From assembly GCF_017355785.1 (NCBI RefSeq), contig NZ_JAFEWE010000009.1, forward strand, positions 1 through 64,000: a stretch of 64,000 nt of DNA, in the 5' to 3' direction. This document shows positions 1 to 64,000 of this stretch, piece after piece (the first letter of the stretch is position 1; every line of letters starts with the position of its first letter). The notes beneath the pieces are model-generated. The model was not told the DNA's origin. It saw only the letters and a program-made list of their open reading frames with translations, and made no database searches. The stretch comes from Desertivirga arenae. Its GTDB lineage: Bacteria; Bacteroidota; Bacteroidia; Sphingobacteriales; Sphingobacteriaceae. Made by a program: the position numbers and the translations under genes.

Positions 1-40
1 AAATGCACAGTCAACAAAATAGGGAAGTTAAAACCTATAA

Positions 41-78
41 AAAAACCTCAAACATTTTTGAGGATGTTTGAGGTTTTT
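41..78. terminator. Bidirectional terminator hairpin
   Basis: Perfect 13-bp inverted repeat: AAAAACCTCAAAC at 41-53 and GTTTGAGGTTTTT at 66-78, with a 12-nt loop. The A-rich and T-rich outer arms would give a U-tract on either strand. It lies downstream of the minus-strand lipoprotein pair, separated by about 190 bases in which I see no gene. Confidence 0.75.
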
Positions 79-267
79 ACGCCAATTTAGTATTCACAAA
101 ATAGTCAACCTATTTTAGGACGTTACATTAAACCAATTGGAGGCTTTTGTTTCGATTTTACCACTTATATTGATCCATTCGCTTTTCAATGAATTCAAAC
201 ATGACTTACCCTGTTATATCTTACTCAGCTCCTTCGCTATACTAATTTTTTCCCTATTTCAAACGAA

Positions 268-1188
268 TTAAAAAATTACCACCGGGGGTGGAGTTTCCCA
301 AGCGGGATCTACAGTAACATTAAAGGCCGCATTCGTTGAGAATAACGATCCTTCCAGTCTGGTTTTTTTGTTTGTGAAGAACATGCAGGTGAGATTTTTT
401 TGTGCTACGATCTGTTCCCCCGCATATGCTATTATTTGGACCGAGCGACTTCCGCTTGCGAGGACATATGTAGATATTTTATTTGCACCCGTATAGGACG
501 GAGTTATTCCGCTTATCTTATCAACATTACCACCACTGTTATCATTGTAAAAGCTATAAAAGGGTGCGTCGTCTACAATAACCTGAATACTTGTTATATT
601 CGTAGGAACAACATCTTTAATCACCACATCCAAACCTGCAACGATTCTGGTTAATATTACTTGCTTATTTATTGCTTGATCTTCAACAGTAAATAAAACC
701 TTTTTATAAAATATCTGGTCCACGGGTATAAAGGGAAGCGCTACTGAAGTCATGGTGTTGAAGTGGCATTCCGAATAACGCATATCAGGCCAATCTCCTC
801 CTAGTCCTGCAATACGATAAAACGGGTGACCGCTGGCCACAATTATTGCAACGTAATGGCCTGGTTCGAATGCTGTACTTATAGTTCCAAAATTACTATC
901 GGTAGGCTTGAATGAGCTGTTGAAAACTAAAGATCCGTCTGTTTCGCTCTCATCATCAAACTTATATATCTGGCAATATAGTTTAGGCGCATATTTTTTC
1001 AGCGTATCATCAGAGGCTATGTTGCTTGTTTTTTGCGCTTTTAATTCAGAAATGATTTCTTCAAATGCCTCCGTTTTGAACGTCACCTGTTGCTTTTTTT
1101 TCTCTTTTTGTTCAGGCTCTATTTCACTTTTGGAGCATGCAGAGGTAATTAGAGCCCCCAGTAGGAGGCTAAAATAAAGTAGTTTCAT
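268..1188 (-). CDS. Hypothetical lipoprotein, paralogue of the neighbour upstream
   Basis: A 306-residue lipoprotein of unknown function. The N-terminus is a lipoprotein signal peptide with the lipobox cysteine at residue 18 (TSAC), so the mature protein should be anchored in the inner or outer membrane. It aligns along its whole length with the gene at 1251-2174: both share KLYCQIYKF, YRLAGLG/YRIAGLG, DQIFYKKVLF, RIVAGLD and a C-terminal DPAW. The run of short beta-strand-like segments without obvious catalytic residues suggests a structural beta-sandwich fold. A distant relation to FimB/Mfa2 fimbrial lipoproteins is possible from the mid-region pattern, but this is a guess. It follows its paralogue by 62 bases and is probably the last gene of a two-gene operon. 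Confidence 0.8.
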   Translation of the reverse strand: MKLLYFSLLLGALITSACSKSEIEPEQKEKKKQQVTFKTEAFEEIISELKAQKTSNIASDDTLKKYAPKLYCQIYKFDDESETDGSLVFNSSFKPTDSNFGTISTAFEPGHYVAIIVASGHPFYRIAGLGGDWPDMRYSECHFNTMTSVALPFIPVDQIFYKKVLFTVEDQAINKQVILTRIVAGLDVVIKDVVPTNITSIQVIVDDAPFYSFYNDNSGGNVDKISGITPSYTGANKISTYVLASGSRSVQIIAYAGEQIVAQKNLTCMFFTNKKTRLEGSLFSTNAAFNVTVDPAWETPPPVVIF

Positions 1189-1250
1189 GTTTAATTTTTT
1201 CCAGGGGATCTTATTCCCTTTTTTTCAGATCTAGTTTATGGTTCTATTGA

Positions 1251-2174
1251 TTAGAAAGGGATAACTGGTCCCGGCTCGTCCCAAGCAGGATCTATTGTCA
1301 CTGCAAATTGAGCATCAGAAGAAAATAGCTTACCTTTCAAACTCGTCTTTCTATTGGTAAAGAAGGTACAGTTGATAACTTTTTCGGCCACGATTCCATC
1401 TGGTGAAAGTGCTCTTATTGTTACTTTTCTGGAACCATTAGCCAATACAAACATTGATATGTTTTTTTTACCTGGGAACTGCTGAGGATAGAACCCAGCT
1501 ATTTTATCAACATTAGTAGAGCGAGTATCAGTCTTAAAACTGTACATGGCGGCATCGTCAACTATTAAATCTATTGAAGTAACGGTTGAAGGTATCTCAT
1601 CAGTAATAGAAAGATCAAGCCCGGCAACTATTCGTTGCATGGTCACTGTTTGATTTACTGGTTGCTGAGCAACAGAGAATAGTACTTTTTTGTAAAAGAT
1701 CTGATCAACAGGAGTGTGCTGATCGGTCATCGCGGAGACAGTATTAAAATGCGAATTGGAATATATCTCATCTAAAGAGCCACTACCCAGTCCCGCTAGA
1801 CGATAAAACATATGACCACTTCCTACAAATATCGCGACGTAGTTTCCTGAAGCAAGTGAGGTGTCTATTTTCCCGAAGGCTTGTTCTGTAGAAACCTGGG
1901 TTTTTGAGTAGACCAAATAAGCTTCTTCTGGATTTTCATCCGAGAATTTATAGATCTGGCAGTAGAGTTTCGGAACATACTTTTTAAGGCTATCATCAAG
2001 AAGGGAACTGCTCTTTCTGTTACTTTCGAAAGTTTCCACACTCTCTAAAAATTGTGACGTTTGGAATTTAACCTTGTAGAGGCCTTTTTCTGCTTGTGGT
2101 TTAAGATCTGATTTGTGGCATCCAGCAACTATTATTAATAATAGAAGTTGGAAATAGATGTAGATGTTTTTCAT
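1251..2174 (-). CDS. Hypothetical lipoprotein, first of a paralogous pair
   Basis: A 307-residue lipoprotein with the lipobox cysteine at residue 19 (VAGC), preceded by a strongly hydrophobic stretch. It is a tandem duplicate of the downstream gene: the two are nearly the same length, share the segments DQIFYKKVLFSV/TV and the ending DPAW followed by a proline-rich tail and a terminal aromatic residue. No enzymatic motif is visible. The family is unknown to me; beta-sandwich adhesin or fimbrial-anchor roles are speculative. A 13-bp palindrome lies 41-53 bases upstream of the start codon. Confidence 0.8.
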   Translation of the reverse strand: MKNIYIYFQLLLLIIVAGCHKSDLKPQAEKGLYKVKFQTSQFLESVETFESNRKSSSLLDDSLKKYVPKLYCQIYKFSDENPEEAYLVYSKTQVSTEQAFGKIDTSLASGNYVAIFVGSGHMFYRLAGLGSGSLDEIYSNSHFNTVSAMTDQHTPVDQIFYKKVLFSVAQQPVNQTVTMQRIVAGLDLSITDEIPSTVTSIDLIVDDAAMYSFKTDTRSTNVDKIAGFYPQQFPGKKNISMFVLANGSRKVTIRALSPDGIVAEKVINCTFFTNRKTSLKGKLFSSDAQFAVTIDPAWDEPGPVIPF

Positions 2175-2614
2175 TGTGAATGATATTTGTTTTTAAATAA
2201 TTAGTTAGAGAAGTTGTCTGGCAGACATCAATCGTTAGGCAGATTATTGTGTCAGGTAAGCAAAATTAAACTTATCATCAGTTGATAGCTTTATCAAATT
2301 TCTTATAAATAATAACAGAAGGAACACTAATGTTAGTTGTAATTTGAAAGGTGCTCATAGATGTAGATTTAGATGGACATACTTCACAACTAAAATTGCG
2401 AATGGTAGGTGGATCGCAATGGTAGTGAGAAGATTAACTAAAGTTATGAAGCTGGTTTGATACTTTTATGACACTTGAAACTTTTAGTAATATTGTAAAA
2501 ATGCGGGGGTATAATTGAATAATGTGAATAGGCGGGAACTCTTTTCATAAGTATTTGAGAAATATTCAAAGTTAGTTGATATTTCCAGATTAGGTTTTCG
2601 GAAGCAGTCTTACA
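2175..2614. other. Gene-free stretch upstream of the lipoprotein pair
   Basis: About 440 bases without a credible gene on either strand. It must hold the promoter of the minus-strand lipoprotein pair. The only structure I see is the 13-bp palindrome TGTCTGGCAGACA at 2215-2227. The rest is AT-rich and unstructured by eye. Confidence 0.5.
2215..2227. promoter_or_regulatory. Palindrome upstream of the lipoprotein pair
   Basis: TGTCTG-G-CAGACA, a perfect 6-1-6 inverted repeat 41 bases upstream of the ATG at 2174. The position fits an operator near the promoter. No regulator is encoded next to it, so the role is inference. Confidence 0.3.
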
Positions 2615-2648
2615 AAAAGAAAAGGAGGGTTCTAAAACCCTCCTTTTC
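2615..2648 (-). terminator. Intrinsic terminator of the nucleotidyltransferase gene
   Basis: Perfect 13-bp stem: GAAAAGGAGGGTT at 2619-2631 and AACCCTCCTTTTC at 2636-2648 with a 4-nt loop. On the minus strand it is followed by TTTTT. It begins 14 bases after the stop codon of the minus-strand gene at 2663. Confidence 0.9.
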
Positions 2649-2662
2649 TCAGTAACGTATTT

Positions 2663-3562
2663 TTACCAAAGTTTATTTGGGTAAGTTCCGTTTTCGATCA
2701 AAGCAGATAAACTTTGTTGAACGATTGGCTTATCTTCTTTGTAAGTAACACCGAACCATTTAGAAGCAGTTGGAATCACTTTGAAATTAGCTTCACCAGT
2801 TTTAACTAGTTCTTCAGCCATTAACGGAATGAAGAATTCTGCTTTAGGGTTGTTCTCATTTGCCTCAACAAAGCGTTTGAACATTGGCTCTGCTTGTTTG
2901 AATATAGCAGGAGTAAAGCCCCAAAAATTCATGGAAGCACGTGCATCATCGTCTAATGGAGTTGTAGTTCCATCTTCATCTTCGTAAACGATAACTCCGT
3001 CTTTTTCATATACTTTTGTACGTTCGTTAATTTGTACTAGGTTACCCTCAGGAGATACTTTACAGATACCACGTGAAACTGATCCATGTTCAGATAAAGT
3101 TTTATCTACTTGATACCCCATAAGAGAGAAATAATCATCTCTAACTTCTGAGGTTAGGAACTGAGCCATTTTTTCGAATGCCTCATAGCCGTAGAAATCA
3201 TCCGCATTGATTACGCAAAAAGGCTCTTTCACTTGACTGGATGCTTCTAGTACAGCATGTCCTGTTCCCCATGGTTTTTGTCTTTCAATTGTCTTATCAA
3301 TACCGTATTTAGACAGGTCATAGCTTTGAAATACGAAGTCGATCTCAACTTTTCCCTCTAATTTTGGAGCGAAAATGCCTTTAAAGCTCTCCAAAAATTC
3401 TTCGCGAATAATAAATGTTACTTTTCCGAATCCTGCACGAATTGCATCGTAAATAGAATAATCGATAATAGTTTCGCCATTTGGGCCGAAGCCATCAACT
3501 TGTTTCATGCTACCATAGCGACTCGCCATTCCTGCAGCTAAAATTAGTAAAGTGGGTTTCAT
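2663..3562 (-). CDS. Sugar-phosphate nucleotidyltransferase (NDP-sugar pyrophosphorylase family)
   Basis: A 299-residue cytosolic enzyme with the GT-A-like nucleotidyltransferase fold. It starts with LILAAGMASRYG at residues 6-17, the nucleotide-binding signature of this family, continues with GTGHA at about 99-103, and has a metal-binding INADD at about 118-122. The family joins a sugar-1-phosphate to an NTP, releasing pyrophosphate; the sugar and base cannot be read from sequence. It has its own strong terminator and no functional neighbours, so it looks monocistronic. An alternative is a choline-phosphate or other small-molecule nucleotidyltransferase of the same superfamily. Confidence 0.88.
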   Translation of the reverse strand: MKPTLLILAAGMASRYGSMKQVDGFGPNGETIIDYSIYDAIRAGFGKVTFIIREEFLESFKGIFAPKLEGKVEIDFVFQSYDLSKYGIDKTIERQKPWGTGHAVLEASSQVKEPFCVINADDFYGYEAFEKMAQFLTSEVRDDYFSLMGYQVDKTLSEHGSVSRGICKVSPEGNLVQINERTKVYEKDGVIVYEDEDGTTTPLDDDARASMNFWGFTPAIFKQAEPMFKRFVEANENNPKAEFFIPLMAEELVKTGEANFKVIPTASKWFGVTYKEDKPIVQQSLSALIENGTYPNKLW

Positions 3563-3701
3563 GCAGTAAAAATATAAAATGGATTGTTAATTAATAATTA
3601 TCAAGAATAAACTTTGTTATAATTATTTTATCGTAATAATGTTTGCTCTTTCCTGCGAAAATTTCATTTTAGTTTAGGAGAAGGTGCTAGAGGTTAGGCA
3701 A

Positions 3702-3738
3702 AAAGAAAAAGGCTATACATTTTTTTTGTACAGCCTTT
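3702..3738 (-). terminator. Terminator of the M42 peptidase gene
   Basis: Arms AAAGGCTATACA (3708-3719) and TGTACAGCCTTT (3727-3738) pair over 12 bp with one G-U wobble, loop of seven T. On the minus strand the hairpin is followed by a U-rich stretch. It sits about 50 bases past the stop of the gene at 3791. Confidence 0.75.
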
Positions 3739-3790
3739 CTCTGAGAGTCCTATGTTATTTATAACGCACTCGATGCGAAAATATTTTAAT

Positions 3791-4897
3791 TTACCTTATA
3801 TATCTGAAATCCTGTCCTTCTTCTATCTTCAATAAGGATTCATATATAAGACGGATCACATTATCTACATCCTCTTTGTGCACCATTTCCACAGTAGTAT
3901 GCATATACCGAAGAGGTAAGGAGATCAGAGCGGAAACTACTCCATCATTTGAATAAGCAAAGGCATCTGTGTCAGTTCCTGTCCACCGTGAAGAAGCCTG
4001 CCGTTGGAACGGAATTCCTGCTTGCTCGGCTGCAGCGATCAATAGGCGATTTAAGTTATTATGAACGGATGGTGCATAGGATACAACTGGTCCTTTCCCT
4101 GCTGCAAGATCGCCTTGTGCAACTTTGTTGATCATCGGCGTCTGAGTGTCGTGGGTTACGTCTGTAACGATAGCAACATTTGGCTTGATCCTGTTTGCAA
4201 TCATTTCAGCTCCCCTGAGTCCAACTTCTTCCTGTACGGCATTCACAATGTATAGTCCGAATGGTAATGCTTTGTTATTCTCTTTTAGCATACGGGCCAC
4301 TTCTGCAATCATGAACCCACCCACACGGTTGTCTAATGCCCGGCCTACGTAATAACGGTTATTTAGGATGAGGAATTCATCCTCATAGGTGATAACACAC
4401 CCAACGTGGATACCTAATGCTTCAACTTCTTCTTTTGTGGTACATCCGCAATCAAGGAAGATGTTTTTTAAGGTTGGAGCTTCTTCTTTTTCCCCGTTTC
4501 TGGTATGAATAGCAGGCCAGCCGAATACTGCTTTTACGATTCCTTTATCCGTATGTATATTAACACGTTTTGAAGGTGCTATTTGATGGTCAGACCCACC
4601 GTTTCGGATTACATATATTAATCCATCTTTTGTAATATAGTTTACGAACCAGGAGATCTCATCACAATGCGCTTCGATAACTACCTTATATTCCGCCGTG
4701 GGATTAATTACACCTACTGCCGTTCCGTAATTATCTACATAATATTCATCTACGAAGGGCTTAATGTAATCTATCCAAAGCTGTTGCCCGGTCCACTCAA
4801 AGCCAGTAGGGGAAGGTGTATTAATATAATTTTCCAGGAATTTTAGTGATTCTTCAGTAACAACCTGCACATGTTTGTCTTCTTTATCTTCTGCCAT
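3791..4897 (-). CDS. M42 family metallo-aminopeptidase
   Basis: A 368-residue cytosolic dinuclear-metal aminopeptidase of the M42 family (glutamyl aminopeptidase / tetrahedral aminopeptidase type), which trims N-terminal residues from short peptides. The expected metal ligands are all visible: His77 in EAHCDE, Asp189 in ALDNRVGG, the catalytic and ligand Glu pair 223-224 in VQEEVG, Asp246 in VTDV and His333 near the C-terminus. No signal peptide. The family was once annotated as endoglucanase (FrvX/CelM), but the motifs here support a peptidase. It lies downstream of truA in the same direction, with a 90-base gap. Confidence 0.92.
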   Translation of the reverse strand: MAEDKEDKHVQVVTEESLKFLENYINTPSPTGFEWTGQQLWIDYIKPFVDEYYVDNYGTAVGVINPTAEYKVVIEAHCDEISWFVNYITKDGLIYVIRNGGSDHQIAPSKRVNIHTDKGIVKAVFGWPAIHTRNGEKEEAPTLKNIFLDCGCTTKEEVEALGIHVGCVITYEDEFLILNNRYYVGRALDNRVGGFMIAEVARMLKENNKALPFGLYIVNAVQEEVGLRGAEMIANRIKPNVAIVTDVTHDTQTPMINKVAQGDLAAGKGPVVSYAPSVHNNLNRLLIAAAEQAGIPFQRQASSRWTGTDTDAFAYSNDGVVSALISLPLRYMHTTVEMVHKEDVDNVIRLIYESLLKIEEGQDFRYIR

Positions 4898-4987
4898 GCT
4901 ATGTATTTTTTAATAGATTTGAAATGTAATAATTCCTGTATCAATAAATGTAAAAAAATGAAAATGTTTAAAAGAGGTTTTCCTTTT

Positions 4988-5746
4988 TCACTCCTTAATG
5001 TAAGGATAGTTTACCCGCGTTAAATAGAGCCCACAAGCTGGAACCGAGGTGCCAGCGTTTGATCGATTTTTACTTTGAATAATAGTATGCAGTTCATTTA
5101 CTGGTAACTTGTGCCGACCAACGTCAATAAGAGTTCCGACAATGGCTCTCACCATATTTCTTAAAAAACGGTCGGCAGATATATGAAAAATGTAACCTTC
5201 CTCAGTCTTTTCCCAATTAGCTCTGCTTATCTTGCAATTATTAGTGAAAACCTGTGTGTTCGATTTACTAAAGCAGCTGAAATCGATGTACTGAAATAAA
5301 ATTCCGGCAGCATTATTCATCTCTTCTATATCTAGATCATCTCTTAGCAAGCAAGAGTAATTATGTTTAAATGGATTTTTCTTGGTGTGAATCCTGTATT
5401 CATAAGAGCGACTGCTTGCGTCGAAGCGTGCATGCGCTTCATTTGAAACTTCGATGAATCTAAAAACGGCTATATCAAAAGGGAGTAAGGCATTCACTCC
5501 ATTTATCTCCTTTTGCTCCCGGGAGATTTCTTTATCAACCAGATCAAAATGGGCGAAGAACTGGCTCGCATGCACTCCTGTATCAGTACGGCCACATCCT
5601 ACTGTTTCTATAGTTTGTCTAAAGAAGGTCGACAGCGCTTTATCTAGTTTTTCCTGTACGGAGGTAGCATTGGGTTGTACCTGCCATCCGTGATATTCAG
5701 TTCCGTTATAGGCAAGTTCAATGAAATAACGAGTAATTTTCTGCAC
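4988..5746 (-). CDS. truA: tRNA pseudouridine(38-40) synthase TruA
   Basis: A 252-residue TruA, which isomerises uridines 38-40 in the anticodon stem of tRNAs. The catalytic aspartate is Asp55 in the diagnostic motif CGRTDTGVHA (residues 51-60). The N-terminal YFIELAYNGTEYHGWQ and the C-terminal FLRNMVRAIVGTLIDVG are family hallmarks. The length is normal. It is divergent from the DUF4293 gene, with 116 bases between the starts holding both promoters. Confidence 0.97.
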   Translation of the reverse strand: MQKITRYFIELAYNGTEYHGWQVQPNATSVQEKLDKALSTFFRQTIETVGCGRTDTGVHASQFFAHFDLVDKEISREQKEINGVNALLPFDIAVFRFIEVSNEAHARFDASSRSYEYRIHTKKNPFKHNYSCLLRDDLDIEEMNNAAGILFQYIDFSCFSKSNTQVFTNNCKISRANWEKTEEGYIFHISADRFLRNMVRAIVGTLIDVGRHKLPVNELHTIIQSKNRSNAGTSVPACGLYLTRVNYPYIKE

Positions 5747-5834
5747 TTTCTAATTTCGTTTTCTTTTTCCAAATCGAACTTTTAATGAATTCTTTGTTTG
5801 TTTTCTTTGGAGATTTAAAAGTGAAAAATTTCTC

Positions 5835-5842
5835 TAAGTTTG
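5835..5842 (+). promoter_or_regulatory. -7 promoter element (TAnnTTTG)
   Basis: TAAGTTTG matches the Bacteroidota sigma factor -7 consensus and ends 20 bases before the ATG at 5863. A TTTG at 5806-5809 is upstream but the spacing (25) is longer than usual. Confidence 0.5.
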
Positions 5843-5862
5843 CAACACTTTAATATTGAATT

Positions 5863-6330
5863 ATGATACAAAGAATACAATCAGTCTGGCTGTTTCTGGC
5901 TTCTATAGCTATTTTTCTACTATTTCTTTTCCCTTATATACAATTTGCAGATCCTGCAGGAATTTATAAAGCAATTAAAGTAACAGGACTTTATAAAGCA
6001 ACAGGAGAAGGTGCAGTTATTGAGCAGGCTTTTACCGGGTTAACCATAGGTACAGTTATCGTTGGATTAATTCCTCTTGCAATTATCTTTTTCTTCAATG
6101 ATAGAAAAAAGCAATTAAGCTTCTCTTATATAGCCATCATTATCATTTTAGCTTATAGCTTCTGGCTAGTTGAAACAGCAAAAAATTATGTAGGAGACCT
6201 CAACCTTCAGATGCAAAATTATGGACTGGGTGTATTCCTTCCTTCTCTTGCTATCCTTTTTTTGGTGCTGGCTACAAGGGGAATAAGGAAAGACGAAAGA
6301 CTAGTAAAATCTGCCGACAGGTTAAGATAA
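5863..6330 (+). CDS. DUF4293 family membrane protein
   Basis: A 155-residue integral membrane protein of the DUF4293 family, which is found in Bacteroidota and has no assigned function. It opens with MIQRIQSVWLFLA, typical of the family, and has four predicted transmembrane segments at about 7-27, 62-81, 88-107 and 126-143, ending in a short positively charged tail. It carries its own promoter element and a terminator, so it seems monocistronic. Confidence 0.88.
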   Translation: MIQRIQSVWLFLASIAIFLLFLFPYIQFADPAGIYKAIKVTGLYKATGEGAVIEQAFTGLTIGTVIVGLIPLAIIFFFNDRKKQLSFSYIAIIIILAYSFWLVETAKNYVGDLNLQMQNYGLGVFLPSLAILFLVLATRGIRKDERLVKSADRLR

Positions 6331-6349
6331 ACCGAAATTAAACTATAAT

Positions 6350-6385
6350 AAAGCCCGGAAGTAATGCTTTCGGGCTTTTTTGTTT
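6350..6385 (+). terminator. Intrinsic terminator of the DUF4293 gene
   Basis: Arms AAAGCCCGGAAG (6350-6361) and CTTTCGGGCTTT (6367-6378), one G-U wobble, 5-nt loop, followed by TTTGTTT. Confidence 0.88.
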
Positions 6386-6509
6386 GCAGGATTTCTATAG
6401 TTGCAGGAAAATGCAAAGACCCTTAAGTTTTAAAGCTCTACAACTTTAAACCGTAGTGTAATTTTTACAATTGGCGATCTCCCCTTATTTATTTAAGATA
6501 TAACTTAGT

Positions 6510-6526
6510 AGGTCAACAGATGACCT
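6510..6526. promoter_or_regulatory. 17-bp inverted repeat before the first GH28 gene
   Basis: AGGTCA-ACAGA-TGACCT is a perfect 6-5-6 inverted repeat ending 10 bases before the ATG at 6537. Its size fits an operator for a dimeric regulator, such as the GntR-type protein at 38562. It could instead form a hairpin that masks the start. Confidence 0.35.
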
Positions 6527-6536
6527 GCAAACTAAC

Positions 6537-7955
6537 ATGAAAAGATATCTATTCTTCTGCTTTTGCTTATTAATCTTCTCTTCTACCTATGCAAAAGACC
6601 AGGATCCTAAGTGGACCAAAAAGGTTGGATCTGCTAAGCTAAGCTTCAGGAAAGCAATCTATAATGTGAATAATTACGGTGCAGTTAGTGATGGAAAAAC
6701 CCTGAATACAGAGGCGATTCAAAAAGCCATCGATGACTGCGCAGTCAAGGGGGGCGGAACTGTCACCTTCAAACCGGGGAAATATTTGAGCGGGGCAGTA
6801 TTTGTAAAGGAAGGAGTTCACTTCCGTATTGATAAAGGAGTCGAACTTTTAGGAAGTTCAGATATAAAGCATTTTCCTGAAATTGATACTCGTATTGCAG
6901 GTATTGAAATGCCCTGGCCCGCTGCCCTGATCAATATTATTAAGCAGAATAAGGCAGCAGTATCTGGTGATGGAATTGTTAATGCACAAGGAAAGCCCTA
7001 TTGGGATTACTACTGGAACCTTAGAAAGGAATACGAAGCAAAGGGTTTGCGTTGGATTGTGGATTATGATGCAAAACGTCCCCGTATGTTCTTAGCCCAA
7101 GAGTCTTCTAATATCTTATTATCTGGTATCACTTTTCAGCAAGCTGGTTTCTGGACAGTTCAAATCCTCTATTCTGATCATGTTACTATTGATGGAATTA
7201 CTATACAAAATAATATAGGGGGGCATGGTCCGAGCACTGATGGGATTGATATCGACTCGTCCACCTGGGTTTTGATCCAGAATTCGGATATAGATTGTAA
7301 TGACGATAACTTCTGTTTAAAATCCGGTAGAGACTGGGACGGACTTCGTGTAAACAAACCCACCGAATATGTGCTAATTCAGAACTGTGTTGCCAGAGCG
7401 GGAGCAGGATTATTAACACTGGGTAGTGAGACCGCAGGTAGTATCAGACACGTTATGGCGAGAAATCTGAAAGGCAATGGTACCAGTAATGGCTTAAATA
7501 TTAAGTCGGCGACCACCAGAGGCGGTATAGTAGAAGATATTCATTTCAAAAATATTGAGTTGAAAGATGTTGGTGTAGCTGTTAGAGTAAGTATGAATTG
7601 GAATCCTGCATACAGCTACTCAACCCTGCCTGCAGGGTACAATATGGAAACAGTTCCTCAACATTGGAAGGTGATGCTTACTAAGGTAGAGCCAGTAGAA
7701 AGGGGAATTCCGAAATTTAAGGACGTACATATGTCTAACATTACAGTTGATGGGGCAAAAGGTGCAGCTATCGTAGCTGAAGGGCTAAAGAATTCCTTAT
7801 TAAGCAATTTTACGTTCGACAATTTCAGCGTCTCAAATGCTACTAAGGCAGGAAGTGTTTCATTTGCTGAAGGCTGGAAGATTAGCGGGACGAGTATTTT
7901 AACTAAAGATGGTAGTAAAGTGACGGTGAAGAATTCTACTAATGTAAGTTTCTGA
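6537..7955 (+). CDS. Secreted GH28 pectin hydrolase, non-canonical active site
   Basis: A 472-residue exported right-handed beta-helix glycoside hydrolase of family 28, which cleaves galacturonic-acid linkages in pectin. Signal peptide residues 1-19. The acid residues are present: Asp235 in STDGIDID and the pair Asp256-Asp257 in NDDNFCLKSGRD. The usual GHG histidine is missing: the aligned segment reads AGAGLLTLGSE at about 288-298. The basic motif is NIKS rather than RIK. This points to a specialised subgroup (exo-acting or rhamnogalacturonan-specific) rather than a plain endo-polygalacturonase. It stands alone between two terminators and reads convergently to the large minus-strand operon. 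Confidence 0.9.
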   Translation: MKRYLFFCFCLLIFSSTYAKDQDPKWTKKVGSAKLSFRKAIYNVNNYGAVSDGKTLNTEAIQKAIDDCAVKGGGTVTFKPGKYLSGAVFVKEGVHFRIDKGVELLGSSDIKHFPEIDTRIAGIEMPWPAALINIIKQNKAAVSGDGIVNAQGKPYWDYYWNLRKEYEAKGLRWIVDYDAKRPRMFLAQESSNILLSGITFQQAGFWTVQILYSDHVTIDGITIQNNIGGHGPSTDGIDIDSSTWVLIQNSDIDCNDDNFCLKSGRDWDGLRVNKPTEYVLIQNCVARAGAGLLTLGSETAGSIRHVMARNLKGNGTSNGLNIKSATTRGGIVEDIHFKNIELKDVGVAVRVSMNWNPAYSYSTLPAGYNMETVPQHWKVMLTKVEPVERGIPKFKDVHMSNITVDGAKGAAIVAEGLKNSLLSNFTFDNFSVSNATKAGSVSFAEGWKISGTSILTKDGSKVTVKNSTNVSF

Positions 7956-7972
7956 TCTATTTCAATAATGAG

Positions 7973-8007
7973 AAAACGCAGGCTGTCTATGGGAGCCTGC
8001 GTTTTTT
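7973..8007. terminator. Bidirectional terminator between convergent glycosidase genes
   Basis: Arms AAAACGCAGGCT (7973-7984) and AGCCTGCGTTTT (7994-8005), perfect 12 bp, 9-nt loop, T-tract on both strands. It serves the GH28 gene on the plus strand and the five-gene operon ending at 8019 on the minus strand. Confidence 0.92.
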
Positions 8008-8018
8008 ATTCTTAAACT

Positions 8019-10886
8019 TTAGTCTGTTAAGATATTCTCTTTAGGCATCGTAAACTGCCTGTTTTCTGTTGTCTTTGGTATACCGAAATAGAAGTATAGG
8101 GTTCGTTTGATCGGCGTATTTACAACATTCAGTTCGCTTAATGGTCCTAAAACCTTTGTATTTGGGCTAATGTTCAAACCTAGCTTCGTTCCGATCGGAG
8201 GTATCCTATCCAGAAAAGATAGATCTCCAACAGGAAGTTCGGGATGAGGTTTAATTCCGCTCAGTCCATAGAAGTTGAATAATCGCACAAACATATCATC
8301 ATTAGGGCTAGCTACAGTGAATTTGCCTTCCACCGTATTTAGCTCCATCCAAACCACATCTGCGAAGTAACCTTTAAACTCAGGGTACAGCCAGGGAGCC
8401 CGACCGGTCTGGGTATCATTATTCCTATTTTCAAAAACGTTGTAGGTTGTTCCGAACATCCGGTTCTTCCACACTCTTGATGGTCCTTTTCCTAACCATT
8501 TTGCCCCCAATACAAAGTTTTCGGGATAGTTAAAGCTAACGCCACTAAACCAGTAATTGCCGTTAAGAGCATACTCGTAATCCATTTGTAGCAGACCATT
8601 TGGAGACATTCTCCATTTCACGTATTTCAAGTCGCCCGAGTAAGATGACTCAATAACGTGCTGTTCACCTTCCTGGTAGTGTTTCAGACCATTAAAAGTA
8701 GCATTTCCACTCACCAAAACAGGTCCATTGTTAAAGGACAGTTTATAGTTATTGTTATCATTTGCAACGCCAGCTAGTCTTCCAGTCTTTCTATTGAAAC
8801 TGATAGAGATGCCAGCCGCTTTCATAGTCAGGAGACTGTCTGCTTCGTTCACAGTTACTGCGGGTCCCGCTTTTACACTTAATACGTTTTCCAGTAACTG
8901 TGCATTTGATTTTACCTTCCAGGTCCAGCGGTAGAGCTCGTTACCCTGAGGATCCAAAGCTGTAAGTGCTAACGCGTCGTAGTTTTTCCAATCCTCTGGC
9001 AGGATAACTCTCAACGTTCCCTTTGCAGTTGGAGCTACGTTTGGAGCATTTACAGCAGCTTTTTTCGCTACAGTATAGCCAGCAGTAGATTCATCGCGCT
9101 TTTTGAAATTAATCAGCTCCCACTGGAAAGAGCATTGGTTAAGGTTAGTGAAGTGGAAGCGATTCTCAACAGGTATTTCTCCTTTAAAATTAGAAGGCAG
9201 GTTTTTTAGCGTAATGCGCACAGGAGAGTATATTTCCCTTATAGCATAAAAACTGCCTTCTTTTTCACGGTGCGGACCTACAATTCCATCTGGGGCATTG
9301 ACCCCATTAACATCAAGCATGTTATTTTGATCTGTACGCATGATACCTTCATCCGCCAGGTCCCAAATAAATCCTCCTGCTCCTCTTTTCGAATTCCAGT
9401 GAAGTTCCCAGAAATCAGCCAGACCAGCTCCTGCACCTCCATCGTCTTGTGCATGCAGGAATTCAGTCACCATATAGATGTTAGTATCGGCAAGAATCTT
9501 TTGTGTACTGTAATAATCCTCATAATGATTACAATCGATGCCATTGATGGCATTGCCTGGTTTATGATGAGCGTGAATAACTGTCCTTTTTGCCAAGTCA
9601 TATTTAGCGTAGTCATCATCCAGATCGAAGTTGTGCCCTCCTTCATTTCCATTGCTCCAGAGGATTACAGATGGATGATTAGCATCACGGATTACCATTT
9701 CTTTAACCAATGGCTCACCTGCCTTTGTACTATATGCCTTTTGCCAGCCAGCCAATTCATCTAATACATAGATTCCAAGAGAGTCACAAAGGCGAAGAAA
9801 ATTTTGGTCAGGAGGATAATGTGAACAACGAACTGCGTTCATATTCATTTCCTTGATCAGTTTTACATCTATAAGGTCGGCTTCCGGAAATGTAGCTCTT
9901 CCATACTCTGGCCAGAACACGTGCCGGTTTACCCCCTTCATCTTGATTTTAGTGCCATTCAGATAGATCCCGTCTTGTTTTCTTACCTCAATGGTTCTGA
10001 ATCCAAATTTATCTGATGTTTTATAGATAGTATTCCCAGCGCTTTTTATAGAAACGTTTGCTGTATATAGGTTCGGCGTTTCTGCACTCCATAAAAGTGG
10101 TTTTTTGACTATGGTTTTTAAATTAATAACTGAGTCTTTACCAGTAGTCTTTGCATTTGCTGTTCCTATAACTTTGCCTTGTTTATCAACTATTTCAGCG
10201 ATTATATTCCTTCCTGGCTCAGTGTTTTTTAAATAGACATTCATGTTGAATGTACCATTGGCCTTGGCATCAATAGCAGTCCATTCTATATTCTCTTTCG
10301 GCAGAGCTTCTAGATAAACAGGTCTGAATATTCCTCCAAAAACCCAGTAATCCGCCAAGCGTTCCGCATTATTAACAGAATTGTCGGCAGACATTTTACT
10401 AACCGTTGCTTCGAGCAAGTTTTTCTGGCCGTACTTTAGCTTGTCACTGATGTTATATTTAAACCGGTAAAAGGCTCCCTGGTGAACTGGTCCTGCCGTC
10501 TTCCCGTTAATTTTTACTTCGGTGTCTGTCATAGACCCCTCAAATACTATATAGACATCTTTTCCCTGCCAGTTTGCTGGCACATCAAACTGGTGCTTAT
10601 ATAATCCCTTTTCGTCTTCGAAGTGGAAATTTTTTCCATAGGTAACATAGTCCCTGCCATAGTTATATCCGCCAAATCCCTGCTGTTCCCAATGGGAAGG
10701 AACCTGAATAGAGGTCCAAAAGCCACTCTGTCTGCCTCCGGTAGCCCAAAACTCCCAGGTCTTTGTGTTTTTTACATCGGTACCTGAAAGGTACTGTACT
10801 TGTTTTGTGACTTCAGACTGGGCTATGACGTTTGCTGTAACTCCAAGAGATGCGGCAAGAACATAAATCCCTTTTTTTAAGTTCAT
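8019..10886 (-). CDS. Secreted GH2 family beta-glycosidase
   Basis: A 955-residue exported glycoside hydrolase of family 2 (beta-galactosidase/beta-glucuronidase type). Signal peptide 1-22. Domain order: jelly-roll sugar-binding domain about 40-195, Ig-like domain about 200-298, TIM barrel from about 300 to 580, then C-terminal beta domains resembling the LacZ small chain. The acid/base is Glu415 in SNGNEGG and the nucleophile Glu475 in MVTEFLHA. In this locus it most likely removes beta-linked galactose or glucuronic acid from rhamnogalacturonan side chains, but substrate choice cannot be read from sequence. It is the last gene of the minus-strand operon, 42 bases after the GH106 gene. Confidence 0.92.
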   Translation of the reverse strand: MNLKKGIYVLAASLGVTANVIAQSEVTKQVQYLSGTDVKNTKTWEFWATGGRQSGFWTSIQVPSHWEQQGFGGYNYGRDYVTYGKNFHFEDEKGLYKHQFDVPANWQGKDVYIVFEGSMTDTEVKINGKTAGPVHQGAFYRFKYNISDKLKYGQKNLLEATVSKMSADNSVNNAERLADYWVFGGIFRPVYLEALPKENIEWTAIDAKANGTFNMNVYLKNTEPGRNIIAEIVDKQGKVIGTANAKTTGKDSVINLKTIVKKPLLWSAETPNLYTANVSIKSAGNTIYKTSDKFGFRTIEVRKQDGIYLNGTKIKMKGVNRHVFWPEYGRATFPEADLIDVKLIKEMNMNAVRCSHYPPDQNFLRLCDSLGIYVLDELAGWQKAYSTKAGEPLVKEMVIRDANHPSVILWSNGNEGGHNFDLDDDYAKYDLAKRTVIHAHHKPGNAINGIDCNHYEDYYSTQKILADTNIYMVTEFLHAQDDGGAGAGLADFWELHWNSKRGAGGFIWDLADEGIMRTDQNNMLDVNGVNAPDGIVGPHREKEGSFYAIREIYSPVRITLKNLPSNFKGEIPVENRFHFTNLNQCSFQWELINFKKRDESTAGYTVAKKAAVNAPNVAPTAKGTLRVILPEDWKNYDALALTALDPQGNELYRWTWKVKSNAQLLENVLSVKAGPAVTVNEADSLLTMKAAGISISFNRKTGRLAGVANDNNNYKLSFNNGPVLVSGNATFNGLKHYQEGEQHVIESSYSGDLKYVKWRMSPNGLLQMDYEYALNGNYWFSGVSFNYPENFVLGAKWLGKGPSRVWKNRMFGTTYNVFENRNNDTQTGRAPWLYPEFKGYFADVVWMELNTVEGKFTVASPNDDMFVRLFNFYGLSGIKPHPELPVGDLSFLDRIPPIGTKLGLNISPNTKVLGPLSELNVVNTPIKRTLYFYFGIPKTTENRQFTMPKENILTD

Positions 10887-10928
10887 AGTAATTCTTATTT
10901 TCTTTTATTGATTGGTTGCTGTTTAACT

Positions 10929-13796
10929 TTATTCAGGGTTTATTGTAGTCAAAGGTGTGATGGTAACAGGGCCAAGCATTCCCGATGCCCGTGGTTCCCA
11001 GTTGGCTGCTGTAAATAGTCCATCTTTTCCCGAGTTTTCTTTTCTCCTGGCCGGCATATTCGTATTATAGAATTTTTTCCAGTTTACATTGTTCTTATCA
11101 AGATAAATAACTCTGTTTGCCATAGAGTTGGTTACAAAGACCTCCAGCTTATTTTTTTTCTTAAGAAAATCCGCCGGAATTTCTAGCTGATAAATCGGGC
11201 CTATTAAGGTCGATAATTCCTGCCCATTTAATAACACTTTCGCACTCTCTTCTACAGTTCCCAAGTCAAGCAACCAGCTAGTTGCATTTCCAGCTGGTCT
11301 TTTAAATTGAATAGAATACTTTGCTGTTCCTGAAAAATCTTTCACACCTTGAATAGGAAGTGTTGTCCAGGAAGTAAGTGTTTTTAATGTAGTTGCTTTA
11401 GGAAGTAAAGGGCCGCCACTTTCAAAATTTACTTTCCAATCGCCGCCAATGACTGTACCAGCGGTTTTAGCTTTAGTATAGACATAAGGAGCACCACTTA
11501 CAGGCCTATCGGAAGTTTCTAAGATACAGCTTTCTCCTTTAGTCAATTGCAAGAAAACCTCTGTTGAAGTGCCAGACGAATTGCGAATAGCAGCGTAACC
11601 AGTTTTTTCTGTCATTGGATTAAACAGAGCAACAGAGGTTGCTGAAGTTTTTACAGGCACCCAGTTGTTAATATCCTTATTGCCAGAATTGATGATAAAG
11701 TAATAGTACCCATGGTCGTGCCTTCTTCTAATGAATTGAATCCCCTGATCTACCATGGTTTCTGCTTGCACGTTTGCGGCTTTTAATGCTTTGTCCAGTT
11801 CATCTGTCAAATAAACTGCTCCCTTTCCTATACCAGCTTTTGTCAGTCCGGGTACACCGGTTTCTGAAAAGGCAAACTGACCTGTAACATGTTTGAAATC
11901 CGCTCTCCTTTGCTCCAGCCAATTCCCGAGTCCGGGAACGTCTTCAGGCGTACTTTTAAAAAATATCACAGTTGCTCCGCTTCTCGCTAAATCGGCGAGT
12001 TTCTGATACGTAGCCAAAGGCATAAATTGGGTTTGAGGTACTACAATGGTTTTATAGAAAACATCCGCTGTTTTAATCAGTGTGTCTGCTGTAGCTAGAT
12101 TAAAAGTTTGACGATCAGATATAAAATCAAAACTATACCCCTTTTCCTGCAAAAACTTCGCGTTTTCCTCTACACTGTTACCCTTGAACCCTTTTTCCAC
12201 ACCATCGTAATGCTGAAGAAGTGTTCGCCCGGGAGTTGCAAATGAGTCATATATAGGGAGATAAAGTAAAATGTCGTTTGAGGGCTTTCCAGACTGAAGA
12301 AAGGATTGGGCTCTTGCGACATAGTTGTTGAGCTTGCCAAAGTCTTTCCAGAAAGGGTTATTTGGCGTGAAATGCACCGCTGCGTAGAAGAGCCATCCTG
12401 GCCAGGGATCATTTTGAGGAGTATAGTTTGCTCCATGATAAAAGCTGTGGTTCACTCCTCCCAGAAAAAACAGGTCCATTGCTTTTTTGATATCTCCTAG
12501 TTTGGATAGGAAATGCTCATTCTCCCAGGTGGCAGACTCTGACGAAGTAAGGAGTTTCCCAGTAACGTGAGCTGCGGATGAGGCAAATTTTATTCTTAAA
12601 ATATCTGTTCCTTCTATTTCTGGAATATCCGTAGCTGCGTAAAGGTCCAGAATGTTCGCAGGAGAACCATGCGCCTGGTTCCTTATCATAGATCCCCGGT
12701 TCTTGGCCCATTTATGCCAGGTTTCGGTATAATTTTCAAGAAGGAGATCTGAAACTGTTTCTCTATAGTCAGAAAGTACCCGTTGGTTTTTCTCCTTACT
12801 GTCTTTGCCAAATAATGCTGGTAAGTAGTTCTTGAGGTCGTATCCCCGTCTCTTTTTAAATTCAGAAAAAAAATCAGGAGTCCAGTTTGCTTCACCTTGT
12901 GCATCGTCTACCTCATAAGAATCATTAAAAAATGCGCGTATACCAGAAACGTCCTGTTCTTTAAATTTTTCGTTGAAATGGTTTAAATAGTTATTCGTTG
13001 CATTTTTTGAGAAATGGTCGATAGCATAACCTTCTCCTCCTGGTCCAGCTCGTTCAACCATTTTACCGTGCATCCCTATAAAGGCAGCATACAAGCTCCA
13101 GCTGCCTTTAGGAGCTACGCAGTTTAAGTTCCCTTTGTCGTCAACATATTTAATCAAGTCTAAAGCTTCACCCTTGTCGGAGTAAGCCATCAAAGCTTGT
13201 AGAGGTAAGGCCTTTGGAAAGCGTACCTGATCAAAAGCGTGAAGCTGAAGATTAGGATTGGACGCGATTGGCTCTTTCAATCTAGAGATCTCAATACGTT
13301 CTCCCACCGTTCTGACTAATGCTGACTGCCAATATGTTACCGGTTCTTTTAGTTTTTCCCCAGATTTTAAATTGTAGGTCTTGAAGGCAATGTATTTACT
13401 AGCATCTTCGTCGCTAACCCAAGGGCCGCCGAACGGCCAGCCAGAAGCTTGTGCCATATCTACCCCCAAATTGAGACGCTTGCCTTCTGCCAGCGTGTGT
13501 TTTAGGGCGTTTATCCAATCAGGAGAAAGGAAGTTTATAAATAACTTCTCATTACCCTTTACCCCATAAATAGGGGTTATTTCTACACCTCCCAGTCCCA
13601 CCTTCGAATATTCGTTCAACATCCAGGTCAAGTCTTTGTTATTTACAGCGCTACCTTCCCACCACCAACGGGTCCAGGGTTTGTTCTGTTGTGTGATCTT
13701 CGGCCATTCTGGTTTGGAAGTCTGAGCACTTGCCAAACCGTTCAATGCCAGTGCTGCTAGTGTTAAGATTACTCTTGAAAATTTCTTACTCATCAA
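10929..13796 (-). CDS. Secreted GH106 alpha-L-rhamnosidase
   Basis: A 955-residue exported enzyme of GH106, a family whose characterised members release terminal alpha-L-rhamnose from pectic and other rhamnosides by inversion. Signal peptide about 1-24. The N-terminal block PWTRWWWEGSAV, the GLGGVEITPIYG motif, SSESATWENEHF near residues 416-427 and GVNHSFYHG further on are conserved with the second GH106 in this window (35657). A C-terminal galactose-binding-like domain carries VLLNGQ and ends ASGMLGPVTITPL. It is fourth in the operon, 43 bases after the GH28 gene. Confidence 0.9.
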   Translation of the reverse strand: MMSKKFSRVILTLAALALNGLASAQTSKPEWPKITQQNKPWTRWWWEGSAVNNKDLTWMLNEYSKVGLGGVEITPIYGVKGNEKLFINFLSPDWINALKHTLAEGKRLNLGVDMAQASGWPFGGPWVSDEDASKYIAFKTYNLKSGEKLKEPVTYWQSALVRTVGERIEISRLKEPIASNPNLQLHAFDQVRFPKALPLQALMAYSDKGEALDLIKYVDDKGNLNCVAPKGSWSLYAAFIGMHGKMVERAGPGGEGYAIDHFSKNATNNYLNHFNEKFKEQDVSGIRAFFNDSYEVDDAQGEANWTPDFFSEFKKRRGYDLKNYLPALFGKDSKEKNQRVLSDYRETVSDLLLENYTETWHKWAKNRGSMIRNQAHGSPANILDLYAATDIPEIEGTDILRIKFASSAAHVTGKLLTSSESATWENEHFLSKLGDIKKAMDLFFLGGVNHSFYHGANYTPQNDPWPGWLFYAAVHFTPNNPFWKDFGKLNNYVARAQSFLQSGKPSNDILLYLPIYDSFATPGRTLLQHYDGVEKGFKGNSVEENAKFLQEKGYSFDFISDRQTFNLATADTLIKTADVFYKTIVVPQTQFMPLATYQKLADLARSGATVIFFKSTPEDVPGLGNWLEQRRADFKHVTGQFAFSETGVPGLTKAGIGKGAVYLTDELDKALKAANVQAETMVDQGIQFIRRRHDHGYYYFIINSGNKDINNWVPVKTSATSVALFNPMTEKTGYAAIRNSSGTSTEVFLQLTKGESCILETSDRPVSGAPYVYTKAKTAGTVIGGDWKVNFESGGPLLPKATTLKTLTSWTTLPIQGVKDFSGTAKYSIQFKRPAGNATSWLLDLGTVEESAKVLLNGQELSTLIGPIYQLEIPADFLKKKNKLEVFVTNSMANRVIYLDKNNVNWKKFYNTNMPARRKENSGKDGLFTAANWEPRASGMLGPVTITPLTTINPE

Positions 13797-13839
13797 ATAT
13801 TATTTCAGGTAAATTAAGGAGTGTAGGGATGGTAAAGGA

Positions 13840-15369
13840 CTATAGTCTCTTATCATCTGCCTTCTTGTAGCTTTTATTTGGTATGGATTTGCTCGCGACA
13901 GAGCTGTAGTCTTTCACATTTTTTAAAACTACCAAGGCTGCACCAGGAGCCCTTTGTGCCTCTACATTATTAAGTTCAATATTTTTGACGTCGTCAATGA
14001 TAATTGCAGGACGAGTTTCTTTACCAAGGAAACTAAGCTCGACATTATCCATCTGAATATTTTTAGCATGACGGATAAAGAAACCATACGAAGGGATCAC
14101 CCCAAACTTTTGGGGCTCAGGATAGGAACCTTTAGAGTCTTCCGGAACAACTTTTTGAATAACACTTTCAGCTGAATCTATAGGCCGGTAGTAAATTCTA
14201 ATGTTGCTTAGCTTAACATCTTCGATATCTCTTTCCTCATCGCCTAAAATTAGTGAGGAGAAATGCGAATCTGCGTTATATACCACGAAATTGCTGATGT
14301 TAATCCGCCTGAGCTGGCCTTTAGGAGTTCCCTCAGGAGCTCGCATGCGCCTTCCGAGTCTTAAGAATATAGGAGAATTAACAATATCCCTCATCGTGAT
14401 ATTCGAAATAGTTACGTCTTCCAGTAGGCCTCCATCTACTGTTTCAAGTGCTAGTCCCCTGCAATAATCAAATACACAATTAGTAATAGTAATATTCTTA
14501 AATCCTCCGTTAGATTCCGTTCCAAATTTAATTCTACCTGTGGGCCCTTCTTTATCCGGAACTAACTGGCTTTCTTTTCGTTCAAAAGTGCCTTTTATGA
14601 AGGTCCCTCTATCATATCCACTAACCTGGCAATTGGTGATAGTAACATTTTCGGTGGCGCGTGGGAATCCGAGTGCATATGAACTTTTTAAACATATGCC
14701 ATCATCAAAAGGAGAGTTTACGCTACAGTCTGAGATGCGAACGTTCCTGCAGCAGTCTACATCTATCCCATCGCGATTAGTGTCGATCTTTAAATTATTG
14801 ATCGTGAAGTTATCTATCCCTGTTGCCAGGATGCCAAAATGGCCTCCGTAAAGGATAGTGAAATCTCTCAAAATAACATTTCTGCATAATTTTAGTGCAA
14901 TAGCTTTATTTCCTATTGGTGCTTTGTAAGGACCAAATCGGGTCAGTCCTTTTCCATAAATAGTACCGGGGCCAAGAATAGATATATTGTCTAAATTCTC
15001 ACCCCAGATCAGGCTATTGTGCCAATGGCTATGTCCAAAATCCTGGTAAATATCGTTGGATGCGGGCTCGGGTGCATCATAGCCTTGATCTCCTTTTGGT
15101 TCTGCAGCCAGGATTGTAGCTCCCTGATCAATGTATAGAGAAATATTGCTTTTTAAACGGATTGAATAGCTAGGATAAGTTCCTGCTGGAAAAAATACAG
15201 TTCCTCCGCCTTGCTGTCCTGCTGCTTCAATCGCTTTGTTTATCGCTTCAGTATCCATCGTTCCACCATCTCCTTTTGCACCAAAATCTTTCACATTGAA
15301 GACAATGGAGGCGCCAAAGGTTGTTGAAGAAAAGACAGCGCAAATTATTACTGCCAAAATTTTTCGCAT
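13840..15369 (-). CDS. Secreted GH28 rhamnogalacturonase-like hydrolase
   Basis: A 509-residue exported GH28 beta-helix enzyme acting on the pectin backbone. I place the start at the ATG at 15369, because MRKILAVIICAVFSSTTFG is a clean signal peptide; a longer frame from 15390 would add seven residues overlapping the upstream gene. Asp200 (NRDGID), Asp222-Asp223 (FDDGICLKSS) and the basic motif RIK at 279-281 are present. Where family members have GHG, this protein reads YDRGTF, so the active-site histidine is absent. That fits the variation seen in rhamnogalacturonan-directed GH28 members. It begins 10 bases after the acetylesterase stop, so the two are translationally close. Confidence 0.9.
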   Translation of the reverse strand: MRKILAVIICAVFSSTTFGASIVFNVKDFGAKGDGGTMDTEAINKAIEAAGQQGGGTVFFPAGTYPSYSIRLKSNISLYIDQGATILAAEPKGDQGYDAPEPASNDIYQDFGHSHWHNSLIWGENLDNISILGPGTIYGKGLTRFGPYKAPIGNKAIALKLCRNVILRDFTILYGGHFGILATGIDNFTINNLKIDTNRDGIDVDCCRNVRISDCSVNSPFDDGICLKSSYALGFPRATENVTITNCQVSGYDRGTFIKGTFERKESQLVPDKEGPTGRIKFGTESNGGFKNITITNCVFDYCRGLALETVDGGLLEDVTISNITMRDIVNSPIFLRLGRRMRAPEGTPKGQLRRINISNFVVYNADSHFSSLILGDEERDIEDVKLSNIRIYYRPIDSAESVIQKVVPEDSKGSYPEPQKFGVIPSYGFFIRHAKNIQMDNVELSFLGKETRPAIIIDDVKNIELNNVEAQRAPGAALVVLKNVKDYSSVASKSIPNKSYKKADDKRL

Positions 15370-15379
15370 CTGAACAAAC

Positions 15380-16663
15380 TTAATTTCCATCCGGCTTAAT
15401 AGTAGATTTTGAAGGACTGAGAGGCCAATAAAAAGATGTGATTAAATCTGGTTGAGCAGGGTCAAAGCCTTCGAAGTTAATGATATATTTCGTTAGACCT
15501 AGTTTAATGTCTTTCATACCCTGAACTACACATTTTGCCATTTCAAAAGCACCAAATGGGTTAGGGTGAGTATTATCCACCTGAGGGTTATGAGCAAATG
15601 CTTTCTCCGACTCTCCCGGTCCCCAAGCTTCATACAGAACCTTAGTCATCTTATTCAAATCGATCAGAGGGACATTTTCCTCTCTTGCAACTTGCCGACA
15701 GGCGGCAGGATAGTCTCCTAATGTTTCGTTTATCTGCCCATTTTCATTGAAGTTTCTCCTTTGAATAGAGGTTACTATAACCGGAATCCCCCCTTTCTTA
15801 CGTGCCTCTGAAATGAAGTACTTTAAATCTCTTTTATAGCTTGTAAAAGGCCCTATTCCTTCTCCTTTCTGTTTCTGGTCATTGTGCCCAAATTCAATGA
15901 ACAGGTAATCCCCTTTGCGCATCTGGCTTAAGATCTTTTTCAAACGGTTACCTGCAAGGAAATTACTAAGAGTCTCTCCTGACTCAGCATAGTTAGCCAC
16001 AGAAATCTTCTTCGGTTCAAAAAAAGCAGGAAGCATCTGGCCCCATGCAGCAAACGGCTCGTTGGCCTGATCAACTACGGTCGAATTTCCTGCAAGAAAT
16101 ACTCTGGTAGGTTTTTTTGCCCTTGTTATTTCTACGGCAGCTACTTTCGGATTGGCACCATTGAATTCTAATGTTAATTGGTCATCCCAGTGAAAGTAGT
16201 CGAATTCGCGAGGCTTCAGCTTAACTTTTTCAGTAGTACCAGGAATCTCAGGTCTTCGTATGTGAACTGTAAATGTCTTTTCCTTTATTTCTCCCTGTCG
16301 TGTAAGCTCTTTATAGATCATTACTCGCCGGCATTCTGCCCTCACTGTCTGCTCAGATGTACCTTCTTTATCTCCCAGTATTACTTTTACATCATAGTCC
16401 CCTTCAGGAAGATCTACACTAAAGTAGAAGGGCTGATTGCTCGTTATAAAGTCGTTTTTCAGAGCATCTTTTCCATGTGCCATTCCGGTTAATGAAGATC
16501 CGGGCAGAAAGCCATAGCCTTTTTCTTTTGAGTAGGTTGTTTCGGGAAGAACCTGGGTGTACCCCTTTTTTAATTCTCCTGGTCCAAAATCAAACTTCCT
16601 GCTCTGAGAATATGCTATGCCTGATGTAAAAATACAAGCTAGTAATGCAGCTGATACCTTCAT
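15380..16663 (-). CDS. Rhamnogalacturonan acetylesterase with N-terminal accessory domain (SGNH, CE12-like)
   Basis: A 427-residue exported esterase expected to remove O-acetyl groups from galacturonate in rhamnogalacturonan. Start chosen at 16663 (MKVSAALLACIF), giving a standard signal peptide; the frame extends 17 codons further upstream without one. Residues about 22-180 form a beta-rich carbohydrate-binding-like domain. The SGNH hydrolase follows: nucleophile Ser194 in AGNST, oxyanion Asn261 in FGHND, and Asp363/His366 in DNTHPN. It is twice-domained compared with the short acetylesterases at 32360 and 33154. Second gene of the operon. Confidence 0.9.
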   Translation of the reverse strand: MKVSAALLACIFTSGIAYSQSRKFDFGPGELKKGYTQVLPETTYSKEKGYGFLPGSSLTGMAHGKDALKNDFITSNQPFYFSVDLPEGDYDVKVILGDKEGTSEQTVRAECRRVMIYKELTRQGEIKEKTFTVHIRRPEIPGTTEKVKLKPREFDYFHWDDQLTLEFNGANPKVAAVEITRAKKPTRVFLAGNSTVVDQANEPFAAWGQMLPAFFEPKKISVANYAESGETLSNFLAGNRLKKILSQMRKGDYLFIEFGHNDQKQKGEGIGPFTSYKRDLKYFISEARKKGGIPVIVTSIQRRNFNENGQINETLGDYPAACRQVAREENVPLIDLNKMTKVLYEAWGPGESEKAFAHNPQVDNTHPNPFGAFEMAKCVVQGMKDIKLGLTKYIINFEGFDPAQPDLITSFYWPLSPSKSTIKPDGN

Positions 16664-16702
16664 TTCTGTTTTGTAAGATAATATAGATTGAGAAATTAAT
16701 AC

Positions 16703-16728
16703 GAAAGCCAGCATTACAGCCGGCTTTC
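16703..16728. terminator. Hairpin inside the pectin operon
   Basis: GAAAGCC (16703-16709) and GGCTTTC (16722-16728) pair around a smaller GC/GC step. It lies in the 74-base gap between the GH105 and acetylesterase genes. On the minus strand there is no U-tract after it, so it is more likely an mRNA-processing or stability element than a full stop. Confidence 0.4.
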
Positions 16729-16737
16729 TTTTATTGA

Positions 16738-18120
16738 TTATTTTGTTATCTGTACTGAACTGTCGTTAATAGCAAAAGGATGAATCTGCAGCATCCTGAA
16801 TATTTCAGCTCCGGCAAGTAATACCGGACCGTATCCATGGGCCGCATATACATTGATAGGGCGGTAGAAGTAAAAGGCCGGATCAAAACCCATTCCTGTT
16901 CCAACGCAGGTACCTTCTACCTGACCTTTAGAATTCACTTTTGTACTTACTGCGTTCCATGCCAACAACGCCGCGGGACCATATGCTTTCGCATCTAACC
17001 AACCTTTATTGACGGCTCTTGCTAAACAATAGGCATATATTGCAGTAGCTGACGTTTCTAAATATGTTTCATTACGATCTAAAAGCTGATGCCAAAAACC
17101 AGTTCCATCCTGCCGCGCAGCGAGGCCGGCTGCATGCTTTTTTAACATATCTAAAATTTCAGCCCTTCCTGGATGATTTTCAGGCAAGGCATCCAAAAGT
17201 TCTATTTTGGTAAGAATAGCCCATCCGTTTGCTCTTCCCCAATGAAATTGCGGATGAGGGTACATTTCCTGCACCCAGCCATGCATATATAGTCCTCGTT
17301 CATTGTTAAACATCCGCTGTGAAAATTGGCGGTATTGTTTTACAGCCTCATCGAAGTACTTCTTATCGCCCGTCAGTACTCCCATTTGTGCAAGAGCAGG
17401 CAGGCTCATATAAAGATCATCTAACCAAAGGGTATTGGGTTGGGGCCGATTACGTGCAAGAGTCCCATCGGTTAAACGAAATTCTTTTGTCATTATATAA
17501 TTTATGAAGTTATCGACAGAAGGGCGAATGTCTGATTTTAACTGACCCGTTCTTAATGTCTTGATAAAGGAAGCTGTTAATGCACCGCCATCATCCAAGG
17601 CATGCGGATGTAAATAGGAGCGAACAGGAGTAGGAGCATCAGGATTCTTTTTTGTAAATTCTTTAAAACCGTTAATTACTTCGGCAATAAAATTAACCCT
17701 GTTAACAGCATAGTCAGTATATTTTTTATCTCCCGTAGCTGCACCAGCCTCCAGCATACCAGTATAGGTAACTCCCCATTCATAGCTCAGGAGCCTAAAA
17801 TCCCCTGGTTTAAAAATTGTATTTGAATTTGCTTTTTTATAGTCTGTAACTGTACTCTGGGTAGTCTTGTCTATCAGCTGAGTATGGGTCGTTTCGTTTA
17901 GATAGTTATAAACTTTATCCAAAACAGCTTTAACATCGCTCGGCTTTGTTTCTCCGTAAGGCGTTGGATACTCCGGCTTGAGCAAATGAAGGGGCGTTGT
18001 AGAGTCGTTCCCTTTTAAATTAGTGTACTGGGCAAATAAGGGAAAGCTTGTTAAGGTAAGCCCCATAGCGATTGTAATCTTAAATGCGTTTTTCCGGCCT
18101 TGGTAAGATAAAATTGGCAT
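16738..18120 (-). CDS. Secreted GH105/GH88-family unsaturated rhamnogalacturonyl hydrolase
   Basis: A 460-residue exported (alpha/alpha)6-barrel enzyme of the GH105/GH88 group. These enzymes hydrate the unsaturated uronic acid left at the non-reducing end by pectin lyases. Signal peptide about 10-30. HALDDGGA at 173-180 holds the candidate catalytic Asp pair, and WGRANGW at 294-300 is the family hallmark. It is the first gene of the minus-strand operon, so the promoter must lie in the 510-base divergent region. No pectin lyase is encoded in the window to produce its substrate. Confidence 0.9.
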   Translation of the reverse strand: MPILSYQGRKNAFKITIAMGLTLTSFPLFAQYTNLKGNDSTTPLHLLKPEYPTPYGETKPSDVKAVLDKVYNYLNETTHTQLIDKTTQSTVTDYKKANSNTIFKPGDFRLLSYEWGVTYTGMLEAGAATGDKKYTDYAVNRVNFIAEVINGFKEFTKKNPDAPTPVRSYLHPHALDDGGALTASFIKTLRTGQLKSDIRPSVDNFINYIMTKEFRLTDGTLARNRPQPNTLWLDDLYMSLPALAQMGVLTGDKKYFDEAVKQYRQFSQRMFNNERGLYMHGWVQEMYPHPQFHWGRANGWAILTKIELLDALPENHPGRAEILDMLKKHAAGLAARQDGTGFWHQLLDRNETYLETSATAIYAYCLARAVNKGWLDAKAYGPAALLAWNAVSTKVNSKGQVEGTCVGTGMGFDPAFYFYRPINVYAAHGYGPVLLAGAEIFRMLQIHPFAINDSSVQITK

Positions 18121-18157
18121 ATAAAAGGTTATTAAATAAAAATTAGTTAATTATTTA

Positions 18158-18170
18158 TAAGGTGACCTTA
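18158..18170. promoter_or_regulatory. Palindrome upstream of the GH105 operon
   Basis: TAAGGT-G-ACCTTA, a perfect 6-1-6 inverted repeat 38 bases upstream of the start at 18120. It contains TGACCT, also an arm of the repeat at 6510-6526, but with different spacing. Confidence 0.3.
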
Positions 18171-18424
18171 ATGAAATGCATCCCCCATTCTTAATTAAAT
18201 TCATTGTTCAAAAAAATTCGAACCAAGAATAAAGCTTTAACTCTATTTTTTGATCTGTGCGTGTGTTTGTTAATCGGTTGTGTTGGATAAAAGTAGAAAG
18301 ATTCCTGAATGAAGCTATCCTGTGGTATCCTGAATGATATTATTTCTATTGTAATTGTTACAGATGCTCCAGTGGAAGTTAAAGGCCTTATTAACTATAT
18401 CCAAATTGCTCGTGTATCAGTATT

Positions 18425-18441
18425 GTTAAAAATAGTTTAAC
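18425..18441. promoter_or_regulatory. 17-bp inverted repeat in the divergent region
   Basis: GTTAAA-AATAG-TTTAAC is a perfect 6-5-6 inverted repeat, the same architecture as the one at 6510-6526. It lies about 190 bases upstream of the plus-strand operon. Operator function is inference. Confidence 0.3.
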
Positions 18442-18630
18442 GAGTTTTTTTTAATCTTGAAACTTGATAATGAACCGTGGCTATGATATGAACTGTTGTT
18501 AGTAGCCATGCTTATCAAATACTTAGAATAATCTTCGTCTGCGTAATTAATTTCAGAATTTAGAAATTAAGGCAATCTTAGTGCGAATGGAGAGTTATCC
18601 TTTTATAATCTGTAACCAATATAACCAGTT

Positions 18631-19707
18631 ATGAGGCGTAGAGAGTTTATTACAAATACCCTTCTAATATCTGCTGCATCTTTTCTGCCTCAGTTTTCAC
18701 TTGGTTTGGATGATCCCAAATGGAAGTCTCACATGTCTCCATTTGGAAAGAGGCTTAAACCAGTTGGGCGGGCATTGGAAATGGAAGGATATTATGTATG
18801 GTGCAACAGTCCGATAATGGGGCCTGACGGCAAGGTGCACGTCTTCTTCTCACGCTGGCCCTCAAAAAAGGGAATGGGGGGATGGATTAATAGCTCGGAG
18901 ATAGCTCACGCGGTAGCTGATCACCCGGAAGGTCCATTTCAATATTTAAGTACAATTTTAGCTCCCAGGGGGCAGGGATATTGGGATGGTACTACCTGCC
19001 ATAATCCTCATATCAAAATCGTTGATGGTAAATACTGTCTTTTTTTTATGGGCAACTCTAATGGGAAAACAAACACTAAAAGAATTGGGATGGCCATAGC
19101 GGATTCCTTATATGGACCCTGGAGCCGCCCTGAACACCCATTGTTAGAAGTCGGCCCGGAAGGAGCCTGGGACGATCATTGCACTACTAATCCTGCTTTT
19201 TTGAAGCATCCAAACGGTCAATATTGGCTTTACTATAAGTCATGGAACAATAATGATTATTACAACTCTAAAGATCCTGCGATCAGAGGAAACCGGAAAT
19301 ATGGCCTGGCAATTTCAGACAAGCTTGAAGGTCCTTACATAAAATACGCTGGAAATCCAGTTATTGACTACTCAGGTAAGGGTGGGAATAAGCAGTTTGA
19401 AGACGCTTTTGTTTGGATGGAAAAAGGGAGGTTTAATATGCTGGCCCGTGATATGGGAGTATATAACCAGGAAGTTGGATTGTATATAAGATCAAAAGAT
19501 GGATTACAGTGGAACGACCCAAAAGTTGCTTTTGGTCCAGTTAGTGAGTATTTGCAGGAACCTCCTGCGCCTTCCCATCTAAAACGGTACGGGCGTTTAG
19601 AACGTCCACAAATATTATTTATTAAGGGAAAGCCTGCATATTTGTTTACAGCTTCCCAGGGAGGCAAATTTATGACGGCTTCTTCCTTTATCTTTAAAAT
19701 ATCCTAA
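18631..19707 (+). CDS. Exported five-bladed beta-propeller glycosidase-like protein (GH43/GH117-like)
   Basis: A 358-residue protein whose repeated pattern (HVFFSRWP, YCLFFMGNS, YWLYYKSW, FEDAFVW, AYLFTASQG) fits the five-bladed beta-propeller of GH43, GH117 and related families. The N-terminus MRRREFITNTLLISAASF matches the twin-arginine export consensus, and tatC is encoded at 50696. Acidic residues that could be catalytic are present (DGTTCHNPHI, DDHCTTNP, FEDAF), but I cannot assign a family with certainty. In this locus an arabinosidase or galactosidase role on rhamnogalacturonan side chains would fit. It is the first gene of a three-gene operon, 16 bases before the GH28 gene. Confidence 0.75.
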   Translation: MRRREFITNTLLISAASFLPQFSLGLDDPKWKSHMSPFGKRLKPVGRALEMEGYYVWCNSPIMGPDGKVHVFFSRWPSKKGMGGWINSSEIAHAVADHPEGPFQYLSTILAPRGQGYWDGTTCHNPHIKIVDGKYCLFFMGNSNGKTNTKRIGMAIADSLYGPWSRPEHPLLEVGPEGAWDDHCTTNPAFLKHPNGQYWLYYKSWNNNDYYNSKDPAIRGNRKYGLAISDKLEGPYIKYAGNPVIDYSGKGGNKQFEDAFVWMEKGRFNMLARDMGVYNQEVGLYIRSKDGLQWNDPKVAFGPVSEYLQEPPAPSHLKRYGRLERPQILFIKGKPAYLFTASQGGKFMTASSFIFKIS

Positions 19708-19723
19708 AACGCATACATTCAAT

Positions 19724-21157
19724 ATGAACCTCAAGAGAGACATTAACAAATTTTTGGTGCTTGCTGTTATTGCACTGTTCCTATCCTTTAAGTCGACTGA
19801 TACTCCTAAAGTATGGACGACTTCGGCGCAGCCGCAGAAAGAATTGGAGGCATTAAGAAAGGAAATTAAGGCACCTCGTTTTAAAAACAAGGATTATCTT
19901 ATTACTGATTTCGGAGCAAAGGCTGGTGGTGAAGTTAATAACACTGTAGCTTTCAGAAAAGCGATAGAAGCTTGTAGTAAAAATGGAGGAGGACGGGTAG
20001 TTGTACCTTCCGGAGCTTTTTTAACGGGCGCAATTTACCTGAAGAGTAACGTTAACCTGCATCTTGCTGATGGATCAACGATTGTGTTCAGTCATAACCC
20101 CAAAGATTATCCTATTGTCTTTACAAGATGGGAAGGGATGGAATGTATGAATTATTCCGCCCAGATCTATGCTTATGGTGAAAAGAACATTGCAGTAACA
20201 GGAAACGGTACTTTGGATGGTAATGCTAATAATGATCGATGGTGGAATTGGAATGGAAGCCCCAGGTACGGATGGAAGGAGGGAATGCCAAAACAGACTC
20301 CTGCAAGGACTGCACTTCACGAGATGATGCATAAGCAGATAGACCCAAGGAAACGTGTTTTTGGCGACGGACATTATCTAAGACCAAATATGTTCCAGCC
20401 TTATAATTGTAAGAATATTCTGGTTTCAGGAGTGAAAATGATTAACTCTCCTATGTGGTTTATGAATCCTGTTCTTTCTGAAAATATCACGATAGAAAAG
20501 GTAAGGGTGGCAGCTCATGGTCCTAATACCGATGGATGTGATCCTGAAGCATGTAAGAATGTGCTGATTAAGGATTGTTACTTTGATACAGGTGATGATT
20601 GTATTGCTATTAAATCTGGCAGAGATGAAGATGGACGCAGGATTGGCCGGCCAGCAGAAAACCATATAATTGAAGGGTGTGAAATGAAAGACGGACACGG
20701 AGGTGTGGTGATAGGAAGTGAAATTGCTGGAGGGGCTAGAAATATCTATGCCATAAATTGTATAATGGATAGCCCTAACCTTGACAGAGTTCTGCGTTTG
20801 AAGACAAGTTCTTCCCGAGGAGGCATCATTGAAAATATTTTCATGAAGGACATTAAGGTTGGTGCTTATAAAGATGCGGCAATTACCTGCAATATGTTTT
20901 ATGAAAATCCGGGTAGTTTTATGCCTACTATCAGAAATGTATGGGTGGAAAATCTGGACGTTTCAAATGGCGGCAATTATGGTGTTTTCGTGAGAGCTTA
21001 TAAAGCATCTCCCGTCCAAAACCTTAAGCTAATCAATTGTGATATCAGAGGTGTGAAAAAGCCTATGCAGATAGATTATGTGAAAAATATGGAATTGAAG
21101 AATGTAAAGATTAACGGAGAGATGGCTGTCTTGCCTGATACATTACAGAATAAATAA
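19724..21157 (+). CDS. Secreted GH28 polygalacturonase (canonical active site)
   Basis: A 477-residue exported GH28 enzyme hydrolysing galacturonan in pectin. Unlike the other two GH28 proteins here it has the complete signature: NTD with Asp270, GDD with Asp291-Asp292, GHG with His325, and a basic RLK at 358-360. Residues 1-22 form a hydrophobic export signal or anchor, followed by about 35 linker residues before the beta-helix starts at YLITDFGAKAGG. The segment SGRDEDGRRIGRP after the catalytic Asp pair is typical of exo-polygalacturonases in Bacteroidota. Second gene of the operon; the next gene starts 37 bases later. Confidence 0.92.
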   Translation: MNLKRDINKFLVLAVIALFLSFKSTDTPKVWTTSAQPQKELEALRKEIKAPRFKNKDYLITDFGAKAGGEVNNTVAFRKAIEACSKNGGGRVVVPSGAFLTGAIYLKSNVNLHLADGSTIVFSHNPKDYPIVFTRWEGMECMNYSAQIYAYGEKNIAVTGNGTLDGNANNDRWWNWNGSPRYGWKEGMPKQTPARTALHEMMHKQIDPRKRVFGDGHYLRPNMFQPYNCKNILVSGVKMINSPMWFMNPVLSENITIEKVRVAAHGPNTDGCDPEACKNVLIKDCYFDTGDDCIAIKSGRDEDGRRIGRPAENHIIEGCEMKDGHGGVVIGSEIAGGARNIYAINCIMDSPNLDRVLRLKTSSSRGGIIENIFMKDIKVGAYKDAAITCNMFYENPGSFMPTIRNVWVENLDVSNGGNYGVFVRAYKASPVQNLKLINCDIRGVKKPMQIDYVKNMELKNVKINGEMAVLPDTLQNK

Positions 21158-21194
21158 AATTCGTAATTGAAGAACTAGAAGTTATTTAAGTACT

Positions 21195-23345
21195 ATGACC
21201 CCAAATAAATTAATAGCAGGCTTTATATTTTGCCTTTCATTATTTACTACTATTCTCACCCAGGCTCAGCCAATTAATCGTCAAGCTGTTGTTCTGCGCC
21301 ATACTATCGTCAATACACGCATTGATTCCCTGGAATCTCTTTCAGTGGGAAATGGAAAGTTTGCCTATACGGTAGATGTTACAGGACTTCAAACGTTTCC
21401 GGAAAGATATGCCAAAGGGGTCACGCTTGGTACCCAATCCGAATGGGGGTGGAACAGGTTGAAGGATACAGCTGGATATAAATTTGAAGAAACTTTAAAA
21501 GAGTATACGCTCAACGGAAAGAAGTCTTCCTATTCCGTTCAGTTCTCCGAAGCTGGATCCAGACAAAGGGCCGCATCGGATTGGTTCCGTAAAAGCGTTC
21601 ATCGTATTCAACTAGGGAACCTCGGATTGGATATTTATAAGAAGGACGGAACGCTAGCAAAGCCAGTAGATCTGAAGAATATCCGCCAAACTTTGAACAT
21701 GTGGACAGGTGAGATTGTGAGCCATTTTACTGTGGAGGAAAACTCTGTTGATGTAATTACCGTCGGACATCAGGATCAGGACCTGGTTGCGTTTCAAATC
21801 AAGTCACCTTTAATTGCGGCTGGGCGTTTAAAATTAAAGTTGAAGTACGCTTATCCTACCATGGAGTTTCTGGACGAAGGTGTAAACTACAAGGATCCGC
21901 AGAAACATAGATCATCTATTACTTCTCAGAATGAAAGTGGTGCAGTAATTCAGCATGCACTGGAAGGAATTACATATTCATCAATATTCAAATGGAGTAA
22001 GGGAACGGCAGCTGCAACTACTACCTCTCATTACTACCAGATAACTCCTGATAAGAGTTCGCAAGTATTTGAACTGAGTTGTTTATTTTCTCTTCAACCG
22101 GTAGAGGCTGTGACGTTGCCCACATTTGCACAGACCAGAGAAAATAGTATCACCGGGTTAAAGAAGTTTTGGATGAGTGGAGCAGCGATTGATTTTGCAG
22201 GCAGTACCGACATCCGGGCAAAAGAACTAGAGCGTAGGGTGATCACATCAGAATACCTTACTAAAATTCAATGTACCGGTTCTTTTCCTCCCCAGGAAAC
22301 GGGGTTAACTTACAACAGCTGGTTTGGTAAGCCTCACCTGGAAATGCATTGGTGGCATGGCATCCATTTCGCACTTTGGAACAGGCCAGAACTGTTGGAG
22401 AAGAGCCTCGATTGGTATTTCAAGGTTGAGGAGGGGGCTAAGGAAATTGCAAAACGACAGGGTTTCAAAGGTGCTCGTTGGCAGAAGATGACGGACCATG
22501 AAGGATTAGAAAGCCCTTCATCTGTTGGAGCTTTCATTATTTGGCAGCAACCTCATCCTATCTATATGGCCGAATTGCTGTATAGAGATGAGAACAGCAA
22601 AGATGTGCTGGAGAAGTACAAAGACATTGTTTTTCAAACAGCAGAATTCATGGCATCATTCCCTACGTATGATAGTATTAAGCAACGTTACAACCTCGGG
22701 AAAGGCCTCATTCCTGCTCAGGAAGTATTTAAAGCAGTGGATACTTATAACCCAAGTTATGAGTTGGCTTACTGGGACTGGGCGCTGCGGATCGCACAGA
22801 AATGGCGCGAACGGTTGGGTATGCCACCCAACTCTGACTGGGATGCAGTAATAAATAAGCTTGCACCTTTACCAAAGCAAAACGGACTTTATTTGTCAAC
22901 AGAGAATACCCCTGATTCTTTTACTAACGAAGAGTGGTTGCGGGATCATCCATCTGTACTGGGCACCTTAGGTATGGTTCCCGCAGGTGCTAAGCTCGAT
23001 AAAGCTACTATGCAACGGACTTTCGATACAGTTTGGAAGGTTTGGCAATGGGACGATACCTGGGGATGGGATTTCCCTATGACTGCTATGACTGCAGCGC
23101 GATTAGGTAAGCCCGAGAAAGCAATAGATGCTCTCTTTATGAATATAAAGACTAATACTTACCTGAAGAACGGACACAATTACCAGGACGGCCGGCTACG
23201 GATCTATCTACCAGGTAATGGAGGTGTACTGGCAACAGTAGCCATGTTGGCTGGAGGATGGGATGGTTCTTCCGGTCCTAATCCAGGCTTCCCTAAGAAT
23301 GGTAAGTGGAAGGTCAGATCTGAGGGATTTAAAAAAATGCCATAA
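21195..23345 (+). CDS. Secreted (alpha/alpha)6-barrel protein, possible glycosidase
   Basis: A 716-residue exported protein of uncertain family. Signal peptide about 1-24. The N-terminal 300 residues look beta-rich (super-sandwich), and the C-terminal part is helical with TYNSWFGKPHLEMHWWHGIHFALWN-type aromatic-rich motif around residues 371-395, WQWDDTWGWDFPM around 617-629 and DGRLRIYLPGNGG near 665-677. This two-domain build resembles clan GH-L and GH95-type enzymes. No characterised family can be named with confidence. Co-transcription with GH28 and the propeller protein suggests a role on pectin side chains. A terminator follows 5 bases after the stop. Confidence 0.7.
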   Translation: MTPNKLIAGFIFCLSLFTTILTQAQPINRQAVVLRHTIVNTRIDSLESLSVGNGKFAYTVDVTGLQTFPERYAKGVTLGTQSEWGWNRLKDTAGYKFEETLKEYTLNGKKSSYSVQFSEAGSRQRAASDWFRKSVHRIQLGNLGLDIYKKDGTLAKPVDLKNIRQTLNMWTGEIVSHFTVEENSVDVITVGHQDQDLVAFQIKSPLIAAGRLKLKLKYAYPTMEFLDEGVNYKDPQKHRSSITSQNESGAVIQHALEGITYSSIFKWSKGTAAATTTSHYYQITPDKSSQVFELSCLFSLQPVEAVTLPTFAQTRENSITGLKKFWMSGAAIDFAGSTDIRAKELERRVITSEYLTKIQCTGSFPPQETGLTYNSWFGKPHLEMHWWHGIHFALWNRPELLEKSLDWYFKVEEGAKEIAKRQGFKGARWQKMTDHEGLESPSSVGAFIIWQQPHPIYMAELLYRDENSKDVLEKYKDIVFQTAEFMASFPTYDSIKQRYNLGKGLIPAQEVFKAVDTYNPSYELAYWDWALRIAQKWRERLGMPPNSDWDAVINKLAPLPKQNGLYLSTENTPDSFTNEEWLRDHPSVLGTLGMVPAGAKLDKATMQRTFDTVWKVWQWDDTWGWDFPMTAMTAARLGKPEKAIDALFMNIKTNTYLKNGHNYQDGRLRIYLPGNGGVLATVAMLAGGWDGSSGPNPGFPKNGKWKVRSEGFKKMP

Positions 23346-23350
23346 TGACT

Positions 23351-23378
23351 AAGAGGGGGTGTTTTAGCCCCTTTTTTT
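23351..23378 (+). terminator. Terminator of the plus-strand pectin operon
   Basis: Arms AAGAGGGG (23351-23358) and CCCCTTTT (23368-23375) with one G-U wobble, followed by further T. It closes the three-gene operon. Confidence 0.75.
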
Positions 23379-23464
23379 GTGCATCCACGTCATATTTTCG
23401 TCAAGTAAAAAACTAAAAGAGATGTTTTTACTTTCTAGATTTAATTTTTGCTAAAAGATACTTG

Positions 23465-24163
23465 ATGAAAATATTGTTAGTTGAAGACGAACCAGGCATT
23501 GTTTCGGTAATTTCTCGTGGGCTTGCTGAAGCTGGAATGGAAATTAGCGTTGCAGCTGACGGACGAACAGGGCTAGATATGGCTTTAAAACATGATTTTG
23601 ATCTGGTAGTTTTAGATATTATGCTTCCTGAACTTAATGGGATCCAGGTGTGCCGTGAGATAAGGAAGAAGAACACCACTATTGCTATCTTAATGCTTAC
23701 AGCTTTAAGTAGTACGGAGAATATTGTAACCGGCCTCGACAGCGGTGCAGATGATTATCTTGTTAAGCCTTTTAAGTTTGCAGAGCTGGAAGCGCGGATC
23801 CGTACTCTGATCCGCAGAAGCAAAGCAGAAACTCAACCCAAGAATAAGCTCGTTTTTAATAATCTTGAAATTGATCTGGATGCAAAAAGTGTTAAAAGAG
23901 CAGGTAGGGATATTAATTTAACTGCGACAGAATATCGATTACTTGAGTATTTTATGCTAAATCCCAATAAAGTACTCTCAAGAATCGAACTACTTGATCA
24001 CGTTTGGGATATTAACTTTAATATGGGAACTAATGTTGTTGACGTTTATGTTAACTATCTTAGGAAAAAAATAGACAATGGGGCTCCCATTAAACTAATT
24101 CAAACGGTGTTTGGAATGGGATATATTCTGAAAGAGGACGCACCGGATGAAAATTCAAACTAA
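23465..24163 (+). CDS. OmpR-family response regulator
   Basis: A 232-residue two-component response regulator. The receiver domain (1-120) has the acidic pair Glu7-Asp8, phospho-acceptor Asp51 in VLDIMLPELNG, Thr at LTA 78-80 and Lys101 in VKPF. A winged-helix OmpR/PhoB-type DNA-binding domain covers about 130-228. I use the ATG at 23465; a TTG immediately before it is the only other option. It overlaps the sensor kinase gene by 17 bases, so the pair is translationally coupled. Two direct-repeat sites downstream at 25522 and 25627 fit the binding mode of this class. Confidence 0.93.
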   Translation: MKILLVEDEPGIVSVISRGLAEAGMEISVAADGRTGLDMALKHDFDLVVLDIMLPELNGIQVCREIRKKNTTIAILMLTALSSTENIVTGLDSGADDYLVKPFKFAELEARIRTLIRRSKAETQPKNKLVFNNLEIDLDAKSVKRAGRDINLTATEYRLLEYFMLNPNKVLSRIELLDHVWDINFNMGTNVVDVYVNYLRKKIDNGAPIKLIQTVFGMGYILKEDAPDENSN

Positions 24164-25505
24164 GATCACTTTACTTTATTTCTTAATTGCTACTGCAGGA
24201 CTAATTCTTCTCAATGCGTCTATTTTCTACTTCGTTTCGCAGTTTAATTTTGAGGATTTTTTTAAGCGTTTGGAAGCCCGTGTGCGCTTATCCTCACAAA
24301 TAAATCTTTTTCAAAATGAACCTTCCGGTCCCTTCCAAGACATTCGAAATAGGTATTTAGAAAAGTTAGATCAGGAGCGCGACTATCTTATAAAGTATAA
24401 CAACGGTAACTTTCAGAAACCACTGCCCTTACCACAGCAGTTTTATGATGCGATCGTAAAAAAAGGTAGTGCCAGGTATAATGTTGATAATGAATTTTAT
24501 GCGGGGTCTTTTGTGAAATCTCCCAAGGGAAGTTATATCGTTATAGTTGCCGCACAGGATCCATATGGGTTTAAGGAGCTTGAACAACTTAAAAGAGTTC
24601 TGGTAATTACTTTTCTTATCTCTGTAATTCTAACTTATGTTGCAGGGAAAGTTTTCTCTTATTATACCATAAGACCTGTCAGAGCTATTATAAAAAGCGT
24701 TCGAAATATATCCGCTAATAATCTTCACCTTAGATTGTCTGAATTAAAAGGGAGTGATGAAATTGCAGAGCTGGTACACACTTTTAATCATATGCTTACC
24801 CGCCTTGAAACATCTTTCGAAACCCAGAATAATTTTGTTAGTAACGCATCTCACGAGCTACGAACTCCATTAGCTATTATCACCTCCGAAACAGAACTTT
24901 TATTAGGTCATGAGGGCTTATCCGATCGAACAAAGCGGTCGGGCCAAAACATTTTGGCAGAGTCTGAAAAGCTTGAGCAGATCCTCACAAGTCTTCTTGG
25001 ATTGGCTCAAACCGGCTTTGATGGGAAAAAGCAGAATTGGCAGCTTATTAGAACGGACGAGTTAGTATTGACTGTGGTCGATTCGGTTAAGAAGATTGAT
25101 GTTGAAAGCAGTATTTCTATTGATTTCTCTGCTTTGCCAGCTAATGAGGAAATGCTTTATACTGAGGGAAATATTAACCTGCTACGGCTTGCTTTAAGCA
25201 ATATTGTTCTTAATGCCTGTAAGTACTCTAATAATGAACAAGTAGTGGTGAAATTAAGCTCAGAAAACGGTAGGATTGCAATCGTCGTCATTGATAAGGG
25301 AATTGGAATTCCACAGGCTGAGCTTCAGCACGTTTTTGAACCCTTCTTCCGTGCCTCAAACACAACTGATTTCAAAGGTCACGGTATTGGGCTCCCACTC
25401 ACGTTAAATATTATACGTCTTCATAAAGGTTCTATAGGAATACGGTCGGAAGAGAAAATCGGCACAGAAATGCAAGTTTTGTTACCTGTCTATAAAAAAA
25501 ACTGA
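24147..25505 (+). CDS. Membrane sensor histidine kinase, partner of the upstream regulator
   Basis: A 452-residue sensor kinase. Two transmembrane segments (about 7-30 and 150-172) flank a 120-residue periplasmic sensor without recognisable family. A HAMP domain follows (about 172-225), then the dimerisation domain with phospho-accepting His236 in NASHELRTPL, and an HATPase domain with N-box NIVLNACKYS, G1 DKGIGIP and G2 GHGIGLPLT. It is hybrid-free and pairs with the OmpR regulator it overlaps. The signal it senses is unknown. Confidence 0.93.
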   Translation: MKIQTKITLLYFLIATAGLILLNASIFYFVSQFNFEDFFKRLEARVRLSSQINLFQNEPSGPFQDIRNRYLEKLDQERDYLIKYNNGNFQKPLPLPQQFYDAIVKKGSARYNVDNEFYAGSFVKSPKGSYIVIVAAQDPYGFKELEQLKRVLVITFLISVILTYVAGKVFSYYTIRPVRAIIKSVRNISANNLHLRLSELKGSDEIAELVHTFNHMLTRLETSFETQNNFVSNASHELRTPLAIITSETELLLGHEGLSDRTKRSGQNILAESEKLEQILTSLLGLAQTGFDGKKQNWQLIRTDELVLTVVDSVKKIDVESSISIDFSALPANEEMLYTEGNINLLRLALSNIVLNACKYSNNEQVVVKLSSENGRIAIVVIDKGIGIPQAELQHVFEPFFRASNTTDFKGHGIGLPLTLNIIRLHKGSIGIRSEEKIGTEMQVLLPVYKKN

Positions 25506-25521
25506 GCGTTTATACGTTTTC

Positions 25522-25539
25522 TCTAATCAAACTCTAATA
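25522..25539 (+). promoter_or_regulatory. Direct-repeat site, candidate OmpR-type regulator box 1
   Basis: TCTAAT repeated with an 11-base period inside an 18-base element. OmpR/PhoB-type regulators bind tandem half-sites spaced by one helical turn. A near-identical copy lies 105 bases downstream. Confidence 0.45.
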
Positions 25540-25626
25540 AGTATTACAACTTTCGTTGGTAAGGGTGCGAAAACTAGTTCGAGTGTTTATAATTTTAATT
25601 TTCCTGTTCTTATTAAAGTATTTTTT

Positions 25627-25644
25627 TCTAATCAAATTCTAATA
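25627..25644 (+). promoter_or_regulatory. Direct-repeat site, candidate OmpR-type regulator box 2
   Basis: Same 18-base element as at 25522 with a single C-to-T difference, again TCTAAT twice at 11-base period. A weaker TTAAT pair at 10-base period follows at about 25651-25665. It lies upstream of the UspA-like and bestrophin genes. Confidence 0.45.
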
Positions 25645-25719
25645 TCTGTCTTAATCCTCTTTAATGTCCCCAAAGTAGTATTGTAATAACAAATTATCGT
25701 TCACATTAAAGTGATTGTT

Positions 25720-26193
25720 ATGCAGACTATTTTAATTCCAACCAGTTTCCAGCTCAAATCGTGCGAATGCGTGTCGGCGATTATTAAGCAGTTTAAAGGG
25801 CAGGATATCTCAATACTCTTTACTCACATGTTCAAACTTTCAGATTCGATTTCAGACTTACTCATGTTGTCTAGACGCGTGAAGGAATATGAATATGTCC
25901 CTGAAGAATTCTATCGTGAATGCCATGAATTGAAATTAAATTCTCCCGAGCTAAAATCCATAGGTATCGAGTTTTTCTACGGGGGGACTTTGGCAGCTTT
26001 CAAAAATTTTCTGGAAACTCACCAGATCAATTATATTCTCAATCCAGACTCCTGTGATTATGCTCCACTTAATAAATCCAGCATAGATCCTGCTGTTTTA
26101 ATAAATCGTGCAAGTCTCCCCATCCTTGAGCTGAAGAAACTTTCACCACAGAAGAATTACAGCGCAAAAGAAGAATTAGAGGAAGTTAATTAG
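25720..26193 (+). CDS. UspA-like small protein of unknown function
   Basis: A 157-residue cytosolic protein. The start MQTILIPTSF resembles the first strand of the universal stress protein fold (kILvPtDfS), and the secondary-structure pattern is alternating alpha/beta, but no ATP-binding G-2x-G-9x-G motif is visible. I prefer the ATG at 25720 over the GTG at 25711. It ends 21 bases before the bestrophin gene, so the two are probably co-transcribed, likely under control of the upstream two-component system. Function unknown. Confidence 0.7.
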   Translation: MQTILIPTSFQLKSCECVSAIIKQFKGQDISILFTHMFKLSDSISDLLMLSRRVKEYEYVPEEFYRECHELKLNSPELKSIGIEFFYGGTLAAFKNFLETHQINYILNPDSCDYAPLNKSSIDPAVLINRASLPILELKKLSPQKNYSAKEELEEVN

Positions 26194-26214
26194 AATTTAA
26201 AGAAGAATCTACTT

Positions 26215-27138
26215 ATGTTATTAAGAGAAAATATTCCCGCATCATACATTGTGGGTAAAATCAAAAATGAAGTTGTGTTTGTAACACTGTATTCAGTGTT
26301 CATAGCAGTAATGTATAATACTTTTCACTTTACCAGAATATCTATTCCTATTGCAGTCCCTACTATTCTAGGTACAGTTATTTCCCTGCTTCTGGCCTTT
26401 AAATCAAATCAGGCGTACGACAGATGGTGGGAGGCACGTACCATTTGGGGAGCTATAGTGAACGATTCGCGGACCCTTACACGGCAGCTTCTTACTTATG
26501 TAGATACTAAGTATGGACCCTCCGAAGAAAGAGCCTTTTGCGAAAAGATGGCTAAGAGACAAATAGCATGGTGTTATAGCTTAAGCAGGCATTTAAGGAG
26601 ACAGGATCCCTTGAAGGGCTTAGAGAAACTTATATCGGCAGAAGACTTGAATTACATAAAGCAATACAGCAACATTCCACTTGCCTTACTTGAATTACAA
26701 GGTGCAGATCTGAGACATGCTTATAAGCTGGGGTGGATTAACGAGTTTCAACAAGTTGAACTAGATAATACCCTTACTCGTTTTTCGAATGAAATGGGAG
26801 GATGTGAACGTATCAAAAATACAGTGTTTCCAGCAACCTACGGTACTTATATCCACTTCTCCCTTGTGTTATTCATAATGCTGTTGCCATTCGGGTTAAT
26901 TGAATTCTTCGGAGTGGTGGAAGTACCTGTAGTGATTGCTATTGCCAGTGCTTTCTTTTTAATCGAGAAAATGGCCATCCACCTGCAAGATCCTTTTGAA
27001 AACAAGCCAACTGACACCCCTACAACTACCATATCTCAAACTATTGAGAGGGATATAAAGCAAATGCTTAAGGTTAACTACAAGCAGGAAGAAAAAGTGG
27101 AAGAGAAAGATCAATCTAAAATGTTTTACATTTTGTAG
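26215..27138 (+). CDS. Bestrophin-family anion channel protein
   Basis: A 307-residue membrane protein of the bestrophin/UPF0187 family. Characterised members form pentameric ion channels. Hydrophobic segments at about 21-38, 42-62, 206-226 and 228-246 fit the four-helix arrangement. The conserved block FKSNQAYDRWWEARTIWG follows the second segment, and the acidic ending before the C-terminal tail (LQDPFENKPTD) corresponds to the calcium-clasp-like region of the family. It is the second gene after the two-component system. Confidence 0.88.
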   Translation: MLLRENIPASYIVGKIKNEVVFVTLYSVFIAVMYNTFHFTRISIPIAVPTILGTVISLLLAFKSNQAYDRWWEARTIWGAIVNDSRTLTRQLLTYVDTKYGPSEERAFCEKMAKRQIAWCYSLSRHLRRQDPLKGLEKLISAEDLNYIKQYSNIPLALLELQGADLRHAYKLGWINEFQQVELDNTLTRFSNEMGGCERIKNTVFPATYGTYIHFSLVLFIMLLPFGLIEFFGVVEVPVVIAIASAFFLIEKMAIHLQDPFENKPTDTPTTTISQTIERDIKQMLKVNYKQEEKVEEKDQSKMFYIL

Positions 27139-27144
27139 CAATAC

Positions 27145-27169
27145 GGGGTTAGAAATAAACTCTAACCCC
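27145..27169. terminator. Inverted repeat at the end of two convergent genes
   Basis: GGGGTTAGA (27145-27153) and TCTAACCCC (27161-27169), 7-nt loop. It begins 7 bases after the bestrophin stop and covers the last codons and stop of the minus-strand gene. Neither side has a strong U-tract, so termination may be partial. Confidence 0.5.
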
Positions 27170-27766
27170 ATATCCAACTCTCACAATTTCAAGGAAAGAC
27201 ATGCTGTCTCTATTTTTGAACCAACTTACGCCGTACAGGTCATTCGTATTAAGCTCTGAATAAATGCTGAAGGCCTTAAGGCCTGTTTTGGGGAGTAACT
27301 TCTCTCCATTAAATTTCGCTTCAGTAGATAATGACACGTGAATTCTCGTGGATTTAGACCACCAGTAGTATCCTTTTGGATATTGAGTTTTGCTCCATTT
27401 TTCAAATTGCTCTCCAGGAGTGTATGAAACAAAGGTTCCAGGGTTTACAGGATAAATGGCAGTAATATCTTTGACCTTAATCCTTAGTGGTTTATAAGAA
27501 AATTTTCCAGCCAGGATCCTCAAAGGTCCTCCTTTCGATTCGGGAACATAACCAAAAGTAAAGTCTAGGTTACCTCTTTCTCCTTTAAATAAATCGTAAC
27601 TTATTCCCACACTTCCATAGCCTATGCTTCCTCCGTATTGAGTAACGGCTCCATCGGGGATCAAAAAGCGGGCTCCCTGACTATTAGCCTTTAAAATAGG
27701 AAATGCCATTAAAAGGAGTAGTGTCAGGACTTTAAAATTTAATAACTTTATGTAATAGCTTTCCAT
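27149..27766 (-). CDS. Probable outer-membrane beta-barrel protein
   Basis: A 205-residue exported protein. I place the start at the ATG at 27766 (MESYYIKLLNFKVL), which leads into a hydrophobic signal segment; the frame runs four codons further up. The mature part alternates polar and hydrophobic residues in strand-length blocks and ends in VGYGVRVYF, the C-terminal aromatic signal typical of outer-membrane barrels. No specific family recognised. It overlaps the 3' end of the metallophosphoesterase gene by 35 bases, so the two are coupled. Confidence 0.65.
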   Translation of the reverse strand: MESYYIKLLNFKVLTLLLLMAFPILKANSQGARFLIPDGAVTQYGGSIGYGSVGISYDLFKGERGNLDFTFGYVPESKGGPLRILAGKFSYKPLRIKVKDITAIYPVNPGTFVSYTPGEQFEKWSKTQYPKGYYWWSKSTRIHVSLSTEAKFNGEKLLPKTGLKAFSIYSELNTNDLYGVSWFKNRDSMSFLEIVRVGYGVRVYF

Positions 27767-28529
27767 TAACGATCTCAATTAGATAGAACTCCCTTTTGGC
27801 TGCCGTATTTGCCACAATAAAGGGGGTTGTTTTATTATAGGGATAGAGAACCTCCGTTTGGTTGATATGCGCATGTAAAGAGCCCAGGCATTTGGAGTTT
27901 TCAGTAAGTATAGAGGCATAAGGCTTTTCCAGTTCTGAATCAAAATCATCAGAAAATGAAGGTACATGTGAAACAGCAATATAATTATTTACCCCTGCCT
28001 CTGCTGCCATCTCAGCCTTCAGCCAGCTTATGTTAGGAATTGTGCCGTCGTAGTTATATTCCCTGCTGTTTGAGTCGAAGCAAACAAACTTTACACCGTC
28101 GTAAATAAAAGAAAAATTTTCATTTCCATACATACGCCTGAAAACGCTTTTCCCGTTTGCCGAAATGTCATGATTTCCGAGAACTGCGATATAAGGCATA
28201 TTCAAATCGGAATAGATGTCATTAATCCACTCCATCTCCTGGTACAATCCAAAATCGGAAATATCACCATTTAATAATGCGAAATCTACCCCCTTAATAG
28301 AATTGATAACACTTACCATGTCTTCGCAGGCGCTATAGGCCCGCTGAGTATCTCCAGTGAGAACAAACCTTATCGTATCATCTTTTTCCTGGGAGTATAA
28401 TTTTTCTATATTTTTCTTATTTAAGTCTGTAGGTGTATTTGAATCAAATTTCTGATTAGGACTGAATTCTACTTCGCCACATGCGAAGAGGAGTAGCAAT
28501 AGTATCAATAAGTATATGTGTGTTTTCAT
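27732..28529 (-). CDS. Calcineurin-like metallophosphoesterase, lipoprotein
   Basis: A 265-residue lipoprotein with the lipobox cysteine at residue 17 (LFAC). The catalytic domain has the metallophosphoesterase motifs in order: Asp60 in TGDTQ, Asp89 in NGDISD, GNHD at 118-121, VSH near 183-185 and LHAH near 213-216, giving a two-metal centre. Substrate unknown; the family covers phosphodiesterases and nucleotidases. Location outside the inner membrane suggests action on extracellular or periplasmic phosphoesters. It is divergent from the LtaS-like gene and probably co-expressed with the barrel protein downstream. Confidence 0.88.
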   Translation of the reverse strand: MKTHIYLLILLLLLFACGEVEFSPNQKFDSNTPTDLNKKNIEKLYSQEKDDTIRFVLTGDTQRAYSACEDMVSVINSIKGVDFALLNGDISDFGLYQEMEWINDIYSDLNMPYIAVLGNHDISANGKSVFRRMYGNENFSFIYDGVKFVCFDSNSREYNYDGTIPNISWLKAEMAAEAGVNNYIAVSHVPSFSDDFDSELEKPYASILTENSKCLGSLHAHINQTEVLYPYNKTTPFIVANTAAKREFYLIEIVNGKLLHKVIKF

Positions 28530-28587
28530 GTGTGTGCATAGTAACTGAGTGTTTGTTTTAAAAGAGCATAAAGCAGTCCAATGTTGA

Positions 28588-28616
28588 TTGCAAGGCTGAA
28601 TTTTACATTACTTTTG
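28588..28616 (+). promoter_or_regulatory. Promoter of the LtaS-like gene
   Basis: TTG at 28588-28590 and TACTTTTG at 28609-28616, spaced by 18 bases, match the Bacteroidota -33/-7 promoter form. The ATG follows 28 bases later. Confidence 0.6.
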
Positions 28617-28644
28617 CAGATATATTTTAATAAACCCGGACTAA

Positions 28645-30504
28645 ATGCGTGAAAATTTGCTTTCTGTACTTAAGTACTTCTTCCTGTGGTTACTATTTTT
28701 CTGCGTAGAACGGATGATCTTTCTATTGTTTTTCGTCGACAAAATTAAAAACTTTTCATCGGGAGAAATTGCTGCCAGCCTCAGATATGGCTTATGGATG
28801 GACATCTCAATGTCAGGATATTTTAGTGTGTTACCTCTGATTGGTTTTTTACTACTATGGTTAATCTCAAAAATTAGGCTTAGTCATGTATGGTTTCGTA
28901 TATATTTCAGGACGCTTGTTGTGCTTGCTTCTTTAATAACAGTGATAAATTTTAATATCTATAGGGAGTGGGGGTCGAAAATTAATAGCCGGGCCTTTGA
29001 ATTTTTGTTCGCTTCCCCGGGTGAAGCGATAGCAAGCAGTGTGTCTTCTCCTTTATTATTATCTTTTATAATTCTGGGTCTGCTTATTCTTCTGGGGTAC
29101 TACTTAAGTAAACAGGCAGACTTCGAAGTAAGCAAGGAGGGGAAGTGGTACATTAAATTGCCTATCGCCATTTTATTACTAGGCTTAAATTTTCTTGCAA
29201 TACGAGGAGGTTGGCAGTTAGCTCCGATGAACGAGAGTATGGCTTATTATTCGGCTAAACCTATATTGAATCATGCGGCTGTGAATACAGAATGGGCCTT
29301 ACTGCATTCCTTAATGAGTAAGTCGAGCAAGAAGAATCCTTTTATGTTCTATAAGTCTGAAGAAGCAGAATCAATTGTTCGAGAGTTATATCCTCCCAAC
29401 TCAGGTAATACAACCCGAATACTGACCACCGACCGTCCTAATATCGTTCTTGTTATCATGGAAAGCTTTACAGCAGATGTTATAGAAAGTCTGGACGGAG
29501 AAAAGGGCCTTGATCCGGGAATAGAAAGTCTTCTCCCCGAAGGTATACTCTTCAAACATATCTATGCTTCAGGAGATCGTACTGACAAAGGGGTTGTGTC
29601 AGTACTTAGTGCTTTCCCTACACAGGGAATGAAAAGCATTATGAAAGAGAATGAGAAGCAGTCAAAGCTACCATCTTTATTTAAGGCATTGGGTGCTGCA
29701 GGGTACAGTAGTTCATTTTATTATGGAGGAGAAATCCAATTTGCCAATATGAAATCCTATCTGCTTAATACAGGATGCCAAGAACTAATCGATAAAACAA
29801 GCTTCGATAAAAAAGATATGAATTCGAAGTGGGGCGCTTATGATGATGTTGTTTATCGCCGTCTTTCAAATGACTTAAATAAGAAAAAGGGCAAGCCTTT
29901 TTTTAGCGCCCTGTTAACCTTAACAAATCATGAGCCTTTCGAACTACCTGTTAAGCCACATTTTCCAGGTGAGGAAATTGAAAATAAGTTTAGGAGTACG
30001 GCCTACTATTCTGATTCTTGTTTGACCGCATTTATAAAGAGTGCAAAAGGAAGCCCGTGGTATAAGAAGACTCTTTTTATAGTTGTAGCGGATCATGGTC
30101 ATAGATTGCCTAAAAATCAGCATGAGATATACGACCCTAAGCGTTATCGTATCCCCCTACTCCTATTTGGCGATGCGATAAGAAAAGAGTACAGAGGTAG
30201 TACCGTTGAGAAGGTAGGGAGTCAAACAGATATTGCCGCAATCCTGCTTGCTCAGTTAAATTTGAAGAATAAAGATTTTCAATGGAGCAAGGATTTATAT
30301 AATGATAAGGTGCAGGGTCACGCCTTTTACAGCTGGGAAAATAGTTTTGGGTTTGTAAATGGTGAGAATAAAGCTCTTACATTTGATAATACAAGTAAGG
30401 CTGTTATATATAAGTCTCCTTATCTTGGGGACCAGGAAAATTCCTCTCTGCGCTATGCAAAAGCTTATATGCAGAGCGTATTTCAGCAGTTTCTCAGCTT
30501 TTAG
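28645..30504 (+). CDS. LtaS-like membrane phosphotransferase / sulfatase-family enzyme
   Basis: A 619-residue inner-membrane protein of the alkaline-phosphatase/sulfatase superfamily, LtaS-like subgroup. Five N-terminal transmembrane segments (about 10-30, 58-76, 88-105, 136-153, 170-188) precede a large periplasmic catalytic domain. Metal ligand Glu273 in VIMESF, nucleophile Thr313 in GDRTDKG, a NHEPF motif and ADHGHR are seen. Gram-positive relatives polymerise lipoteichoic acid; in Gram-negatives such enzymes move phosphoglycerol or phosphoethanolamine groups onto glycans or lipids. The actual acceptor here is unknown. Confidence 0.88.
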   Translation: MRENLLSVLKYFFLWLLFFCVERMIFLLFFVDKIKNFSSGEIAASLRYGLWMDISMSGYFSVLPLIGFLLLWLISKIRLSHVWFRIYFRTLVVLASLITVINFNIYREWGSKINSRAFEFLFASPGEAIASSVSSPLLLSFIILGLLILLGYYLSKQADFEVSKEGKWYIKLPIAILLLGLNFLAIRGGWQLAPMNESMAYYSAKPILNHAAVNTEWALLHSLMSKSSKKNPFMFYKSEEAESIVRELYPPNSGNTTRILTTDRPNIVLVIMESFTADVIESLDGEKGLDPGIESLLPEGILFKHIYASGDRTDKGVVSVLSAFPTQGMKSIMKENEKQSKLPSLFKALGAAGYSSSFYYGGEIQFANMKSYLLNTGCQELIDKTSFDKKDMNSKWGAYDDVVYRRLSNDLNKKKGKPFFSALLTLTNHEPFELPVKPHFPGEEIENKFRSTAYYSDSCLTAFIKSAKGSPWYKKTLFIVVADHGHRLPKNQHEIYDPKRYRIPLLLFGDAIRKEYRGSTVEKVGSQTDIAAILLAQLNLKNKDFQWSKDLYNDKVQGHAFYSWENSFGFVNGENKALTFDNTSKAVIYKSPYLGDQENSSLRYAKAYMQSVFQQFLSF

Positions 30505-30523
30505 AAAATGGGAAGAAATAGAA

Positions 30524-30547
30524 AAACCTGTCAGTACTGACAGGTTT
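30524..30547. terminator. Bidirectional terminator between convergent genes
   Basis: A perfect 24-base palindrome, arms AAACCTGTCAG and CTGACAGGTTT around a TA centre. It lies between the LtaS-like gene (plus) and the PAS kinase gene (minus). Confidence 0.7.
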
Positions 30548-30580
30548 ACTCATTTGAAGCGATTTAGATAATTAATATTT

Positions 30581-31720
30581 TTATATCACCGGCATGGTGA
30601 TCGTAAATGTTGTTCCTGTGTTTACCTGGCTATCTACCTCAATTTTGCCACCCAGTGATTCAATCTGAGTCTTTGTCATATGCAAACCAAGGCCTCTGCC
30701 TTCTTTATCGAAATTGAACTTCTTATAAAGGCCAAAAAGTTTATCTCCAACACTATTTAAATCCATGCCCAGTCCATTATCAGCAACTTTTATTAACAGT
30801 TGACCATCTGCCTTTTCTGCCGAAATAGTAATTGCAGGTGCTTCCTGATCTTTCGTGTATTTTATTGCATTACTGATCAGATTGTAGAATATGCTTTGAA
30901 CGTAGCTTTTTATTGATTTAACTTCCGCAACCTCTGGTTGAATAGCAAGGTTAAAGATTGCGTTGCTATCCTTGATTTGCTTCTTAAGATTGTTTTTAAC
31001 AGAAGTAATAATCTCCTCAATACTTATCGTCTCAAATTTTTCATTCATCGGCTTCCTTGAAGAAAGCACAAGATTTAAATCCTGAATAATTGTATCAATA
31101 GACTGAGCAGCATCTGAGATAAAGTTCACTAACTCACCCGTTTCTGAAGCCTCGTCCTGATAGTGAAATTTAATGATTTCGGTTAAGCCGATGATGTTTG
31201 CGATCGGCGACCGAAGGTTATGAGAAACAATGTAATTGAACTGCATCAATTCATTATACTTATGATTTAATTCAGTAATCAGACCTTCATGCTGCTTCTC
31301 CAGTGCTTTGATAGCTATGTTCTCTGCTTTTTCCCTTGTTATGTCTGTAATAAAACCTTCAACATCAGCAATGGAATCGGTTTCGTTATAGGTAGTATTA
31401 CTAACATCTTTTACCCACTTTACTGATCCATCCTTACATATTATGCGATATTCTTTTGGCTCGAAATTTTCCTCTGTTGCTTTAGGATTAAGAGATAATA
31501 TCAGGTTTTTATCCTCAGGATGAACAATGTTGATAAAGTCAATAGCAAGTAATTCTTCAACAGAGTAGCCGGTTAGGCTTACACATCCTGAACTAACGTA
31601 AATCAGAGTCAGATGCGGGGGAGAAGTGAGCTTATAGAACATTCCCTGAAGGTTTCTAAGGAGTCCTTCAGATATAGTTAAATTAATTTTTTGTTCTTCT
31701 TCTACCATTGTATGAGCCAT
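30581..31720 (-). CDS. PAS-domain sensor histidine kinase (soluble)
   Basis: A 379-residue histidine kinase without transmembrane segments. A PAS domain (about 18-128) with a PAC-like end EGFITDITREKAE is followed by a coiled-coil linker, the dimerisation domain with His167 in VSHNLRSPIANI, and an HATPase domain (N-box ISNAIKYT, G1 VADNGLGMD, G2 GRGLGLHMT). The HNLRSP form of the H-box is common in Bacteroidota cytosolic kinases. No response regulator is adjacent, so it is an orphan kinase. A second ATG four codons in (MVEEEQK) is an equally good start. Confidence 0.9.
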   Translation of the reverse strand: MAHTMVEEEQKINLTISEGLLRNLQGMFYKLTSPPHLTLIYVSSGCVSLTGYSVEELLAIDFINIVHPEDKNLILSLNPKATEENFEPKEYRIICKDGSVKWVKDVSNTTYNETDSIADVEGFITDITREKAENIAIKALEKQHEGLITELNHKYNELMQFNYIVSHNLRSPIANIIGLTEIIKFHYQDEASETGELVNFISDAAQSIDTIIQDLNLVLSSRKPMNEKFETISIEEIITSVKNNLKKQIKDSNAIFNLAIQPEVAEVKSIKSYVQSIFYNLISNAIKYTKDQEAPAITISAEKADGQLLIKVADNGLGMDLNSVGDKLFGLYKKFNFDKEGRGLGLHMTKTQIESLGGKIEVDSQVNTGTTFTITMPVI

Positions 31721-32359
31721 AACTTAACTTTTACCACTTTTCTAAACTCTGACGATAAGCGGAGTTGATTCAATAAGGGCAAAAGAGAGACCATATTTAA
31801 ACTTGACTGTGTTATTTTAGAATTTTGCTAAATAAAAGGGCTTGTTTTTTCTATTTCTTCTCTCAATGGCTTTTACGATTAGATTATTCGTAATAACGCT
31901 CTTCCCCGTAAGTTCTTTGCCTCTATTTCTTTTGATGATAAAGCTCCCCAAAAGTTCCCCAAATGCGATGGCGAGATTTTCCCATCTGTTTCGTGCTAAG
32001 GCAGGATGAAGCAGGTTGCGTGAGAGCTGAATAGTCGCTAAAATTGAAACGTAGTTAGGAATGGTGTGCATTTTGGAAAAAATGTCGTTACACGATTAAT
32101 TAAGTATTGTATTTAGGCTTTTATATAAGATGTAGCTCTTAGCTTTGTCAACAGAGTATTCTCTTTTTTAACCAATGTATTCATCTGTTATTGCTTCTCA
32201 CGGATCGTTTTTCAATACAAATTTGAGTTTCTCTTAGGGGATAAGTGTGTGATGTGTTACAATAAGGTATTGGGAAAGGTTATCAGTGCAGATAGTATCC
32301 GGGCAGGTAAAGAATATTTAAGGAGAAGCGCAAATTGTTGTAGAAAATAGATAACCAAT
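31721..32359. other. Gene-poor stretch before the second pectin block
   Basis: About 640 bases. The only open frame is a doubtful 84-codon minus-strand one at 31817-32071. Beyond that I see no repeats or strong hairpins. The last 250 bases must hold the promoter of the acetylesterase-GH105-mutarotase operon; no perfect TAnnTTTG is visible there. Confidence 0.5.
31817..32071 (-). CDS. Doubtful small ORF, hypothetical
   Basis: 84 codons, rich in Arg, Lys and Leu, with no recognisable family, signal peptide or motif. It is the only frame in a 640-base gap, and lies 96 bases past the PAS kinase start on the same strand. It may be spurious or a remnant of a longer gene. Confidence 0.25.
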   Translation of the reverse strand: MHTIPNYVSILATIQLSRNLLHPALARNRWENLAIAFGELLGSFIIKRNRGKELTGKSVITNNLIVKAIERRNRKNKPFYLAKF

Positions 32360-33139
32360 ATGAATTTTAAATTTAGAATGAGGAGCATACTGCCGTTATT
32401 GATCGCCTCTCTTAGTGTACTTTATGCTTTTAAGGCGGATAAAAAGCCGGTAATTTATATTATAGGAGACTCCACGGTCAGAAATTTCAATAATCAGCAA
32501 AGGGGATGGGGAAGTTTTCTGTCATCATTCCTTGATACTACTAAGATCAGCGTAGATAATCAAGCCATGGCTGGTAGGAGTACGCGTACTTTCATTAAGG
32601 AGAACCGGTGGAATAAAGTTGATTCTATGATGAAGTCTGGGGATTATCTTCTTATGCAGTTTGGACACAATGAAGGGTCCAAGCCAGATACCTCCCGGGC
32701 AGGATATCGAGGGGTATTGCAAGGGACCGGAGAGGAAACAAAAGAGTTAACCTGGAAGGATGGCACAATTGAGACTGTTCATACTTATGGATGGTACCTA
32801 CGGAAGTTCATAAGAGAAGCAAAGGCTAAAGGGGTGACACCAGTGGTAATTTCAATGATCCCGCGAAATCAATGGAAGGATGGGAAGGTGCTGCGAGCCA
32901 ACGAGAGCTACGGCAAATGGGCGAAAGAAGTTGCCGAGCAGGAAGATGTATTTTTTATAGACCTAAATAAGATTACAGCCGATAAATATGATCAGTTGGG
33001 TGCAGACAAGGTGAAAGACTATTTCTACGGGGACCATACACATACCAATGAGGTTGGGGCACGAATCAATGCGAGCTCTGTAATAGAAGGAATCAGGCTA
33101 GACAAAAAGCAGCCGTTAAACAAATACATTAAGAAATAA
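32360..33139 (+). CDS. Rhamnogalacturonan acetylesterase 1 (SGNH, CE12-like)
   Basis: A 259-residue exported SGNH esterase that should deacetylate rhamnogalacturonan. Signal peptide about 1-25. Nucleophile Ser38 in GDSTV, block III Asn104 in FGHNE, and catalytic Asp225/His228 in GDHTH. It lacks the accessory domain of the enzyme at 15380. First gene of a four-gene operon; the paralogue starts 14 bases later. Confidence 0.92.
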   Translation: MNFKFRMRSILPLLIASLSVLYAFKADKKPVIYIIGDSTVRNFNNQQRGWGSFLSSFLDTTKISVDNQAMAGRSTRTFIKENRWNKVDSMMKSGDYLLMQFGHNEGSKPDTSRAGYRGVLQGTGEETKELTWKDGTIETVHTYGWYLRKFIREAKAKGVTPVVISMIPRNQWKDGKVLRANESYGKWAKEVAEQEDVFFIDLNKITADKYDQLGADKVKDYFYGDHTHTNEVGARINASSVIEGIRLDKKQPLNKYIKK

Positions 33140-33153
33140 TAATCAGGTAACTA

Positions 33154-33957
33154 ATGAAGCAAGTAATTAAGTTTAGTCTTTTTTCAGCGATTATATTGTT
33201 CTCATCCTTCATTCTGACCAGGCCTGCAGATAAACCAACGCTGTTCCTGATCGGCGATTCTACTGTTCGAAATGGTCATGGGAAAGGAGATGGAGGATTG
33301 TGGGGTTGGGGAAGTTTTCTTCATGAATTTTTCGATACTACAAAGATCACTGTTAAAAATGAAGCCTTAGGTGGCACCAGTTCCCGTACTTTTTTTAACC
33401 GGGGACGCTGGGCTGCAGTACTTCCGCAAATTAGAAAAGGCGATTATCTGATCATGCAATTTGGACATAATGATAATGGACCGCTGGATGACACCGCCCG
33501 GGCAAGAGGAACAATTAAAGGAACCGGTGATGAAAGCAAAGAAATCTATAATCCAATAACCAAACAGCAGGAGGTGGTATATTCTTATGGCTGGTACATA
33601 AAGAAAATGGTACAGGAGGCAAAAGAGAAAGGAGCTACGGTGATCGTTTGCTCTCCTATACCCAGAAATGACTGGAAAGAGGGTAAGGTTAACCGGGCAA
33701 GTGAAGGCTATGGGAAATGGGCAAAAGAGGCAGCTTTGGCTTCAGGTGCCTTTTTCTTAGATTTGAATACACTTATTGCTGAGGATTATGATGTGGAAGG
33801 AGAATCAAAAGTAAGAGAAACCTACTTCAACACACAAGATCATACTCACCCGATAGAAGCAGGCGCTCGCCTTAATTCTGCCAAGGTAGTAGAGGGAATT
33901 AAAAGTATTAAAGGTCTTTCTTTAAAGAAATACTTGACTAAACAAGCTAAAAAGTAA
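33154..33957 (+). CDS. Rhamnogalacturonan acetylesterase 2 (SGNH, CE12-like)
   Basis: A 267-residue exported SGNH esterase, tandem paralogue of the preceding gene with the same motif set: Ser36 in GDSTV, FGHND, and DHTHP near the C-terminus. Both share GWGSF, the GTGEE/GTGDE block followed by YGWY, and the IPRN-W-GKV stretch. Retention of two copies suggests different positional or substrate preferences. The GH105 gene starts 11 bases downstream. Confidence 0.92.
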   Translation: MKQVIKFSLFSAIILFSSFILTRPADKPTLFLIGDSTVRNGHGKGDGGLWGWGSFLHEFFDTTKITVKNEALGGTSSRTFFNRGRWAAVLPQIRKGDYLIMQFGHNDNGPLDDTARARGTIKGTGDESKEIYNPITKQQEVVYSYGWYIKKMVQEAKEKGATVIVCSPIPRNDWKEGKVNRASEGYGKWAKEAALASGAFFLDLNTLIAEDYDVEGESKVRETYFNTQDHTHPIEAGARLNSAKVVEGIKSIKGLSLKKYLTKQAKK

Positions 33958-33968
33958 ACACATAAAAA

Positions 33969-35126
33969 ATGAATAATCGTTCCTGGCTAAAAACCATTTA
34001 TTGCTTATTGTTCCTGACAGTAACAGTAAGTCAGATGCAAGCTCAAAGTTTGCCGGATAAAAAAAGTGTTCTTAACGTAATGCGTTTAACGAATAGGTAT
34101 TTTATGAATACCTGGCCTGATGCAGGTAAACCAATAGTTACTAATAAAGAAAGACCAAGTAATATCTGGACCCGAGGCGTTTACTATGAAGGATTGATGG
34201 AGCTATATAGAATAGAGCCGAAAAAAAAGCACCGGAAATCTTACTATAACTATGCAGTGCAATGGGGAGAAAAGCATAAATGGGGATTAAGGAGTGGAAC
34301 TGCAAGGGAACGGCAGAATGCTGACGATCAAACTTGCGGACAGACCTATATAGATCTTTATCTGATCAATAAAAAGGAAGAACGTATAAGGGATATAAAA
34401 GCGGCAATAGATGGTATGCTTGCAAGTGATAGAGTTGATGACTGGTGGTGGATAGATGCACTGCAAATGGCAATGCCAGTTTTTGTACGTTTAGGAGAGG
34501 TGTATAACGAGCCTAAGTACTATGATAAGATGTATCAGATCTACAATTACACCAAAACCAAGCACGGGGGGAACGGATTATGGAACCCAGCTGATAAACT
34601 CTGGTGGAGAGATAAGGACTTTGTGCCTCCTTACAAGGAGCCTAATGGTGAAGATTGTTATTGGGCGAGAGGAAACGGCTGGGTTGTAGCAGCGTTAGTT
34701 CGCACGTTAGAAAAGCTTCCAAAAAGCGATCCTCATTATAATGAATACTTACAGGACTATAAAGACATGTTGGCGGCTCTGCTTCCCATTCAAAGGCAAG
34801 ATGGATATTGGAATGTTAGCCTTCACGATCCCAATAACTTCGGCGGTAAAGAGTTAACTGGTACTTCACTTTTTGTTTATGGTATGGCCTGGGGGATAAA
34901 TAATGGGCTAATAGATAGAGCAACGTATCTTCCGGTTTTGACTAAAGCCTGGAATGTTATGACAAAAGAGTGTGTGCATCCTAATGGTTTTCTGGGATAT
35001 GTTCAGGGAACAGGTAAAGAGCCGAAAGACGGACAACCTGTAAGCTACACATCGAAGCCTGACTTCGAAGACTACGGTCTAGGTTGTTTCTTACTAGCAG
35101 GTAGCGAGGTTTATAAGCTGAAGTAA
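33969..35126 (+). CDS. GH105 unsaturated rhamnogalacturonyl hydrolase 2
   Basis: A 385-residue exported (alpha/alpha)6-barrel enzyme of GH105. Signal peptide about 1-26. NADDQTCGQTYIDL at 117-130 carries the putative catalytic Asp, and WARGNGW at 232-238 is the family hallmark, as in the copy at 16738. The product is a 4-deoxy-uronate and a shortened rhamnogalacturonan oligosaccharide. Its length is close to characterised family members, whereas the first copy is 75 residues longer. Third gene of the operon. Confidence 0.92.
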   Translation: MNNRSWLKTIYCLLFLTVTVSQMQAQSLPDKKSVLNVMRLTNRYFMNTWPDAGKPIVTNKERPSNIWTRGVYYEGLMELYRIEPKKKHRKSYYNYAVQWGEKHKWGLRSGTARERQNADDQTCGQTYIDLYLINKKEERIRDIKAAIDGMLASDRVDDWWWIDALQMAMPVFVRLGEVYNEPKYYDKMYQIYNYTKTKHGGNGLWNPADKLWWRDKDFVPPYKEPNGEDCYWARGNGWVVAALVRTLEKLPKSDPHYNEYLQDYKDMLAALLPIQRQDGYWNVSLHDPNNFGGKELTGTSLFVYGMAWGINNGLIDRATYLPVLTKAWNVMTKECVHPNGFLGYVQGTGKEPKDGQPVSYTSKPDFEDYGLGCFLLAGSEVYKLK

Positions 35127-35204
35127 TAGTTGCAATATGCGCTGGCTGTTTATAGAAGATATCGGAAACTAATTATAGGTCAATCAAATTTTTATCTAAG
35201 GAAA

Positions 35205-35519
35205 ATGGCAAAGATCGCTTTTAAGATGAAGCTGAAACAGGGTTTCAAAGAAGAATACAAAGAACGCCACGACAAACTATGGCCTGAATTAAGGGAGCTT
35301 CTGAAGCAAAATGGTGTGAGTGACTATACTATTTTCCTTGATGAAGAAACTAATATTCTTTTTGGTGTGCAGCAGCAAAGCGGATCGCAGTCGTCACAAG
35401 ATCTGGGAGCAACTGAAATTGTACAGAGGTGGTGGGCTTACATGGCCGACATTATGGACACTAATCCTGATAATTCACCCGTATCGGTGCCACTTGTTGA
35501 AGTATTTCACATGGATTAA
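35205..35519 (+). CDS. rhaM: L-rhamnose mutarotase
   Basis: A 104-residue cytosolic mutarotase that interconverts alpha and beta anomers of L-rhamnose. I place the start at the ATG at 35205, which has an AAGGA sequence just upstream and gives the family length; the frame is open back to a TTG at 35130. His22 in ERHDKLWPEL corresponds to the catalytic histidine of E. coli YiiL/RhaM, and the ending RWWAYMADIMDTNPDNSPV is highly conserved. Its presence marks rhamnose as the sugar released by this operon. The isomerase, kinase and aldolase are not in the window. Confidence 0.93.
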   Translation: MAKIAFKMKLKQGFKEEYKERHDKLWPELRELLKQNGVSDYTIFLDEETNILFGVQQQSGSQSSQDLGATEIVQRWWAYMADIMDTNPDNSPVSVPLVEVFHMD

Positions 35520-35556
35520 AAACACTCAGGTAAGCTTATTCTTAAAGGAATTTTAA

Positions 35557-35596
35557 ATACTGTCCATAGAGGCTATGGTGCTTCTTCGGACAGTAT
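35557..35596. terminator. Nested hairpins between mutarotase and GH106 genes
   Basis: Outer arms ATACTGTCC (35557-35565) and GGACAGTAT (35588-35596); inner arms CCATAG (35564-35569) and CTATGG (35573-35578). The two compete for the bases 35564-35565. No long U-tract follows. It may be a weak terminator or an attenuation structure limiting read-through to the GH106 gene. Confidence 0.45.
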
Positions 35597-35656
35597 TATA
35601 AGTAAAGCCTTCTATGTCTTGACAGACAATCGGGGCTTTTAATTTATAAACGCAAT

Positions 35657-38434
35657 ATGAAATTAAATAGGTACGCAACCTTGGTTTTAGGAGGAATGGC
35701 GTTGATCAGTTTTAAGGCTGCAGGTCAGACCAATCTTTGGCCAGAAGTTAAAACAGAAACCAGGCCTTGGACACGCTGGTGGTGGATGGGAAACGCAGTT
35801 GATGAAAAAAATATATCTTCTCTGCTAGAAACCTATAAAGCAGCAGGAATAGGTGGAGTTGAAATTGCACCAATATACGGAGCTAAAGGTTTTGAGAAAA
35901 GATATCTCCAGTATCTTTCTCCAGAATGGATGCAGCAGCTAAATTTTACAGTTCAAAAGGCTGGAGGTTTAGGAATGGGTGTCGATTTAACAACAGGGAC
36001 GGGATGGCCTTTTGGTGGTCCCCAAATTACACCTGAATTTGCTGCTGCAAAATTAATTGTTCAGCGATACAAAATAGAGGCAGGTGGAGCCTTTGGAGAA
36101 AAGATCTTATTTAAAGATCCAAAGGCAGGATATACAAAGTTTCAATCCCTAACTGCTTATAGCGAAAAGGGCGAGCCATTGTTATTAACAGATAAGGTAG
36201 AGGCAGATGGTACCTTGAAATGGGTTCCCAAATCAGGCAAATGGGACTTATACGCAACCTTTAGTGGTCGTACCCGGCAAATGGTTAAAAGAGCTGCACC
36301 CGGCGGTGAAGGCTTTACTCTAAACCACTTCTCCAGGCCTGCATTAAATGCGTATTTGGGTCGTTTTGATCAGGCTTTTGCAGGAAAGGCACCAAGAGTA
36401 AGGTCTTTTTATAATGATAGTTATGAAGTTTACAACGCCGATTGGTCTGACGATTTTTACAATGAGTTTCAAAAAAGGAGAGGATATGACCTTAGGCTTT
36501 ATATTAAAGACCTGGTAAGTAAAGATTCCACCTCTAAACATATTGCCCGTCTTAAATCAGATTACAGGGAAACTATGGGTGAAATGTTGATGGATAATTT
36601 CACCCGGCCCTGGACCAACTGGGCACATAAGTATAATTCAGTAACTAAAAATCAGGCTCATGGTTCTCCTGGTAATTTGCTTGATCTTTACGCTGCTGTA
36701 GATATTCCGGAGTGTGAAACTTTCGGCTCCAGTTATTTCCGTATTCCAGGTCTAAGACGGGATAGTGCAGATATACGAAATGTTGATCCCGATCCTGTAA
36801 TGTTGAAATTTGCTTCGTCTGCCGGACACGTAGCAGGTCATAATCTCGTAAGTTCTGAGACCTTTACCTGGCTGACCGAACATTTCAAAACCTCTCTGTC
36901 TCAATGTAAACCCGAAGTAGAGCAAGTGTTCCTGGCAGGGGTAAACCATGTTTTCTTTCACGGAACAACCTATTCTCCTGAGGATGTGAAATGGCCAGGA
37001 TGGTTATTTTATGCCTCTGTAAATATGGTTCCCGCTAACAGCTTTTGGTCACATCTCCCAGGCTTGAACAATTATATCACACGGGTCCAGTCGGTATTGC
37101 AGACGGGGAAACCAGATAATGAACTGCTCATTTATTGGCCGGTATATGATGCCTGGAATAAGGCTAAGGGAATGGATATGCCTTTAAAGGTGCATGATAT
37201 TGATGATTGGCTCCATCCTACTCCATTCTATAAAAATGTTACCGCTTTACAGAAGGCTGGTTATTCCCTGGATTTCATTTCCGATAATTTACTTAAGGGT
37301 TCAACTGCTGGATCTGGTTCGATTTCTACGTCACAGAACGGCGCTTCTTATAAGGTTCTTATTGTTCCAAAAGCTGAAATTATTCCGATGGAGACCTTAG
37401 AAAAGATGTTGCAATTAGCTAATAATGGTGCTACTGTAATTATGCAGGATCTTCCTCAGGATGTTCCCGGCCTTAGTAATCTTGAAGCGAACAGAAAACG
37501 ATTTAAAGAGCTTCTAGGTAAGCTCAATTTTGTAGATGCAGGAAACGGAATAAAAGAATTGAAGACCGGAAACGGGGTTGTTTTGTTAAGTGCTGATATT
37601 CAAAAGGCGCTGGAAGCAAAAGGAGTTAAACCAGAGCAAATCACTCAGTCGGGATTAAAGTTTATCCGCCGGCAAGCTGGGGCCGACAAATATTATTATT
37701 TGGTAAATCATACAGATAAATCGGTAGATGAAGTTCTTGCCTTAAATGTTGACGCTTCTTCTGTTATGATCATGGACCCTCAAACAGGTAAAGCCGGGAA
37801 GGCTATGTCTTCCAATGAAGGTGGAACAACAAAGGTTAGAGTGCAGCTTCAGGCAGGGGAGGCCTTGGTCCTAAAGACTTCTTCATCAGATCAAAGCACC
37901 CCTAGCTGGACCTATCTGGAAAATGCCTCTGTTCCAATTGTCGTCAATGGAACCTGGAACTTGCATTTCAGCAATGGCGGACCAACGATCCCTTCAGATA
38001 AGAAACTCAACAGCCTTTTATCCTGGACAGAATTAAAAGATAGTGCAGCTATTTCTTATTCCGGAACCGGAGAGTATAGCATTTCCTTTAAAATGCCTAA
38101 AGGAGAGGCCAAAGAGTTTGTACTAGATTTAGGTAAAGTTGCTGAAAGTGCTCATGTATGGGTTAACGGGCAGGATGCCGGCATTTTATGGAGCATTCCA
38201 TTCAGAACCCGGATAGGGCAGTATTTAAAACCAGGTAAGAAGAATACTATTCGAATCGAGGTTGCGAACCTGATGGCCAACAGGATAAGGGATATGGATA
38301 GAAAGGGGATACAGTGGAGGAATTATAACGAAATAAACTTCGTTAATATAAACTACCTCAGCTTTAATGCTGCTAACTGGAAGCCCCAAACTTCCGGTCT
38401 TATCGGTCCTGTCACCATTACACCTTTCAAATAA
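35657..38434 (+). CDS. Secreted GH106 alpha-L-rhamnosidase 2
   Basis: A 925-residue exported GH106 enzyme releasing L-rhamnose. Signal peptide about 1-23. Shares with the copy at 10929 the N-terminal PWTRWWWMGNAV, GIGGVEIAPIYGAKG, the SSETFTWLTEHF block near residue 398, GVNHVFFHG and the C-terminal galactose-binding-like domain ending TSGLIGPVTITPF. The C-terminal domain has the longer VWVNGQDAGILW version typical of GH106, whereas the other copy has diverged there, so the two may differ in substrate. It is 137 bases after the mutarotase and has its own terminator. Confidence 0.92.
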   Translation: MKLNRYATLVLGGMALISFKAAGQTNLWPEVKTETRPWTRWWWMGNAVDEKNISSLLETYKAAGIGGVEIAPIYGAKGFEKRYLQYLSPEWMQQLNFTVQKAGGLGMGVDLTTGTGWPFGGPQITPEFAAAKLIVQRYKIEAGGAFGEKILFKDPKAGYTKFQSLTAYSEKGEPLLLTDKVEADGTLKWVPKSGKWDLYATFSGRTRQMVKRAAPGGEGFTLNHFSRPALNAYLGRFDQAFAGKAPRVRSFYNDSYEVYNADWSDDFYNEFQKRRGYDLRLYIKDLVSKDSTSKHIARLKSDYRETMGEMLMDNFTRPWTNWAHKYNSVTKNQAHGSPGNLLDLYAAVDIPECETFGSSYFRIPGLRRDSADIRNVDPDPVMLKFASSAGHVAGHNLVSSETFTWLTEHFKTSLSQCKPEVEQVFLAGVNHVFFHGTTYSPEDVKWPGWLFYASVNMVPANSFWSHLPGLNNYITRVQSVLQTGKPDNELLIYWPVYDAWNKAKGMDMPLKVHDIDDWLHPTPFYKNVTALQKAGYSLDFISDNLLKGSTAGSGSISTSQNGASYKVLIVPKAEIIPMETLEKMLQLANNGATVIMQDLPQDVPGLSNLEANRKRFKELLGKLNFVDAGNGIKELKTGNGVVLLSADIQKALEAKGVKPEQITQSGLKFIRRQAGADKYYYLVNHTDKSVDEVLALNVDASSVMIMDPQTGKAGKAMSSNEGGTTKVRVQLQAGEALVLKTSSSDQSTPSWTYLENASVPIVVNGTWNLHFSNGGPTIPSDKKLNSLLSWTELKDSAAISYSGTGEYSISFKMPKGEAKEFVLDLGKVAESAHVWVNGQDAGILWSIPFRTRIGQYLKPGKKNTIRIEVANLMANRIRDMDRKGIQWRNYNEINFVNINYLSFNAANWKPQTSGLIGPVTITPFK

Positions 38435-38446
38435 GTAGAATGATTT

Positions 38447-38486
38447 ACTCTATCCGGAATGAAGTTTTCCGGATAGAGTTTTCTCT
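38447..38486 (+). terminator. Intrinsic terminator of the second GH106 gene
   Basis: Arms ACTCTATCCGGAA (38447-38459) and TTCCGGATAGAGT (38467-38479), perfect 13 bp, 7-nt loop, followed by TTTCTCT. Confidence 0.85.
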
Positions 38487-38561
38487 CTTCTCCACCCGGA
38501 GTAGCTAACCTTTAGATTATATTAAAAAACTTACTACCTTAGGATAGATTTTCTAGTATCG

Positions 38562-39593
38562 ATGAAGCCCACACGTATTTTCGAGTTTATCCATATTGAT
38601 GAATATTCGGCAACACCAAAATATCTTCAACTGACCAATTCAATCCTGACAGCCATTGAGGCGGGAAAGATTAAGAAAAATGATATGCTACCTTCAATAA
38701 ATGAGGTAAGCTATGAATTGGAGATTTCGAGAGATACGGCAGAAAAAGGGTATAAATACCTTAAGAAAATTGGAGTATTAGGCTCTATACCAGGAAAAGG
38801 CTACTATATAAGAGCAACAGATTTCAGGCAAACGTTGAGGATATGCATGCTCTTCAACAAACTGAGCTCGCATAAGAAAATTGTGTATGATGCATTTGTA
38901 AGTGCGTTGGGAGAGCAGGTAGCCGTAGATTTCTATGTTTACAATAATGACCTTAAGCTATTTAAAAAATTACTGAATAATAAGATGGAAGGCTATTCAC
39001 ACTATGTTGTGATACCGCATTTTATTGAAGGAAGTGAGAATGCCTACGAAGTTATTAATACAATTCCTAAGGAAAAATTAGTTCTTCTGGATAAGAAAAT
39101 TCCTGGTGTAGATGGTGAATACGCTGCGGTATATGAGAATTTTGAAAAAGATATTTATCATGCGCTGGAGCAGGCACGTGAATCTTTAAGTAAATATCAC
39201 ACTATAAAACTGATCTTTCCGGATAAAACCTATTATCCAAGGGAAATTAAAAAGGGATTCTTACGTTTTTGCCAGCAATATGCCTTTAATCATGAGGTTG
39301 TTGCGGATGTGAATGCGTTAGATATACACGAAGGAGAAGTATTTATCAGCCTGATGGAAGATGATCTGGTCGCTTTGATCGAACAGGTTATAACCAGTCA
39401 GTTAATTGTAGGAAAACAAGTAGGGGTAATTTCTTATAATGAAACACCCCTGAAAAAGATAATTCTTGATGGAATAACAACTATCTCCACCGATTTCGAT
39501 CAAATGGGCACTATAGCAGCTAATATGATCCTTGAAAATTCCAGGGCTCATGTAGAGATACCCTTCAAGCTTACCATGAGAAAGTCGCTCTAG
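38562..39593 (+). CDS. GntR-type regulator with sugar-binding-like sensor domain
   Basis: A 343-residue transcription factor. Residues about 10-80 are a GntR winged helix (PKYLQLTNSIL, LPSINEVSYEL, SRDTAEKGYKYL, GKGYYI). Residues about 90-340 match the periplasmic-binding-protein-like sensor of LacI-type regulators (LRICMLFNKLS, GVISYNETPLKKIILDGITTISTDFDQMG). In Bacteroidota this class commonly controls monosaccharide-utilisation genes in response to the free sugar; here L-rhamnose is the natural guess given the adjoining mutarotase and rhamnosidase. Its stop lies a single base from the convergent trehalose gene. Confidence 0.9.
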   Translation: MKPTRIFEFIHIDEYSATPKYLQLTNSILTAIEAGKIKKNDMLPSINEVSYELEISRDTAEKGYKYLKKIGVLGSIPGKGYYIRATDFRQTLRICMLFNKLSSHKKIVYDAFVSALGEQVAVDFYVYNNDLKLFKKLLNNKMEGYSHYVVIPHFIEGSENAYEVINTIPKEKLVLLDKKIPGVDGEYAAVYENFEKDIYHALEQARESLSKYHTIKLIFPDKTYYPREIKKGFLRFCQQYAFNHEVVADVNALDIHEGEVFISLMEDDLVALIEQVITSQLIVGKQVGVISYNETPLKKIILDGITTISTDFDQMGTIAANMILENSRAHVEIPFKLTMRKSL

Positions 39594-39594
39594 G

Positions 39595-41790
39595 TTAGGA
39601 AGAGGGTATACAAACCTTATCTGACAAGCACTTGAGGAACTCACGAACCTCCCTATAGTCGTTCAAAAAGTAGCTTGCTGCTGAAATATTGCTCCCCACT
39701 TTTATCGTAACGGCACTTTCCGGGAACATGCGGAACATGTCTTCATCGGTGTGGTCGTCTCCAAGGGCCATCACGAAATCGAACTGTTCTTTTTCCAGCC
39801 AAGTAAGAGCAATTTTTCCCTTATTGATTTCCATGTTCTTTACCTCCACTACCTTATTCCCGGGAAGCAGCTGCAAGCCTTTATCTGCGGTAATAAAACG
39901 AAGGTTAGCCATCAGGTCATTGGCACGAAGTTCCCCTAAGCCACTTTCTGCCTTTCTATAATGCCATACTAAAGAAAAAGTCTTTTCTTCTATGAATGAA
40001 CCCGGTGTACGATCTGTAAACGTTTGAAGAATAGGACGAATTTCTTGTTTCCAGAAATTATACAAGCCTGGCTGCTGCTGCCATTGCATACCTTTACATT
40101 TTTGCCAGGCGCCGTGTTCTGCTATTATGTCTATTGGCAGTGTTCCAAACCACTCCTCGAGATTTTCATGTTTTCTACCACTGATTATAACTACTCTATT
40201 ATTTGCATCCTCGCTGAGTTTACGAAGGATCTCCATAAGCTCGAAATCTGGAGATGCTTTCTCAATACTGGTATGGAACCCTACTAAGGTTCCATCATAA
40301 TCCAGGAATATTATTCGTTTGGAACTCGCTGCGTATCTTTTTTCCAGGTTATCTCTTCTGTTAACCCCAATGTGTTTAGCAAGCAAAGAGTTTTGCATGT
40401 TTTTAACCTCTTTCAGCTTGTCCATATAGATTTTAACCCAGTGTCTTATATTAAATTTAGCCACAATTTCTCTCATAGAGCTCATTCTTCTGGACTGTTC
40501 AGAGGCAGGCATGTTAATGGCCTCATTTATAGCCTCAGAGAGTTGTTTAATATTATTGGGATTAACAATGATTGCGTCTATAAGCTCCTTAGCGGCTCCG
40601 GCCATCTCACTTAATACCAATACTCCGCTGTTATTAGTGCGGCATGCTACATATTCCTTGCTCACCAGGTTCATTCCATCGCGCATTGGTGTTACCAAAC
40701 ATACATTGGCTTGATGGTAAAGGGCTACCAGCATATCTATGGGGAATGAACGGTAGTAATAGTGAACCGGTATCCAGTTTAAGGTTCGATACAGGGAATT
40801 GATGTTTCCTACCATCTGGTCTATAGCATCCCTAAGTTCTTTATATTGAGGAACACTATCCCGGGAAGGAACAATGATCATATACAGCACCACCTTGCTA
40901 ATGTACTCCGGATTTTTTTCCAAAAGCATTTGAAAGGCTTGTAAGCGCTGTATAATTCCTTTACTGTAATCCAATCTATCTATGGAGACAATGAGCTTGC
41001 ACCCGTGAAAGCTTTTCTCGAGCTTTTCAATGTTTTCATGAACTTCTTTAGTGTGAGTAAGTTCCTCATATTTTTCACTGTCTATTCCCATTGGAAATGC
41101 GTCAACTACTACCTGGCGATCTCCGTGTTGTACCACGTTAGCAGTAGTATGTACAGGAAGGATACGTGAAACAGCACTGAGAAAATGCCGGGCATCATCA
41201 TACGTATGGAAACCAATTAAATCGGCTCCCAGCATATTTTCCAGGATTTCGCCCCTCCACGGAATTAAACGGAACAATTCGTATGAGGGGAATGGTATAT
41301 GCAGGAAGAATCCGATAGTTAGATCGGGCTGCTCCTCTCTTATAAATCCGGCAAGTAGCAGTAACTGATAGTCGTGTATCCAAATAATATCTCCGGGTCT
41401 GGCTATTTCTAATATAGCTTCTTTGAATTTATTATTTACTGCGGCATAACTGGTCCAATAAGAGTTTTCGTACACTGCATAAGTAGGATGGTAGTGAAAA
41501 ACCGGCCAGAGCGTTTCATTTGAAAAACCTTCGTAGAAAAGATTAATATCCTCCTGAGTAAGGAAAACAGGCATAAGGTTTAACTCTGCAAGCTTCTCTG
41601 TTACTTCTTTCTGGTCTTCTTCTGAAGTTACCTCTACTCCAGGCCATCCTACCCAAACATTATCATCCCGCTTATAAATTGATCCAAGTCCTGTTGCTAA
41701 GCCACCCTCACTAGGCTTCAGATCATAATGGCCATCTTCCTTTTTAATTTTTACGGGGAGGCGATTAGATATAATGATGGTTCTGCTCAT
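39595..41790 (-). CDS. Bifunctional trehalose-6-phosphate synthase/phosphatase
   Basis: A 731-residue fusion of OtsA and OtsB. Residues 1-460 are a GT20 synthase: N-terminal SNRLPV and GGLATGL for glucose-6-phosphate, WIHDYQL at 137-143, SIDRLDYSKG at 269-278 and TPMRDGMNLVSKEY at 367-380. It transfers glucose from UDP-glucose to glucose-6-phosphate. After a linker, a HAD phosphatase (490-731) has the nucleophile Asp497 and Asp499 in LDYDGT and GDDHTDEDMF near the C-terminus, giving trehalose. The fused form is common in Bacteroidota and likely serves osmotic or desiccation tolerance. It is monocistronic. Confidence 0.95.
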   Translation of the reverse strand: MSRTIIISNRLPVKIKKEDGHYDLKPSEGGLATGLGSIYKRDDNVWVGWPGVEVTSEEDQKEVTEKLAELNLMPVFLTQEDINLFYEGFSNETLWPVFHYHPTYAVYENSYWTSYAAVNNKFKEAILEIARPGDIIWIHDYQLLLLAGFIREEQPDLTIGFFLHIPFPSYELFRLIPWRGEILENMLGADLIGFHTYDDARHFLSAVSRILPVHTTANVVQHGDRQVVVDAFPMGIDSEKYEELTHTKEVHENIEKLEKSFHGCKLIVSIDRLDYSKGIIQRLQAFQMLLEKNPEYISKVVLYMIIVPSRDSVPQYKELRDAIDQMVGNINSLYRTLNWIPVHYYYRSFPIDMLVALYHQANVCLVTPMRDGMNLVSKEYVACRTNNSGVLVLSEMAGAAKELIDAIIVNPNNIKQLSEAINEAINMPASEQSRRMSSMREIVAKFNIRHWVKIYMDKLKEVKNMQNSLLAKHIGVNRRDNLEKRYAASSKRIIFLDYDGTLVGFHTSIEKASPDFELMEILRKLSEDANNRVVIISGRKHENLEEWFGTLPIDIIAEHGAWQKCKGMQWQQQPGLYNFWKQEIRPILQTFTDRTPGSFIEEKTFSLVWHYRKAESGLGELRANDLMANLRFITADKGLQLLPGNKVVEVKNMEINKGKIALTWLEKEQFDFVMALGDDHTDEDMFRMFPESAVTIKVGSNISAASYFLNDYREVREFLKCLSDKVCIPSS

Positions 41791-42001
41791 TGTCCGATTC
41801 GTTTAATAATTGTTTGATATTTTATAAAGTGTACCTATTACTAAACTCTACAAAAGATGTACCCTATAGTTAAGCAAAAATTCAATTTATGAAATTAGAT
41901 GCTGTCGGAGCAATAATCAGGTACTTTCCTCCGGGATATAATCGCTGTAGAATTATTCACAAAAGTTATCCACACATTGCGTAATAAAAAGTTTTTTTTC
42001 G
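41791..42001. other. AT-rich non-coding stretch with DnaA-box matches
   Basis: Upstream of the trehalose gene, AT-rich, with two DnaA-type 9-mers at 41953-41974 followed by a run of eight T. No gene on either strand. It holds the trehalose gene promoter and possibly a DnaA-binding site. Confidence 0.5.
41953..41974 (+). other. Two DnaA-box 9-mers in tandem
   Basis: TTATTCACA at 41953-41961 and TTATCCACA at 41966-41974, same orientation, starts 13 bases apart. The second is the exact consensus DnaA box, the first differs at one degenerate position. AT-rich DNA follows. This could be part of a replication origin or a DnaA-titrating or DnaA-regulated site. Confidence 0.5.
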
Positions 42002-42172
42002 ATGAACAGTAAGAATAGGTCTGCGTTTAATTTACTGTCAATCAGGTTAGTATTGATGTTGATTGTAATGCTCCCATTGGAACATTATTTGATGAGCATT
42101 GAGCCGACAAAATCACCGAATGAGAAACTAAATTTTATTTATCATGAAACGGAACAGAGCTTTATCCATTAA
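42002..42172 (+). CDS. Possible small single-pass membrane protein (56 aa)
   Basis: A 57-codon frame from ATG 42002 to TAA 42172. The peptide has a charged N-terminus, then a hydrophobic segment LVLMLIVMLPL consistent with one membrane pass, then a polar tail. No family known. It overlaps the next gene by 29 bases in another frame and lies directly after the DnaA boxes. It may be spurious. Confidence 0.28.
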   Translation: MNSKNRSAFNLLSIRLVLMLIVMLPLEHYLMSIEPTKSPNEKLNFIYHETEQSFIH

Positions 42173-42431
42173 GAACTGGATTAAAACTATGGGCTTCGAA
42201 CTAACAAAATCCCACCTTCTGAACCATCGGACGAAAAAGCTGAAGTATTACACCTTGGGTAATTTTGGTGTTTATGAAGAAATTACTCCAGCAAGAGTTC
42301 CGTCTGAGAAAAAGCAAAAATTTATTTCCTGGACACCCTGGGGTGACTCCATCGAGGTGCACTCTGTGAAAGAATTAAGTACAGCCTACGAAGAATTTAT
42401 AAATTATAATCCAAGCGTAGTTCTGAACTGA
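42144..42431 (+). CDS. Hypothetical small protein
   Basis: A 95-residue soluble protein with a basic N-terminal half and a more acidic C-terminus. No family recognised. The composition is protein-like (GNFGVYEEITPARVPSEKK, FISWTPWGDSIEVHSV) and a terminator follows directly, supporting a real gene. Function unknown. Confidence 0.6.
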   Translation: MKRNRALSIKNWIKTMGFELTKSHLLNHRTKKLKYYTLGNFGVYEEITPARVPSEKKQKFISWTPWGDSIEVHSVKELSTAYEEFINYNPSVVLN

Positions 42432-42452
42432 TCTTGTGTTAATGTTTGTAAG

Positions 42453-42485
42453 CCCAGTGCCTCTGTGCTGAGGAACTGGGTTTTT
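42453..42485. terminator. Terminator between convergent genes
   Basis: CCCAGT (42453-42458) and ACTGGG (42475-42480), extended by CCTC/GAGG inside with one mismatch on each side of the loop; TTTTT follows on the plus strand. It overlaps the stop region of the minus-strand dehydrogenase gene. Confidence 0.75.
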
Positions 42486-43413
42486 ACATAAGATCTTTAA
42501 GTTTAGCAGCAAGTACTTCAGAAATCTTACGATAAGATTCAACACTCCAGCCACCTACATGGGGGCTTAATATGACCTTGTCATTAGACACAAGTTTCTG
42601 ATACCATTGTTGTTCTGCAAGCGCCGGAAATTTCTCAACTTCAAGCACATCGAGGCCTGCACCCAGGATCTTTCCTTGTTCAATTGCTGTAAGTACGGAT
42701 TGGGTATTAACAATTTCACCCCGAGCTGTATTAAGAAAAAATATAGGCTTTCTGAAGTGGAAGAAATATTCGTCGTCTATCATTTGCCTGGTTTCGCGAG
42801 TTAGGGGAATATGCAAGCTTAGTACGTCGGCCTGCTTTACAACTTGCTCCATACTAACTTCAGTAACATATTCGTCACTGAAATTGGTTTTGTATTTATC
42901 GTAGGCAATCACCTTGACATCCAAACTTTTCAGCTTACGGGCGAAACGTTGTCCCATAAACCCGTAGCCAATAATAGCCACAGTTCTTCCATTTAATTCG
43001 AGCCCACGATTACCTTCACGGTCCCAGATCCCCTTACGCACTTCAAGATCACTTCTTCTTAAATTATTCATAAGTGATAGGAGCATTCCGATTGCATGTT
43101 CTGCCACCGCATCGCGATTACCTTCTGGTGCATTTAAGAGTTTGATGCCTCTTGCTTTTGCGTGAGCCTCATCTATATTATCGAGTCCGGCACCTGCACG
43201 AGCAATAAATTCCAGTTGAGAGCCTGCATCAATAATTTCTTTATCGATCCTAAACTTAGTACGGACTGCAATTCCATTGTATTGTGCAATTGCAGCTAAG
43301 GTTTGCTCGCGGGTGTAGTGGGGGAAGTCATCTACCTTATAACCCAGCTTTTCCGCTTCTTCCGCAAATAGAGGATGTAGTTGATCGGCAATAAGAATTC
43401 TCTTCTGATTCAT
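42484..43413 (-). CDS. D-2-hydroxyacid dehydrogenase (phosphoglycerate dehydrogenase-like)
   Basis: A 309-residue NAD-dependent D-isomer-specific 2-hydroxyacid dehydrogenase. The Rossmann motif is GYGFMGQRFARKL at about 149-161; the catalytic Arg lies in LNTARGEIVN, with Glu and His in the later LDVLEVEKFP and LSPHVGG stretches. It lacks the C-terminal ACT domain of regulated SerA enzymes, so it is the short type; serine biosynthesis or another hydroxyacid is possible. It follows rsmA by 44 bases on the same strand. Confidence 0.88.
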   Translation of the reverse strand: MNQKRILIADQLHPLFAEEAEKLGYKVDDFPHYTREQTLAAIAQYNGIAVRTKFRIDKEIIDAGSQLEFIARAGAGLDNIDEAHAKARGIKLLNAPEGNRDAVAEHAIGMLLSLMNNLRRSDLEVRKGIWDREGNRGLELNGRTVAIIGYGFMGQRFARKLKSLDVKVIAYDKYKTNFSDEYVTEVSMEQVVKQADVLSLHIPLTRETRQMIDDEYFFHFRKPIFFLNTARGEIVNTQSVLTAIEQGKILGAGLDVLEVEKFPALAEQQWYQKLVSNDKVILSPHVGGWSVESYRKISEVLAAKLKDLM

Positions 43414-43457
43414 CTGTTGAATGATTGATAGTTGGTGAAAAACAGGAAATTTTTATT

Positions 43458-44237
43458 TTACTGTTTCTCGCTGATAAAGTTGGTTAGGTAGACGAAATCT
43501 TCTACTGTTAGCCTTTCTGCCCTTAGTTCGAGCATTGGTTCTTCGCCCATTTTGTCTTTTGGCAACAAGGATGAGACGGCATTGCGCAGAGTCTTTCTTC
43601 TTTGATTGAATCCCGCTTTAACTACTTTCCAAAATAGTTTCTCATCACAGTTTAGTGTTTGGTTTTCTCTGCGAGAGAGCCTGATCACAGCTGAAAGAAC
43701 CTTTGGCGGCGGATTAAAAACGCCCGCTTTTACTGTAAAAAGATATTGAACATCATAGTATGCCTGAACAAAGACGCTTAGGATACCATACTCTTTAGTC
43801 CCAGCTTTTGCAGTGCAGCGTTCTGCTACTTCTTTTTGGAACATTCCTGCCATTTCAGGAATAAGTTGGCGGTTATCCAGTATTTTAAAAAGAATCTGTG
43901 AGGATATGTTGTAGGGGAAGTTTCCGATGATTGCAAACTGCCCTTTGAAGATCTTCTTAAAATCCAGTTCCAAAAAATCACCATTTATCAAACGCTCTCC
44001 AAGCTGCGGATATTGTTTTTGCAGGTACTCGTAAGATTCTGTATCCAGGTCTATGAGGTACGTTTGATATTCTGTTTTCTGCAGAAGAAAGTCGGATAGA
44101 ATACCCATTCCCGGCCCTACTTCCAGAACCTCAGTATACTTACCTTCAGGATTCAGACTATTCACAATCTTTTGTGCAATATTCTTATCCGTAAGAAAGT
44201 GTTGGCCTAAATGTTTTTTTGCTCTGACAGAACTCAT
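43458..44237 (-). CDS. rsmA: 16S rRNA (adenine1518/1519-N6)-dimethyltransferase
   Basis: A 259-residue KsgA/RsmA enzyme that dimethylates two adjacent adenines near the 3' end of 16S rRNA during small-subunit maturation, using S-adenosylmethionine. The N-terminal KKHLGQHFL, the SAM motif LEVGPGMGILSD at 38-49 and the catalytic NFPYNIS at 106-112 are diagnostic. Length is standard. It lies downstream of the non-coding repeat region, which carries its promoter. Confidence 0.97.
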   Translation of the reverse strand: MSSVRAKKHLGQHFLTDKNIAQKIVNSLNPEGKYTEVLEVGPGMGILSDFLLQKTEYQTYLIDLDTESYEYLQKQYPQLGERLINGDFLELDFKKIFKGQFAIIGNFPYNISSQILFKILDNRQLIPEMAGMFQKEVAERCTAKAGTKEYGILSVFVQAYYDVQYLFTVKAGVFNPPPKVLSAVIRLSRRENQTLNCDEKLFWKVVKAGFNQRRKTLRNAVSSLLPKDKMGEEPMLELRAERLTVEDFVYLTNFISEKQ

Positions 44238-44363
44238 CCTAATATTTTCTGCAAATAACGGAAAAATTGAAATGTTAAGGGTAGTATTTAAAGAGAACTT
44301 AGCCTAGTCTCTAATCGGGACTGATCCAATACATGTTCGGAATTCCGGAGGGCTTAATCAGAT

Positions 44364-44391
44364 AGGACTAAACTACTGGTGACTTAGTCCT
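44364..44391. repeat. Inverted repeat
   Basis: AGGACTAA (44364-44371) and TTAGTCCT (44384-44391), perfect 8-bp arms, 12-base loop, no U-tract. Could form a hairpin in RNA from either strand. Confidence 0.5.
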
Positions 44392-44445
44392 CGGGTAGAC
44401 TACGAGCGATGTCAGGAGTATGTACGGCTTTGGTACGGCAAACGA

Positions 44446-44500
44446 TCGCTATAAGGTCGCTATAACATCGCTGTAAGGTCGCTATAAGGTCGCTGTAAAG
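44446..44500 (+). repeat. Five tandem 11-bp repeats
   Basis: Units start at 44446, 44457, 44468, 44479 and 44490 with consensus TCGCTATAAGG; A/G varies at position 6 and the last two or three bases vary in units 2 and 5. The array has a one-helical-turn period and is not coding. It ends about 210 bases before pdxA. Confidence 0.9.
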
Positions 44501-44673
44501 TTTCTTGATTCGTGGCTGTGGTCAGGAGAGACCTGCCGGAGTTTTTGTAGTGTTAGATCAAATATAAGCAAAATTTTACTTTGCTTTAATGGAAAGATTG
44601 AGCCCAGATAAGTTTCTTGGAGAATATATAGTGTTAAGAATAGCGGATAAAAATACTTCTGAAGGAAATTTCA

Positions 44674-44681
44674 TAAGTTTG
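44674..44681 (+). promoter_or_regulatory. -7 promoter element of pdxA
   Basis: TAAGTTTG fits TAnnTTTG and ends 30 bases before the pdxA ATG. Confidence 0.5.
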
Positions 44682-44711
44682 TGAAATTTTAATGCACAAC
44701 GTGCCTGATCT

Positions 44712-45767
44712 ATGAGCGATAAAATTAAAGTTGGAATTTCTATAGGTGATATTAATGGTATCGGACTTGAAGTGATCATCAAGACTTTATCGGATAATAA
44801 AATACTAGATTATTGTACTCCGATAGTTTACGGAAGCACTAAAGTTGCATCATTCTACCGGAAAGCACTATCCATAAATGATTTTAGTTTTAACGTAATT
44901 AATAATCCTTCACAGGCTAATCCAAAACGTGCTAATATTATTAATTGCTGGGAAGAGGATGTGCGAGTTGAACCGGGAGTGATAAATGAAACCGGAGGGA
45001 AATATGCATTTATTTCTTTAGAAAAAGCTGTAGATGACCTATTAGCCGGAAATATCGATGCCTTAGTAACTGCCCCTATTAACAAGCACAATATACAGAA
45101 CGAAAATTTCAATTTCCCGGGTCATACGGAATACATTCAACACAGAACTAACTCCAAAGACTCCCTGATGTTTCTTGTAGGTGAGGATATCAGAACAGGA
45201 GTGGTAACAGGACATATACCTGTGGGAGAAGTAGCCAACAATATTACCAAAGAAGCAATATTGTCTAAGCTTGAGTTGATGCGTGATAGTTTAAAAGGTG
45301 ATTTCTGGATCCAAAAACCGAAAATTGCAGTGCTTGGTCTTAATCCGCATGCTGGTGATAATGGCTTGATAGGTAAAGAAGAAAAGGAAATCATTATCCC
45401 GGCGATAGAAGAGGCGAAGGAAAAAGGTATTTATGCAGTCGGGCCATTCCCAGCGGATGGATTTTTTGCAAACGGTTCACATCTTAAGTTCGATGCCGTT
45501 CTTGCTATGTATCATGATCAGGGTTTAATTCCTTTCAAATATATTGCCTTTCATGATGGGGTTAATTTTACTGCAGGTTTACCTGTGGTAAGAACATCCC
45601 CTGACCACGGAACAGGTTATGACATTGCCGGACAGAATATAGCGTCTGAAAACTCTTTTCGTTCAGCATTATTTGAGGCGATCAACATTGTTAAAAGGAG
45701 GCGTGAAATGGGAGAATTAACCGCTAATCCTTTGAAGATTTCGAAGTTGTCTCGCGATCGCGATTAA
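44712..45767 (+). CDS. pdxA: 4-hydroxythreonine-4-phosphate dehydrogenase
   Basis: A 351-residue NAD-dependent dehydrogenase of the DXP-dependent vitamin B6 pathway, oxidising 4-phosphohydroxy-L-threonine. The N-terminal GISIGDINGIGLEVI, the metal-ligand region FPGHTEYI, AMYHDQGLIPFK and TSPDHGTGYD are diagnostic of PdxA. Cytosolic, normal length. It follows its own -7 element; the next gene has a separate promoter 91 bases downstream. Confidence 0.96.
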   Translation: MSDKIKVGISIGDINGIGLEVIIKTLSDNKILDYCTPIVYGSTKVASFYRKALSINDFSFNVINNPSQANPKRANIINCWEEDVRVEPGVINETGGKYAFISLEKAVDDLLAGNIDALVTAPINKHNIQNENFNFPGHTEYIQHRTNSKDSLMFLVGEDIRTGVVTGHIPVGEVANNITKEAILSKLELMRDSLKGDFWIQKPKIAVLGLNPHAGDNGLIGKEEKEIIIPAIEEAKEKGIYAVGPFPADGFFANGSHLKFDAVLAMYHDQGLIPFKYIAFHDGVNFTAGLPVVRTSPDHGTGYDIAGQNIASENSFRSALFEAINIVKRRREMGELTANPLKISKLSRDRD

Positions 45768-45857
45768 GCTAATGTTGGCGTTCAGGTTGCTGATTTAAGG
45801 GGAGTTTGGTTAAAAAAAACTCTTTTCAAAAAACTTCTCCTAATTGTAAAAAATGCC

Positions 45858-45865
45858 TAACTTTG
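45858..45865 (+). promoter_or_regulatory. -7 promoter element of the DUF177-rpmF-plsX-fabH operon
   Basis: TAACTTTG fits TAnnTTTG and ends 19 bases before the TTG start at 45885, so the leader should be only about 12-14 bases. Confidence 0.6.
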
Positions 45866-45884
45866 CAGGCTCAATTGCCGTGCT

Positions 45885-46427
45885 TTGAAATCGTTACAGG
45901 AATATATAATACCCTTTACGGGATTAAAGGAGGGGAAGCATCAGTTTAACTTTGATGTTGATAAACGTTTTTTTGATGAGTTCGAATACTCTTTAGTGAA
46001 AAACGGCGACTTGAAGGTAGACTTAGAGCTGGATAAGCAGGAGACTATGTTGATCCTGCAATTTGTAATTAAGGGGCATATATTTCTTAATTGTGATGTT
46101 TGTCTTTCTGACTTCCCTACTAATGTAGATATAAAGGAGAGACAGATAGTGAAATTCGGTGAGGATGATTCTGTTGAAGATGAGACCGAAGAGATCATAA
46201 TTCTGAGCAGAAACGAACACGAAGTGAATGTTTCTACTCTGATTTACGAATATATAAATTTAGCAGTGCCGTATTTTCATCGTTGTGAAGATCCCGGTAA
46301 TACTGAATGGTGTGATAAAGAGATGGTTGAAAAGTTGAAGAAGCTTTCAGGCAGCCAGGAAGAAGAAGAGCAAAATACGAGTGAAGATCCCCGGTGGGAT
46401 GCATTAAAGAACATAAAGAATAAATAA
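45885..46427 (+). CDS. DUF177/YceD family protein
   Basis: A 180-residue protein of the DUF177 (YceD) family, almost always encoded beside rpmF. Its E. coli and plant relatives are linked to 23S rRNA accumulation. The metal-binding-like cysteine pair NCDVCLSDF is at about 68-76, and CEDPGNTEWC near 131-140. The start is the TTG at 45885: MKSLQEYIIPFTGLKEGKH matches the family N-terminus, and no ATG or GTG is available in frame. First gene of the operon; rpmF begins 23 bases later. Confidence 0.9.
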   Translation: MKSLQEYIIPFTGLKEGKHQFNFDVDKRFFDEFEYSLVKNGDLKVDLELDKQETMLILQFVIKGHIFLNCDVCLSDFPTNVDIKERQIVKFGEDDSVEDETEEIIILSRNEHEVNVSTLIYEYINLAVPYFHRCEDPGNTEWCDKEMVEKLKKLSGSQEEEEQNTSEDPRWDALKNIKNK

Positions 46428-46450
46428 TTTAAAATTAGAATAACAGGAAC

Positions 46451-46645
46451 ATGGCACATCCAAAACGTAAACTGTCCAAGTCGAGAAGAGATAAAAGAAG
46501 AACTCACTATAAAGCTGAGGCGCCAGGCTTGTTTACCTGCAAAACTACAGGTGCTGTGCATTTAGGCCACCGTGCTTATAATGTTGACGGTAACCTATAC
46601 TATAAAGGTAAATTACTTATTGAAAGTACCTCTATAGCATCTTAA
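46451..46645 (+). CDS. rpmF: 50S ribosomal protein L32
   Basis: A 64-residue L32 of the large ribosomal subunit. N-terminus [18 protein letters not shown] is characteristic; [14 protein letters not shown] follows. Only one cysteine remains, so it is the zinc-independent type. It sits in the conserved order DUF177-rpmF-plsX-fabH, linking ribosome and membrane-lipid synthesis; plsX starts 16 bases later. Confidence 0.97.
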
Positions 46646-46661
46646 GGTAATTTTCTCCCGA

Positions 46662-47600
46662 ATGAAAATTGGCTTAGACATAATGGGCGGGGATTTTGCT
46701 CCCAAGGCAACGGTTTTGGGAGCAATTGAAGCCTATAAAGCTTTAGACCCAAGTCAGAAAATGGTTCTGATTGGCGATAAAGAGGCTGCTCTTCCTATTT
46801 TTGAAGAACAAAATTTTAATCCAGATCTTATAGAGTTTGTCCATACTACAGAGGTTGTAGGCATGGGTGAGCATCCAACAAAAGCTATTACGCAGAAGCC
46901 AAATTCTAGTATAAGCTTGGGTTTCCGTATGCTTAAGGAAAAGACAGTTGATTCTTTTGCTTCTGCGGGAAACACAGGTGCTATGCTTGTTGGTGCTATG
47001 TTCAGCGTAAAAACTATTCCTGGAGTAATTCGTCCTGCGATTTCATCCATTGTACCAAAGCTGAAAAGTGGCTATGGTATTATGCTTGATGTGGGTGCAA
47101 ATGCAGATTGTAAACCTGATACACTTCTTCAGTTCGGTATTTTAGGCAAATTGTTCGCTGAAAATATCATTGGAATTCCCAATCCTAAGGTTGGGTTGAT
47201 CAATATCGGAGAAGAGGAGGAAAAGGGCAATCTTCTTATGCTGGCTACGCATCCTCTGATGCGGGATGCTAACATGTTTAACTTCGTAGGAAATGTTGAA
47301 GGACGTGATTTGTTTAATGACAAGGCTGATGTAATTGTGTGTGACGGTTTCACCGGCAACGTAATGCTTAAGCTTGCAGAAACTTTTTATGTACTTACTC
47401 TAAAAAAAGGTTTTAAGGATGAGTTTTTCTCCAGGTTTAACTATGAGCAATATGGTGGCAGCCCAATTCTGGGTGTTAATGCCCCGGTAATAATTGGTCA
47501 TGGTATATCAACTCCTGAGGCAATAAAGAATATGGTTTTATTGTCGAGAAGTATGATACAAACTAAACTTGTGGAAAAGATCACATCAGCTTTTAAATAG
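46662..47600 (+). CDS. plsX: Phosphate acyltransferase PlsX
   Basis: A 312-residue PlsX, which makes acyl-phosphate from acyl-ACP for phospholipid synthesis. The start [21 protein letters not shown] and the motifs [14 protein letters not shown] and VCDGFTGNV are diagnostic. It acts at the cytosolic face of the membrane. fabH starts 13 bases after its stop. Confidence 0.96.
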
Positions 47601-47613
47601 TTCAAAACGGATT

Positions 47614-48609
47614 ATGCAAAAAATCTACGCTGCTATAACAGCGGTTCATGGTTACGTTCCAGACTACGTTCTTACTAACCAGGAATTGGAAACAATAGTA
47701 GATACCAGTGATGAGTGGATCACCTCCCGCACTGGTATTAAAGAAAGACGGATTTTGAAAGGCGAAGGCCTGGCAACTTCCGACATGGCTGTTCCGGCAG
47801 TTCAAGGCCTTCTTGAAAAAAGAGGCATCAGTGCAGAAGAAATCGATCTCATCATTTTCTGTACGTCTACTCCAGACATGATCTTCCCTGCCACCGCAAA
47901 CATTCTTGCCGATAAAATCGGGGCTAAAAATGCCTGGGGATATGATCTTCAAGCAGCTTGTTCAGGCTTCGTTTTTGGTCTTACAACTGGTGCTCAATTT
48001 ATTGAATCAGGTAAACATAAGAAGGTATTAGTAGTTGGTGGAGATAAAATGTCGTCCATTGTTAACTATGAAGACCGCGCTACTTGTATCATCTTTGGTG
48101 ATGGCTGCGGCTGTGCTTTACTTGAACCGGATGAGGAAGGCTTCGGACTGGTTGATTCTATCCTTAAAAGCGATGGCAATGGTAGGAATTACCTGCATTT
48201 AAAGGCAGGTGGTTCATTAAAACCAGCGTCTTATGCTACCATAGATAACCGTGAGCATTCTGTTTATCAGGAAGGGCAAGCAGTATTTAAGTTTGCCGTT
48301 ACCAATATGGCCGATGTTGCTGCCGAGGTAATGGAAAGAAATAATCTTACTGCTGACGATATTGCATGGTTAGTTCCGCATCAGGCAAATAAAAGAATTA
48401 TTGATGCTACGGCTAATCGTTGCGGAGTAAGTTCAGACAAGGTGATGATCAATATTCATCGTTTTGGAAATACCACTAATGGAACTATTCCATTATGCCT
48501 TTGGGAATGGGAAAGTAAGCTTAAGAAAGGAGACAACATTATTCTTGCTGCATTTGGTGGCGGATTTACATGGGGTGCTGCTTACTTGAAATGGGCTTAT
48601 AACTCATAA
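47614..48609 (+). CDS. fabH: Beta-ketoacyl-ACP synthase III
   Basis: A 331-residue KAS III that starts fatty-acid elongation by condensing acetyl-CoA (or branched acyl-CoA) with malonyl-ACP. I place the start at ATG 47614; the frame is open 15 codons upstream into plsX. The triad is Cys116 in QAACSGF, His256 in PHQANKR and Asn286 in FGNTTNG. Length is standard. Last gene of the rpmF cluster, followed by 104 bases before accB. Confidence 0.96.
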
Positions 48610-48684
48610 TAGAGGTTTAGAATAAGCGGGGTAAAAGCGATTAATTCGCTTCTTAATAAACAAACAGAATTAAGTTTCTGAGAT

Positions 48685-48692
48685 TAAATTTG
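48685..48692 (+). promoter_or_regulatory. -7 promoter element of accB
   Basis: TAAATTTG fits TAnnTTTG and ends 21 bases before the accB ATG, suggesting a separate promoter for accB-accC. Confidence 0.5.
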
Positions 48693-48713
48693 TAAAAAGC
48701 TTAACCAACAACT

Positions 48714-49202
48714 ATGGACATAAAACAGATTCAGGAACTTATCCGATTTGTTTCCAAATCAGGGGTAAATGAAGTTTCTATCGAAGAGAAAGAGTTCAAA
48801 ATAACCATAAAGACTAATCAGGCTCCCACAGTTGTAGCTGCAGCTATTCCGGCTGCTCCTGCGTTGCCAGCACCTGCACAACCACTTCCTGTGGCTGCAC
48901 AACCTGCTGCTCCAGCTGCACCTCAAGCTCCTGCTGCTGCGCCGGTGGCAGAACAATCGAACTATATTACGATTAAGTCGCCAATGATTGGTACTTTCTA
49001 TCGTTCTTCTAGTCCGGATAAACCGTCCTTTGCAGAAGTAGGTGATGAAATCAAGTCTGGCCAGGTGATCTGTATCATCGAGGCAATGAAACTTTTCAAT
49101 GAAATAGAATCTGAAGTTTCAGGACGTATTGTGAAAGTTCTTGTTGAAAATGCAAGTCCTGTAGAATACGATCAACCATTATTCCTGGTAGAACCAGCAT
49201 AA
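48714..49202 (+). CDS. accB: Biotin carboxyl carrier protein of acetyl-CoA carboxylase
   Basis: A 162-residue BCCP. Residues 1-37 form the conserved N-terminal region, a flexible Ala/Pro-rich linker spans about 38-80, and the biotinyl domain has the modified Lys126 in EAMKLFNE. It carries CO2 between AccC and the carboxyltransferase in malonyl-CoA synthesis. accC follows after an 83-base gap with an internal hairpin. Confidence 0.97.
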   Translation: MDIKQIQELIRFVSKSGVNEVSIEEKEFKITIKTNQAPTVVAAAIPAAPALPAPAQPLPVAAQPAAPAAPQAPAAAPVAEQSNYITIKSPMIGTFYRSSSPDKPSFAEVGDEIKSGQVICIIEAMKLFNEIESEVSGRIVKVLVENASPVEYDQPLFLVEPA

Positions 49203-49219
49203 ATTAAAATCATTTGGTG

Positions 49220-49277
49220 TGCAAATATGTAGATGATCCAAATTGTCTTCGTATTTGCACATTTTCTTGTTTGCACA
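49220..49277 (+). promoter_or_regulatory. Hairpin and repeated TTTGCAC element between accB and accC
   Basis: GTGCAAATA (49220-49228) pairs with TATTTGCAC (49253-49261), and TTTGCACATTT occurs twice (49255-49265 and 49271-49281). The second copy could compete for the left arm. It may control accC expression or act as a partial terminator. Confidence 0.45.
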
Positions 49278-49285
49278 TTTAAATT

Positions 49286-50632
49286 ATGTTTAAGAAAATA
49301 CTGATTGCAAATCGTGGAGAGATTGCATTAAGGATAATCCGTACCTGTAAGGAAATGGGGATTAAGACCGTTGCTGTATATTCCACTGCTGACAGAGAAA
49401 GTTTGCATGTGAGATTTGCTGATGAAGCGGTTTGTATAGGCCCACCTGCAAGTAAAGATTCATACTTAAATATTCCCAATATTATTTCGGCTGCAGAAGT
49501 TACTAATGCAGATGCGATCCATCCGGGCTATGGCTTCCTTTCAGAGAACGCTAAGTTTTCTGCTATCTGCCGTGATTACGGAATTAAATTTATCGGAGCC
49601 ACTCCTGAGCAGATCAACGATATGGGCGATAAAGCTTCGGCGAAGGAAACGATGAAGAACGCAGGTGTTCCAACTATTCCAGGATCTGACGGATTATTGA
49701 ACGATGTGAAAGAAGGCATTGTTGTAGCAAATCAAATTGGCTATCCAGTGATCCTTAAGGCTACAGCCGGTGGCGGTGGCCGGGGAATGCGTATTGTCTG
49801 GAAAGACGAGGAGTTCGAACCTGCCTGGGATTCTGCGCGCCAGGAAGCTGGAGCTGCTTTCGGAAACGATGGTATCTATCTGGAGAAATTTGTTGAAGAT
49901 CCAAGACACATTGAAATCCAGGTTATAGGAGACCAATACGGAACTGTGTCTCACTTATCTGAGCGTGACTGTTCCATCCAGCGTCGTCACCAAAAACTTG
50001 TTGAAGAATCACCTTCGCCATTCATGACCGAAGCGCTTCGTGAAAAAATGGGTGAGGCTGCAGTAAAAGGCGCGAAGGCAGTAAATTATGAGGGAGCCGG
50101 TACCATTGAATTCCTTGTAGACAAGCACCGTAATTTCTATTTCATGGAAATGAACACTCGTATACAGGTGGAACATCCGGTAACCGAGGAAGTAATTAAT
50201 TACGATCTGATTAAAGAGCAAATCCGCGTTGCGGCAGGAGTTCCGATCTCAGGAAAAAACTACGCTCCGGCTAAACATGCTATTGAGTGTCGTATAAATG
50301 CTGAGGATCCATTTAATGGTTTCCGTCCTTCTCCAGGAAAAATCACACATTTCCATTCTCCAGGAGGTCATGGAGTAAGGGTTGACACACACGTATATGC
50401 TGGATATCAAATTCCTCCGAATTACGACTCAATGATTGCGAAGCTGATCTGTACTGGTCAGACGCGCGAAGAGGCAATATCCACAATGGAAAGAGCCCTT
50501 AGCGAATTTGTGATCGAGGGCATCAAGACTACTATTCCATTCCATATAAAACTGATGAAGGATCCGAATTTCAGAGCAGGAAACTTTACAACTAAGTTTA
50601 TGGAGAGTTTCGATCTCAATTCAGCGATCTAA
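49286..50632 (+). CDS. accC: Biotin carboxylase subunit of acetyl-CoA carboxylase
   Basis: A 448-residue ATP-grasp biotin carboxylase that carboxylates the biotin on AccB with bicarbonate and ATP. N-terminal [24 protein letters not shown], the glycine loop [26 protein letters not shown] and [14 protein letters not shown] are diagnostic. Length and motif order are normal. A terminator follows before tatC, so this is the end of the accB-accC unit. Confidence 0.97.
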
Positions 50633-50650
50633 ACGTAAAGAATAATCGTA

Positions 50651-50689
50651 AATACCATTCTAAGAATATAGAATGGTATTTTTGTTTTT
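50651..50689 (+). terminator. Intrinsic terminator after accC
   Basis: AATACCATTCTA (50651-50662) and TAGAATGGTATT (50669-50680), perfect 12 bp, 6-nt loop, then TTTGTTTTT. It lies 7 bases before tatC, so tatC needs another promoter or read-through. Confidence 0.88.
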
Positions 50690-50695
50690 ATTAAA

Positions 50696-51577
50696 ATGAG
50701 CGATAAAAGACCTACAGATATAGTAAAGGCTATAAAGCAAAAAGGACAGAGCCTGGAAGCGGAAATGTCCTTTTTCGATCATTTGGAAGAGTTAAGGTGG
50801 CATTTGATCCGTGCCGCTATCGGAATAGTGGTTTTTACAGTTCTTGCCTTTGTATATTACGATTGGATTTTCGATACTGTTATCATGGGTCCCAAAAAGC
50901 CGTCTTTTTGGACCTATCGGATGATGTGTGAGCTTACTGAACGATTCCATCTCGGTGCTGACTTCTGCATTAAAAGCCTTCCCTTCAAAATAATTAATAC
51001 CGAGTTAGCCGGACAGTTTACACTGCAGCTTAATTCGTCTTTGCTGATAGGGCTGGTCTTTGGTTTTCCATACTTGCTTTTTGAAATCTGGAAGTTTGTA
51101 AAACCCGGACTTACTGATTTAGAAAGCAGATCAGCAAGTGGTTTTGTCTTTTACTCTACTCTTTTATTCGCTATAGGAATTATGTTTGGCTATTACGTGA
51201 TAGCTCCTTTATCCGTGAATTTCCTTGCAAATTATCGTATTAGTCCCGAGATAGATAATACAATTACCATTGATTCCTATTTGTCATCTGTTGCAACCTT
51301 AACCATCGGAGCAGGCATAACCTTCGAACTTCCTATCATCATATTTATATTATCGAAGCTTGGAATAATGACGCCTGCTTTTATGCGTTCTTCAAGAAGG
51401 TACGCAACAGTTCTAATTTTAATAATAGCGGCTATCGTAACACCGACTCCTGATATGTTAACCATGCTTACGGTTAGCTTTCCTTTATTTCTGCTTTATG
51501 AAATAAGTATACTCGTTTCTGCAAGGGTAGAACGTAAACGCCAAAAAGCAGAACTGGATTTTTATAAACGAACTTAA
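50696..51577 (+). CDS. tatC: Sec-independent protein translocase TatC
   Basis: A 293-residue integral membrane protein that recognises twin-arginine signal peptides. The conserved FFDHLEELRWHLIRA at the N-terminus and FGFPYLLFEIWKFVKPGL are family hallmarks, and six membrane segments are visible. Relevant to the twin-arginine-like signal on the propeller protein at 18631. rpiB starts 26 bases later, so they are probably co-transcribed. Confidence 0.95.
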   Translation: MSDKRPTDIVKAIKQKGQSLEAEMSFFDHLEELRWHLIRAAIGIVVFTVLAFVYYDWIFDTVIMGPKKPSFWTYRMMCELTERFHLGADFCIKSLPFKIINTELAGQFTLQLNSSLLIGLVFGFPYLLFEIWKFVKPGLTDLESRSASGFVFYSTLLFAIGIMFGYYVIAPLSVNFLANYRISPEIDNTITIDSYLSSVATLTIGAGITFELPIIIFILSKLGIMTPAFMRSSRRYATVLILIIAAIVTPTPDMLTMLTVSFPLFLLYEISILVSARVERKRQKAELDFYKRT

Positions 51578-51603
51578 TACAACAATACAATAGAATATTT
51601 ATA

Positions 51604-52041
51604 ATGGCTACTAAAAACGTCTCAATTGCAATTGGATCTGATCATGCTGGCTTCGACTATAAAGAAATGTTGAAGGAGTACCTTAAAGACTATGACTTAA
51701 AAGACTTTGGTACTTATAGTGCAGCATCTGCGGATTATCCGGATTTTGCTCATCCTGTGGCTTCAGCGGTTGAAAATGGAGAATTTACATTAGGAATACT
51801 GGTATGTGGCAGTGCTAATGGTGTTGCTATCACTGCGAATAAGCACCAGGGGATACGTGCAGCGATAAGCTGGACAGAGGAGATTGCGGAACTTGCCCGT
51901 CAGCATAACAACGCTAATGTATTATGTATCCCTGCGCGTTTTGTTTCGACAGATGCAGCGAAATCAATTACACAGAAATTTATAGATACGGAGTTTGAGG
52001 GGGGAAGGCATGCTACACGGGTTGGAAAGATATCTTGTTAA
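51604..52041 (+). CDS. rpiB: Ribose-5-phosphate isomerase B
   Basis: A 145-residue RpiB/LacAB-family isomerase, converting ribose-5-phosphate and ribulose-5-phosphate in the pentose-phosphate pathway. SDHAGF at 12-17, the catalytic Cys68 in LVCGSANG, GIRAAISW and ARQHNNANVL are all present. Normal length. The M28 peptidase gene starts 4 bases after its stop. Confidence 0.95.
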   Translation: MATKNVSIAIGSDHAGFDYKEMLKEYLKDYDLKDFGTYSAASADYPDFAHPVASAVENGEFTLGILVCGSANGVAITANKHQGIRAAISWTEEIAELARQHNNANVLCIPARFVSTDAAKSITQKFIDTEFEGGRHATRVGKISC

Positions 52042-52045
52042 AAAT

Positions 52046-53623
52046 ATGTTGAAGAAGAGTATAGCTGCCTCTATCCTAATTTCGGCGCTGGCATCAAATA
52101 GTTATGCTCAGGTAGATCCTGTTGCTGTTAAATACAGCAGTTATATTGATACTATTTCGGCCCGAAAGCATTTGTCGATCCTTGCATCGGATGAGTTTGA
52201 AGGAAGAGAGACAGGAAAACCAGGAGCCGCTAAAGCTGCCAATTATCTGGCAGAAGAGTTTAAAAGACTAGGACTTGCAGCTCCGGTGAATGGCAGTTAT
52301 TTTCAAAAGGTAGGACTTGAAGAAAAGGCCTTAAAATTCAAGAGCTTTACAGTTAATGGAAAGCCTTTGGTTTACCTTCAGGACTTCTATGCCAGGTCTG
52401 TGGCTAAACCGGTTAGTATTAATACCTCTGAAATTGTTTTTGTGGGTTATGGTATAAGTGATGCAAAGTATGATGACTTGAAGGGACTTGACATTAAGGG
52501 AAAGGTGGTGATGGTGATCAACTATGGAGAACCGTCCAAAAATGGAACCTTCACCATCACTGGCACGAAAGAAAACTCTGAATGGTCTAAGAATATAAAT
52601 AAGCGATTCGATTTACTGAGATCTAAGCAACCGGCTTTGATCCTTGCTGTTAATGAGCGCCTTGCTGCGTATCTTCAAACTAACAAAGGTCATGTGGGGG
52701 AATCAGTACTTGGGCTGAAGAAAGAACAGGCAACCGCTCCGGCGGCAACACCTATCATTCAAATTACAAATGCAGCTGCCGATCAATTCCTAAAGCCTAC
52801 GGGGAAGACATTTGCAGCTATTCAAAAGCAAATTGACACTTCCGGAAAGCCTGCATCACGAGTAATTAAGGTAAGGTTTAATACTATGTTTGGTTCGCAG
52901 TCTAAGGATGTAGAGGCTGTGAATGTAATGGGCTATTTGGAAGGTTCAGATCTTAAGGATGAGGTTCTGGTTCTGTCTGCTCATTATGATCACGTGGGTT
53001 TAAATCCTGCGGGCCCGGATAAGGTATTTAATGGAGCTGATGATGACGGATCTGGAACCACTGGGGTCCTTGAACTAGCTGAAGCTTTTACCCAAGCCAA
53101 GAAAGAAGGAAAGGGGCCTCGCCGAAGCATTCTATTTCTTCTGGTAGTTGGCGAGGAGAAAGGGTTGTTAGGTTCAGAATGGTATTCTGACCATCCTGTT
53201 TTTCCTCTAAAGAATACTATTACAGATTTAAATATAGACATGATCGGCCGGGTAGATCCTTTACACAAAGCCGATCCTAATTACTGCTATTTAATAGGTT
53301 CAGATAAGTTAAGTACTGATCTTCATAAGATCAGTGAGAATGCAAATTCAACTTACACAAATTTGAAGATCGATTATAAGTATAACGATCCTAATGATCC
53401 GGAAAGAATTTATTACCGCTCAGATCATTACAATTTTGCAAAGCATGGGATCCCGATCATATTTTACTTTAATGGAGTTCATGAAGACTATCATCAGGTA
53501 GGGGACGAGGTATCAAAGATTGATTTTCCGATGTTAGTTAAACGGGCAAGCTTAGTTTATTATACGGCGTGGAACCTGGTTCAGCGAGCTAAGGCTCCGG
53601 TAGTGGATGTACATAAAGATTAA
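52046..53623 (+). CDS. Secreted M28 family zinc metallopeptidase
   Basis: A 525-residue exported aminopeptidase. I place the start at ATG 52046, which gives the signal peptide MLKKSIAASILISALASNSYA; the frame extends upstream into rpiB. A PA-like insert precedes the catalytic domain, with ligands His in SAHYDHVG (about 313), Asp in GADDDGSG (about 331), the catalytic Glu in VGEEKGLLGSE, Asp in DMIGR, and His in DYHQVGD near the C-terminus. It probably trims peptides in the periplasm. A strong bidirectional terminator follows. Confidence 0.9.
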   Translation: MLKKSIAASILISALASNSYAQVDPVAVKYSSYIDTISARKHLSILASDEFEGRETGKPGAAKAANYLAEEFKRLGLAAPVNGSYFQKVGLEEKALKFKSFTVNGKPLVYLQDFYARSVAKPVSINTSEIVFVGYGISDAKYDDLKGLDIKGKVVMVINYGEPSKNGTFTITGTKENSEWSKNINKRFDLLRSKQPALILAVNERLAAYLQTNKGHVGESVLGLKKEQATAPAATPIIQITNAAADQFLKPTGKTFAAIQKQIDTSGKPASRVIKVRFNTMFGSQSKDVEAVNVMGYLEGSDLKDEVLVLSAHYDHVGLNPAGPDKVFNGADDDGSGTTGVLELAEAFTQAKKEGKGPRRSILFLLVVGEEKGLLGSEWYSDHPVFPLKNTITDLNIDMIGRVDPLHKADPNYCYLIGSDKLSTDLHKISENANSTYTNLKIDYKYNDPNDPERIYYRSDHYNFAKHGIPIIFYFNGVHEDYHQVGDEVSKIDFPMLVKRASLVYYTAWNLVQRAKAPVVDVHKD

Positions 53624-53664
53624 AACGAAAAGGTCGGAAACAATTGCTTCCGACCTTTTCGTTT
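53623..53664. terminator. Bidirectional terminator
   Basis: A perfect 17-bp stem: AAACGAAAAGGTCGGAA (53623-53639) with TTCCGACCTTTTCGTTT (53648-53664), 8-nt loop. It separates the M28 gene (plus) from the barrel protein (minus). Confidence 0.93.
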
Positions 53665-53674
53665 GGTGCATTTA

Positions 53675-54154
53675 TTAAAATGTAATGCGCACGGATAGTC
53701 CCAGTCCATTTCCATTGAAATCTGGTGAGGGGGAGAGTTCAAGAGATGGTTTCCAGTCGAGCGATAAGTTGATTGGTGCCGTATCAAATTTGTAGTCTAA
53801 TCCAATCACACCGTCGGCACTTAAATATAACTGATTCTCGTCTTTAATTTTATTACGGTAGTTACCTATAGATCCGCCACCGCCATAATACCATCTTATT
53901 CCCGGAACCTCATCAAATCCAAGCGGAAGATGCTTTTCGTAAAGCCCTGTCAAACGGATTAGGGAATACTTATTCCGGCTTTTCAAGTCAAGAATAATAT
54001 CTAAGGCCTTATCTGAATCCAGGAAGGTTTTGAAGGTTACGCCCGACGCGTCGCCAAGTCGCACTCCCAAGGCGTTTTGATACTGGGCTTTAGAAGATTT
54101 AGCTGTTAACAGGAGGATACCTGTAAAAAAGAAAAATAGAATACATTTTTTCAT
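53675..54154 (-). CDS. Small outer-membrane protein, hypothetical
   Basis: A 159-residue exported protein. Start placed at ATG 54154, giving the signal peptide MKKCILFFFFTGILLLTAKSSKA; the frame is open 30 codons further without a signal. The mature part has alternating strand patterns and ends GLGLSVRITF, a C-terminal aromatic of barrel proteins. The region GVRLGDASGVTFKTFL is typical of small Bacteroidota outer-membrane proteins. Function unknown. Confidence 0.72.
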   Translation of the reverse strand: MKKCILFFFFTGILLLTAKSSKAQYQNALGVRLGDASGVTFKTFLDSDKALDIILDLKSRNKYSLIRLTGLYEKHLPLGFDEVPGIRWYYGGGGSIGNYRNKIKDENQLYLSADGVIGLDYKFDTAPINLSLDWKPSLELSPSPDFNGNGLGLSVRITF

Positions 54155-54362
54155 AACCTCATCAGAATTTGATAGAATACAGTGCGAAGGTAAAATAGTT
54201 TTTAGAAAAAGAGTGCTTTCTATAACGGCTGAGGGGACAGGCATCGGGTATTATATTTTATTATTCAGGAATAAGGTTTGAAGATTTAGGTCGTTAAGAC
54301 TTAGTCAATGAGCTTGACTGAAATAACATAGATGAGTTGAAAGTACACGTGGAAATTTTATG

Positions 54363-54370
54363 TAAGTTTG
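54363..54370 (+). promoter_or_regulatory. -7 promoter element of the FKBP lipoprotein genes
   Basis: TAAGTTTG fits TAnnTTTG and ends 16 bases before the ATG at 54387. A TTG at 54337-54339 lies 23 bases upstream. Confidence 0.5.
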
Positions 54371-54386
54371 CGCATTGAGAAATCAG

Positions 54387-54851
54387 ATGAAAAAGTTTTT
54401 AGGATTTGCAGTTATGCTGCTTCTGATTGTAGGAGGCTGTAAGAAATCAGAATCGTATGATTTTGATAAGCAGTTGGCGAAAGATGAAGAGCTTATTAAG
54501 AAATTTATAGCAGATAATAATATCCAGGCCCAAAGGGATACCAGCGGAGTTTACTATGTTGTAAGCGCACCAGGAGCTGGTAGCGTTAAGTACAGTACAA
54601 GTACTAGTGTTACTGTGAAGTATAAGTTACGTTTGCTGAATGGTACAGAAATACCTCAAACTTCAGAGCCCATTAGTTTTACTCTCGGTGGTGTAATTCC
54701 GGGTTGGCAGATTGGAATTACTAAAATTCAGCCTGGAGGTAAGGTAAGATTGCTTATACCTTCGGGATATGCTTATGGTCCAAATGCAACTGGTAATATC
54801 CCAGCAAACTCCGTATTAGACTTTGATATTGAGCTTTTAGGCGTCAATTAG
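54387..54851 (+). CDS. FKBP-type peptidyl-prolyl isomerase lipoprotein
   Basis: A 154-residue lipoprotein with lipobox cysteine at residue 18 (VGGC), so start is the ATG at 54387 rather than a TTG at 54375. The FKBP domain (about 55-154) has VTVKYKLRLLNG, IPGWQIGITKIQPGG with the conserved Trp, and RLLIPSGYAYG. It likely catalyses prolyl isomerisation in envelope proteins. The next gene starts 14 bases later, so both are one operon. Confidence 0.9.
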   Translation: MKKFLGFAVMLLLIVGGCKKSESYDFDKQLAKDEELIKKFIADNNIQAQRDTSGVYYVVSAPGAGSVKYSTSTSVTVKYKLRLLNGTEIPQTSEPISFTLGGVIPGWQIGITKIQPGGKVRLLIPSGYAYGPNATGNIPANSVLDFDIELLGVN

Positions 54852-54865
54852 TATTAATTAGTGAA

Positions 54866-55813
54866 ATGAAATCATATTTATATAAACTTCCTTTATTATT
54901 CTTTTCGGTGTTGCTTCTGGCTACCAGCTGTAAAAAAGAATATGAATCTGTTGAAGAAATAGATACCAAGAATATAAGCGATTATATATCTAAAAGTAAT
55001 TTAAACTATACTAAAAACGATTCCCTCAATATTTGGTACTCGGTTGTAAAACCCGGTGCTGGTGCTGATCTTAAGTTTTCGGAAATTGTGCCTTTGGTGT
55101 TTACTGTAAGATCTTTGGATGGACGTTATGCATCCGTCGATACCTTTGCAGCTTCAAATCGATATGGTTCTTTAGGAGAGGGAGTTACTTCTAATGATTT
55201 TTTGGGGTATTTCGGATCTGAGAAGGGTTATCCAAATGCTTTGAAATACGCTGTAGTAAACTTTTTAAAGAAAAGGGGCGGTGAAATTAAGGTAATTGTT
55301 CCTTCCCGTCTTGCTTATGGAGTAAATGGCGGAGGTTCAATTCCAAGTAATGCTTCGCTTGAATACGATATTAGGGTTGTAAATGAGAAGGATATCATAA
55401 ACTATGATGACCTGAGCTTGAGAAATTTTATGACATCTAATGGCCTCTCTGGTTTTACCAAGATTCAAAAAGGAGACAGTATTGTGTATTACAAAATTTC
55501 TGATCCAGGCACAGGTAGTTCAATAACAAAAGATTCAACAATATCGTTTGTTTTTACTGGACGGCTTTTAAATGGCAAGATCTTCCAGCAAAATTCGGAG
55601 TCGAGTGTTTTTCCAAGTTTACTTGCCCAGTTGGTTCCAGGTTTGCAATTAACTATCCCCTTGATTAAAGAAGGAGGCAGCCTCAGAGTCCTTATTCCTT
55701 CAAGATTAGCTTATGGAATTTATGGTAGTAGGGATGATCAATCAGGTCAGGTAATGATACCTCCAGCCTCTTGCCTTGACTTTGACATTAAGGTAACGGA
55801 TGTAACTAAGTAA
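54866..55813 (+). CDS. Tandem FKBP-domain lipoprotein
   Basis: A 315-residue lipoprotein with lipobox cysteine at residue 22 (ATSC) and two FKBP-like domains (about 60-175 and 205-313). Each ends with IVPSRLAYG or LIPSRLAYG. The first domain lacks the Trp-containing GW motif and has an unusual insertion, so it may be catalytically weak and used for binding. The second has a VPGLQ version, also without the Trp. It is probably a chaperone-like envelope protein paired with the preceding FKBP. Confidence 0.85.
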   Translation: MKSYLYKLPLLFFSVLLLATSCKKEYESVEEIDTKNISDYISKSNLNYTKNDSLNIWYSVVKPGAGADLKFSEIVPLVFTVRSLDGRYASVDTFAASNRYGSLGEGVTSNDFLGYFGSEKGYPNALKYAVVNFLKKRGGEIKVIVPSRLAYGVNGGGSIPSNASLEYDIRVVNEKDIINYDDLSLRNFMTSNGLSGFTKIQKGDSIVYYKISDPGTGSSITKDSTISFVFTGRLLNGKIFQQNSESSVFPSLLAQLVPGLQLTIPLIKEGGSLRVLIPSRLAYGIYGSRDDQSGQVMIPPASCLDFDIKVTDVTK

Positions 55814-55837
55814 GTTTAAAATATTTGACGATTAGCA

Positions 55838-55882
55838 ATCATAAAGGAAACATTGAGTTGATTTCAATGCTTCCTTTATGAT
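55838..55882. terminator. Long bidirectional terminator hairpin
   Basis: ATCATAAAGGAA (55838-55849) with TTCCTTTATGAT (55871-55882), continued inside by CATTGA/TCAATG across an A-C mismatch. It stands between the FKBP operon and the convergent photolyase gene. Confidence 0.85.
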
Positions 55883-55884
55883 AT

Positions 55885-57204
55885 TTATATTTTTCCTAAA
55901 CCTGCCTTATACGCATCTAACGCTCGCTGCCTTGCATACCTATGGTCAACTATTGGTTGAACATATTTGAAGGGATCGCTAAATTCAGGAACCCATTTCT
56001 TTACGTATTCTAATTTGGGATCGAATTTCTTGGTTTGTAGGTCGGGACTAAAGACCCGGAAATAAGGAGCTGCATCATTTCCTGTTCCTGCCGCCCATTG
56101 CCAGCCTCCAACATTACTTGCCATATCGTAATCGATCAATTTCCTGGCGAAATATGCTTCTCCCCATCTCCAATCGACCAGCAGATGTTTGCAGAGGAAG
56201 CTGGCGGTAATCATTCTAACTCTGTTGTGCATCCATCCTGTAGTATTAAGTTGGCGCATTCCTGCATCCACAATAGGATAGCCCGTATTTCCTTCGCACC
56301 ATGCTTTAAAATCTTCTTCCCGGTTAATCCAGGTTATACCATCAAATTCTCTTCTAAAGGATGATTTTGCAGTGTAGGGGAAGTACCAGAGTATCATAGC
56401 ATAGAAGTCCCGCCAGATCAATTCTGATAGCCATGTTTTTTCGCTGGCTTCAAAAGCTGCTGATCCAGCCTCACGGATACTTATGGTGCCAAATCTAAGA
56501 TGAACACTAATTCTGGAAGTTCCGTCGAGGGCAGGAAAATCTCTTGTCCCGTTGTATTGTTCAATAACATCCTGGTATTCTTTATCCGGGAAATCAATAG
56601 AACTCGTGCTAAAGCCCAACTGTTCAAGAGCCGGAATTTCAAAGGGGGGAATTTGCAGGAGGTTCTTTAAATATTTTTTTGTAGGGTAAGCCTTTAAATG
56701 AAAATCAGGATTGAGCTTTTCAAGCCACTTACGCTTGTAAGGTGTAAAAACGGTGTAGGGACTCCCGTCATCTTTCAATATCTCCTGCTTTTCAAAGATC
56801 ACATGGTCTTTATAAGTGAGCAACTCAAGGCCTTTTGATTTCAGAATTTGAGAAACTGATTCATCCCTGGACTTAGCATAAGGTTCGAAATCATGGTTAG
56901 TGTATACAGCCTTAATATTGTATTCATTCAGAAGCTGGATCCATACCTCGGTCGGCGCACCATGCTTTACCAAAATGGAGGAACCGTATTTCTGTAACTC
57001 CTGATCCAGACCTGCGATAGCTTTATGTATAAAAGTTACTCGTGCATCATCCAGATCCTCCAGTTTATCCAGAATCAGTGTGTCAAAAATAAACAGAGGG
57101 AGAACGCTTTCTCCTGATTTAAGAGCATGGTACAGACCCGCATTATCGTCAAGCCTCAAGTCTCTTCTAAACCAAAAAATGCTAACCTGCTGTTTTTCTC
57201 TCAT
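55885..57204 (-). CDS. Deoxyribodipyrimidine photolyase
   Basis: A 439-residue FAD-dependent photolyase that repairs UV-induced pyrimidine dimers with blue light. The N-terminal antenna domain begins SIFWFRRDLRLDDN; the C-terminal FAD domain has RISVHLRFGTIS, WHNRVRMITASFLCKHLLVDWRWGE-type motif and the GGWQWAAGTGNDAAPYFRVFSP stretch. Length is typical of class I. It overlaps the preceding epimerase gene by 23 bases, so the two are coupled. A second cryptochrome/photolyase is at 59171. Confidence 0.93.
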   Translation of the reverse strand: MREKQQVSIFWFRRDLRLDDNAGLYHALKSGESVLPLFIFDTLILDKLEDLDDARVTFIHKAIAGLDQELQKYGSSILVKHGAPTEVWIQLLNEYNIKAVYTNHDFEPYAKSRDESVSQILKSKGLELLTYKDHVIFEKQEILKDDGSPYTVFTPYKRKWLEKLNPDFHLKAYPTKKYLKNLLQIPPFEIPALEQLGFSTSSIDFPDKEYQDVIEQYNGTRDFPALDGTSRISVHLRFGTISIREAGSAAFEASEKTWLSELIWRDFYAMILWYFPYTAKSSFRREFDGITWINREEDFKAWCEGNTGYPIVDAGMRQLNTTGWMHNRVRMITASFLCKHLLVDWRWGEAYFARKLIDYDMASNVGGWQWAAGTGNDAAPYFRVFSPDLQTKKFDPKLEYVKKWVPEFSDPFKYVQPIVDHRYARQRALDAYKAGLGKI

Positions 57205-58108
57205 AGATTGTTTTTAATGCGTCTTCCAGCTTCTCAAAGATAAAGTTAAAACCGGTCCCCTGAATTTTATCAGAACTTGTTCTCGTGCTGTTTAATACAA
57301 GGGCGCACATTTCTCCCAGCAGCAATCTTAAAGCAAAAGGCGGAACAGCTGGAAGGAAGAGAGGTTTATTCAAAACTTTCGCAATAGACTTCGTAAAGTC
57401 CTCATTGGTTTTTATATCGGGACTTGACGCATTGTATGTCCCCTCAAGCTGTTCGTTTTCAAGGGCGTGGAGATAGAGGGCTACTATATCGTCAAGATGG
57501 ATCCAAGGCATCCACTGTTTCCCTGAGCCCAGTGGCGCTCCCAGTCCTGCTTTAATAGGTGCGTCCATTTTGGCGAGGGCTCCTCCCTTTTCTGAAAGCA
57601 CAATTCCTGTTCTTAGTTTAACGATCCTTGGTCCCAGTTCTTCAGCCTCATCCACAACCTCCTCCCATTCCACACAGGTATGGGCTAAAAAATCCCCCCC
57701 GGGAAAACTGTCCTCTGTTAAGATCTCATCCGCTCGATTTCCATAATAACCTACTCCGGATGCTGATATTACTGCTTCTACCCGATGATCAGTCATTTCC
57801 CTCATTAGGCCGTAAATTAACTTTATCGACTTTGTGCGGCTTTCAATTATTTCTTTTTTCTGTCTGTTGGTCCATGGACGGGACCCAATGCCTTCACCTG
57901 CCAGATGTATAATTGCACCGACGTTTTCCAGGCAGGCGGGGTCTATTCTATCCTCCTGGATATTCCATTCAAAGGTTTTGACTCCTTCAATACCAGAGCT
58001 TTTACTTCTACTAAGATGATGTACGCTATATCCCTTAGCAAGTAATGCTTTTGTAAGAGGCATTCCGATGAGGCCTGTCCCCCCTGTTATGAGAACTGTT
58101 TTATTCAT
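57182..58108 (-). CDS. TIGR01777-family NAD-dependent epimerase
   Basis: A 308-residue short-chain dehydrogenase/reductase-like protein of the TIGR01777 family (YfcH type). Start placed at ATG 58108 so that the Rossmann motif VLITGGTGLIG falls at residues 5-15. ISASGVGYYG and SGKQWMPWIHLDDIV are family hallmarks. Substrate unknown. The family often neighbours photolyases in Bacteroidota and Proteobacteria. It is divergent from the ferredoxin-like gene, 33 bases apart. Confidence 0.92.
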   Translation of the reverse strand: MNKTVLITGGTGLIGMPLTKALLAKGYSVHHLSRSKSSGIEGVKTFEWNIQEDRIDPACLENVGAIIHLAGEGIGSRPWTNRQKKEIIESRTKSIKLIYGLMREMTDHRVEAVISASGVGYYGNRADEILTEDSFPGGDFLAHTCVEWEEVVDEAEELGPRIVKLRTGIVLSEKGGALAKMDAPIKAGLGAPLGSGKQWMPWIHLDDIVALYLHALENEQLEGTYNASSPDIKTNEDFTKSIAKVLNKPLFLPAVPPFALRLLLGEMCALVLNSTRTSSDKIQGTGFNFIFEKLEDALKTIYERKTAG

Positions 58109-58129
58109 TAGCTGTTCTGATAATATTCT

Positions 58130-58137
58130 TACTTTTG
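58130..58137 (+). promoter_or_regulatory. -7 promoter element of the ferredoxin-like gene
   Basis: TACTTTTG fits TAnnTTTG and ends four bases before the ATG at 58142. A start this close to the -7 element predicts an almost leaderless mRNA. Confidence 0.5.
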
Positions 58138-58141
58138 ATAT

Positions 58142-58483
58142 ATGTTGTATAAGAAACACATTTTTATTTGCACTAATCAGCGACCAGAAGGTGCAAGGAT
58201 GAGTTGCGGAGAAAGTCACGGACTAGCGTTAGTGGCCGCATTTAAAAAGCATATTAAAGATAAAAACTTAAACGCTGAAATAAGAGCGCAGAAAGCAGGC
58301 TGTTTAGAAGCATGTGAAGCTGGCCCAAGTATAGTCATATATCCAGAAGGCGTATTTTATGGTAATGTTCAAGTAACAGATGTGGAGGAAATTGTTTCGG
58401 AACATTTAGAAAATGACAGAGTTGTAGAACGCCTGGTTTTGGATTTTAACAAGCTTCCCTGGTATGCCAAGCTAAATAAATAA
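58142..58483 (+). CDS. Thioredoxin-like [2Fe-2S] ferredoxin-domain protein
   Basis: A 113-residue protein of the thioredoxin-like 2Fe-2S ferredoxin family. The first cysteines are at residue 10 (FICTNQRP) and 22 (SCGESHG), the second pair in GCLEACEAGPSIVIYPEG at about 53-57, the expected four ligands. It would transfer electrons in the cytosol. Divergent from the epimerase gene. A hairpin-like inverted repeat follows. Confidence 0.88.
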   Translation: MLYKKHIFICTNQRPEGARMSCGESHGLALVAAFKKHIKDKNLNAEIRAQKAGCLEACEAGPSIVIYPEGVFYGNVQVTDVEEIVSEHLENDRVVERLVLDFNKLPWYAKLNK

Positions 58484-58487
58484 ATAA

Positions 58488-58536
58488 ATAGATTTACGAC
58501 TTACGATTCCTTCTTTCTCGTATTTCGTAAATCTAT
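58488..58536. repeat. Inverted repeat after the ferredoxin-like gene
   Basis: ATAGATTTACGA (58488-58499) and TCGTAAATCTAT (58525-58536) are perfect 12-bp arms with a 25-base loop that itself contains CTTACGA/TCGTAT-like pieces. AAAT repeats precede it. It may be a terminator or a small interspersed repeat element. Confidence 0.6.
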
Positions 58537-58563
58537 GACTAACGGGTGGAAGAGGAAGTACAT

Positions 58564-58992
58564 CTATCCGTAGATATAGTTCTCAAGATACTCAATAGTT
58601 GATTTTTGAGATTCTATAATATTCTTAACAACGTCACCAATAGAGATAATTCCCACAACTTCTCCGTTTTCAAGCACAGGAAGGTGACGAATGTGACTGT
58701 CTGTCATAACTTTCATACAATACTCAATTGTATCTTTCAGTGTTACGCTGAGTATGCTGGATGTCATTACGTCTTTTACCCGGGTTTCTTTTGAAGATCG
58801 TTCTTTCAAAATTATCTTTCTTGCATAATCACGCTCTGTAAAAATTCCGTGCAAGATCTTTCCATCCATCACCAATACAGAACTAATATTTTTCCTTTCC
58901 ATTAATTCAAGCGCATTGTACACGTAGGTTTGAGGAGTAACGGAATAAATAGCATTGATCTTTCCTTGAAGGATTTGTTTTACTGTTTTCAT
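58564..58992 (-). CDS. CBS-domain protein
   Basis: A 142-residue protein made of two CBS motifs (about 10-60 and 72-130), a module that binds adenine nucleotides to regulate partner proteins. VTPQTYVYNALELM and ISSVLVMDGKILHGIFTERDYARKI mark the first; IRHLPVLENGEVVGIISIGDVVK the second. It has no fused enzymatic domain, so its partner is unknown. It lies between the photolyase cluster and the cry-DASH gene. Confidence 0.92.
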   Translation of the reverse strand: MKTVKQILQGKINAIYSVTPQTYVYNALELMERKNISSVLVMDGKILHGIFTERDYARKIILKERSSKETRVKDVMTSSILSVTLKDTIEYCMKVMTDSHIRHLPVLENGEVVGIISIGDVVKNIIESQKSTIEYLENYIYG

Positions 58993-59170
58993 AATTAGCT
59001 GGTTAGATAGTTAAAGATAGGTTTTTTTATTGAAGATAGCCAGTAAAAAAACCGAAATTACCGGGCTTTTTTGAATGTCTATTGCATGTAATTATTGGAA
59101 GTTAGAGGCCGCGTGACTATAATTTTATAGAAGAAAAATGAGTATTTTGCAAGATTTATAAAAAGGTTTT

Positions 59171-60445
59171 ATGAGTGGGAAAACCATATTAGTTTGGTTT
59201 AGGAATGATTTAAGGGTTCACGATAATGAAATTCTACTTGAGGCGGTAAAACGGTCTGAACAAATTATACCAGTTTACTGCTTTGATCCACGCTACTTCG
59301 AGCTTTCAAGGTATGGTACCAGAAAGACGGGTGTTCTTAGAGCAAAGTTCCTTTTGGAAAGTGTACTCAGCTTGAGGGAATCATTGAAGCAATTGGGTGG
59401 AGACCTGGTCATTAAGACTGGTAAACCAGAAGAAATCCTTCCTGAGATCTGCAGTACTTACGATGTTTCTGAAGTTTATCACCATCGGGAAGTTGCTTCA
59501 ATGGAAACAGATATTTCGGCTATTGTAGAAGAGGCTTTATGGAAGAAAAGGATCAATTTAAAGCATTTTATCGGCCATACCTTATATCATAAAGAGGACC
59601 TGCCTTTCCCTATTAAGAATATCCCTAACGACTTCGCTACTTTTCGAAAAAAAATTGAGCGAGACAGTACAGTAAAGCCTTGTTTTGATACTCCTAACGT
59701 AATTCGTGTTCCTCAGAATTTAGAAAGAGGAGAGTTACCCTCTCTGAATGATCTGAATGTTGACCCTGAAGACTTGAGCCATCATGAAGTGAATTTCACC
59801 GGGGGAGAGCAGGAAGGATTACAGCGATTAAATGAATTGGTGTTCAGTGACGAACCTAAGGGCAAAGCTGCCAAGAGCGGCATCCTGTCATCCAAGCTAT
59901 CTCCATGGCTGTCACTGGGATGTTTATCTTCCCGGGAGGTCTATTGGGCAGTAAAGAAGCATAAGGTTAAACAGGCAGGGAACGATTCTGCCACCAGAAT
60001 AATTACGGAACTGCAATGGAGAGATTTTTTCCGGTTTATGCTTAAGAAGTATGGCAATACGTCACTTAACGAAATAGAGCCGGAAAGAGAGCTTGAAAGT
60101 GCTGAACAGAAAGCATTTTTAAAGTGGCAAAAAGGAGAGACGGGTGTAGCCTTAGTTGATGCTTGCATGAGGGAATTAAACACTTCCGGCCTCCTTAGTG
60201 ATAAAGTAAAACAATATGTTTCCTCTTTTCTTTATAAAGAATTAGGTGTAACCTGGCGAGCAGGAGCCGCTTACTTCGAAGAAAAATCAGTCGATTATTC
60301 ACCTGCGAGCGATTGGGGTAACTGGGCTTACCTTGTTGGAGGGGAAATTATGTCTTCAAATCGTCCATTAACAGCTAAATCTGAAGAGATTATAGAAGAT
60401 TTAAGTATTAGGAGATGGTTTTTGGAGCAAAGTGCTTTGAATTGA
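59171..60445 (+). CDS. DASH-family cryptochrome
   Basis: A 424-residue flavoprotein of the cryptochrome-DASH group, which repairs dimers in single-stranded DNA and may sense blue light. The N-terminal domain starts ILVWFRNDLRVHDNEIL, and the RYGTRKTGVLRAKFLLESV and LPFPIKNIPNDFATFRK stretches are typical of cry-DASH. The FAD domain has LSPWLSLGCLSSREV, ELQWRDFFRFM and DWGNWAYLVGG. It is distinct from the photolyase at 55885; the C-terminus is shorter than in plant members. Confidence 0.92.
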   Translation: MSGKTILVWFRNDLRVHDNEILLEAVKRSEQIIPVYCFDPRYFELSRYGTRKTGVLRAKFLLESVLSLRESLKQLGGDLVIKTGKPEEILPEICSTYDVSEVYHHREVASMETDISAIVEEALWKKRINLKHFIGHTLYHKEDLPFPIKNIPNDFATFRKKIERDSTVKPCFDTPNVIRVPQNLERGELPSLNDLNVDPEDLSHHEVNFTGGEQEGLQRLNELVFSDEPKGKAAKSGILSSKLSPWLSLGCLSSREVYWAVKKHKVKQAGNDSATRIITELQWRDFFRFMLKKYGNTSLNEIEPERELESAEQKAFLKWQKGETGVALVDACMRELNTSGLLSDKVKQYVSSFLYKELGVTWRAGAAYFEEKSVDYSPASDWGNWAYLVGGEIMSSNRPLTAKSEEIIEDLSIRRWFLEQSALN

Positions 60446-60519
60446 TGTAAAAAGCATATTGTAGATCATACAAAATTCAATTAAAATAAAATAAGTGGCT
60501 TATTATAAGGTTAAACTTT

Positions 60520-60527
60520 TATTTTTG
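60520..60527 (+). promoter_or_regulatory. -7 promoter element of sucA
   Basis: TATTTTTG fits TAnnTTTG and ends 25 bases before the sucA ATG. Confidence 0.5.
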
Positions 60528-60552
60528 CCGCTACCTTTAGAATAATAAATAC

Positions 60553-63348
60553 ATGGATAGTTTGTCTTATCTTAGTAATGCAGATTCTGCTTATATAGAT
60601 TCTCTTTACCAGTCGTACAAAGAAGATCCCGAATCGGTGGATTTTGGTTGGAGAAAATTTTTCGAAGGCTTTGATTTTGGGCAGGGAGCAGGTGGTCAGA
60701 CTGTTTCAGTTAGCGAGAATCCGGAGCAATTATTAAAAGAAATCAAGGTTTTAAATATGATTAATGGCTATCGCGACAGAGGCCATTTGTTTACCAAAAC
60801 AAATCCTGTTCGTGAACGCCGTAAGTACTACCCAGGCAAAGAGCTTGAAACTTTTGGCTTAGGCAATGGGGATTTAGAAACAGTATTTAATGCAGGTGTA
60901 GAGGTTGGTTTAGGGCCAGCAAAATTAAAAGATATCTTAGCACTTCTAGAGGAAACTTATTGTCAGTCTATTGGTGCTGAATTCACTTATATCCGTAACC
61001 CTGAGAAGGTTAAATGGTTTCAGGAGCGGTTGGAGAAAGAACGTACTAAGCCAAACTTCTCAATAGATACTAAAAAACGCATCCTTAAGAAATTAAATCA
61101 GGCTGTGGTTTTTGAAAACTTCCTTGGTACTAAGTTCTTAGGTCAGAAGCGTTTTTCTCTTGAAGGGGCTGAAGGTGTGATCCCAGCTCTTGACTCAGTT
61201 ATTGAAAAAGGTGCTGAATCAGGAATTGAGGAGTTTGTGATTGGTATGGCTCACCGCGGTCGTTTGAACGTGCTGGCGAATATCATGGGCAAAACCTATA
61301 AGGACATTTTCGCTGAGTTTGAAGGTAAGGGTTATGATGAGTCTAAACCATTTGACGGGGATGTTAAATATCACTTAGGTTTCTCTACTGATGTAACTAC
61401 TGAAACTGGTAAGAAAGTTCATTTAAGCCTTTGTCCTAATCCATCTCACCTTGAAACAGTAGATCCTATTGTTGAAGGTATCTGTCGTTCGAAGATTGAT
61501 TTCAAGTACCAGGGAGATAACACTCGTCTTGCACCAATCCTGATCCACGGAGATGCTTCTGTTGCAGGACAAGGTGTAGTATATGAAGTATTGCAAATGG
61601 CGAAACTTGATGGTTACAAAACAGGTGGAACTATCCACTTAGTGATCAATAACCAGGTTGGTTTCACTACAAACTATAAAGACGCACGTTCGTCAACCTA
61701 TTGTACAGATATTGCTAAAGTTACTTTATCGCCCGTGTTCCACGTGAACGGCGACGATGTGGAAGCATTAGTTTATGCTGTTAATATGGCGGTTGAGTAT
61801 CGCCAACGGTACCATAACGACGTGTTCATTGACGTTCTTTGTTATCGTCGCTACGGACACAACGAGTCTGACGAGCCTAAGTTCACTCAACCCCTGCTAT
61901 ATAAAGCAATTGAGTCTCACCCGAATCCACGTGAGATCTATAACAAGAAATTGATGGAGCAGGGTAGTGTTGATGCAAACCTTGCTGTTGAGATGGAAAA
62001 AAGCTTCCGTGCATTATTGCAGGAACGCTTAAACGAATCTAAAGAGAGTAATGAGTATGCTCCAAACCCAATGTTCTCAGGAGCCTGGGCTGGTTTACGT
62101 CCGGGAACGGCTGAAGACTTCGAATTAAAATCGCAGACAGCTGTAACTGAGGAGGATTTACTTAAAGTTGCTGCAACCCTTACGCATCTTCCAGAAGGCA
62201 AGAAATTTTTCAAGAAGATTGAGAAGTTGTTCGAAGACCGTAAGAAAATGGTTGAGAACAGGAAGTTTGATTGGGCGATGGGCGAGTTGATGGCTTATGG
62301 TACTTTATTAAGCGAAGGACACCGGGTTCGCTTGAGCGGTCAGGATGTTGAACGCGGTACATTCTCTCATCGTCACGCTGTAGTGAAAATGGAGGATTCT
62401 GAAGAAGAGTACATCCCATTAGCACAAATCAAGAAAGGTGATGCACAAGCCAAATTTGATATCTATAACTCGCACTTATCTGAGTATGGTGTTTTAGGTT
62501 TTGAATATGGCTATGCCTTAGCAAATCCTCAATCTCTTACTATTTGGGAGGCTCAGTTTGGTGACTTCTTTAACGGTGCTCAAATTATTGTTGACCAGTA
62601 TCTGGTAAGTGCTGAGACAAAGTGGCAACGTTCGAACGGTTTGGTAATGTTATTGCCACATGGTTATGAGGGACAAGGCCCAGAGCACTCCTCTGCCCGT
62701 CCGGAGCGTTTCCTTGAGCTATGTGCAAATTTCAATATCCAGGTAGCGAATATCACTACACCTGGTAACTACTTCCACTTATTACGCCGTCAGTTGAAGC
62801 GTGATTTCCGTAAGCCTTTGGTTGTATTTACTCCGAAGAGCTTACTACGCCACCCACTGTGTGTAAGTACTATTGATGAATTTACTCAAGGGGCGTTCCA
62901 AGAAGTTATTGATGATACTTACGCTACTGCAGAAGATGTTAAACGAGTATTATTCTGTACTGGTAAGATTTACTACGATCTATTAGAGAAACAACAAGCT
63001 GATCAGCGTAAAGATGTAGCTATTGTGCGGGTTGAGCAATTGTATCCTACTCCGATCACCCAGCTTCGCGAATTGAAAAATAAATACGTGAATGCCGAGT
63101 TCTTCTGGGTACAGGAAGAGCCTGAAAATATGGGAGCATGGCCATATATCTGCCGTAAGTTCAGGAAGTCTGAGCTAAATCTTGAAGTAATTTCAAGAAA
63201 AGAGGCAAGCAGTACAGCAACAGGTTACGCTAAACAACACATTTCCCAGCAACTTTACATTGTAGGAAAAGCATTTGAAGATGTAGCTGGAAAAGAGGTT
63301 AAGAAAGCAGTTGTTAAAACAACAAAGAAAGTAGTAAACGTAGATTAA
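60553..63348 (+). CDS. sucA: 2-oxoglutarate dehydrogenase E1 component
   Basis: A 931-residue thiamine-diphosphate-dependent E1 of the 2-oxoglutarate dehydrogenase complex, a TCA-cycle enzyme. The N-terminal YLSNADSAYIDSLYQSYKED is the E2-binding segment, GMAHRGRLNVLANIMGK and HVNGDDVEALVYAV belong to the catalytic domain, and GYEGQGPEHSSARPERFLELCA and FTPKSLLRHP to the transketolase-like C-terminal half. Length is standard. sucB starts 25 bases downstream, forming an operon. Confidence 0.97.
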   Translation: MDSLSYLSNADSAYIDSLYQSYKEDPESVDFGWRKFFEGFDFGQGAGGQTVSVSENPEQLLKEIKVLNMINGYRDRGHLFTKTNPVRERRKYYPGKELETFGLGNGDLETVFNAGVEVGLGPAKLKDILALLEETYCQSIGAEFTYIRNPEKVKWFQERLEKERTKPNFSIDTKKRILKKLNQAVVFENFLGTKFLGQKRFSLEGAEGVIPALDSVIEKGAESGIEEFVIGMAHRGRLNVLANIMGKTYKDIFAEFEGKGYDESKPFDGDVKYHLGFSTDVTTETGKKVHLSLCPNPSHLETVDPIVEGICRSKIDFKYQGDNTRLAPILIHGDASVAGQGVVYEVLQMAKLDGYKTGGTIHLVINNQVGFTTNYKDARSSTYCTDIAKVTLSPVFHVNGDDVEALVYAVNMAVEYRQRYHNDVFIDVLCYRRYGHNESDEPKFTQPLLYKAIESHPNPREIYNKKLMEQGSVDANLAVEMEKSFRALLQERLNESKESNEYAPNPMFSGAWAGLRPGTAEDFELKSQTAVTEEDLLKVAATLTHLPEGKKFFKKIEKLFEDRKKMVENRKFDWAMGELMAYGTLLSEGHRVRLSGQDVERGTFSHRHAVVKMEDSEEEYIPLAQIKKGDAQAKFDIYNSHLSEYGVLGFEYGYALANPQSLTIWEAQFGDFFNGAQIIVDQYLVSAETKWQRSNGLVMLLPHGYEGQGPEHSSARPERFLELCANFNIQVANITTPGNYFHLLRRQLKRDFRKPLVVFTPKSLLRHPLCVSTIDEFTQGAFQEVIDDTYATAEDVKRVLFCTGKIYYDLLEKQQADQRKDVAIVRVEQLYPTPITQLRELKNKYVNAEFFWVQEEPENMGAWPYICRKFRKSELNLEVISRKEASSTATGYAKQHISQQLYIVGKAFEDVAGKEVKKAVVKTTKKVVNVD

Positions 63349-63373
63349 CAGAATTTAAAGAAGATAAAAAACT

Positions 63374-64000
63374 ATGAGTTTAGAGATCAAGGTTCCGCCG
63401 GTAGGCGAATCAATTTCAGAAGTAACATTGTCCCGTTGGATTAAGAAGGATGGTGACCAGGTTGAAATGGATGAAGTTATCGCTGAACTTGAATCTGATA
63501 AAGCCACTTTTGAGCTAACAGCTGAAAAGGCAGGAACTTTAAAAACGATTGCTGCTGAAGGCGATACATTAGCAATTGGTGCCATTGTAGCATCAGTTGA
63601 AGAGAGTGGCGCTGCAGCTGCTGCGGCTCCTTCTTTGTCAGAAGAGGTAGTTGGTGGCCAGGAGCCTGTAGCTATGGAAAGCAGAGTTGTTGAAGTGAAA
63701 GTTCCGCCAGTGGGCGAATCAATCACTGAGGTTACTCTTTCAAGATGGTTAAAGGCTGAAGGTGAAGTTGTTGCAATGGATGAGCAGATTGCCGAACTGG
63801 AGTCTGACAAAGCTACATTTGAATTAACTGCAGAAGTTGCAGGTACTTTGAAGTATGTAGCTAAAGAAGGTGATACTTTAGAGATCGGTGCTATTGTTTG
63901 TCAGATTGCTTCTGGTGCTGCCGCTCCCGCTGCTAAGCCAGCAGCGAGTTCAGCTCCTGAGGCAAAAGCATCAACAGCAGCATCGTCTGCAAATTCTTAC
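63374..64000 (+). CDS. sucB: 2-oxoglutarate dehydrogenase E2 (dihydrolipoyl succinyltransferase), 5' part
   Basis: The frame from ATG 63374 is open to the window end (209 codons), so it is incomplete only because the window stops. It encodes two tandem lipoyl domains, with lipoylated Lys43 and Lys146 in identical ESDKATFELTA motifs, followed by an Ala/Pro-rich linker. The E1-binding and catalytic domains lie beyond the window. Most single-organism E2o proteins described in E. coli have one lipoyl domain, so the duplication is notable. It follows sucA by 25 bases. Confidence 0.92.
   Translation, partial: MSLEIKVPPVGESISEVTLSRWIKKDGDQVEMDEVIAELESDKATFELTAEKAGTLKTIAAEGDTLAIGAIVASVEESGAAAAAAPSLSEEVVGGQEPVAMESRVVEVKVPPVGESITEVTLSRWLKAEGEVVAMDEQIAELESDKATFELTAEVAGTLKYVAKEGDTLEIGAIVCQIASGAAAPAAKPAASSAPEAKASTAASSANSY

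Follow-up and report, generated by a model that had tools for sequence, protein, structure and literature searches.

The described enzymes closest to the protein analyzed here belong to glycoside hydrolase families GH65, GH95, and GH139. GH65 enzymes are inverting, and phosphorylases of this family lack the glutamate that acts as base in the hydrolases. According to PMC12282258, GH95 and GH139 enzymes invert as well, with a glutamate as general acid (E566 in GH95 AfcA, E561 in GH139) and an asparagine as base (N423 and N412, respectively) that is activated by an aspartate (D766 and D723); the base network of GH139 departs from that of GH95. Both families include enzymes acting on plant cell-wall decorations, as stated in PMC12282258 and PMC10154630.

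A 716-residue protein (hereafter Q), candidate for an undescribed glycosidase activity judging from its sequence, is encoded in a pectin cluster of Desertivirga arenae. The window, that is, the whole stretch of 64,000 nucleotides that was analyzed, contains the following cluster features:

6537..7955, plus strand, GH28
8019..10886, minus strand, GH2
10929..13796, minus strand, GH106 alpha-L-rhamnosidase (PF17132, E 1.6e-73)
13840..15390, minus strand, GH28-type parallel beta-helix protein
15380..16714, minus strand, GDSL esterase with a galactose-binding domain, putatively a pectin acetylesterase
16738..18120, minus strand, GH88-type protein (unsaturated uronyl hydrolase; PF07470, E 1.9e-88) of the divergent operon
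18631..19707, plus strand, beta-propeller enzyme, first gene of the operon (Pfam Glyco_hydro_43, E 9.1e-9)
19724..21157, plus strand, GH28 of the exo-polygalacturonase type, directly upstream of Q (PF00295, E 3.5e-29; PDB 3jur, E 2.6e-121)
21195..23345, plus strand, Q, candidate glycoside hydrolase with a signal peptide apparent by eye, an N-terminal beta domain, linker helices, and an (alpha/alpha)6-type barrel
32360..39593, plus strand, remaining half of the cluster, with a pair of GDSL-like esterases, a GH105-like hydrolase, a GH106 (identified by Pfam, the others by eye), and a regulator

The open reading frame of Q begins with ATG and is free of internal stops. It is the third of three genes on one strand, separated by 16 bp between propeller and GH28 and by 37 bp between GH28 and Q, an arrangement compatible with a single operon and in line with the co-transcription assumed in a sequence-only reading of this DNA. 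A consensus scan of positions 18050-23700 yielded one terminator-like site, located within the GH28 gene, against a chance expectation of 4.2. The same reading had described the GH28 partner as exo-type, and its closest solved relative is indeed the T. maritima exo-poly-alpha-D-galacturonosidase (3jur); against the NCBIfam model of the BT4155 alpha-galacturonidase it reaches E 9.4e-97, with 324.5 of 800 bits and thus below the cut-off. The propeller, previously called unassigned, deserves that label only in part: a profile search of the PDB retrieved anhydro-galactosidases and their relatives, which we take to be GH117 (3,6-anhydro-alpha-L-galactosidases), at E 1.6e-16 to 7.9e-14 and GH43 at 6.7e-11, so that by sequence it falls between GH43 and GH117.

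Elsewhere in the window, a fused trehalose-6-phosphate synthase/phosphatase is encoded at 39595-41790 (minus strand), two tandem and similar lipoprotein-like open reading frames lie at 268-1188 and 1251-2174 (both minus strand), and two photolyase/cryptochrome-like genes are placed about 2 kb apart, one recognized by eye (55885-57204, minus strand) and one by Pfam (59171-60445, plus strand). The genome holds a second copy of Q, 79% identical to the protein of the window, at C12:284995-287106, in a locus with SusC/SusD-like genes, GH2, GH95, and two proteins named pectate-lyase-like by eye and by cluster. No gene of the window between 6537 and 39593 falls into the SusC or SusD clusters, unlike the paralogous C12 locus, where both are represented.

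To place Q among known folds, its AlphaFold model (pLDDT 89.3, pTM 0.91) was compared with solved structures. The two-domain build read from the sequence is borne out by this model, in which a beta-rich N-terminal part extending to about residue 300 is followed by linker helices and a helical barrel. Foldseek returned the GH65 alpha-1,2-glucosidase 7fe3 as best match (E 2.7e-23). By structural Z, the model is close to human GH65 PGGHG (9sd6; Z 29.9 over 561 residues, 3.3 A, 15% identity), F. johnsoniae alpha-1,2-glucosidase (GH65, 7fe3; Z 29.2), the GH95 fucosidase 8zbv (Z 27.6), the GH65 phosphorylase 3wiq (Z 26.3), and GH139 structures (Z 23.0 to 24.1, the latter for 9hmb). These matches, drawn from the families represented in the fold tables, span residues 31-716 and thereby both domains, which extends the predicted GH65/GH95-type fold over the whole length of the protein. 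In a viral fold library the top match was a Tetraselmis virus protein of GH65, with nothing closer.

Sequence profiles point in the same direction. A 57-row profile of Q matched seven distinct PDB sequences, all of them GH65 and all weakly (best E 1.6e-4), making GH65 the sole family reached in the PDB in this way. In hhalign comparisons against sets assembled and named in this analysis, the 57-row profile scored 96% with 18 GH95 proteins, 95% with three GH65 "hydrolase-like" sequences (one of them cut at 438 aa), and 0.2% with five GH65 "phosphorylase-like" proteins. Seven further families encoded in these loci (GH105, GH88, GH28, GH106, GH2, PL11, and DUF4450) were tried as relatives with the same profile and rejected, none of them exceeding 20%. 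With an 80-row profile the values were 97.5% over 599 columns for GH95, 97.4% over 562 columns for the hydrolase-like set, and 26% for the phosphorylase-like set, whereas reversed or column-shuffled controls reached at most 0.3%. The near-identical values for the two families, set against these controls, indicate that Q is homologous to both GH65 and GH95 and about equally distant from them. The strikingly aromatic conserved segments noted earlier are likewise recovered, with tryptophan occupying 12 of 57 invariant positions in the 80-row alignment, in which at least one pair of rows (L105 and L128) shares a contig.

Despite this homology, Q matched none of the 24,736 Pfam models (2025), including those for GH65 and GH95, and none of the 18,950 NCBIfam models (June 2026) at E values up to 1, as anticipated by the earlier statement that no known family could be assigned. 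The GH95 catalytic model (PF22124) does match seven other proteins of this genome, while the GH65 model Glyco_hydro_65m (PF03632) finds none. Within Pfam and NCBIfam, we found no characterized family with known substrate to which Q belongs, CAZy being outside the scope of this search. Q could thus already be part of a recent CAZy family that Pfam and NCBIfam do not yet model, given that the literature covered comprised open-licence papers other than preprints; we regard this as rather unlikely, as neither database has a model, no paper on the family was found by title or abstract start in that literature, and the plasmid-borne matches that carry an annotation (seven of nine) are all termed "hypothetical protein".

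Candidate catalytic residues were mapped onto GH65 and GH95 from sequence profiles rather than from coordinates. E510 of Q lies opposite the glutamate of the GH95 "SPEN" motif (PAQE in Q; alignment confidence 7 to 6), which is presumably AfcA E566, and opposite the general-acid glutamate of GH65 (author number E430, assuming an offset of one between index and author numbering). It is present in 112 of 112 aligned sequences, not all of them independent: L105 and L128 share a contig, and a single genome contributes L032, L033, and L035. The general acid therefore appears conserved as far as profiles can tell. A further ten positions (H381, E383, W387, H388, K431, H585, W625, D626, P673, and N675) are shared by 111 of these sequences. 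The lone exception is L031, which differs at all ten signature positions and retains E510. This 744-aa protein of genome G224 is GH65-like, with 28% identity to Q, and on its sequence we regard it as lying outside the Q family, possibly as a separate family.

The residues that activate water in the known families, by contrast, do not appear to be conserved. The position of GH95 Asp766, which we take to be the aspartate of QIDGNFG, is occupied by Pro673 in 111 of 112 sequences (confidence 7 to 9), so this feature is absent from Q. The GH95 motif TEMNYW corresponds to LEMHWW in Q, and the residue before the aligned LEM/TEM is His381 (111/112); a gap of four residues at this point leaves its match to Asn423, presumably the asparagine preceding TEMNYW, ambiguous. 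The WDTE motif of GH65 is replaced by HLEM, and the GH65 base glutamate falls opposite Y656 or N654 of Q in a block of confidence 0 to 2 (0 at the base itself), leaving Q without an evident counterpart. With Pro673 in place of the aspartate, probably His381 in place of the asparagine, and no clear equivalent of the GH65 base, water would have to be activated differently in Q, perhaps by His381 or by Asp626, which adjoins the presumed substrate-stacking Trp625.

The absence of a clear base glutamate would also suit a glycoside phosphorylase, because GH65 phosphorylases lack it too, and their fold is common to that of Q, as the match to 3wiq illustrates. We nonetheless consider a phosphorolytic activity very improbable. 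The N-terminus of Q resembles a Sec signal peptide in a by-eye reading, which would direct the protein to the periplasm, and the profile match to the phosphorylase-like set reaches 26% compared with 97% for the other two sets.

Whether Q is a divergent GH95 or GH65 enzyme with a known activity, such as alpha-L-fucosidase, galactosidase, or alpha-glucosidase, acting on pectin decorations, can be weighed on the same data. Shared with GH65 are the superposition of both domains in the predicted model and the alignment of the general acid with E510, and with GH95 (AfcA; 8zbv; 7kmq) the profile homology over 599 columns and conserved tryptophans; full-length homology to both, together with the cell-wall enzymes present in GH95 and GH139 (PMC12282258 and PMC10154630), speaks for such an assignment. 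Q departs from GH65 in its identity of about 15% and in a context of pectin rather than glucosides, and from both families in what appear to be different base residues and in escaping their Pfam models, even though PF22124 detects other proteins of the genome. Moreover, set against an outgroup of four GH95 proteins, all sampled Q sequences form a single clade on a long branch of the tree. Membership with a known activity is thus improbable in our view. GH139, represented by the RG-II 2-O-methyl-fucosidase BT0984, resembles Q in overall fold as judged by structure comparison, in its relation to pectin, and in a base network unlike that of GH95, yet the gene context is RG-II for BT0984 and rhamnogalacturonan-I (RG-I) for Q. 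Because the Pfam models of GH65 and GH95 miss Q and the Asp766 of GH95 has become a proline, we place it in neither; within Pfam and NCBIfam, it is best called an uncharacterized family beside GH65, GH95, and GH139.

This family is by no means restricted to the window. Q matches were found in 29 of 395 Bacteroidota genomes, and scanning a single genome for each species gave at least 591 related places, of which 80 were kept as named loci; the closest named relatives among the matches listed, 76 to 77% identical, are from Pedobacter sp. SYSU D00535 and Paradesertivirga mongoliensis. Among 72,556 plasmid records, nine contain a match (Asticcacaulis, Arthrobacter, Paenarthrobacter, Streptomyces, and Nonomuraea). 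With Bacteroidota, Asticcacaulis, and Actinomycetota, the family reaches three phyla, and the designation of Q as an orphan has to be abandoned. The paralog and the hundreds of relatives also rule out a spurious open reading frame.

The pectin setting proposed from the window alone is recovered across the family: 76 of the 80 named loci carry one or more genes for pectin or rhamnose and 59 carry three or more, leaving four without any (L040, L074, L083, and L109). Within up to 10 kb on each side of Q (less in some loci), neighbors include DUF4450 in 60 loci, GH28 in 47, PL11 RG lyase in 30, relatives of the regulator encoded in 32360..39593 in 28, the propeller in 27, rhamnulokinase-like and GH88 genes in 21 each, and GH105-like and rhamnose-isomerase-like genes in 19 each. 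The GH105, GDSL (three clusters), PL1-like, and regulator clusters were named by eye; Pfam was consulted for one member of one GDSL cluster and for one PL1-like protein, the latter giving zero matches. PL11 occurs in 26 of 395 genomes, 19 of which are among the 29 bearing Q (1.9 expected; Fisher p ~1e-19, uncorrected for phylogeny). In Bacteroidota, Q is linked to RG-I degradation. It is not needed for every form of RG-I use, since 4 of 21 genomes with strong PL11 matches lack it. We also considered an argument from a missing alpha-L-rhamnosidase and dropped it, because GH106 and GH78-type domains are present in 28 and 29, respectively, of the 33 genomes bearing Q or PL11.

In all four Asticcacaulis plasmids Q adjoins a pectate lyase, with DUF4450 inside the same 20 to 26 kb. 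Other copies speak against too simple an RG-I account. Actinomycetota homologs have as neighbors either GH97 or an MFS transporter together with GH3. The copies on Arthrobacter-group plasmids (L113, 12022-14157; L176, 10022-12157) lie between an MFS transporter and GH3 and have no evident signal peptide, which hints at a non-pectin role inside the cell. Among 20 wider stretches around Q genes, some divergent members have no adjoining pectin gene, and one (L133) lies behind genes resembling a cell-wall and division cluster.

The sequence-only reading had emphasized the two operon partners visible in the window, an emphasis that the wider comparison shifts to DUF4450, the most faithful companion of Q, which is encoded outside the window at another place in this genome. 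Of the 72 loci with a contiguous, co-oriented upstream gene, 50 have DUF4450 directly upstream of Q on its own strand, and all 15 of the 395 genomes with DUF4450 carry Q (1.1 expected; Fisher p ~1e-19, uncorrected for phylogeny). In D. arenae the gene is found at C34:481091-484756 (locus L118), adjoining a GH28. DUF4450 proteins comprise about 1,130-1,260 aa. A model built from 24 sequences (pLDDT 78.3) has GH94 as top Foldseek match (E 3.5e-21) and alpha-L-rhamnosidases at the top of the structural Z ranking (27.5 over 407 residues, 3.0 A), and as modeled DUF4450 is a second uncharacterized (alpha/alpha)6 enzyme with a GH94/GH78-like fold. No paper in the open-licence literature covered here names it.

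Taking together the computed fold, homology, invariant candidate acid E510, and RG-I context with the inferred export, exo action, inversion, and alpha linkage, Q is in our judgment probably a periplasmic inverting exo-alpha-glycosidase with E510 as acid and a base unlike that of its cousins, active on pectic and mostly RG-I oligosaccharides. It would remove an alpha-linked, non-reducing terminal sugar from RG-I or related pectic oligosaccharides, with E510 serving as general acid. Inversion of configuration would follow the precedent of GH95 and GH139, as described in PMC12282258. GH65 offers the same precedent. The fold itself does not give the sugar, since the relatives cover several specificities. 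We would rank alpha-D-galacturonic acid first, then L-rhamnose, then an L-fucose, L-galactose, or D-galactose decoration; a uronic acid is the first guess because the invariant Lys431 (111/112) in the pocket region could hold its carboxylate.

A more far-reaching version is tentative and, to our mind, somewhat doubtful: that Q defines a new family in at least three phyla, with a water-activating residue (a histidine or the neighboring aspartate) unlike that of GH65, GH95, and GH139, an obligate partner in DUF4450, and the role of removing an RG-I linkage left by known enzymes. If true, Q and DUF4450, near-constant companions without described function, would be central in the pectin loci of common soil and root Bacteroidota. 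Defining their activities would close a gap in the account of pectin breakdown by these bacteria, and Q would add another mode of water activation on the fold of GH65, GH95, and GH139.
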